IMG/VR virus record: IMGVR_UViG_3300033145_003417
Span: 1 to 27,677 of that record
Reading direction: 5' to 3' (one strand)
DNA: 27,677 bases
Origin: a virus
Notes under the pieces: generated by a model
What the model was told of the DNA's origin: nothing
What the model saw: the letters and a program-made list of their open reading frames with translations, nothing else
Databases searched by the model: none
Program-made: the position numbers and the translations under genes
Part shown: positions 1 through 27,677 of the stretch, in pieces
Position numbering within the stretch: the first letter of the stretch is position 1
How the letters are laid out: each line of letters starts with the position of its first letter

Positions 1-402
1 CTATTCATGAAGATGGTTTTTGCTGGTATAAATGAGTTTTCCCTCGTTTTTTATTATTGTATTACACTTTACACATTGGGCTTTTTTTTCCTCAACCAAG
101 ACAATGTTTTCATACCCACAATGATAACAATGGACATAAGACCATTTTTTTGGCGCTCCTCTATCCCATGTCAGTTTACAATCATTGCACTTCCATTTGT
201 TTTGATCAAAAACTACAGAAATTGCCCAAATAAAAGCAAACAAGGAAAACAACTTTAAAAATTCTAACCTTTGCCCTAGCAAAAAAAATAAACCGCTGGT
301 AAAAAGAAATCCTATTATCTTTGGCCCTTTACTTACTGCGCGGACTTTTTTTGAACCGCACCTTGGACATGGCTGCCAGACTTTAGACAGGTCAAGAGGC
401 AT
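1..402 (-). CDS. zinc-ribbon membrane protein, host flank
   Basis: I do not recognise the family. The 133-residue protein has four CxxC pairs (CPRC near residue 13, CNDC near 72, CYHC near 92, CVKC near 109). These frame a hydrophobic stretch at about residues 28-63 that could form one or two membrane helices, so the likely picture is a membrane-anchored protein with zinc ribbons on the cytoplasmic side. An in-frame GTG lies 9 bases upstream, but a GAGGTGA Shine-Dalgarno site is correctly spaced for the ATG at 402, so I use that start. The stop codon is at the first bases of the window and the gene is complete. It lies outside the left attachment repeat and so belongs to the host chromosome or to an older insertion. 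Confidence 0.7.
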   Translation of the reverse strand: MPLDLSKVWQPCPRCGSKKVRAVSKGPKIIGFLFTSGLFFLLGQRLEFLKLFSLFAFIWAISVVFDQNKWKCNDCKLTWDRGAPKKWSYVHCYHCGYENIVLVEEKKAQCVKCNTIIKNEGKLIYTSKNHLHE

Positions 403-643
403 CACTCTCACCTCAACTTTTTTAACCTATAATTCTTTTTTTCTGAAAAAATTCCTCCCATAAGCCTTTAATCAATTAAATTTGTTACCCTTTGGATAAT
501 AGGGGTAAGGACCTGCAGCACAATCAATTAACTAATTAATGGAAATCACAGTGCAACATAAAGTTTTTCGTAGAGTAGCTTTGCCTGGCCTAATTTGGAG
601 CTCCGATCTGAACATCAATACCTTTTTTGTTTTCGTTATACAA

Positions 644-674
644 CAAAAAAACCTAGAAGCCGTGTGGCTCTAGG
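644..674 (-). terminator. original tRNA-Trp terminator
   Basis: On the minus strand a hairpin (CCTAGA paired with TCTAGG plus an inner GGC/GCC, one bulged base) is followed by seven Ts. It stands 9 bases downstream of the CCA end of the tRNA fragment at 683-727, so it is the terminator that served the intact tRNA-Trp gene before integration. Confidence 0.8.
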
Positions 675-678
675 ATTA

Positions 679-727
679 TATCTGGCAGGGGCAGAAGGAC
701 TTGAACCCTCAACCAACGGATTTGGAG
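679..727. repeat. attL: 49-bp copy of the tRNA-Trp 3' end
   Basis: The block is identical to 10535-10583. Read on the minus strand it ends in CCA at 683 and gives the acceptor 3' strand, the T arm (GAGGG/CCTTC around TTCAAGT), the variable bases and the anticodon loop CTCCAAA, so the anticodon is CCA (Trp). A few more tRNA-like bases (anticodon stem, to about 733) continue only in this copy. There is no D arm or 5' acceptor strand, so this is a fragment and not a working tRNA. Confidence 0.9.
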
Positions 728-843
728 TCCGCTAAGGGCTTTTTTATAATTTTGTATGTAGACGGTTAAGCCTTGATATATAAGGGTTTTTTTAATATCC
801 ATTTTTATTGAAATGGTTATTTTTTTATGATTTTTTACGAATT

Positions 844-868
844 TCTGTCCTAAAATCTGTCTAAAAAA
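844..868 (+). promoter_or_regulatory. left integrase arm-type sites
   Basis: Two adjacent copies of TCTGTCYTAAAA-like sequence (844-855 and 856-868) lie 120-140 bp inside attL. The same motif occurs three more times in the same orientation at 10436-10477 beside the right att repeat. Short direct repeats near both ends of an element are what arm-type binding sites of a tyrosine integrase look like. Binding is inferred. Confidence 0.6.
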
Positions 869-927
869 TTAGGGTTTATTATTGGGGCATTGTACCTTTA
901 GGGGGTTGGGGTAGGAGAGTGCGCTTT

Positions 928-1027
928 GTAAACTATGATCATAAATAGTTAACTTATTAAGAATAAAAAAATATAGTTAAACTTTAATAAAAAATATATT
1001 GACAAGTAAAACTTTGTTTATTAAAAT
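928..1027 (+). promoter_or_regulatory. promoter and repeated operators of the first element-1 gene
   Basis: TTGACA at 999-1004, a 17-base spacer and TAAAAT at 1022-1027 form a strong sigma-A-type promoter. Three imperfect repeats of AGTTAAACTTTATTAA type (946-960, 974-990, 1005-1024) are spaced about 28 bp apart, and the last covers the spacer. GTAAACTA at 928-935 is nearly the inverse of TAGTTAAC at 946-953. The arrangement suggests autoregulation, perhaps by the protein starting at 1060. Confidence 0.6.
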
Positions 1028-1059
1028 ATAACCATAGAAAGTATTTTGGAGGTAATAAA

Positions 1060-1713
1060 ATGGCTAATGAAAATTATATTGGAGTAAAGCTCCCAAAAAA
1101 TGAGGGTGGACTTTTAAGAGAAAGACTGCAAGTAGCTGCAAATAAACATGAAGTTGCTTTAAGCAGATTTTTACTTGATAGTGCTATAGAAAGCATGGAA
1201 ATAGGCGCACAATTCAAGGCAAGTGTAGAAAAACACTTTGAAAGTCTAGGTTGGCCCTGGTGGAAGGTAGTAAAAGCTGTTGTAATAAAAAGAATGGCGG
1301 AAGATGATGCACAGGCGGAAATTTGCGGCCAACGGGAAGATATTTGTGTGGAGTTTATGGAGGTAGACGAAGATTGTTTATATAAAACTATAAAGACAAA
1401 TGAACTTAAAAAACTTGAGCGTGAAGTTGTAGAGCATGCACTTGAAAAAGAATATTACGGGTTAAATCTGGAAGAATTTGAAAGGGAATTATTAATTAAA
1501 TATCGTGTAGGAAAAGCATGGGCAGAATCAGATGAACGTAAAAAAGAACTTGAAATGCAAAAATATGTTGAAGAAATTGAAGCAAAAATGCGTGAAAGTA
1601 TTAAAAATAATCCGGAGGAAAAGGAAAAATACGAAAGATTTAAAGAAAAATATGGCGTAAAAGACGGAAAATTTACGGCATCTTATTGGGAGAATGACGA
1701 GCCGGAGAAATAA
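1060..1713 (+). CDS. hypothetical protein, possible RHH N-terminus
   Basis: I do not recognise this 217-residue protein with certainty. The first 45 residues (a short beta-like VKLP segment, then helices with RERLQVAANKHEV and LSRFLLDSAIE) look like a ribbon-helix-helix DNA-binding fold. The rest is highly charged and helical, rich in Glu and Lys after residue 110, and may form a coiled coil. A GGAGGT site lies 6 bases before the ATG. It is the first gene of element 1 and sits behind a strong promoter with three repeated operator-like sequences, which fits a regulator or a partition-like protein of the element. The DNA-binding role is an inference from fold appearance and position. Confidence 0.6.
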   Translation: MANENYIGVKLPKNEGGLLRERLQVAANKHEVALSRFLLDSAIESMEIGAQFKASVEKHFESLGWPWWKVVKAVVIKRMAEDDAQAEICGQREDICVEFMEVDEDCLYKTIKTNELKKLEREVVEHALEKEYYGLNLEEFERELLIKYRVGKAWAESDERKKELEMQKYVEEIEAKMRESIKNNPEEKEKYERFKEKYGVKDGKFTASYWENDEPEK

Positions 1714-1777
1714 GGCTTAAAATATTAAGATTTACTACTACTAAACCTTAATTTACCATAAAGGAAGGTAGGAAGAA

Positions 1778-1948
1778 ATGCCAGAAAAAAAACCTATTAC
1801 ATGCCCTAAATGTGGAAAGCGTTTAAGTGATTGTTTGGGGAAGGTCCATATCGAGGGAGGTTCAATTCTCTCCTGGTGTAAAAAATGTAAGACCGAAATT
1901 GAAATATACGGCGATTGTAAAACAAGAATACCGGAAAAAACTGCATAA
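1778..1948 (+). CDS. Com-like small zinc-finger protein
   Basis: This 56-residue protein has CPKCGKRL near the N-terminus and WCKKCKTEIEI in the middle, a CxxC...CxxC knuckle laid out like the Com family (phage Mu Com is a zinc-finger protein that binds mom mRNA and activates its translation). It starts at an ATG preceded by GGAAGGTAGGAAG and ends just before a strong terminator, so it closes the first transcription unit of element 1. An RNA-binding, translational-control role is a family-based inference. A generic zinc ribbon cannot be excluded. Confidence 0.6.
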   Translation: MPEKKPITCPKCGKRLSDCLGKVHIEGGSILSWCKKCKTEIEIYGDCKTRIPEKTA

Positions 1949-1964
1949 ATACAAAGAGCCTAGA

Positions 1965-2003
1965 GCCTGGTAAATAGATTATAGTTATTTACCAGGCTTT
2001 TAC
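1965..2003 (+). terminator. rho-independent terminator after the Com-like gene
   Basis: GCCTGGTAAATA pairs perfectly with TATTTACCAGGC (12 bp, 9-base loop), followed by a T-rich tail. It separates the regulatory genes from the replication genes. Confidence 0.85.
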
Positions 2004-2024
2004 TTTATTTAAGGGGTGATTATT

Positions 2025-2216
2025 TTGAGTCAGAGAACCAAAATGCTACCGGCGGAAGCGGCTGAATACATAGGCTGCCGGTATTCTAAATTAATGCAGA
2101 TGGTCCGGTTGAAGCAGCTCCCACATTACCGGATCGGGAGAAGAGTTTTATTCACGAAAGAAGCCCTTGATCTATGGATCGAGAACCAGGAGCGGCAGTC
2201 AGTGCAAAATTGTTAG
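2025..2216 (+). CDS. small HTH protein (excisionase/AlpA-like)
   Basis: The 63-residue protein fits the MerR-like HTH_17 family: PAEAAEYIGCRYSKLMQMVRLKQLPHYRIGRRVLFTKEALDLWIE is the usual helix-turn-helix followed by the 'R-I-G-R-R-V-x-F' wing. Such proteins serve as excisionases or as AlpA-type activators of integrase genes. A GTG at 2016 could extend the frame, but AAGGGGTG is ideally spaced for the TTG at 2025, so I choose that. The gene lies directly before the primase gene. A second HTH protein of the same kind sits at 8412 near the integrase, so this one is more likely a regulator of replication genes than the excisionase. Confidence 0.75.
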   Translation: MSQRTKMLPAEAAEYIGCRYSKLMQMVRLKQLPHYRIGRRVLFTKEALDLWIENQERQSVQNC

Positions 2217-2227
2217 GAGGTGGGAAC

Positions 2228-2818
2228 ATGGGATACGCATTAAAAAATGACATATTTGAAACGGTTAAAGAAATCCCACTTGCTGAGCTGGTTAGCCGGT
2301 ACTGTCCGGAAACAAGGTTAAGAGGTGGCAGAATGAGATTAAAAGGTTCATGCCCGCTACATATTGACCGTGATCCTTCGTTTGTTATTTATCCTTCTTC
2401 TAATAGCTGGTACTGCTTTTCTTGCTGTAATGGCGGTGATGGCGTTCGCTTGGTGCAGCTCATTACCGGGTTAAGCCCTTTAGAAGCTGCTAAGTTGATT
2501 ACCAGGGATTTTGGGGTTGGTATTGATGATATTTCCCCTCAGGAGGCACAAAAACGAGCCCGTGAGGCCGCTAAGGAAAGGGAATTAGAAGAACTATTTA
2601 ACCAAAGAGTTACCCAGGCTTATGATGTTCTTTGTTTCTTTATTAGGACCGTAGAACGACACATATTATTAGGGGGTTATGATGCCTATTTAAAGTATAA
2701 CGTTTTGGTTAATAAATTACCTGTTTGGAATTATTTAGCTGATCTTTTGTTATATGGTGATTTGGAAACAAAAATAGAAGTTTTAAAGCTCCCGGAGGTG
2801 AAGGCATGGCTGGAGTAG
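2228..2818 (+). CDS. CHC2 zinc-finger primase-like protein
   Basis: The 196-residue protein carries a DnaG-type CHC2 zinc-binding domain at about residues 20-95: C42-x2-H45, then WYCFSC (C63, C66), followed by GGDGVRLV. This domain reads single-stranded template for primer start sites. No Toprim catalytic core is present; the C-terminal half is helical and unassigned, so it probably works with the helicase encoded next. I choose the ATG at 2228 because GGAGGTGGGAAC precedes it; the frame is open further upstream but overlaps the HTH gene. Its last 13 bases overlap the helicase start, indicating translational coupling. Confidence 0.85.
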   Translation: MGYALKNDIFETVKEIPLAELVSRYCPETRLRGGRMRLKGSCPLHIDRDPSFVIYPSSNSWYCFSCCNGGDGVRLVQLITGLSPLEAAKLITRDFGVGIDDISPQEAQKRAREAAKERELEELFNQRVTQAYDVLCFFIRTVERHILLGGYDAYLKYNVLVNKLPVWNYLADLLLYGDLETKIEVLKLPEVKAWLE

Positions 2819-4221
2819 GTAGAACCTTATTAAAGGCTGTTAAAAAAGATCCTGAGCTGGCTAGTATGCTGGATACTTCCAAGGGAAAGCCGCAAACAGA
2901 TATTTCAGATGCAATTTGCGCTAATAAATTTATTGAGATACATGGGAACAAAATTAGATACTGCCACGCATACAAAAAATGGTTCATTTATGACGGTGCA
3001 AAATGGGCCGTTGATGATAGCGAGAATATTTATAACCTGGGGCTAGATGTTGCTAGGTATTACTATCAACAGGCCCAAAACACTGATGATATTGAATATG
3101 TTCGTAAGTTTGGGCAGATTGGCTTAAAACTTACTAATAACCGGAATATTTACAACTTTGTAGAGGCTGCCCGGAGGTTGCCGGGGATTCCTGTTAAATC
3201 GGATGAATTAGATCAAGATATTTATAAGCTTAATACTTTAAATTGCACTATAGATTTAAGGAACGGGAACAGATTAAAGCATAATCCCAAGGATCTTATA
3301 ACTAAAATGGTTAATGCCCAATATAGACCAGATGCGGAATGTCCTACCTGGTTAAAATTTCTTAATCGTATTATGGATGGTAATCAGGATCTAATAGATT
3401 ACTTGCAACGATTGGCAGGTTATTCCTTAACCGGCGATACTTCAGAGCATAGCTTATATATTCTCTATGGTACGGGCCGGAATGGGAAAAGCGTTTTTCT
3501 TAATACCTTGCTTTATGTCATAGGTAACTATGGCAAGCAAATTCGACCAAGTATTTTACTTGAAAAATATAATGATAATTCCAGCAATGATATTGCCTCA
3601 TTGAAAGGGATAAGGTTTGCTACAACTTCGGAAATAGAAGAAGGTAAACGAATGGCAGAGGCGACAGTTAAAAGCCTAACTGGAGGAGATGAGGTAAGCT
3701 GCAGGTTCTTATATGGTGAATATTTTACATTCAGGCCACAAGCAAAAATATTCCTTGGCACGAATCATAAACCGAATATTCGGGGAACTGATGTAGCTAT
3801 CTGGGAACGGATTCACTTAATACCGTTTACTCAATATATCACTGAGAAGGAACGGGACAAACACTTATTTGAAAAGCTAATAGCCGAGGCTGATGGTATC
3901 CTATTATGGGCCGTGGAAGGCTGTTTGGCATGGCAAAGTGAGAGCCTTAATCCCCCAGATATTGTGAGAAATGCGGTTAAATCATACCGTGAAGAAATGG
4001 ATGTTTTGGCTAATTTTATAAATGAGTGCTGTATTATTGCCAGTTATGCCAAGGTGCAATCAGGGAAGCTATTTGAAAAATATCAAATATGGTGTAGAGA
4101 GAACGGAGAAACAGCTATAAATCAGAGAAAATTCGGAATGCGACTTAAAGAAAAGGGCTTTAATAATATCCGTGGTACTGGTGGAAGGTATTTCTGGGAA
4201 GGTATAGGGATAATTGAATAG
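2806..4221 (+). CDS. D5/P4-family replicative helicase
   Basis: This is a 471-residue phage/plasmid primase-helicase of the P4 C-terminal (D5) type, a superfamily 3 ATPase that opens the element origin. A D5_N-like region spans about residues 40-190. Walker A is GTGRNGKS (residues 222-229), followed by DIASLKGIRFATTSEIEEG (Walker B/B' area) and the sensor-type segment FLGTNHKPNI near 325. The C-terminal 80 residues look like a winged-helix DNA-binding domain. The zinc-finger part of the primase is a separate upstream gene that overlaps by 13 bp. The stop codon overlaps the first iteron of the putative origin, so protein and binding site travel as one cassette, as in P4 and SaPIs. Confidence 0.9.
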   Translation: MAGVGRTLLKAVKKDPELASMLDTSKGKPQTDISDAICANKFIEIHGNKIRYCHAYKKWFIYDGAKWAVDDSENIYNLGLDVARYYYQQAQNTDDIEYVRKFGQIGLKLTNNRNIYNFVEAARRLPGIPVKSDELDQDIYKLNTLNCTIDLRNGNRLKHNPKDLITKMVNAQYRPDAECPTWLKFLNRIMDGNQDLIDYLQRLAGYSLTGDTSEHSLYILYGTGRNGKSVFLNTLLYVIGNYGKQIRPSILLEKYNDNSSNDIASLKGIRFATTSEIEEGKRMAEATVKSLTGGDEVSCRFLYGEYFTFRPQAKIFLGTNHKPNIRGTDVAIWERIHLIPFTQYITEKERDKHLFEKLIAEADGILLWAVEGCLAWQSESLNPPDIVRNAVKSYREEMDVLANFINECCIIASYAKVQSGKLFEKYQIWCRENGETAINQRKFGMRLKEKGFNNIRGTGGRYFWEGIGIIE

Positions 4222-4327
4222 TGAACCAAGTGAACCTAGTGAACCTTATTTACATTGTTTACTTTACAAGTTATCTCTATAGGGACTTTCCTAAATATCA
4301 TTCACTTCGTTCACTTGGTTCACTATT
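4220..4327. repeat. iteron origin of replication of element 1 (putative)
   Basis: Three tandem 9-bp units of AGTGAACCN begin at 4220, 4229 and 4238. Three units of the inverse, TTCACTTSG, begin at 4301, 4310 and 4319. They face each other across 54 bp of AT-rich DNA. SaPI origins have the same plan (two iteron sets flanking an AT-rich stretch, next to the rep gene), and P4-type helicases bind such repeats. Origin function is inferred from this layout. Confidence 0.7.
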
Positions 4328-4351
4328 AGGAAAAAGTTAGGAGATAAAACA

Positions 4352-4423
4352 ATGAAATTCATAGAAATTAGACTTACAAAATGCAGATTATACCTAACTA
4401 AAAAAAATAAAGAGGTGAAATAA
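4352..4423 (+). CDS. 23-residue leader ORF before the tape-measure gene
   Basis: A short frame begins at an ATG 7 bases after AGGAGAT and ends in TAA one base before the tape-measure ATG. The GAGGTG site of the tape-measure gene lies inside its last codons. The peptide is basic (many Lys, Arg) with no recognisable motif. Ribosomes translating it would pass through the next initiation site, so translational coupling is possible. It may be non-functional. Confidence 0.35.
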   Translation: MKFIEIRLTKCRLYLTKKNKEVK

Positions 4424-4424
4424 A

Positions 4425-6056
4425 ATGGCTGAAAAAAAATTAATGGTTGTAGTTGGGGCCAATATAACTGATTTTCAAAAGAAAATGAATGAAACAAGTA
4501 AAACCCTTACAAGAATGTCTCGAGATGCTCAAAAATCATTTGGGCCTATCATGAATACGATCGGAGCAGGATTAAAAATAGCTGGAGCAGCGGCGGCAAC
4601 AGGGTTTGGAGCTGTTGTGGCTGCTGGGTTTAAAATGAACGCAGAACTAGAACAAAGCAAAGTAGCTTTTACCACAATGCTTGGATCTGCCAAACAAGCT
4701 GATCAATTTTTGCGCCAGATGAGAAATTTTGCCGCTCGTACCCCGTTTGAGTTTAATGAATTGCAGGGAGCGGCGAAGAAAATGCTAGCCTTTGGCTTTG
4801 CCGCCCAGGATGTAATACCAATGATGACTGCCGTCGGTGATGCTGTTGCGGGTCTTGGTGGTGGGCAAGAAATGATTGACCGAGTAACAATGGCCATGGG
4901 ACAAATGAAAGCTAAAGGCAAAGTATCTGCCGAAGAGCTAATGCAGCTTGCTGAAGCGGGTATCCCTGCTTATGAAATTCTACAAAAAAAACTTGGCTTA
5001 TCCGCAGATCAAATTGCGAATATTGGTAAAGAGGGAATCAATGCAGATAAAGCCATTAAAGCCCTCTTGGAAGGAATGGAAGAAAAATTTGGCGGCATGA
5101 TGATTAAGCAATCAAAAACCTGGGGTGGATTGTGGTCTACATTAAAAGATAATGCCGCAATTTTTATACAGGAAATAACAGGGCCTATATTTGAGGCGGC
5201 TAAAACAAAATTAGCTGGACTAATGGATTATATTGCAAAGTTAGAAGAAAACGGAACATTGAAACAATGGGCCAATAACATTGCTAAAAACATTAAGTCT
5301 GTGTGGGATGTTGTCAATAATGCATTAAATGGATTAATTCAGGCGGGGAAGTTTATCTATGATCATTGGAATTTAATTGGCCCTGTTGTTGCTGGAGTGG
5401 TTGCGGGATTTATGGCATTTAAAACTGTAACAACCGTGATTAATGGTGCAAAAGTAGCGATGGCAGCTCTTAATTTAGTTATGAATCTGAACCCTATAGG
5501 CATTGTTGTACTTGCTGTAACAGCCTTGGTAACTGCCGGAGTACTGCTGTATAAAAATTGGGATACGATAAAAGCCAAGGCCGCTGAATTATGGATCGGT
5601 TTAACAGATGCCTTTAATGGCATAAAGAAAACCGTTGTTGGTGTTTGGAATAGCATAGTTGCGAATATCAAAGGCGCTATTAATAGCATTATCAATTCAA
5701 TAAATGGATTTATTGGCTCAATTAATACTATAAAAATAAAGGTTCCTGCTGTTAATATTCCACTGGTTGGCACGGTGGGAGGGTTTAGCATTGGATTACC
5801 ACAAATACTTAAGATCCCTAATATCCCCATGCTTGCCCAGGGGGGCATAATAACCAGACCCACATTGGCAATGATTGGGGAATCTGGGCCAGAGGCGGTT
5901 GTGCCTTTAAACAGAAGTAATTATAGCAGTTATGGTTTAAAGATAAGTGGTCCTCTTGTGTATGTAAATCAAGTAAGTAGCGATTATGACGTTGAGCGCA
6001 TGGGAGAACAGTTTGTCAAAGTGCTCCGACGAAAAGGGGTGCCGGTTGGAGTCTAA
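4425..6056 (+). CDS. phage tail tape-measure protein (short)
   Basis: This 543-residue tape-measure protein would set tail length and act as scaffold for tail-tube assembly. Residues 75-210 match the tape-measure N-terminal domain (SKVAFTTMLGSAKQADQFL, FAARTPFEFNEL, GKVSAEELMQLAEAGIPAYEIL). Hydrophobic segments at about 318-380 follow, and the end has the typical AQGGIITRPTLAMIGESGPEAVVPL motif, so the gene is complete. Tape measures are often longer; by the usual scale of about 1.5 angstrom per residue this one fits a tail of roughly 80 nm. No tail-tube, chaperone or baseplate gene lies nearby, which is very unusual. The start follows GAGGTGAAATAAA. Confidence 0.9.
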   Translation: MAEKKLMVVVGANITDFQKKMNETSKTLTRMSRDAQKSFGPIMNTIGAGLKIAGAAAATGFGAVVAAGFKMNAELEQSKVAFTTMLGSAKQADQFLRQMRNFAARTPFEFNELQGAAKKMLAFGFAAQDVIPMMTAVGDAVAGLGGGQEMIDRVTMAMGQMKAKGKVSAEELMQLAEAGIPAYEILQKKLGLSADQIANIGKEGINADKAIKALLEGMEEKFGGMMIKQSKTWGGLWSTLKDNAAIFIQEITGPIFEAAKTKLAGLMDYIAKLEENGTLKQWANNIAKNIKSVWDVVNNALNGLIQAGKFIYDHWNLIGPVVAGVVAGFMAFKTVTTVINGAKVAMAALNLVMNLNPIGIVVLAVTALVTAGVLLYKNWDTIKAKAAELWIGLTDAFNGIKKTVVGVWNSIVANIKGAINSIINSINGFIGSINTIKIKVPAVNIPLVGTVGGFSIGLPQILKIPNIPMLAQGGIITRPTLAMIGESGPEAVVPLNRSNYSSYGLKISGPLVYVNQVSSDYDVERMGEQFVKVLRRKGVPVGV

Positions 6057-6112
6057 AATGGCAGAGGGGTAAGCCCCTTCCATTCTCCAAGGCCTTTTCG
6101 CTCTTGACCGTT

Positions 6113-6151
6113 GGGACACTCTAATGCGAGAAAATGTCCCCGAATTTTTTT
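6113..6151 (+). terminator. terminator after the tape-measure gene
   Basis: GGGACA (6113-6118) pairs with TGTCCC (6135-6140), with an inner CTC/GAG helix, and seven Ts follow at 6145-6151. A smaller AGGGG/CCCCT hairpin lies upstream at 6064-6077. The same 5' strand, extended to TGACCGTTGGGACA, could instead pair with TGTCCCAATGGTCA near 6207-6220, so two structures compete. Confidence 0.6.
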
Positions 6152-6218
6152 AAAGTGGCAATATTTAAAAAAAATCCTGATTTTGGGAAAAAAACTCACA
6201 CGATGTTGTCCCAATGGT

Positions 6219-6420
6219 CAGGAAGAATGAGGTAGTGAAGAATTACCTACCCCTCCTAAAGTTTTGAGCTAACCCCAAAATTCTAATAACCAAAGCCTAC
6301 TTGGTGGATGGTGTTACCAGATGGAGCATTAATGAAGCAAGTAGGAGCGTAAACTTGCAGATGTAAGTTGAAGTTCTATGGTCCAGATGGACCAGGAGAG
6401 AACACGCAGAAGTTTAGGGA
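6219..6420 (+). ncRNA. structured leader RNA with three AGAT-loop hairpins
   Basis: There is no gene in the 400 bases between the tape-measure and capsid genes. The second half folds into several local hairpins: AGGTAGT/ATTACCT (near 6230-6248); CCTACTTG (6296-6303) with CAAGTAGG (6338-6345), which encloses a hairpin at 6309-6331; AACTTGC/GTAAGTT (6352-6369); and TGGTCC/GGACCA (6379-6394). The last three all close a tetraloop AGAT with a C-G pair. Repetition of one loop on unrelated stem sequences suggests recognition by a protein. It lies in the 5' leader of the capsid gene. I match it to no known RNA class; a free-standing RNA or a cis-acting leader are both possible. Confidence 0.55.
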
Positions 6421-6456
6421 AGTATCTCAAAAAATAAAGAAAGGATTGATAAATTT

Positions 6457-7869
6457 ATGGAATTTACAAAAGAAAACTTTAAAAATTTAAACAAAAAACG
6501 TAATAATTACATGAAAACAGCTCTTGATGTATATGAAAAAAACACGAATGAAAACGGAGAGTTTAAAAACTCGGCTGCTGAAACTGACTTTTTAAGACTG
6601 CTTCAAAAAATAAATGATACTTACGACGGTATTCAAAACATGGCCAAGGTTGTTGCTCCGGGCCATGATTATAGCTTTATGTCAAAATGTATAACCGGTA
6701 TTGAAGGACTAAGAGCTGCTATTGAGGTGGAGGGCTCAACGCCGGTGAATTCCCCGCTTTATCCTCAGCCAAAGAGTCATGGAGCAGATGAAGAAGGCAA
6801 AGGCGTTTGTTTAACTGCTGAATCTAAAAAGTTTAAAAACATGTTTGGCAACAGCCTTTCCAACGGTGGGTTTAGGAGCTTTAATGACTACCTAAAAACG
6901 GTGCATTCAGGCCGGTATGATGAAAGGCTTGGTGGTGGTTTCCGGAATGCAATGACTGAAGGGGTGCCCTCAGAGGGTGGTTTTGCGGTTCCTGAAGAGT
7001 TTGCCGCTTTCCTAATGGATAATTCCTTAGAGGGTGAAATAGTACGGCCTAGGGCGCAAGTATGGCCCATGAAATCAGAAGTAAGAAAGATCCCGGCATG
7101 GGACGGAAACGATCACAGCTCCAGCCTATTTGGAGGACTCTCCGGCGTATGGCTAGCTGAAGGTTCAACAGCAACCAGGCAGCAGGGCAAGCTTCGATTA
7201 ATGCAGTTAACTGCTAATAAGCTGGCTTGTTTCTCCCAAGCTTCAAATGAGCTCCTGGCTGATGGTATGAACTTTGAGGCCCAGCTTGGCAATGCTATGA
7301 TTAAAAGCTTAAGCTGGTCAATGGACTATGCTTTTATTAATGGTGATGGAGTCGGTAAACCGTTAGGCATGTTAAACGGTCCGGCTTTAATAACTGTATC
7401 TCAAGAGAGTGGGCAAGCTGCAGGAACAATTGTATATGAAAACCTAATCAAAATGTTTGCTAGATTGGCACCTCAATGTATTAAAAATGCCGTTTGGCTT
7501 GCCAATCCTACCACTATTCCGAACCTCCTAACGCTCTCTATTCCAATTGGTACAGCTGGAAGTGCCATACCTGTAATGAGCGAGAGTAACGGTCAATTTA
7601 AGATATTGACTGTACCTGTTATTTTTACGGAAAAAGTACCTTCCCTGGGGAATAAAGGGGATATATCCCTAGTAGATTGGTCTCAGTATGCTATTGGATT
7701 AAGAAAAGAAGTATCTCTTGACAAGTCCAATGCCCCCGGGTGGACTGAAGATATAACCGATTACAGGACCATTATCAGAGTAGATGGGCAAGATACCTGG
7801 GATAAGCCAATTACTCCTAAGAATGGGGATACTCTTTCCTGGTGTATCACTCTTGAAGCAAGGCAATAA
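6457..7869 (+). CDS. HK97-family major capsid protein
   Basis: This 470-residue protein has the hallmarks of the HK97 fold. The N-terminal helical, charged region (to about residue 150) resembles the delta scaffold domain. Next come the PSEGGFAVPEEF segment that begins the mature shell protein, the WLAEGS element, and the FINGDGVGKPLGML motif typical of the family. Length and both ends indicate a full gene. A GAAAGGA site lies 12 bases before the ATG, a little long. No protease, portal or head-completion gene accompanies it, so assembly would need partners supplied from elsewhere. A satellite could use such a protein to build shells of its own size. The downstream terminator at 7950 closes the unit. 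Confidence 0.92.
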   Translation: MEFTKENFKNLNKKRNNYMKTALDVYEKNTNENGEFKNSAAETDFLRLLQKINDTYDGIQNMAKVVAPGHDYSFMSKCITGIEGLRAAIEVEGSTPVNSPLYPQPKSHGADEEGKGVCLTAESKKFKNMFGNSLSNGGFRSFNDYLKTVHSGRYDERLGGGFRNAMTEGVPSEGGFAVPEEFAAFLMDNSLEGEIVRPRAQVWPMKSEVRKIPAWDGNDHSSSLFGGLSGVWLAEGSTATRQQGKLRLMQLTANKLACFSQASNELLADGMNFEAQLGNAMIKSLSWSMDYAFINGDGVGKPLGMLNGPALITVSQESGQAAGTIVYENLIKMFARLAPQCIKNAVWLANPTTIPNLLTLSIPIGTAGSAIPVMSESNGQFKILTVPVIFTEKVPSLGNKGDISLVDWSQYAIGLRKEVSLDKSNAPGWTEDITDYRTIIRVDGQDTWDKPITPKNGDTLSWCITLEARQ

Positions 7870-7882
7870 TTAAGTTTACGGT

Positions 7883-7924
7883 TTGGTAAGTGGAGGGGTC
7901 TGGGCAACCTGTTTTACTTACCAA
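7883..7924 (+). other. hairpin in the 3' UTR of the capsid gene
   Basis: TTGGTAAGT (7883-7891) and ACTTACCAA (7916-7924) form a perfect 9-bp stem with a 24-base loop. No T tract follows at once, so it is not itself a terminator. It may protect the capsid mRNA end. Confidence 0.4.
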
Positions 7925-7949
7925 TGGTTATATTTAATCCTCCTGTCTA

Positions 7950-7993
7950 GGGCATCAGTGGGTTATTGGTTTTTCTGCTGGTGCCCACTTTTT
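7950..7993 (+). terminator. terminator of the capsid unit
   Basis: GGGCATCAG (7950-7958) pairs with CTGGTGCCC (7978-7986), with one G-T pair, and ACTTTTT follows. Confidence 0.7.
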
Positions 7994-8012
7994 AAGAAAG
8001 GGGAGGGGACTA

Positions 8013-8339
8013 ATGGCTTAACTCCGGTTATGAGGTAGAAAAAGTTTGATACCATTAATACCGTCAGTTTAGAAAACGGAAAATTCCGTTCTCTTGATTT
8101 CTTCATTCCAAGTACATACCAGGATGCCAAGGGAGAACCAATCCAGTTTTGGATTCAGTGAAATTACCAAGGGAACCAAGCCATATTTGGATTGGTTGAA
8201 TAAAGGGTGTAGTTTTAACCGACACCCTTTGAAAGGTATTTCTAAGTTGGGAATACCGTCAGTTAAACCGACGGAAAGGGTTGTATTTAAAAAGGCACCC
8301 TCAGAAATTCTTAGGGTGACCATTTATGATAAATTTTAA
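8013..8339 (+). pseudogene. frameshifted gene remnant downstream of the capsid gene
   Basis: A good Shine-Dalgarno site (GGGGAGGGG) precedes an ATG at 8013 that hits a stop after two codons. A different frame from 8042 encodes a plausible segment (FDTINTVSLENGKF, LDFFIPSTYQDAKGEP) up to a stop near 8160. The frame opening near 8094 continues with FSEITKGTKPYLDWLNKG to the stop at 8339. The whole looks like one protein broken by at least two shifts or stops. I cannot name the family. Two stem-loops inside it, AAAGGGTGT/ACACCCTTT near 8204-8232 and CACCCT/AGGGTG near 8297-8319, mean a non-coding explanation remains open. Confidence 0.4.
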
Positions 8340-8350
8340 TAAATAATGTA

Positions 8351-8378
8351 TTGACTATCTATGGATATATATGATAAT
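8351..8378 (+). promoter_or_regulatory. promoter of the excisionase-like gene
   Basis: TTGACT (8351-8356), a 16-base spacer and GATAAT (8373-8378) lie 34 bp before the ATG at 8412. Short GGATATA repeats around it may be binding sites of the HTH protein itself. Confidence 0.5.
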
Positions 8379-8411
8379 ATATGAATAAATAAGGATATAA
8401 GGGGGTGTAAA

Positions 8412-8585
8412 ATGGGATTAGAAAGCTTGCCAGATATTCTTACCGTAAAAGAACTAGCTGAATTTTTAAAGATTAGTGAATCTACTATTAGGAGGGCGAT
8501 AAATAACGGAGAGTTAAAGTCATTTAAGGCCGGAAAAAATGTAAGGATCGAGAAAGAAGCAGTAATTGAATGGTTAAAAAAATAA
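8412..8585 (+). CDS. excisionase-like HTH protein
   Basis: The 57-residue protein of the excisionase/HTH_17 family contains LTVKELAEFLKISESTIRRAINNGELKSFKAGKNVRIEKEAVIEWLKK: a winged HTH with the usual 'tRR' recognition helix and a C-terminal 'W-L-K-K' helix. Excisionases bend DNA at att arms and turn the integrase toward excision. It lies in the integrase module, behind its own promoter and before a hairpin, so it is the best candidate for the Xis of element 1. It was too short for standard gene lists, but the start (GGGGGTGTAAA before ATG) and full-length family match are clear. Confidence 0.8.
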   Translation: MGLESLPDILTVKELAEFLKISESTIRRAINNGELKSFKAGKNVRIEKEAVIEWLKK

Positions 8586-8623
8586 AAGGAACCCGACACC
8601 TGGACAGTGTACCCGGATTCCTT
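8586..8623. terminator. hairpin terminator after the excisionase-like gene
   Basis: AAAGGAACCCGACAC pairs with GTGTACCCGGATTCCTTT, with small bulges, around a CTGGACA loop. A/T runs on both sides could make it work in both directions. Confidence 0.55.
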
Positions 8624-8721
8624 TACCAGCACGACCCCGAAGGGCAGAGCTTAATTTTATTATAGCCTACCTTCTGGGGAAAAATCAAACAATTTTTTAA
8701 TTTTAAGGAGGCTACCATACT

Positions 8722-9045
8722 ATGACCGATCAAGAATTATTTATTTTAGGAAAACAGCTAGTACCGTTTAAGGAAATTCATAATATATCAGATATTATGA
8801 ATTTAGACCTAAATAGCAGCCCGGTGTTTAATGCATCGCTGGTCTATCAGTACGGCTTTATCCAGGGCAAACGAGCCGAAAGGCGCAGGCGGAAAACCAG
8901 CGGTGAAATGTCCGGCATAGACGCTAAACAATGCCTTAAAGATATTATTGTGAGACTGCCTGAAGAAAATGTCGAAAAGTTATTGAAGTTTATCGAAAAT
9001 CTTAAATCTATCGAAGAAGACGGGGGCAAAAACGATGGATATTAA
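8722..9045 (+). CDS. hypothetical protein in the integrase operon
   Basis: I do not recognise this 107-residue protein beyond a general likeness to small Firmicute phage proteins. It has a central YGFIQGKRAERRRRK basic patch, which could bind nucleic acid, and an acidic, helical C-terminus ending in EEDGGKNDGY. AAGGAGG precedes the ATG with normal spacing. Its last 11 bases overlap the next gene, which in turn overlaps the integrase, so the three genes form a tightly coupled operon. The role may be accessory to integration or lysogeny, but nothing in the sequence shows it. Confidence 0.65.
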   Translation: MTDQELFILGKQLVPFKEIHNISDIMNLDLNSSPVFNASLVYQYGFIQGKRAERRRRKTSGEMSGIDAKQCLKDIIVRLPEENVEKLLKFIENLKSIEEDGGKNDGY

Positions 9046-9238
9046 AGTTCTTCAAGAAATGAAAACCTCTGCTGAGGCAGAAATAAATGAAATAGAGAAC
9101 TGGCTTCAAAGGGATGGAAATTTAGCACCAGCCAGTGTGCGCTTTGCAATTTATCGAGGAATTGAATCAGTCAAAGGGCGGGTGGACTGGCTGGATAGTA
9201 GAATTACCAAGGAGCTGATGAAATGGCCGGTAACATAG
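9035..9238 (+). CDS. small helical protein coupled to the integrase
   Basis: The 67-residue, mostly helical protein has no family match that I recognise. A helix runs over residues 1-27 (MKTSAEAEINEIENWLQ) and a second over 37-65. It overlaps the gene before it by 11 bp and the integrase after it by 16 bp. GGGGG precedes its ATG. Translational coupling with the integrase suggests it is made in similar amounts; a helper role in recombination is only a guess. Confidence 0.6.
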   Translation: MDIKVLQEMKTSAEAEINEIENWLQRDGNLAPASVRFAIYRGIESVKGRVDWLDSRITKELMKWPVT

Positions 9239-10413
9239 TAAAAATAAAAGAGGGAAGTTACAGGCTTAGATATAAGGATTATTCTAAATATGTAAAGGCT
9301 AAGAATGACAGCCAAGCGGGGAAGCTACTTGCCGCATTTATTACCGATATTGAGGCTGGGGACTTTAGCCAGCCATCAAAGATTACCTTTAGAGAATTTG
9401 CTCAAAAGTGGCTGAAAGAATATGCAGAAATAGAACTGGCACCTAAGACGGTTTTTAGATATAAGCAACTGCTGGAAAGTAGGATATACCCGGCTTTCGG
9501 GGATAAGAAATTAGACAGAATTAGACCGCTGGAACTGGTAGAGTTTTATAATAGTCTTCGGAAAAAGCATAAATATATGAGTGTGCTAAAGGACGGAACC
9601 CGGGAGACCAAAGATTCTGAGCCATTGTCTGAAAGCACAATCAGACACCATCATCGGTTAATTTGTGCGATATTTGAGAAGGGTATTAAATGGGGCATAA
9701 TAAAGGGCGCTAACCCGGCCAAACGTGTTGATGCTCCCAAGCAAGAAAAGAAAAAGGCGAAATGTTACGATGAAAAGCACGTCCAGGCTTTACTGGATGC
9801 CTTGGAGAATGTCGATCTGGAGGATCTTAAGTATAAAGTTGCCACCATGATTGCAATAATGACAGGGGCCAGATTAGGGGAAATAATGGGCCTAGAATGG
9901 CAAGATATTGGCTTTGACAACAAATTAATAGAGATCCGGAGATGCAGCCAGTATTTGCCGGATCGAGGTACATTCACTAAGGGCACGAAAAACTATACGA
10001 GCACACGGAAAGTATCCGTTAATAATACTCTTTTGGATCTGCTGGAAGAATACCGGGAGGATCAGAGGAAAAAGGGCTTTATATGCCAGGACAACAATCG
10101 GCTATTTGTTACCTGGGACGGAAAGCCGATGCACCCTTACACGGTAACGAAATGGTTTCCGGATTTCCTGGAACGCAATAAGCTACCCAAGTTAAACTTT
10201 CACGGACTGAGGCATACCAGTGCTACGTTTTTAATAAGCAAAGGCATGGACATTGAAACGGTGGCAGGCCGCCTGGGGCATAGTACCTCAGCCACAACAC
10301 AGAATGTTTACAGCCATTTTTTGGAGAGTAAAGACAAGCAGGCCGCCAAGATGATTGAAAGGACCTTTGGAAAAAAGAAAAATGTTAGTAAGACCAAAAA
10401 GGGTGCGAAGTAA
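9223..10413 (+). CDS. int: tyrosine recombinase, integrase of element 1
   Basis: This 396-residue tyrosine integrase should recombine the element attP with the tRNA-Trp 3' end. An N-terminal arm-binding region (about 1-50) is followed by a SAM-like core-binding domain (about 55-160) and the catalytic domain. Visible active-site residues are R217 (TGARLGE), H327 and R330 (HGLRH), H353 (GRLGHS) and the nucleophile Y363 (NVYSHF). The ATG at 9223 follows AAGGAG with 8-base spacing. It lies about 120 bp from the right att repeat, with three arm-type repeats between, and reads toward the att site. The basic tail is normal. A terminator overlaps its last codons. Confidence 0.95.
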   Translation: MAGNIVKIKEGSYRLRYKDYSKYVKAKNDSQAGKLLAAFITDIEAGDFSQPSKITFREFAQKWLKEYAEIELAPKTVFRYKQLLESRIYPAFGDKKLDRIRPLELVEFYNSLRKKHKYMSVLKDGTRETKDSEPLSESTIRHHHRLICAIFEKGIKWGIIKGANPAKRVDAPKQEKKKAKCYDEKHVQALLDALENVDLEDLKYKVATMIAIMTGARLGEIMGLEWQDIGFDNKLIEIRRCSQYLPDRGTFTKGTKNYTSTRKVSVNNTLLDLLEEYREDQRKKGFICQDNNRLFVTWDGKPMHPYTVTKWFPDFLERNKLPKLNFHGLRHTSATFLISKGMDIETVAGRLGHSTSATTQNVYSHFLESKDKQAAKMIERTFGKKKNVSKTKKGAK

Positions 10414-10428
10414 ATTCGTACCCTTTTG
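10395..10428 (+). terminator. integrase terminator
   Basis: AAAAAGGGTGCGAA pairs with TTCGTACCCTTTT across GTAAA, one mismatch. The 5' arm lies in the last codons of the integrase gene. Confidence 0.8.
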
Positions 10429-10435
10429 TCTACGG

Positions 10436-10477
10436 TCTGTCTAAAAATAAAAATCTGTCTAAAATCTGTCCAAAAAA
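10436..10477 (+). promoter_or_regulatory. right integrase arm-type sites
   Basis: Three copies of TCTGTCYAAAA begin at 10436, 10454 and 10465; the last two are directly adjacent with an 11-bp period. They match the two copies near the left att repeat in sequence and orientation, as expected of integrase arm-binding sites at both ends of an element. Confidence 0.6.
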
Positions 10478-10488
10478 GTCCAGGTAGT

Positions 10489-10524
10489 AAAAAAGCAAGA
10501 CTCTCGATTCCCGAAAGCCTTGCT
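10489..10524 (-). terminator. terminator carried by element 1 for the tRNA gene
   Basis: On the minus strand AGCAAG-type arms pair with inner CT..TCG/CGA..AG bases, and a T run follows. It stands about 13 bases downstream of the CCA end in the right att copy. Element 1 therefore brought both a replacement tRNA 3' end and a terminator for it. Confidence 0.75.
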
Positions 10525-10534
10525 ATTATTGACT

Positions 10535-10583
10535 TATCTGGCAGGGGCAGAAGGACTTGAACCCTCAACCAACGGATTTGGAG
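10535..10583. repeat. attR of element 1 / attL of element 2
   Basis: This 49-bp block is identical to 679-727. The tRNA homology stops at 10583, and again there is no 5' half, so this is not a complete tRNA. A second integrase begins 77 bp further on, so the site is the junction of two tandem elements. The complete tRNA-Trp gene is expected at the far right end of element 2. Confidence 0.88.
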
Positions 10584-10659
10584 ACTTTTGCCTTGGAAGC
10601 TACAAGTGTTGATATACCTAGATCTGATTTTTAATCATCTTCAAGCCGTTGCGTTGCCA

Positions 10660-11772
10660 TTACTCTTCCTTTTTCTTCTTAGTTTTTAGAATCTGCTCAA
10701 ACAGTTCCGCACTTCTTTCCTGGCTGTTAGGCAGCACATGGGCATATATATCTGACGTGGTAGATGCCCTCTCATGTCCAAGGCGTTCCTGGACAACGTT
10801 TAATTGTTCGCCAGCGGCAAGAAGCAGGGAAGCATGAGTGTGCCGGAGCGAGTGGAAAGTTATGTTTAATCCTGCTTCCCTGGCTATCTCCTTAAACCGG
10901 TTGTCAAAGTTGGTAGGGTCGTAAGATTTCCCTGCGTGAGGGCCTTCGGGAATGCAAAAAACGTAATCGCTTATTCGCGGTAAACTTTCAAGCAGAGTAA
11001 CAATCTCGTTTGAAATTTTTATTGTGCGGTAACTTGATGACGTCTTGAGTATATCCTGGAGATCAATACCTTTCCCTTTTATATACTGCAGCTGCTTTCT
11101 GACATAAACCAATTTTTCTTTTGTTTTCACATTCTCCCACAGTAACCCTAAAACCTCTCCTAGGCGCATACCGGTACGCAAGGCGAAGAATATAACAGGG
11201 TATTCACGCTTATTCTTTGCAGCTTCCAAGAGCGTTTCTGCCTGTTCCGGCGTCAAAAATTTAGCTGGTCGCTTCTGAACTCTTGGTTTATCTATTGCTT
11301 CAACCGGATTATGACTGATCAAATGAAGCCGTACAGCAGCTTTTAAGGCCTGGTTTAGAATAGATAGATGGTATTGTACTGTTCGATTGGATTTTTTAGC
11401 ATTTAATTTCTCATTCTTATATCTTTCTATGGCCAGGGGTTGGAGCTGTGATAGATTGATATTACCTAAACTTGGTATTAAGTGCTTTTTCACTATCATT
11501 TCATAACTTTCATACGTTCTGGGAGCAATGTTCGCCTTTTTCCCCTCCAGCCAATGTTTTAAATGCTCTCCAACAGTAATCTTATTTGGCTGAATATACG
11601 TGCCGTTTTCTATTTCATAGATCATTTTACGCATGATTTTTTCTGCATCGCGTTTTCTACTTGTCTTGACAGATTTAGTTATCCTTATCCGTTTATCCTC
11701 ATGATCCCGGCCGGCGTCAATGACAATGGTATAAGAGCTATCATAGCGCTTTTCAATGTGTCCTGTTGCCAT
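10660..11772 (-). CDS. int: tyrosine recombinase, integrase of element 2
   Basis: This 370-residue tyrosine integrase has an AP2-like arm-binding N-terminus (about 1-60, with RYDSSYTIVIDAGRD), a SAM-like core-binding domain (about 65-165) and the catalytic domain. Active-site residues are R203 (RTGMRLGE), H307 and R310 (HSLRH), H333 (ERLGHE) and Y343 (DIYAHV). TAGGAGG precedes the ATG by 9 bases. The gene abuts the att copy at 10535-10583 and faces it. It is a different lineage from the element 1 integrase (different arm-binding domain and linker), although both use the same tRNA-Trp end. It lies 12 bp downstream of the ImmA-like gene in one leftward operon. Confidence 0.95.
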   Translation of the reverse strand: MATGHIEKRYDSSYTIVIDAGRDHEDKRIRITKSVKTSRKRDAEKIMRKMIYEIENGTYIQPNKITVGEHLKHWLEGKKANIAPRTYESYEMIVKKHLIPSLGNINLSQLQPLAIERYKNEKLNAKKSNRTVQYHLSILNQALKAAVRLHLISHNPVEAIDKPRVQKRPAKFLTPEQAETLLEAAKNKREYPVIFFALRTGMRLGEVLGLLWENVKTKEKLVYVRKQLQYIKGKGIDLQDILKTSSSYRTIKISNEIVTLLESLPRISDYVFCIPEGPHAGKSYDPTNFDNRFKEIAREAGLNITFHSLRHTHASLLLAAGEQLNVVQERLGHERASTTSDIYAHVLPNSQERSAELFEQILKTKKKKEE

Positions 11773-11784
11773 TAGCTAGTCCTC

Positions 11785-12333
11785 CTATTTACTGATTGTG
11801 TACTCTTCTTCGTTTTCGGCAACCTGACAGGTTCCCATGCGTACGTTGAACAGCTCTCGCCCCTTTACTTTCAGCCCCTGCCGTCTGAAGCTATCTTTTA
11901 AAAACCCCAGTTTTCTGTATACTACCCATTCGGTTACGTCAAAATATTCTGCTATCTCGTAGCAAGACCAGTAGCCTTTTTCCATGGCCTTGCATAGCTC
12001 AGCATCTGGTATCAGGAAATCGCATGCCTTGCGGAGCGCCTTGCGCTCATCCTGGCCCATGACGATGGTCTCGTTACACTCGCCGTATCTTCTATAGCTT
12101 CGGTAGACTTCTCTGACATCTGTTCTGGGGTAGGTCAGGGCGTGGAATACTTCTTCAGCCAGTACGCATTTTTGTTCTCGTAGACGGTATCTAAGGGTCT
12201 CATCCAGAAGTATGGCGGGACCGGCGGCTATGTACAGACCCCACAGTTTTGGGTGCCGCTGGGTGAGGGGCGCGAAATCGACAAACACATCCCGATCTTT
12301 TGCCAACTGCCAAAGATAATCTAACTTGTCCAT
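11785..12333 (-). CDS. ImmA/IrrE-like protein
   Basis: The 182-residue protein resembles the ImmA/IrrE (DUF955) family, metallopeptidases that cleave phage repressors on induction. The N-terminal half has VFVDFAPL, GLYIAAGPAILLDETL and CVLAEEVFHAL. The last stands where HExxH is expected but reads E-E-x-x-H, a variant seen in phage members, so zinc binding and protease activity are uncertain. The C-terminal half contains a HTH-like segment (YEIAEYFDVTEWVVYRKL). GGGAGG lies 5 bases before the ATG at 12333, so I prefer it to the TTG 15 bases upstream. Its position between repressor and integrase is the standard one for ImmA. Confidence 0.8.
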   Translation of the reverse strand: MDKLDYLWQLAKDRDVFVDFAPLTQRHPKLWGLYIAAGPAILLDETLRYRLREQKCVLAEEVFHALTYPRTDVREVYRSYRRYGECNETIVMGQDERKALRKACDFLIPDAELCKAMEKGYWSCYEIAEYFDVTEWVVYRKLGFLKDSFRRQGLKVKGRELFNVRMGTCQVAENEEEYTISK

Positions 12334-12352
12334 CCTGCCCTCCCGCAATCGA

Positions 12353-12544
12353 TTATTTCAGCCGCTTAAGAATGACTACTTCTTCTTCCTGGCCGGTTAA
12401 TCTCTCATCTAGCTTTTTGATGTCATCCCAAATATACCTCAATTCTTTTCGGATATCCTGCTGCCCTTGTTTTAAATCCTTAATGTCGCCCTCCATACCG
12501 GTTACTTTTTCAAGCAACAGCGCCAGCATTTCTTTTTCGGTCAT
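12353..12544 (-). CDS. small coiled-coil protein of the repressor operon
   Basis: The 63-residue protein is almost entirely heptad-like helix (LLLEKVTGMEGDIKDLKQGQ, IWDDIKKLDERL), as in many small proteins found beside phage repressors in Bacillota. It starts at an ATG whose A is the last base of the repressor stop codon, with AGAGGGGTGA upstream, so it is translationally coupled to the repressor. It may multimerise or modulate the repressor or ImmA-like protein, but that is inferred from position only. Confidence 0.65.
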   Translation of the reverse strand: MTEKEMLALLLEKVTGMEGDIKDLKQGQQDIRKELRYIWDDIKKLDERLTGQEEEVVILKRLK

Positions 12545-12894
12545 TAACTATCACCCCTCTCTTTCTTTTCCCGTTCTTCCCGCCACTTGGCGGCTTTTTT
12601 TACTGCTTCTGATATAATGTCCTCCAGATCGGAGAGGTCCTCACCCATGAGGCCTTCGTGGTGGGCGGCAATGGGGCCGGAGGTAAATTTACGCTCATTT
12701 GTTCGCCCTAGAAGATAGTCAATAGAGCAGTTAAAGAAATCAGCTATCTTACTAAGCTTCTCAAAGTCTGGTTGTTTGCCTTTTGTTTCGTACCCAGCAA
12801 TAGTAGGTCTGCCGACTCCTAAATGTTCGGCTAATTCCTCTTGCGTTATGCCTTTTCCCTCGCGAAGTTCTTTTAAACGTTTTCCGAAATCCAA
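12544..12894 (-). CDS. CI-like XRE repressor
   Basis: The 116-residue protein has an N-terminal XRE helix-turn-helix: GKRLKELREGKGITQEELAEHLGVGRPTIAGYETKGKQPDFEKLSKIADFFNCSIDYLLG. The charged C-terminal 50 residues are helical and probably dimerise; there is no LexA-type protease domain, so induction likely goes through the ImmA-like protein encoded downstream. The start is a TTG at 12894, 7 bases after GGGAGGTG. It is divergent from the Cro-like gene, with three repeated operators between them. Role by context: maintains lysogeny by shutting the rightward promoter. Confidence 0.88.
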   Translation of the reverse strand: MDFGKRLKELREGKGITQEELAEHLGVGRPTIAGYETKGKQPDFEKLSKIADFFNCSIDYLLGRTNERKFTSGPIAAHHEGLMGEDLSDLEDIISEAVKKAAKWREEREKKERGDS

Positions 12895-12932
12895 ATTTTA
12901 GCACCTCCCTCTAAGATATTATTTTACTACTG

Positions 12933-13026
12933 AATGTTTCTAAAATAAACATTTAAAAAGTTAATGTGTCTATAATGAACATTTTTTACTATAGCCATTG
13001 ACAATGTGTCTAAAGGGAACTATAAT
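12933..13026. promoter_or_regulatory. CI/Cro operators and perfect early promoter
   Basis: Three related 21-bp operators lie at 12933-12953, 12963-12983 and 13003-13023. The pattern is AATGTKTCTAWAATRAACATT; the first is a dyad AATGTTT/AAACATT around 7 bases, and the third is more diverged. The rightward promoter is consensus in both boxes: TTGACA at 12998-13003, 17-base spacer, TATAAT at 13021-13026. The third operator fills its spacer, so bound repressor would block RNA polymerase. Confidence 0.8.
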
Positions 13027-13067
13027 AAAATAAAAGGTTCCCTTGGGGCACTAAGGTGGTGAGACAC

Positions 13068-13475
13068 GTGAGAGAAAACTTAAGAAACAAAAGGCTGCAA
13101 ATGGGATTAACTCAAGAAGAAATGGCTTCACGAATTGGAATAGAGCGAAGTACCTATACAAACATTGAACTAGGTCGTAAGAATCCATCTCTTGCTGTAG
13201 CACTGAAAATTAAGGAGATTTTACAAACCCAAGACGATAAAATTTTTTTGAACAATGAGTGCCAAAAGGGAACATTTAAGAAAGAATTTGGAAGATATAA
13301 ACCCAGGGTATTAGAGAAAATACTCCAGCGCAAAGAAAAGGAACTTACAGAAGCCGAAAGGTCACCGTGCATAGGGAGCGGTGGATTGTTAGCGCTGGAG
13401 ACCGAGGTAGCAGCCATAAGAAAACTGCTCAAAGAATGTGAAAAAAAGTACAGATGCAGCGGTATCGGTAAATAA
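13068..13475 (+). CDS. Cro-like XRE regulator
   Basis: The 135-residue protein has an N-terminal XRE HTH (MRENLRNKRLQMGLTQEEMA, SRIGIERSTYTNIELGRKNPSLAVALKIKEIL) and a longer C-terminal half with a basic helix and two Cys near the end. I start at the GTG at 13068, with AAGGTGG at 8-base spacing; a GTG pair at 13056-13061 would add four residues. It is the first gene behind the perfect early promoter. By context it is the antagonist of the CI-like protein, switching the phage to lytic growth. Confidence 0.82.
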   Translation: MRENLRNKRLQMGLTQEEMASRIGIERSTYTNIELGRKNPSLAVALKIKEILQTQDDKIFLNNECQKGTFKKEFGRYKPRVLEKILQRKEKELTEAERSPCIGSGGLLALETEVAAIRKLLKECEKKYRCSGIGK

Positions 13476-13530
13476 ATAACCGCTAGCCAATCAACTGGCA
13501 CCGACGGGCGGTAAGGGAGGAGGTGAAAAC

Positions 13531-13737
13531 ATGAAAGCACTTTACGATTACGATCGAAAGGAGATTAACGTCCTGAGAGAAGCATCTGAAGAAATAGTGG
13601 AGTTGATAGTAAAGAAGGGCTTGAGCTACGAAGCAGCCAGAGAAGTACTTCGTGATGCTCAAGCAAAGCTAGAACGATTTCCTTTAGTTAATCCTTATTC
13701 ACCAGATGTGCAAGGTTCTCATGGATCTGATAAATAA
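13531..13737 (+). CDS. small early phage protein
   Basis: This 68-residue protein is not recognised. It is mostly helical (ALYDYDRKEINVLREASEEI, LSYEAAREVLRDAQAKLER) with a disordered C-terminus. The Shine-Dalgarno site GGGAGGAGGTG is strong. It follows the Cro-like gene in the rightward early operon, where such small proteins often have regulatory or host-takeover roles. Confidence 0.65.
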   Translation: MKALYDYDRKEINVLREASEEIVELIVKKGLSYEAAREVLRDAQAKLERFPLVNPYSPDVQGSHGSDK

Positions 13738-13934
13738 GGCAACCCCTGGAACTTTCCCACGAAAACCATGCGCATTCGGCACCAGTGCATTTAGCTTTGA
13801 TAAGCGGACAGATGCCATCTTTGTTAAACATGGGCAAACACCTCCCTTCTGAAGAATGGTTGCTCTGGCAAGTTTATCCATTCTTCAAGGAAGACCGTAT
13901 TCCTGTTAATAAGAAGGAGAAAGGGGGTGAGAGG

Positions 13935-14117
13935 TTGGAGAAACTTGTCTACTCGGTAAAGGAAGTGATTGAGCTTACGGGGTTGTCCAAGTCAACGGTT
14001 TACGAACTAATGAGGGCGGGTGAGATGCCTTCCGTGCAGCTGAGCGAGAGACGCAAGGGTGTGCCGCGTAAGGAGCTGGAGTTGTGGTTGAAAGAGAGGA
14101 CACGGAAGGCAATTTAG
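13935..14117 (+). CDS. HTH_17 DNA-binding protein
   Basis: The 60-residue protein of the excisionase/MerR-like HTH_17 family reads YSVKEVIELTGLSKSTVYELMRAGEMPSVQLSERRKGVPRKELELWLKERTR. The frame is open back to 13785, but AAGGGGGTGA sits 4-5 bases before the TTG at 13935, and the family normally starts here, so I choose TTG. An alternative ATG at 13830 lacks a ribosome site. It may be the excisionase of element 2 or an early regulator. It is separated from the preceding gene by about 200 bases in which I see no convincing gene. Confidence 0.72.
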   Translation: MEKLVYSVKEVIELTGLSKSTVYELMRAGEMPSVQLSERRKGVPRKELELWLKERTRKAI

Positions 14118-14184
14118 CCCCGGGGGCTGCGAAAGACGGGAGGAAATGCAACTGATTAAAACTCGTAAAAGGAGAAGCAAAACG

Positions 14185-14349
14185 ATGTTAAGGTGTTTGA
14201 TCAAAGCCGGTGAATGGTTCTTGTTATCCAAGTCCTTTGAAAGCTTCATGAATGCTATTGGCTACATCGCAATCGCGGGGGTGGCCATTCTGGTGGCAGG
14301 GTGGGTTTTCTTCCAACTGAGCTCCATGGCGCGAATGGCGGGGATGTAG
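14185..14349 (+). CDS. small single-pass membrane protein
   Basis: The 54-residue protein has one clear membrane helix at about residues 24-44 (IGYIAIAGVAILVAGWVFFQ) and a short amphipathic N-terminus. An earlier ATG at 14146 is possible, but its GGAGG is only 2 bases away, while AAAGGAG stands 10 bases before the ATG at 14185. The stop codon directly abuts the start of the next gene. Function unknown; small early membrane proteins of phages can be exclusion or holin-like factors, but the early position argues against a holin. Confidence 0.6.
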   Translation: MLRCLIKAGEWFLLSKSFESFMNAIGYIAIAGVAILVAGWVFFQLSSMARMAGM

Positions 14350-14499
14350 ATGAGCCTGCCGAAGTACCAAATTCTTGAGAAACTCAAAGAGCTGTCGTGC
14401 TGGGTGGGAAACACCAAGTGCTCAATGGGTGCTGACTTACCGGAAAAGGACCAGGAAGAGTTGAAATCAAGGATGGAAAATTTACTGAAAGAAATTTAA
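14350..14499 (+). CDS. short hypothetical phage protein
   Basis: The 49-residue protein begins at an ATG that abuts the preceding stop codon, a coupled start. It is helical and charged, with two Cys (LSCWVGNTKCSMGADL) that may hold a turn, and ends in KSRMENLLKEI. No family recognised. Confidence 0.55.
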   Translation: MSLPKYQILEKLKELSCWVGNTKCSMGADLPEKDQEELKSRMENLLKEI

Positions 14500-14516
14500 A
14501 AAGGAGGCGAGTTAAA

Positions 14517-14762
14517 GTGCCGGATTTAAACAAGTTTGTTGACTGGGTACGGGAAGGAAAGAACCGCAGAAACGTTACCATTACGATTGGTTCGCCTTCC
14601 GATAAAGATGAACTCCGTATTTGGGCTTACGACTATGACTGGGAAGCGGGTCAGCATGTGACCAGCGTTGAGGAAATTGACCTGGAGAAAGCATATCGAG
14701 AAAAAATGAAGCGCCAATTTGAAGAAGCCAAAAAATACCTGGAGAAAGAAAAAAGCGCCTGA
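14517..14762 (+). CDS. hypothetical phage protein
   Basis: The 81-residue protein starts at a GTG following AAGGAGGCGA. A beta-rich first half (NVTITIGSPSDKDELRIWAYDYDW) is followed by a charged helix (EKAYREKMKRQFEEAKKYLEKEK). It resembles small proteins of Firmicute prophage early regions but I cannot name a family. The next 206 bases are GC-rich and carry only poorly supported frames. Confidence 0.6.
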   Translation: MPDLNKFVDWVREGKNRRNVTITIGSPSDKDELRIWAYDYDWEAGQHVTSVEEIDLEKAYREKMKRQFEEAKKYLEKEKSA

Positions 14763-14968
14763 TGGCGCACGCAAGAATCGGAAATGCTTTGTTGTCAACA
14801 GTATAGCAGATTTGAAGGGAGAACTCAAGGGGCTGCGCCGTGCGCGACGGGAGAGCCAGACCCACAGGCTGACGCTGAAGGGTGGTCGGGACGGGGGACG
14901 CCCTACACCGGCTTTAGGCGGCGGGGCAGCTTACTTGGTGTTAATTACGGCAAAGGAGGCACAGGTTA

Positions 14969-15190
14969 ATGAATATATGCTTGGATAGATTTGCATATGG
15001 TCCGCCGGACCCACAAGAAGCTGAAGTTTTGGCTGAATGTGACCAGTGCGGCGGGGAAATTTATGAAGAAAATGAAGTCCATACGTTTGAAAGTTATGTA
15101 TTTTGCTCGGAGCATTGTCTCTTTAACTATCTCAAGTCTGACGGCATTGTCCGGGTACAAAGCATAGAGGAAGCTTTAGGAAGGGTTTAG
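14969..15190 (+). CDS. small zinc-binding protein
   Basis: The 73-residue protein has a treble-clef-like pattern: CDQCGGEIYEENEVH at 24-38, then FCSEHC at 46-51. It is typical of tiny phage proteins with FLYWCH/MYM-like zinc sites. AAAGGAGG lies 9 bases before the ATG, and the next gene (SNF2 helicase) begins 5 bases after its stop, so they are co-translated. DNA- or protein-contact with the helicase is possible but not shown. Confidence 0.7.
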   Translation: MNICLDRFAYGPPDPQEAEVLAECDQCGGEIYEENEVHTFESYVFCSEHCLFNYLKSDGIVRVQSIEEALGRV

Positions 15191-15195
15191 ATAAT

Positions 15196-16896
15196 ATGAA
15201 CGTCCCGGCAAGAAAATTTAAACCGTACTTGGAGTTGGGAGACAACTGTCTCAAATTTTACAGCCGGTTCGAGGACAAGGAACTGTGCAAGGCCATTCCT
15301 GGCCGGAGTTGGAACAAGAAGGAAAGGTGCTGGGAATACCCGGTGAGGCCGGAAACTTTCAGCCAGCTTATGGCTGCGTTTCCGAGCCTCGGGGTTGACC
15401 CGGGAGTAAGGATTGCGGTGGCTGAGATAGTGGAGAGGGAGACTGCCGCACGGCGGGTTAAGGAAGCAGGCTGGGAAAATGCAGAGCCGGTGGAACCGAT
15501 GCCGATAAGGACAAAGCCGTTTAAGCATCAGGTGGCGGCGTTCAATATGGGTATCCAGCTTCCGGCTTTCGCAGCGCTCATGGAACAGGGTACAGGGAAG
15601 ACATTGACAGCAATAGCAATTGCCGGAAGGAGATACCAACGAAGAGAAGTTAACCGAGTGCTGATTATTGCTCCGACCTCAGTGGTACCGGTTTGGTCAA
15701 TAGAGTTTCAAACACATGCAGCTTTTGATTGTTGTTGTAAGAAATTGAGCGGATCAATCCAAAAAAGGATTGAAGCATTACAGGATTCTTATGATTATTC
15801 GGCATCTCCTGCCCCGCTGGAAGTTGCAATTACTAACTATGAAGCCACGTGGAGAATGGAGGAAGCACTAGCTGACTGGCAGCCGGATATGATTATCTGC
15901 GATGAAAGTCAGAGAATTAAGACGCCGAGTGCCCAGCAATCGAAAGCCATGCACCGGCTGGGCCGGCTGGCGAAGTACCGGCTCATCCTCACCGGCACGC
16001 CGGTCACGCAGGGGCCGCTTGACTTCTTCAGTATGTACAAATTCCTTGACCCCGCTATCTTTGGAAAAAGTTATTATGCTTTCCGTGCCCGGTACGCGTT
16101 GATGGGCGGCTTTGAAAGGCGGCAGGTGGTAGGGTATAAGAACCTGCCGGAGCTAGTCCGAAAGGCCCACAGCATTGCCTTTCGGGTGACGAAAGAAGAG
16201 GCCCTGGACCTGCCTGAATTCACTGACCAGGTGCTCTACTGCGAGCTGGAGAAGAAAGCTATGACTATCTATACCCAGCTCAAAAAAGAAAGTGTGGCGG
16301 AGTTGAGCCGGGAGAAGGTTGTCACGGCCACTAATGTACTGTCCCGCCTGCTGCGGCTATCCCAAGTGACCGGTGGGTACCTGGGAGACGGTGAGGGCGG
16401 CATTGAGCGGGTGAGTACGGCGAAATTGAAGCTGCTGGATGAAACGCTGTCAGATGTTTTGGAAGCAAGGAAGAAGGTAGTTATCTTCGCCCGTTTCCTA
16501 CCGGAAATTGCGGCTATCCGGAGAATGCTGGACAGGAAAAAGGTCAACTACTCCTGGATTGCCGGCGAGGTAAAAATGAAAGACCGGGGGGAAGCGGTCC
16601 GCAGGTTTCAGGAGGATGAGGACTGCCGGGTATTTATAGCACAAATCCAGGCTGCGGGGCTGGGAATTACTCTTACGGCAGCAGACATAGCTATCTTCTA
16701 CTCTCTAGATTACTCCTTCGCCAACTACGACCAGGCCCGGGCCAGGCTGCACCGAATTGGACAGCGGAATGCTGTTACCTACCTGCACCTGGTAGCCAGG
16801 GGCACAGTAGACGAAAAAGTGATGGAGGCGCTGAAGAAAAAGAAGAGTGTCGCTGATGAGGTTGTGGATAACTGGAAAGCTTATTTTAAAAATTGA
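15196..16896 (+). CDS. SNF2-family DNA helicase/translocase
   Basis: The 566-residue superfamily 2 ATPase of the SNF2 type is common in the replication module of Firmicute phages. An N-terminal region of about 100 residues (WNKKERCWEYP) resembles HARP-like DNA-binding segments. Motif I is QGTGKT (131-136). Motif II is DESQ (236-239) in place of DEAH/DEAD. Motif III is LTGTP, and the C-terminal RecA domain shows AAGLGITLTAAD and motif VI QARARLHRIGQ. Length is full for the phage branch. It probably remodels forks or stripped duplex during phage replication or recombination. It follows the zinc protein by 5 bases. Confidence 0.92.
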   Translation: MNVPARKFKPYLELGDNCLKFYSRFEDKELCKAIPGRSWNKKERCWEYPVRPETFSQLMAAFPSLGVDPGVRIAVAEIVERETAARRVKEAGWENAEPVEPMPIRTKPFKHQVAAFNMGIQLPAFAALMEQGTGKTLTAIAIAGRRYQRREVNRVLIIAPTSVVPVWSIEFQTHAAFDCCCKKLSGSIQKRIEALQDSYDYSASPAPLEVAITNYEATWRMEEALADWQPDMIICDESQRIKTPSAQQSKAMHRLGRLAKYRLILTGTPVTQGPLDFFSMYKFLDPAIFGKSYYAFRARYALMGGFERRQVVGYKNLPELVRKAHSIAFRVTKEEALDLPEFTDQVLYCELEKKAMTIYTQLKKESVAELSREKVVTATNVLSRLLRLSQVTGGYLGDGEGGIERVSTAKLKLLDETLSDVLEARKKVVIFARFLPEIAAIRRMLDRKKVNYSWIAGEVKMKDRGEAVRRFQEDEDCRVFIAQIQAAGLGITLTAADIAIFYSLDYSFANYDQARARLHRIGQRNAVTYLHLVARGTVDEKVMEALKKKKSVADEVVDNWKAYFKN

Positions 16897-16912
16897 AAGG
16901 AGAAAAGTTTAA

Positions 16913-17374
16913 ATGGAACAAGCTGTTGTATATCAGGTGCCGGCACCGGTGCCGGCGGGTGATGGTATCCTTGCTTTGGCTGACAGGTTGAAGGCATTAA
17001 AAGATACAAAAAACAATCTCAATAAATCTTTGAAAGAAGTCAACACTGCAATCGAAGAGGTCGAAAATGCCCTCTCTGAAGCCATGGTAGCCGAGGAAAT
17101 GCAGAATTTTACCCGGAATGGGCAAATGTTTTATTTGCAGGTCAAGACTTATGCCTCTGTTGTGGCAGAAAGGAAGCCTGAGCTGTTCAACTGGCTGAAA
17201 GAAAATGGTTTTGGTGACTTGGTCTACGAGACGGTAAACGCCAACAGCCTGGCAGCATTTGTCCGGGAGCAGCTGGAAGAAGCGGACGAACTGCCGGAAG
17301 GTTTGAGCGAATTGGTGAATGTGTTTGAAAAGACCACCGTGGGCATGCGGAAAGCTCCGGCCAGGAGAAGGTGA
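16913..17374 (+). CDS. hypothetical replication-module protein
   Basis: The 153-residue protein lies between the helicase and a putative DNA-binding set. Residues 20-60 form a coiled coil (LADRLKALKDTKNNLNKSLK). The rest, including MFYLQVKTYASVV and LFNWLKENGFGDLVYETVNANSLAAFV, resembles Gam-like or small phage recombination accessory proteins, but the match is only by appearance. AAAGGAG lies upstream of the ATG. Its basic tail (RKAPARRR) may touch DNA. Confidence 0.65.
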   Translation: MEQAVVYQVPAPVPAGDGILALADRLKALKDTKNNLNKSLKEVNTAIEEVENALSEAMVAEEMQNFTRNGQMFYLQVKTYASVVAERKPELFNWLKENGFGDLVYETVNANSLAAFVREQLEEADELPEGLSELVNVFEKTTVGMRKAPARRR

Positions 17375-17383
17375 GGTAATAAT

Positions 17384-17515
17384 ATGCCAGGATGTGCACT
17401 CTGTAAAAAGGAGCAGGTTATCTTGAAGAGATTAACGGTAGGTGGAAATTCATTGGCTTTATGTGACGAGTATTTCGTCAAAAACAGAAAGGAGGCAAAA
17501 AACAATGGCAAGTGA
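17384..17515 (+). CDS. tiny zinc-finger-like protein
   Basis: The 43-residue frame has CALC near the N-terminus and a further Cys (LALCDEY), suggesting a partial zinc knuckle. GAGGT lies 6 bases before the ATG. It overlaps the next gene by 11 bp, and the next gene's AGGAGG lies within it. Coding is supported by the ribosome site and spacing; function unknown. Confidence 0.5.
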   Translation: MPGCALCKKEQVILKRLTVGGNSLALCDEYFVKNRKEAKNNGK

Positions 17516-18239
17516 AAACGCATTGGCGATCATTAACAACATCAACCTGCCAGCCCTGAATGATGAATTGGGGCAGGCGATTGAGGAGGAATTGGACGGC
17601 CTGAATATTGAGTTTGATAGGGTGAAGATTCCCAGCGGCGGGGGACTGGCTTTTGAGGTGCCCGGAGATGACCCGGATACCCCTGACATGGTAAAGGAAA
17701 TTATTGGTGTCATTGTGGACCACCACCCGGTAAATGCGTTCTGGTCTGACAAGTACAGCGGACAGAATAACCCGCCGGACTGCTCCAGTATGGACGGCAA
17801 ACGGGGAGTAGACCAGGACGGCAATGAAAAACCCTGCAATTCGTGCCCATATAACCAGTGGGGCAGTGACCCGGACGGTAACGGCGGAAAGGCCTGTAAA
17901 AATATGCACAGGGTATATACTCTCCGGGAAGGTGAAATGTTTCCCTTGCTTTTGACGCTGCCGCCTACCAGTCTTAAAAACTTGTCCAATTATCTGGCCA
18001 AAAGAGTTGTCGGCAAGGGCCGGCGGAGTTATGAAGTCCTGACCAAGGTGTCACTGAAGAAGGCCACATCCAGGGGGGGAATTACCTACAGCCAAGCAAG
18101 TTTTGCCCTGACCGGAGTGCTGTCCAAGGAAGAGGCAGCTAAAATGGCGGAGTATGCTGCCGGTATTAAGCCCATCACCCGCAAGCTTGAAATCCAGGGG
18201 GACGAGTATATCTCCAGTGAGGAAGAAGAGGTCATGTAA
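17505..18239 (+). CDS. conserved phage protein with Cys cluster, possible ssDNA-binding
   Basis: The 244-residue protein starts at the ATG at 17505 after AGGAGG; an upstream in-frame start at 17442 has no support. The centre holds a conserved-looking Cys set (DCSSMDGKRG, CNSCPYNQWGS, KACKNMHRVY) probably binding a metal. The second half is beta-rich (LLLTLPPTSLKNLSNYL) with an acidic tail ending SSEEEEVM. An acidic C-terminal tail and replication-module setting are typical of single-strand DNA-binding proteins that dock helicases and primases, so that is my tentative reading. I do not recognise the exact family. Confidence 0.6.
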   Translation: MASENALAIINNINLPALNDELGQAIEEELDGLNIEFDRVKIPSGGGLAFEVPGDDPDTPDMVKEIIGVIVDHHPVNAFWSDKYSGQNNPPDCSSMDGKRGVDQDGNEKPCNSCPYNQWGSDPDGNGGKACKNMHRVYTLREGEMFPLLLTLPPTSLKNLSNYLAKRVVGKGRRSYEVLTKVSLKKATSRGGITYSQASFALTGVLSKEEAAKMAEYAAGIKPITRKLEIQGDEYISSEEEEVM

Positions 18240-18295
18240 GATGTTCAGGGGCGGGGAAACCCGCCCAAATAATACCTATAATGGGGGGAATATTC

Positions 18296-18660
18296 ATGGC
18301 AGGTTTAAATTTGGCCCAAATGGCTAAAGGGGCGTTTTGGAAAGGTTTCATTTAGAACTACAGAAAACATTGGAAAACATTGCAGGTCCAAATACAGATC
18401 CAACTAAGGTTAGAAAAATAACATTAACTGCAAAGTTAAAAGCTGATGAAAATCGGGATGTAGTTAATTTTGAAGTAGAGTCTAAAGCTTACCTGGTTTC
18501 TGCAAAATCCTTAAGCACAAAGATAATTATTGACCGCGATAATGATGGTTCAGTTGTTGGTGCAGAGTTGCTGTCTGGAGAAAAAGGGCAAACCTTTTTA
18601 GATGTAGATGGGATTATTAAAGACGATAAGGGCAACGTGGTTAATTTTAAAAAATACTAA
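18296..18660 (+). pseudogene. frameshifted 'replication terminator'-like phage gene
   Basis: From the ATG at 18296 (preceded by GGGGGG) the frame reads MAGLNLAQMAKGAF and ends at a TAG after 19 codons. The next frame from 18337 continues with ERFHLELQKTLENIAGPNTD and TKVRKITLTAKLK to 18660. One extra T in the TTTT run at 18335-18338 would join them into one protein of about 121 residues. That protein looks like the small family often annotated 'replication terminator protein' in clostridial phages. The gene is more AT-rich than its neighbours. Either a real deletion, a sequencing error in the homopolymer, or slippage could explain this. A TTG at 18337 could allow partial expression. Confidence 0.65.
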
Positions 18661-18677
18661 TTAGGGGGAATTAAACC

Positions 18678-19388
18678 ATGATTAAACAAGCTCTGGAATA
18701 TTTGGTTAACTTGGGGCAGGTTAAACAGTTGGAAATAGACGGGCAGACTTACTCGACCGAAAAACTACACCATGTGATGCTGCCGAAGGCAACTGCACTG
18801 AATGTTAACAGTCTCACCGGGCTACTGGACTACATTAAATCCAATTTTGATGCTGAATCTTTCGCCGGAACTCTGGTTCATGTAGTTTCTCATGATGAAG
18901 TAAGACTGATTTCCAATCTATTGAAGGACGCCGACCGGGAAACCTACATGGTGGCCAGGGCATTTAGTCCCAAGTTTAACTTTGACCGGTTCTATGACCA
19001 TGAGAGCTTTATTATCGCAATACAGTCCTGCTTTATCCAGAATGAGGATGCTGCCAGTATTTTAAAAGTGGTCGGTAACATTAAAGATGAGGCCGTAAGA
19101 AACTACGGCGATGATGGAGTAAGTCAGCAAGTTACAGCCAAAGCGGGAATTGCCAATGTGGCAGATGTAAGAGTTCCTAACCCTGTGATGCTGGCACCAT
19201 ACAGAACCTTCGTCGAAGTGGCTCAACCGGTGAGTAAGTTTGTTTTCCGGATGCGTACCGGTAACCGCGAACCTGAGTGTGCTCTGTTTGAAGCCGATGG
19301 CGGCGCATGGAGACTGGAAGCAATGCAAAGGGTGAAGAAGTATCTTGAGCAGCAACTGACAGGTACCGGGATTAAGGTTATAGCATAA
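18678..19388 (+). CDS. conserved phage replication-module protein
   Basis: The 236-residue protein matches, by eye, a family common in clostridial prophages next to primase genes: IKQALEYLVNLGQVK, LTGLLDYIKSNFD, VHVVSHDEVRLISNL, FYDHESFIIAIQSCF, VVGNIKDEAVRNYGDDGVSQ, FEADGGAWRLEAM. It may be related to DUF2303/YfdQ, but I am not sure. The product is soluble with mixed alpha/beta content. AGGGGG precedes the ATG. Position between the ssDNA-related genes and the primase suggests a role in replication or recombination. Confidence 0.7.
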   Translation: MIKQALEYLVNLGQVKQLEIDGQTYSTEKLHHVMLPKATALNVNSLTGLLDYIKSNFDAESFAGTLVHVVSHDEVRLISNLLKDADRETYMVARAFSPKFNFDRFYDHESFIIAIQSCFIQNEDAASILKVVGNIKDEAVRNYGDDGVSQQVTAKAGIANVADVRVPNPVMLAPYRTFVEVAQPVSKFVFRMRTGNREPECALFEADGGAWRLEAMQRVKKYLEQQLTGTGIKVIA

Positions 19389-19435
19389 GGACATTTTTTC
19401 TTGAACAATAACCGGTTGGCGAGGGTGGTGGAAAA

Positions 19436-22033
19436 GTGCCACAAGGAAATGAATTCTTGGATGCAGCTTTATATTACCAGCAGCTGGGCTGGAATGTAAT
19501 ACCTTTGCGTCCCAGGGACAAAAAACCGCTGTTACCATCCTGGCGCAAATTCCAGACAAAGAAAGTAACGGAAAATTTAATCAGGGGTTGGTGGGCGAAA
19601 ACTCCTGATGCCAATATTGGCATCCTCACCGGCGCTGTTAGCGGCATTGTTGTCCTGGATGTGGACGGCGAAGAAGGCAGGAAATCGCTGCAGCAGGTAG
19701 CCGGGGGGCTGCCACCTACGGCTTGCAGCAATACTGGCAAGGGGAACCATTATATCTTCAGGCATCCTGGTGGTGATTTAAGGAACTTTGCCGGGAAACT
19801 GCCGGGATTGGACTTCCGGGGGGACGGCGGGTATATTGTAGCCCCGCCGTCTATCCACCCTTCAGGGAGAAGATATGAATGGGCAATACCGCCGGCAGAT
19901 GCCCCACCGGTTGACCTGCCGGAGTGGCTCTTGGCTTTGCTGGAGCAGAAGCCAGGCAACGGCAATGGCATTGACCCGCTGCAGGTGCTCCAGGGGGTGC
20001 CGGAAGGCCAGCGGGACAATACTCTGTTCAAGTATGCCTGCCGGCTGAGGGCGAAGGGAATGCAGAAGGAGGAAGCTTTGACCCTGGTGCTGCAGGCTGC
20101 CAGGAACTGTATTCCCCCATTTCCAGAGGGCCAGGCCAGGGCCAAAGTAGAAAGTGCATGGCGATATCCGGAAGGAACAGAGACAGAGCAGCTTGTAAGC
20201 CAGCTGAATGGGCTGCCGGACCACCCGGAAGAAATTTTTATAAAAGAAACTATCGGAGCATTAGCTATCCTAAAAAAAGAGGAACCAACAGAATACGCCA
20301 GGATCAAGCAGCAGTTGAAGGGTAAAATAAATCTCAATGACCTGGAGCGAGCAGTCAACAAGCAGGTGGCGGAGAACCAAAAGCTGCACATTGTAGAGCC
20401 GGACGAGGGACCGGAACCATTGGAAAATATCCTGCCGGAATTACCGTTCAAAGAATTGAGACGCCCCTACCAGTGGACTATTACGGAAAATGGCGTCTGG
20501 CAGGATACCAAGAACGGACCGGTGTGCGCCTGCCGCGTACCGGTCATTCTCACCCAGCGGTTGAAAAATGTGGAAACCGGTGAGGAACGGGTAGAGTTGG
20601 CCTTTTACCGGGACAGGGAATGGCATTATATCACCACCGACCATGCCACGGCGTTTAACCGCACGGCTATTGTGCAATTAGGTAACAAGGGATTACCAGT
20701 ATCCAGTGAGACTGCGAAGGACTTGGTGCGCTATCTGACGGACCTGGAAGGGGAGAATTTGTATACTCTGCCGGTGAAAAAGAGTACTAATCATATGGGC
20801 TGGGTGGGCAAAAACTTCCTGCCAGGGGCGCAGGAGGATGTAGTGCTGGACCTGGAGGACGGGACTGCGGCAGTTGCTAATGGGTACCGGGAAAGCGGGT
20901 CGCTGGCCAAGTGGGTTGAGTGTATCCAGTCAGGTAGGCAGTACCCTTTAGCAAGGTTTCTGCTGGCGGCAAGTTTTGCAGCGCCGCTTTTGAAACTCGT
21001 CGGGCAGAGGGTATTTATCATCCACTGCTGGGGAGGTACGCGCGGCGGCAAGACGGCGGCATTAAAAGCTGCGCTTTCAGTGTGGGGTGAGCCGGAGGAA
21101 ATCATGGCTAACTTCAATGCTACCAAAGTGGGGTTGGAGAGGTTGGCGGCATTCTACAGCGACCTGCCGCTGGGTATCAATGAGCGGCAGGTGGTAGGCG
21201 ATAGGCAGGGATTTATAGAGAGCCTGGTCTATCTTCTGGAACTCGGCAAGGGTAAAGTCCGGGGTGCGAAGAAAGGCGGTTTGCAGGCTTTTAATCAATG
21301 GCGGACGATTGCGCTTTCGACCGGGGAGGAACCGCTTTCCACCGATAGCAGTGCTGGAGGTATAAAGACCAGGGTTTTGGAACTGTACGGCCGGCCGATA
21401 CCGGATGAAAACTTAGCCATGCAGATCCACCAGGAGGTAACGCAGTATTTCGGTACTGCCGGGCCGGAATACATTCGCCGGCTGCTGTCTTGCAGGGAAG
21501 ATTTCCGGGAGGAATACCTGCAGGTTCAGGAAGAGCTTAAAAAATTTCACTCGGATAACATAGGCAGTCATATCACGGCCCTGGCGGTAATAATGATGGC
21601 CGACTACTACGCAAGCCAATGGGTTTTCGGGCTGGATGAGGAGAAGGCCTTTGAGGAAGCTTTGGCCCTAATTGAAACGATTGTAGGAATGCTGGAAACC
21701 GCTGCGGAGGCAGATGACGGGTTGAGGGCTTATGAGTATTTGATGAGCTGGGTTGCGGTCCATGAACAGAATTTTAAAGGAAATGTTGTTGGAGATAGAT
21801 ATGGGTATATTGTAGGAAATCAATTATGGATTTTGCCTTCTGTATTTGATGAAGCGATGCAGAAGAAAGGGTTTAACCCAAGGCGGGTAAAAAATGATTG
21901 GGCAGATAGAGAGTGGATTGAAGTAATAAAAAACAAGAAAGGACGTGAGTTCGCGGTTCTTAAAAGACATCCTAATAACTACGAAAAAAGAGATCGTTTT
22001 ATCGTAGTAAAACTTAACGTCACGGATTATTAA
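19436..22033 (+). CDS. bifunctional prim-pol / DUF927 helicase
   Basis: The 865-residue multidomain replication protein has three parts. Residues 8-170 are a bifunctional primase-polymerase domain (GWNVIPLRPRDKKPLL, acidic IVVLDVDGEEG with D75 and D77, GLDFRGDGGYIVAPPSIHPSG). Residues about 180-260 resemble the PriCT-1 linker (PEGQRDNTLFKYACRLRAKG). Residues about 330-800 are a DUF927-type ATPase with a Walker A GGTRGGKT near 535. It should prime and unwind at the phage origin. The start is a GTG following GAGGGTGGTGG. The first CGTCACGG iteron lies in its last codons, the same arrangement as in element 1, although the proteins are of different families. Confidence 0.92.
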   Translation: MPQGNEFLDAALYYQQLGWNVIPLRPRDKKPLLPSWRKFQTKKVTENLIRGWWAKTPDANIGILTGAVSGIVVLDVDGEEGRKSLQQVAGGLPPTACSNTGKGNHYIFRHPGGDLRNFAGKLPGLDFRGDGGYIVAPPSIHPSGRRYEWAIPPADAPPVDLPEWLLALLEQKPGNGNGIDPLQVLQGVPEGQRDNTLFKYACRLRAKGMQKEEALTLVLQAARNCIPPFPEGQARAKVESAWRYPEGTETEQLVSQLNGLPDHPEEIFIKETIGALAILKKEEPTEYARIKQQLKGKINLNDLERAVNKQVAENQKLHIVEPDEGPEPLENILPELPFKELRRPYQWTITENGVWQDTKNGPVCACRVPVILTQRLKNVETGEERVELAFYRDREWHYITTDHATAFNRTAIVQLGNKGLPVSSETAKDLVRYLTDLEGENLYTLPVKKSTNHMGWVGKNFLPGAQEDVVLDLEDGTAAVANGYRESGSLAKWVECIQSGRQYPLARFLLAASFAAPLLKLVGQRVFIIHCWGGTRGGKTAALKAALSVWGEPEEIMANFNATKVGLERLAAFYSDLPLGINERQVVGDRQGFIESLVYLLELGKGKVRGAKKGGLQAFNQWRTIALSTGEEPLSTDSSAGGIKTRVLELYGRPIPDENLAMQIHQEVTQYFGTAGPEYIRRLLSCREDFREEYLQVQEELKKFHSDNIGSHITALAVIMMADYYASQWVFGLDEEKAFEEALALIETIVGMLETAAEADDGLRAYEYLMSWVAVHEQNFKGNVVGDRYGYIVGNQLWILPSVFDEAMQKKGFNPRRVKNDWADREWIEVIKNKKGREFAVLKRHPNNYEKRDRFIVVKLNVTDY

Positions 22034-22380
22034 AAACCCGTGACGAATCCGTGACGTTGATAAACCTTTACAAGACAAGGCTTTATATATATATCGTCAC
22101 GGGTCACGGGTAAAAATTACTCATTCTATAGGACACCCTCACCCTTAAATTAAAAAAGGTAGGAGGGAGGGAGGGTGTTTTTGTAAGGGAGTGTGAATTG
22201 CCCGTGACGTGCCAAAATCCGTGACGTAAATCCTGGAGGCTAATAGCACCAAGACTTTTGGGGTTTAATTCTCGTCACGGGTAACTAAATGAAATTCGTG
22301 ACGAGGATCTGCTGAATCGTAAAAAACGTGATAGGAAGGGGATTTTTAAATGGAAATGCTTGAATTTTTAATCCGTGACG
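22018..22380. repeat. CCGTGACG iterons, putative origin of element 2
   Basis: About nine copies of CCGTGACG or its inverse occur at 22018, 22038, 22049, 22095, 22104 (partial), 22202, 22219, 22273, 22296 and 22373 (first base of each). Orientations alternate in groups. A TTTATATATATAT tract lies at 22082-22094. No gene longer than a leader peptide lies between 22034 and 22402. Repeats directly behind the primase-helicase and beside an AT tract suggest its loading site. Confidence 0.65.
22133..22182 (+). terminator. terminator within the iteron region
   Basis: ACACCCTC (22133-22140) pairs with GAGGGTGT (22171-22178) and a run of five Ts follows. Inner CCCT/AGGG pairs may extend it. It would end the replication operon transcript. 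Confidence 0.7.
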
Positions 22381-22406
22381 TACTGAACGAGGAGAAACAA
22401 AGATGA
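22350..22406 (+). CDS. 18-residue leader ORF overlapping the next gene
   Basis: The ATG follows GGAAGGGG with 8-base spacing. Its stop overlaps the start of the gene at 22403 (ATGA). An iteron (22373-22380) lies inside. It could couple translation of the next gene to origin occupancy or may be a chance frame. Confidence 0.35.
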   Translation: MEMLEFLIRDVLNEEKQR

Positions 22407-22789
22407 GCCTAGCAGCACACCTAAAAACCACGAAAGCCGTACAGAAAACCCTCTGGGAAGCACCGGAACCGGTAGAAGTGCCCCAACCGGCACAGGAAGA
22501 AAAGGCCATGGCCGACCCGCGGCCGGATTTGGAAGAGGACAGTGAACTTTGGACGAGGTTCTTGCTGTTGGCAGAATTATTTCATTCTTCGCAGCTGGCA
22601 GGAATACTGCACGGCTTCCGATGTGCGGGGACGAGAATTAAGCGGGGTAGAAAAGGGTATGTGCTCCGCCCAGATATTGATCCGAGCGGTAAGACGGCCT
22701 GGAAAAGCCGGGAGGACTATGAAAGGGACAGGGATAAATGGCTGAAGCCGCATGTTGAGAAGATAGCAGAACTGCTGCAGTGTCTTTAA
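22403..22789 (+). CDS. hypothetical phage protein after the origin
   Basis: The 128-residue protein has a Pro/Glu-rich, probably disordered first 45 residues (EAPEPVEVPQPAQEEK), then a folded part with LWTRFLLLAELFHSSQLAGILHGFR and a basic RIKRGRKGYVLRPDID segment. I do not recognise the family; proteins of this layout occur just before the VRR-NUC gene in clostridial prophages. The start has GAGGAG 13 bases upstream and overlaps the leader stop, so coupling probably drives its translation. Confidence 0.65.
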   Translation: MSLAAHLKTTKAVQKTLWEAPEPVEVPQPAQEEKAMADPRPDLEEDSELWTRFLLLAELFHSSQLAGILHGFRCAGTRIKRGRKGYVLRPDIDPSGKTAWKSREDYERDRDKWLKPHVEKIAELLQCL

Positions 22790-22812
22790 ATAAAAAAGAA
22801 GGGTGAAGCCCG

Positions 22813-23109
22813 GTGATTAACAAAACAGTACCTCTTGAAAAATCCATCACCACGGCAATTTTAAAATGGTTAAACAAACAGCTCGGTTGCTACGCAATAA
22901 AGACCCATGGCGGTCCGTATAAAGCAGGACAGCCGGACATCATAGCCTGCTACCATGGCAGGATGCTGGCGCTGGAAGTAAAGCGGCCGGGGAATAAAGC
23001 AACGAAGCTCCAGCAGGCTATCCTTGCGAAGTGGGAAGCTGCTGGGGTGGTGACTGCGGTAGTGACGTGTGTAGAGGATGTGAAAGAAATACTGAAGGAG
23101 GTCAATTGA
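22813..23109 (+). CDS. VRR-NUC domain nuclease
   Basis: The 98-residue protein is a single VRR-NUC (PD-(D/E)xK superfamily) domain: the HGGPYKAGQPDIIAC motif supplies the catalytic Asp, and MLALEVKRPG supplies the E-x-K pair; KLQQAILAKWEAAGVVTAVV completes the fold. Stand-alone VRR-NUC proteins in phages are proposed structure-specific nucleases, possibly Holliday-junction enzymes. The start is a GTG after GAAGGGTGAAG. It sits with a RusA-like resolvase gene 220 bases downstream, so two junction-processing nucleases are near each other. Confidence 0.9.
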   Translation: MINKTVPLEKSITTAILKWLNKQLGCYAIKTHGGPYKAGQPDIIACYHGRMLALEVKRPGNKATKLQQAILAKWEAAGVVTAVVTCVEDVKEILKEVN

Positions 23110-23110
23110 A

Positions 23111-23251
23111 ATGGTTGAATTCAAATGCACCTTTTGCGGACAGACAAGCTATAGCGCTTATGCGGCACGGGATAAGGAGTATATCACTTGCCCGTATTGC
23201 TGGCGGAAGTTTCGGAATGAGCATTATGAAGCGGTGAGCAAAGTGGAATAG
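23111..23251 (+). CDS. tiny zinc-ribbon protein
   Basis: The 46-residue protein has two CxxC knuckles, FKCTFCGQ and ITCPYCWRKF, forming a rubredoxin-like zinc ribbon. It begins one base after the VRR-NUC stop codon, with AGGAGG in the end of that gene, so the two are coupled. Nucleic-acid binding is likely from the fold; the partner may be the nuclease. Too short for usual gene calls, but clear. Confidence 0.7.
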   Translation: MVEFKCTFCGQTSYSAYAARDKEYITCPYCWRKFRNEHYEAVSKVE

Positions 23252-23330
23252 CCAGGGGAATTTGGCTGCTGTTGGCGTGTATCATAGCTTACTTGATGCT
23301 TGATTGGATGGACTAGAAAGGGGGAGGGAA

Positions 23331-23771
23331 ATGCAGTATCTACTCATACCTGGGAAGCCAGTCCCTAAATCTTGGGGAAAAGTGAGGTCTTATAATAAGC
23401 CTCTCGTTTTCACTACGCAGAAAACAATCGAATTTGAAAAGCATGTCAGGATTTGTGCCAACAAGGTCCGGTTGAGAAGGATGCACGGAGAGCTGGCCAC
23501 GGTGATGATTTTCTATACGAACTCCCCGGGGGATACGGATAATTTTGCCAAAAGTGTCCATGATGCCCTGAACGGTGTGGCCTACGATGATGACGCGCAG
23601 GTTAAGGATCACATTGCAAGCAAACTATCTTGTCCCAGAGGGCAGGAAAGGACGGAATTTGTGGTTATGGAGTTAGAGGAGTTTCGCAAGCTTGTTGACG
23701 TGGGGGAAATAATTTCATTGGCCAGGGCCAGGGAGGGTGGTTTGAATGAGCAGGTTGGCGAGGGCTGTTGA
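23331..23771 (+). CDS. RusA-like Holliday junction resolvase
   Basis: The 146-residue protein is a RusA-family endonuclease that cuts Holliday junctions during phage recombination and before packaging. It begins with the beta strand QYLLIPGKPVPKSWGKVR. The catalytic acidic cluster is GDTDNFAKSVHDALNGVAYDDDAQV, with its Asp residues. I start at the ATG at 23331 after GGGGGAGGG; a TTG 27 bases earlier has no site. The C-terminal tail after about residue 118 is longer than the RusA core and overlaps the next gene by 26 bp. Confidence 0.9.
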   Translation: MQYLLIPGKPVPKSWGKVRSYNKPLVFTTQKTIEFEKHVRICANKVRLRRMHGELATVMIFYTNSPGDTDNFAKSVHDALNGVAYDDDAQVKDHIASKLSCPRGQERTEFVVMELEEFRKLVDVGEIISLARAREGGLNEQVGEGC

Positions 23772-24225
23772 AAAAAGTAGTTCAGGAGATATAATCCATA
23801 GTCGAGGGATTTTTGAGAAAAAAGACAGGCTGGAGGAAAGAATAGAAGCTGAAAAAGGCAGCGTAAAAAGCAGCTTGGATTTAAGTTTATTCAAGAAGTT
23901 TGATGCGGCTTCGCGGAAAATTAGGAAAAGAGCCAACAGAGTTATTATTTATAAGGGTGGTATTATTGCTTTATCGAAAGCGGTAACAGAAAAATTCCCT
24001 GTAGGTTCCAGTGTTGAGTTTCTATTAAACAAAAAGGGGAATATTTTAGTTATCCGGCGAGCAGAAAATGGTATTGCACTTAGGAATGAAGACAGACCTG
24101 TGGTAAACTGTGCAGCATTAAAAAACGAGCTACTCGGGAAGGGGTATAAAATTCCTGTTACTTACAAGATTGAGTGGGATGAAGAGCTGGATGGCTGGGT
24201 TGGAAGATTGGAGGAGGGGAAATAA
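23746..24225 (+). CDS. hypothetical protein with possible AbrB-like segment
   Basis: The 159-residue protein overlaps the RusA-like gene by 26 bp. The N-terminal 70 residues are charged and helical (KKDRLEERIEAEKG, FDAASRKIRKRA). The middle (VIIYKGGIIALSKAVTEKFPVGSSVEFLLNKKGNILVIRRA) has the look of an AbrB/SpoVT beta hairpin. The C-terminal IPVTYKIEWDEELDGWVGRLEE is similarly beta-rich. I cannot assign it to a family. GGGAGGGTGG precedes the ATG. Base composition is more AT-rich than that of the genes on both sides, a hint of separate acquisition. Confidence 0.6.
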   Translation: MSRLARAVEKSSSGDIIHSRGIFEKKDRLEERIEAEKGSVKSSLDLSLFKKFDAASRKIRKRANRVIIYKGGIIALSKAVTEKFPVGSSVEFLLNKKGNILVIRRAENGIALRNEDRPVVNCAALKNELLGKGYKIPVTYKIEWDEELDGWVGRLEEGK

Positions 24226-24233
24226 ATGTCGGG

Positions 24234-24404
24234 GTGAAGTGCCCGAATGAAAGGTGCGGCGGTACAGTGTTCCCGGTTTTCTTCGCAGATAATTTAAACC
24301 GGTGGCGTTGCATGGAGTGTGGTAGGATATATAGCCAAAAAGAATGGATACTGAAAGCCGGGGAGCTGGTTAGAAGAGTTAGGAAGTGGGTGGGAAGTGC
24401 GTAG
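24234..24404 (+). CDS. tiny zinc-ribbon protein
   Basis: The 56-residue frame starts at a GTG. A CPNERC and CMEC pair (residues 3-8, 26-29) forms a zinc ribbon, followed by a basic helix (LVRRVRKWVG). The GGAGGGG is 15 bases upstream, long for direct initiation, so coupling to the gene before is likely. Its last 8 bases overlap the next frame. Function unknown; nucleic-acid binding plausible. Confidence 0.55.
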   Translation: MKCPNERCGGTVFPVFFADNLNRWRCMECGRIYSQKEWILKAGELVRRVRKWVGSA

Positions 24405-24690
24405 AAATATAAAAAAGGGGGCGCAGACATTGCAGGCAACGGAAAAAATTTTGAGGTGTCCAAGGTGTGGGGAAGTTATGCTTTTGAAGGAGCCTGGTTT
24501 TTGGAAGTGTCCTATTTGTCAGGGGGAGTTTTGGCCTGATGATGAACCGGAGGAAGTCCAGATTCGTAAATGTTACCTGAGCACCTTGATTATACCGTCG
24601 GTTAAGAAGCGATCCGGCGGCAGCAGGAGTAGGAAAAGGTCAAGCAGGCAACGGAAACCGCTGAGCACAGAAAGGTATGTTTTGATGTAG
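24397..24690 (+). CDS. zinc-ribbon protein with basic tail
   Basis: The protein is up to 97 residues. RCPRCGEVMLLKEPGFWKCPICQGEFW is a clear zinc ribbon (two CxxC pairs about residues 21-41), followed by an acidic loop and a strongly basic C-terminus (VKKRSGGSRSRKRSSRQRK) suited to nucleic acid. The GTG at 24397 gives overlap with the preceding stop; a TTG at 24430 with AAAGGGGG at good spacing is an equally good start. It is the last gene before the late promoter. An antiterminator-like or late regulator role would fit the position but is only a guess. Confidence 0.6.
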   Translation: MRRNIKKGAQTLQATEKILRCPRCGEVMLLKEPGFWKCPICQGEFWPDDEPEEVQIRKCYLSTLIIPSVKKRSGGSRSRKRSSRQRKPLSTERYVLM

Positions 24691-24719
24691 ACATTGAGGC
24701 CGGGGCCATTTTTAAGAGA

Positions 24720-24747
24720 TTGACAACTTGGCAAAATATGCTATACT
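24720..24747 (+). promoter_or_regulatory. putative late promoter
   Basis: TTGACA (24720-24725), a 16-base spacer and TATACT (24742-24747) are close to consensus. The predicted start site near 24754 lies only a few bases before the hairpin of the next feature. Confidence 0.65.
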
Positions 24748-24757
24748 TAAAATAGCT

Positions 24758-24782
24758 ACCCGTCGCTATCGGCGGGTTTTTT
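24758..24782 (+). terminator. strong terminator between late promoter and terS
   Basis: ACCCGTCG (24758-24765) pairs with CGGCGGGT (24770-24777) over a CTAT loop, followed directly by six Ts. Transcripts from the promoter just upstream would stop after roughly 30 nt unless antiterminated. Confidence 0.85.
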
Positions 24783-24799
24783 GTTTGGAGTGAATTGAT

Positions 24800-25282
24800 A
24801 TGGGCAAAAAGAGACGCAAAATAACGCATCCAAAAAAGAGAGCTTTCTTAGCGGCCTTTGCAGAGGTGGGCAATATCACCCAGGCTGCTGAGATTGCGAA
24901 GATAGAACGAAAGACCCATTATGTGTGGATGGGGAAGGACGAAAACTACGTCCTTGCTTTCGAGGAAGCTCAAGAACAGGCTGCTGATCGTCTGGAGCAG
25001 GAGGCCAGGCGCAGAGCCATGGAGGGAACGCTTAAACCGGTATTTTATAAAGGTGAAGAATGTGGGGTTATTCGGGAATATTCGGATACCCTCCTGATCT
25101 TTCTCATGAAAGGTGCTAGACCGGAGAAATACAAAGAACGCATTTCTGCAGAACACACCGGCAAAGACGGTGGCCCCATAGAGGTGAAAAAATATGAGCA
25201 GCTTGACGATGCCGAACTTGACCGCCTCATCATTGAAAAACTTGCCGCGTTCGGAAAAACTGGAATTCCTTCGCCTGATTGA
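24800..25282 (+). CDS. terS: terminase small subunit
   Basis: The 160-residue protein has an N-terminal HTH typical of small terminases (KKRAFLAAFAEVGNITQAAEIAKIERKTHYVWM), a central helical oligomerisation region (AADRLEQEARRRAMEG, with SDTLLIFLMKGARPEKYKER), and a C-terminal helix (DDAELDRLIIEKLAAFG) that usually contacts the large subunit. It recognises the packaging site and directs the motor. GGAG lies 9 bases before the ATG. It is the first gene of the late operon and is followed directly, with overlap, by the large subunit. Confidence 0.88.
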   Translation: MGKKRRKITHPKKRAFLAAFAEVGNITQAAEIAKIERKTHYVWMGKDENYVLAFEEAQEQAADRLEQEARRRAMEGTLKPVFYKGEECGVIREYSDTLLIFLMKGARPEKYKERISAEHTGKDGGPIEVKKYEQLDDAELDRLIIEKLAAFGKTGIPSPD

Positions 25283-26882
25283 CGAAAAGCTTTCCCGAGC
25301 AGATATTATTGAGTGGATTCGACAGAACGAGATGAAAAATGAAAAAGGCATGCCGCTGGAGTTTGAGCAGCATGCCTTTTTGTTGCAGCCGTATCGGGAT
25401 AGAAGCCGTAGATTAGTCTGCATGAAGTCAGCGCAGATAGGCTTTTCTACTATGGCCATTCTGAAAGTTTTCTGGCTGGCGAAAAGGAAAAACATCAGCG
25501 CGATTCATACCTTACCAACTGATGATGACGTGAAAAAATTTGCACATTCAAAAATCAGCCCGATCCTCAAAAACAACCACAAGCTAGCTGAAATAATCAG
25601 CAGCGATGTGGATTCTATATATCAAAAACGAATAGGCAATGCTCATATCTTCTGGGAGGGCACAAAGGGCCAGTCCAAAGGCATCATGGTCACGGCCGAT
25701 CTCCTGGTGCATGACGAGCTGGACCGCAGCGATCAGGCCACAGTAGAGATATATGAAAGCCGGATTGCTGCCAGCGAATACAAAGGTAAATGGATTTTCT
25801 CCAACCCCAGCCGGCCAAATGTTGGGGTAGATGTGTACTGGAACCGGAGTGATCAAAAGCGCTGGTATATCAAATGTCCACGATGCAACGAGTGGCAGCC
25901 GCTGGACTACTTTGTGAACGTGGACAAGGAGCGAAAGGTTTTTATTTGTCGCAAATGCAAGCGGGAACTGCCGCAGGAGGCCAGGTTGGCCGGCGAATGG
26001 GTTGCCGAGCACCCGGGCCGGGAATGGTCTGGGTATCACATCAGTCAGTTGATAGCTCCCTGGATCAGTGCGGCGGAGCTCATAGAGGCTGAAGAGACGA
26101 AGAGTGAGGAATACTTCTATAACTTCATGCTTGGTCTGCCGGTGATTGGTGGGGCCAACAGTGTTAGCCGGTCCATTATCCTCCAATGCTGCAGCAATGA
26201 ACAGCCAGAGGGGCGTTGGAAGCTCCTGGGTGTTGACGTGGGCAAGGTTCTTCATTGTGTCCAGGGAACAGAGCTGGGAATTACCCGAGTGTTTACTCTT
26301 CCCACCTGGGACGCGTTGCACCAATATGTTATATCGCAGGGAATCAACCTGACGGTAGTGGACAATGCTCCTGAAACCGAGAATGCTGCTGACTTCGTGA
26401 AGCACTTCCGGGGTCGGGCTTACCGCTGCGTCTACGATTACAAGGACGATCGGAAAGAAATGTTGGACTGGCGGGACAAAGGTGACAAGGCTGGCGTGGT
26501 GTATGCTCACCGGACCAGGGCGATAGACCATACGATTGAAACATACGACCTGGGCTTGGTGAGGGTTTACATAAAGCCAAACGACCCCTCGCTGCAGGGC
26601 CAGCAGAAGCCAGAAGTGGTGGAGAACTGCCTCTGCGACCACTGGGAAACGCTTTACACAGTGGGTGAAGACGGCCAGGACGTGAACATCGTCAAGAAGG
26701 ACCGTATGGGAAATGTGATTCGGACCTGGGAGAACAGCGGTCCGGACCATTTTGTACACGCAAATGTCTACTATGAAATGGCCAGGCTGAGGAAGCTGCC
26801 GCAGATGACTAGAAAACACCAGCCGATCAGGAAGAAGAGGAGAGAGGTGCCGGCAGGGGTGAGCTCCTTAACGGGGTACTAG
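25194..26882 (+). CDS. terL: terminase large subunit (GpA type)
   Basis: The 562-residue GpA-family packaging ATPase-nuclease has the deviant Walker A KSAQIGFS (78-85), Walker B LLVHDELD (174-178 DELDR), and a C-terminal RNase H-like nuclease beginning at LLGVDVGKV. A zinc knuckle (C228, C231, C252, C255) sits between them, common in this family. The ATG at 25194 has GAGGTG 7 bases upstream, so the 89-bp overlap with terS appears real. The next ATG is only 15 bases on and does not remove the overlap. It pumps DNA into proheads through the portal encoded 370 bp downstream. Confidence 0.95.
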   Translation: MSSLTMPNLTASSLKNLPRSEKLEFLRLIDEKLSRADIIEWIRQNEMKNEKGMPLEFEQHAFLLQPYRDRSRRLVCMKSAQIGFSTMAILKVFWLAKRKNISAIHTLPTDDDVKKFAHSKISPILKNNHKLAEIISSDVDSIYQKRIGNAHIFWEGTKGQSKGIMVTADLLVHDELDRSDQATVEIYESRIAASEYKGKWIFSNPSRPNVGVDVYWNRSDQKRWYIKCPRCNEWQPLDYFVNVDKERKVFICRKCKRELPQEARLAGEWVAEHPGREWSGYHISQLIAPWISAAELIEAEETKSEEYFYNFMLGLPVIGGANSVSRSIILQCCSNEQPEGRWKLLGVDVGKVLHCVQGTELGITRVFTLPTWDALHQYVISQGINLTVVDNAPETENAADFVKHFRGRAYRCVYDYKDDRKEMLDWRDKGDKAGVVYAHRTRAIDHTIETYDLGLVRVYIKPNDPSLQGQQKPEVVENCLCDHWETLYTVGEDGQDVNIVKKDRMGNVIRTWENSGPDHFVHANVYYEMARLRKLPQMTRKHQPIRKKRREVPAGVSSLTGY

Positions 26883-26900
26883 AAGAAAGGTGGTTATAAG

Positions 26901-27215
26901 GTGAGTGTTTTTTTAGCACTATTTTTAGCTCATTTCATTGCTGATTACCCAATGCAAGGGGAATTTTTAGCACAAATGAAAGGTAAAAACAACTATCTGT
27001 TATTCTGTCACGTTATGGCATACACGGCAGTAATAGCAGCTGTCTTGTGGTTCGCCGGTGTCTATGCGATATGGAAGATAGTGGCCTTGATAATTAGTCA
27101 CTTTGCTGTTGATTACTGGAAATGTCACTGTGCGCCGAAGGAAACTGCTCTAACTACCAGTCTTTATATTGATCAAGTAGCACATTTCATTATTTTGTTT
27201 TTGATAACTCGGTAA
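26901..27215 (+). CDS. DUF3307 membrane protein
   Basis: The 104-residue protein matches the DUF3307 family: FLALFLAHFIADYPMQGEFLA at the N-terminus, then helices VMAYTAVIAAVLWFAG, IWKIVALIISHFAVDYW and a C-terminal one (VAHFIILFLITR), about four membrane spans in all. The start is a GTG 7 bases after AAAGGTGG. Location between terL and portal is unusual for a membrane protein; it may be a moron expressed with late genes. Function of the family is unknown to me. Confidence 0.8.
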   Translation: MSVFLALFLAHFIADYPMQGEFLAQMKGKNNYLLFCHVMAYTAVIAAVLWFAGVYAIWKIVALIISHFAVDYWKCHCAPKETALTTSLYIDQVAHFIILFLITR

Positions 27216-27254
27216 TACAGTATATATGTCTAACTACAAAGTGAGGTAATGCAA

Positions 27255-27677
27255 ATGCCTGACACCCGTGAAATGGCTGCGGAGCTCATAAATCGCTTCA
27301 ACTACGCAGATGGTTGGCGCAGGCAGTATGATGATCGCGCCCTGGAAAATTACAAGCTCTATACCGGTTACCGCGAGGACCTGCCGCCGGAGCTGAAGGG
27401 CCGGAGCAACCTGCATATTCCGAAGACATATGAATTGGTTGACAGTCTCCGTGCAAGGTATCTTCGCGCCATGTTCACTCAGACGCCGGTGATTGAGTAT
27501 ATTCCGAACCCGCTCTTATACTTCCAGGAAGGCTTGAGCCCAGCTGACTATCTCCAAATGCTCTTGACAGCCGAGGACAGCGCAAAATATTCAACGTACC
27601 TGGTGGATCAGCAGCTGAGAAACTCTCAGGCTTATCGGTGCTTTTATGACTTCGTCACAAGTTTCTTAGTGTTCCCT
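27255..27677 (+). CDS. portal protein, 5' part
   Basis: The first 141 residues of a portal protein, cut by the window edge. RFNYADGWRRQYDDRALENYKLYTGY and GRSNLHIPKTYELVDSLRARYLRAMFTQTPVIEYIPN are typical of the P22-like/large portal families of Bacillota phages. Twelve copies would form the ring through which terminase packages DNA. The ATG follows GAGGTAAT. Position directly after terL and the membrane gene fits. Confidence 0.88.
   Translation, partial: MPDTREMAAELINRFNYADGWRRQYDDRALENYKLYTGYREDLPPELKGRSNLHIPKTYELVDSLRARYLRAMFTQTPVIEYIPNPLLYFQEGLSPADYLQMLLTAEDSAKYSTYLVDQQLRNSQAYRCFYDFVTSFLVFP

Follow-up and report, generated by a model that had tools for sequence, protein, structure and literature searches.

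Three same-loop hairpins define a conserved, apparently undescribed candidate leader RNA before the capsid gene of a PICI-like satellite

In the viral DNA analyzed here (27,677 nucleotides of IMG/VR record IMGVR_UViG_3300033145_003417, the whole of which is called the window), the word CAGATG occurs at 6318, 6358 and 6384, shortly before a capsid gene, and each of these copies is the tip of a hairpin. This raises the question of whether the locus is an accident of composition or a functional RNA and, if functional, what it would do. The positions given by the first-pass annotation and its three stems (TGGTGTT-A-CC/GG-AGCATTA, AACTTGC/GTAAGTT and TGGTCC/GGACCA) are borne out by the window sequence and its fold. 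CAGATG is enriched across the whole window (22 copies compared to 9.8 expected); therefore, three copies by themselves mean little and the hairpins are the unusual part. The elements of the locus are the following:

6296-6345, + strand: window-specific outer stem enclosing hairpin 1 (CCTACTTG at 6296-6303 with CAAGTAGG at 6338-6345)
6309-6412, + strand: whole conserved RNA according to covariance model R1 (105.9 bits)
6309-6331, + strand: hairpin 1, UGGUGUU-(bulged A6316)-CC-AGAU-GG-AGCAUUA, with the AGAU loop at 6319-6322
6344-6352, + strand: invariant linker GGAGCGUAA, whose GCGU (6347-6350) forms the 5′ side of the junction helix
6352-6369, + strand: hairpin 2, AACUUGC-AGAU-GUAAGUU
6369-6375, + strand: invariant linker UGAAGUU, kept in three homologues
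6373-6377 and 6399-6403, + strand: helix GUUCU/AGAAC of the window fold, belonging to the shared structure
6379-6394, + strand: hairpin 3, UGGUCC-AGAU-GGACCA
6404-6407, + strand: ACGC, which completes the junction helix on its 3′ side, within the invariant stretch AACACGCA
6440-6445, + strand: AAAGGA, which probably serves the capsid gene as ribosome binding site and is not part of the structured RNA

The MFE fold of 6296-6412 (-41.7 kcal/mol, z -5.5, 0/200 shuffles) places AGAU at three tips. Three hairpins with one tetraloop and differing stems appeared in none of 300 dinucleotide shuffles of the window leader and in three of 5623 control windows, which were the homologous leader L151 and two GC-rich windows (0.70 or more). 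A second, MFE-based scoring also gave three hairpins each for the window and L151 (0/200).

The search of genome contigs with a capsid alignment retrieved two close relatives: L151, from a Bacillota MAG (capsid 66% identical to that of the window), and L152, from Desulfosporosinus sp. BRH_c37 (69%). Both carry the same leader directly before the capsid gene, with loop-to-start-codon distances of -136/-97/-72 and -135/-95/-70, respectively, compared to -138/-98/-72 in the window, and the end of the RNA lies about 45-48 nt from the capsid start in all three. The AGAU loops, GGAGCGUAA, UGAAGUU and AACACGCA are invariant across the three homologues and an AACACGC linker is also kept; all 12 loop positions are invariant compared to only 26 of the 58 paired columns. 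Model R1 scores L151 at 94.0 bits and L152 at 90.4 bits. The 8-bp outer stem described by the first-pass annotation is present in the window, but L151 has a continuous 11-pair stem instead and L152 has none. Likewise, the region 6219-6420 that had been delimited contains the unit, of about 6296-6412, but its first part (6219-6295) lies outside the conserved element. A long imperfect inverted repeat of about 118 nt (TTGACCGTTGGGACA / TGTCCCAATGGTCAG) is found upstream of the conserved RNA, at 6105-6222 of the window; no such repeat was seen in the upstream regions of L151 and L152, and this one is possibly a separate element.

In the shared structure, a three-way junction closed by GCGU/ACGC bears hairpin 2 as well as hairpin 3, the latter on the GUUYU/ARAAC helix. 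In each of the three homologues, a single 5′ base of hairpin 1 (A, U or G) is left unpaired two pairs beneath the AGAU loop. In the three-sequence alignment, which was hand-built with N padding for length differences and is biased toward the structure although the lengths nearly match, 92% of the cells pair, both sides have changed in 12 of the 31 pairs (mean of 4.4 in shuffles, with 0/500 reaching this value) and pairing falls to 33-46% when the partners are slid by 1-3 columns. Helix 1 shows the most covariation (7/9 pairs); the junction helix never varies and is thus uninformative. Hairpin 2 covaries with L151 (GCCUAAC/GUAGGGC); it is only partly formed and mostly broken in L152, whereas it is well formed in the other two. 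Folded by itself, L151 adopts the shared structure (z -5.2 to -6.7). The fold of L152 alone is not significant (z -0.25 to -0.95), the second scoring finds one hairpin in it, and the forced shared structure lies 0-3 kcal/mol from the MFE in each homologue. The first-pass annotation had taken one loop on different stems as a sign of selection and had proposed covariation in homologous leaders as a check; the covariation observed here, with the AGAT loops retained, supports this reading.

The stems contain eight G-U pairs and folding is more favorable on the + strand than on the - strand, which indicates a sense-strand RNA. No reading frame is conserved across the three leaders, and short upstream ORFs starting from the AUG-containing loops were rejected because their frames are not conserved. 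Neither a terminator near the RNA nor a sigma-70-like promoter upstream of it, on the same strand and close by, was found in the window. The ribosome binding site lies outside the predicted structure, so that the fold gives no sign of a simple occlusion switch, and no alternative fold sequestering this site was seen.

No Rfam 15 family matched at the gathering threshold, in line with the first-pass impression that the element resembles no riboswitch or ribozyme; at a relaxed E-value, the best match (E 0.09) lay on the opposite strand, its score falling far short of the gathering value. Among 88 loci, R1 matches only the window, L151 and L152. In 83 genomes of the class, the only convincing matches were in the genomes of L151 and L152, with a single copy each, and among a phylum-wide sample of 399 genomes only that of L152 matched, in a search that scored 10 candidates per genome and could miss weak members. 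In neither set was the RNA found away from a capsid gene, and its one copy per genome differs from the many copies per genome of REP/BIME elements. With the leaders as blastn queries, phage and plasmid records yielded chance matches only, and nothing on such an RNA was found in the literature searched. In viral contigs, single-protein searches for the capsid and primase found nothing and the capsid-alignment search gave two 26% matches. Pattern searches of these contigs yielded only rejected candidates: at least 120 stretches for the three-CAGATG DNA pattern, read as coding repeats; 26 chance matches for GGAGAGAACACGCAG; six apparent coding chance matches for linker patterns; none for another linker pattern; and 112 matches for a further one, from which R1 was applied to 99 loci (L262-L360), none of them giving a convincing score. 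L246 (21.9 bits with R1) was rejected as apparent coding sequence devoid of the loops. Overall, this leader RNA is almost certainly real and conserved, and apparently undescribed.

The capsid gene that follows the RNA belongs to an integrated island whose main features are:

679-10583, no strand assigned: satellite island of 9.9 kb, between 49-bp direct repeats (679-727 and 10535-10583) resembling the 3′ part of a tRNA
1060-1713, + strand: ribbon-helix-helix-like regulator, recognized by eye, with no family match
2016-2216, + strand: HTH_17/AlpA-excisionase-like protein, 69% identical to one in L152
2174-2818, + strand: CHC2 zinc-finger protein of the replication module
2806-4221, + strand: D5/P4-type primase-helicase of the replication module
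4425-6056, + strand: short tape-measure-like protein of 543 aa (TMP_3 match)
6457-7869, + strand: major capsid protein with HK97 fold (Phage_capsid PF05065, 3e-36; structural model; PDB matches)
9223-10413, + strand: tyrosine integrase of the island, with 66% identity to its L152 counterpart

The model of the capsid protein (mean pLDDT 79) matches HK97-fold capsids, including that of the cf-PICI EcCI2. The sister island of L152 (9.0 kb) is integrated in tRNA-Leu(CAA) with a 58-bp repeat, and the RNA is common to both islands, as are the capsid (69%), the AlpA-like HTH protein (69%) and the integrase (66%). In neither of them was a portal, protease or terminase recognized. In 679-10583, the capsid and the tape measure are the only recognized structural genes, and several ORFs have no match. 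The tape-measure-like gene lies directly before the capsid leader, and no other tail gene was recognized in the island. As judged from its anatomy, the island is a PICI-like satellite: (i) it is integrated, with an integrase and att repeats, (ii) it carries its own replication genes (CHC2 and D5 helicase) and an AlpA/Xis-like regulator (HTH_17), and (iii) its complement of recognized head, tail and lysis genes is incomplete. It also differs from cf-PICIs, in which the head and packaging genes are complete, since no portal, protease or terminase was recognized. PICIs with a capsid gene are already known (PMC6092414, PMC10111431). A second, separate element directly follows the island (10660-27677) and, with its minus-strand integrase, repressor-like genes, helicase and terminase large subunit, looks like a prophage.

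The leaders of more distant satellites were also inspected. L157 (Desulfobacteraceae) encodes a ribbon-helix-helix-like protein, a CHC2 primase, a D5 helicase, a terminase small subunit homologue, a capsid and an integrase, a layout matching that of the window island. Its leader (5534-5784) carries the hairpins G(UUAU)C, G(UGAU)C and G(UUAU)C, each followed by AGCGGC, and two identical loops were reached in 2/300 shuffles. L260, like L157 a satellite of Desulfobacterota, shares 60% capsid identity with it and also carries a terminase small subunit homologue; three CGAU-loop hairpins on different stems (0/300 shuffles) occur in its leader, which an unannotated 95-aa frame overlaps. The second scoring found two hairpins each in L157 and L260 (4/200). 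These two arrays, which are single-sequence results without covariation among several leaders inspected, are supporting evidence, not proof. In L260, two identical CCCC-ACAACT-GGGG hairpins occur besides the three CGAU ones (5554-5833 of G500:C97), and a promoter-like TTGAAA-17-TATAGT was seen by eye just upstream of the leader. No same-loop array was found in the leaders of the higher-GC relatives L153, L154, L183 and L191 nor in those of the Bacillota relatives L240-L243. Two candidates seen by eye were rejected: three weak C-G-closed GGGAY-loop hairpins in L261 (G623, reverse complement of 3574-3838), which blind scoring did not support, and two different-stem hairpins in L378 (G724, reverse complement of 458-648), for which blind scoring was negative; the latter have near-identical 15-16-nt loops (AUCGCCGG..CGCUCU). 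Gaps of about 180-590 nt precede the capsid genes of this family in L153, L154, L157 and L191, whose contigs carry integrase or recombinase genes together with primase or helicase genes and whose hosts belong to Acidobacteria, Proteobacteria and Desulfobacterota; the capsid-bearing satellites of this family are apparently a wide set. Same-loop arrays with differing loops in distant satellites suggest a wider control layer of satellite capsids.

What would such a leader do? On balance, we lean towards a cis-acting 5′ leader of about 115 nt whose hairpins would bind one protein and thereby control the expression or assembly of the capsid. Its transcription as a leader, the binding of a protein, the identity of this protein and the direction of the control are what we infer from the comparisons above. 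Identical loops on unrelated stems point to one recognizer used three times. That the RNA keeps a fixed distance from the start codon of the capsid gene favors a cis-acting leader over an independent ncRNA, and the fixed place before the capsid gene together with the absence elsewhere favors control in cis. The RNA would be transcribed as the 5′ part of the capsid message of the satellite and would present three C(AGAU)G recognition hairpins on unrelated stems, in a layout fixed by the three-way junction and the linkers. One protein, or an oligomer, would bind all three loops, and this binding would set the timing or the amount of capsid protein or couple its synthesis to assembly. The loop-loop contact that had also been envisaged is unlikely among these three hairpins, since AGAU is not self-complementary.

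The likeliest partner would be the capsid protein of the satellite itself, with a factor supplied by the helper phage or the host in second place. The capsid protein is the simplest candidate because capsid and integrase are the sole genes recognized in all whole array-bearing elements, a comparison leaving out L151, a short contig without integrase; its identification as the binder is nevertheless tentative. Somewhat more doubtful is the generalization that HK97-fold capsids of DNA satellites read RNA hairpins in their own message, with a co-evolving loop (AGAU, CGAU, UUAU/UGAU). Should the capsid protein be the partner, a specific mode of RNA recognition would exist among shells of the HK97 fold and might serve tagging or RNA loading. 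The leader sits where the satellite must time its replacement shell.

Other functions have been weighed. The hairpins of the capsid mRNA could nucleate shell assembly or bring RNA into the particle, as MS2 and other ssRNA phages assemble by means of repeated coat-binding hairpins (PMC4751978). The geometry of hairpin 1, with a single bulge two pairs below a 4-nt loop, is MS2-like, and the element has no recognized structural genes besides the capsid and the tape measure. However, known phage members of the HK97 fold package DNA by terminase, and the terminase small subunit homologues of L157 and L260 point to DNA packaging by the helper machinery, so that we regard an assembly or packaging signal as unlikely.

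Satellites gain by interfering with helper phages, and sponge RNAs such as CsrB/RsmZ typically carry one loop several times; the leader could thus give rise to a trans-acting RNA titrating a host or helper protein. The constant spacer of about 45-48 nt before the capsid start in three homologues, the lack of any copy away from a capsid gene in the genomes searched and the absence of the CsrA motif (GGA in the loop) make this quite improbable. An equally poor candidate is a DNA element (cos/pac, replication origin or recombination site) mimicking RNA hairpins: satellites do require packaging and origin sites, and cos sites occur in PICIs (PMC6092414), but the G-U pairs, the strand asymmetry and the constant spacing to the start codon argue against it. 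As for a riboswitch-like leader sensing a small molecule or an ion through its three-way junction, the conserved linkers surrounding this junction would fit, but neither a terminator nor an alternative fold sequestering the ribosome site was seen, triple identical loops are atypical and the RNA is so far limited to one satellite lineage; we consider it very improbable. Chance hairpins or an unconstrained repeat, to which the frequency of CAGATG in the window might point, are contradicted by the single copy per genome and by the covarying hairpins of the homologues and can practically be dismissed.

The cis-acting capsid leader that we favor can be compared with several known systems. Like GOLLD, ROOL and other Rfam phage-borne RNAs, it is a structured RNA in a phage-like element, but it is about 115 nt long and has no Rfam match. 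It shares with CsrB/RsmZ and multi-site RNA operators the use of one loop motif on several hairpins with different stems; it differs from CsrB/RsmZ by its position in cis before a capsid gene and by its loops, all of which are AGAU and none of which has the GGA motif found in the hairpin loops of CsrA-type leaders. The island itself resembles EcCICFT073, PmCI172 and SaPIbov5 (about 10 kb, integrase, att repeats, AlpA-like HTH protein, own replication, and a capsid homologue unaccompanied by the other genes of the head operon), whereas it differs from capsid-bearing PICIs by its tape-measure gene. In the Escherichia coli PICI EcCICFT073, another gene lies directly before the capsid gene and there is no such leader; since this leaves no room for one, the leader is not general to PICIs. 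The coat operator of ssRNA phages has an ANYA loop consensus and a bulged A. Like the MS2 TR hairpin, the window hairpins would lie in a viral mRNA in association with a coat gene, have 4-nt loops and form several sites per RNA, and the bulge of hairpin 1 is two pairs below the loop in 3/3 homologues, hairpins 2 and 3 being inconsistent in this respect. Unlike it, they have an AGAU loop, a bulged base that varies (A, U or G), a position well upstream of the start codon and a putative coat partner that is the HK97-fold capsid of a DNA satellite, not a levivirus-type coat protein. Hairpin 1 therefore recalls the MS2 operator by likeness, not by membership, and recognition of the leader by the capsid protein would operate in the manner of the coat operators (or of RNA packaging) in ssRNA phages.
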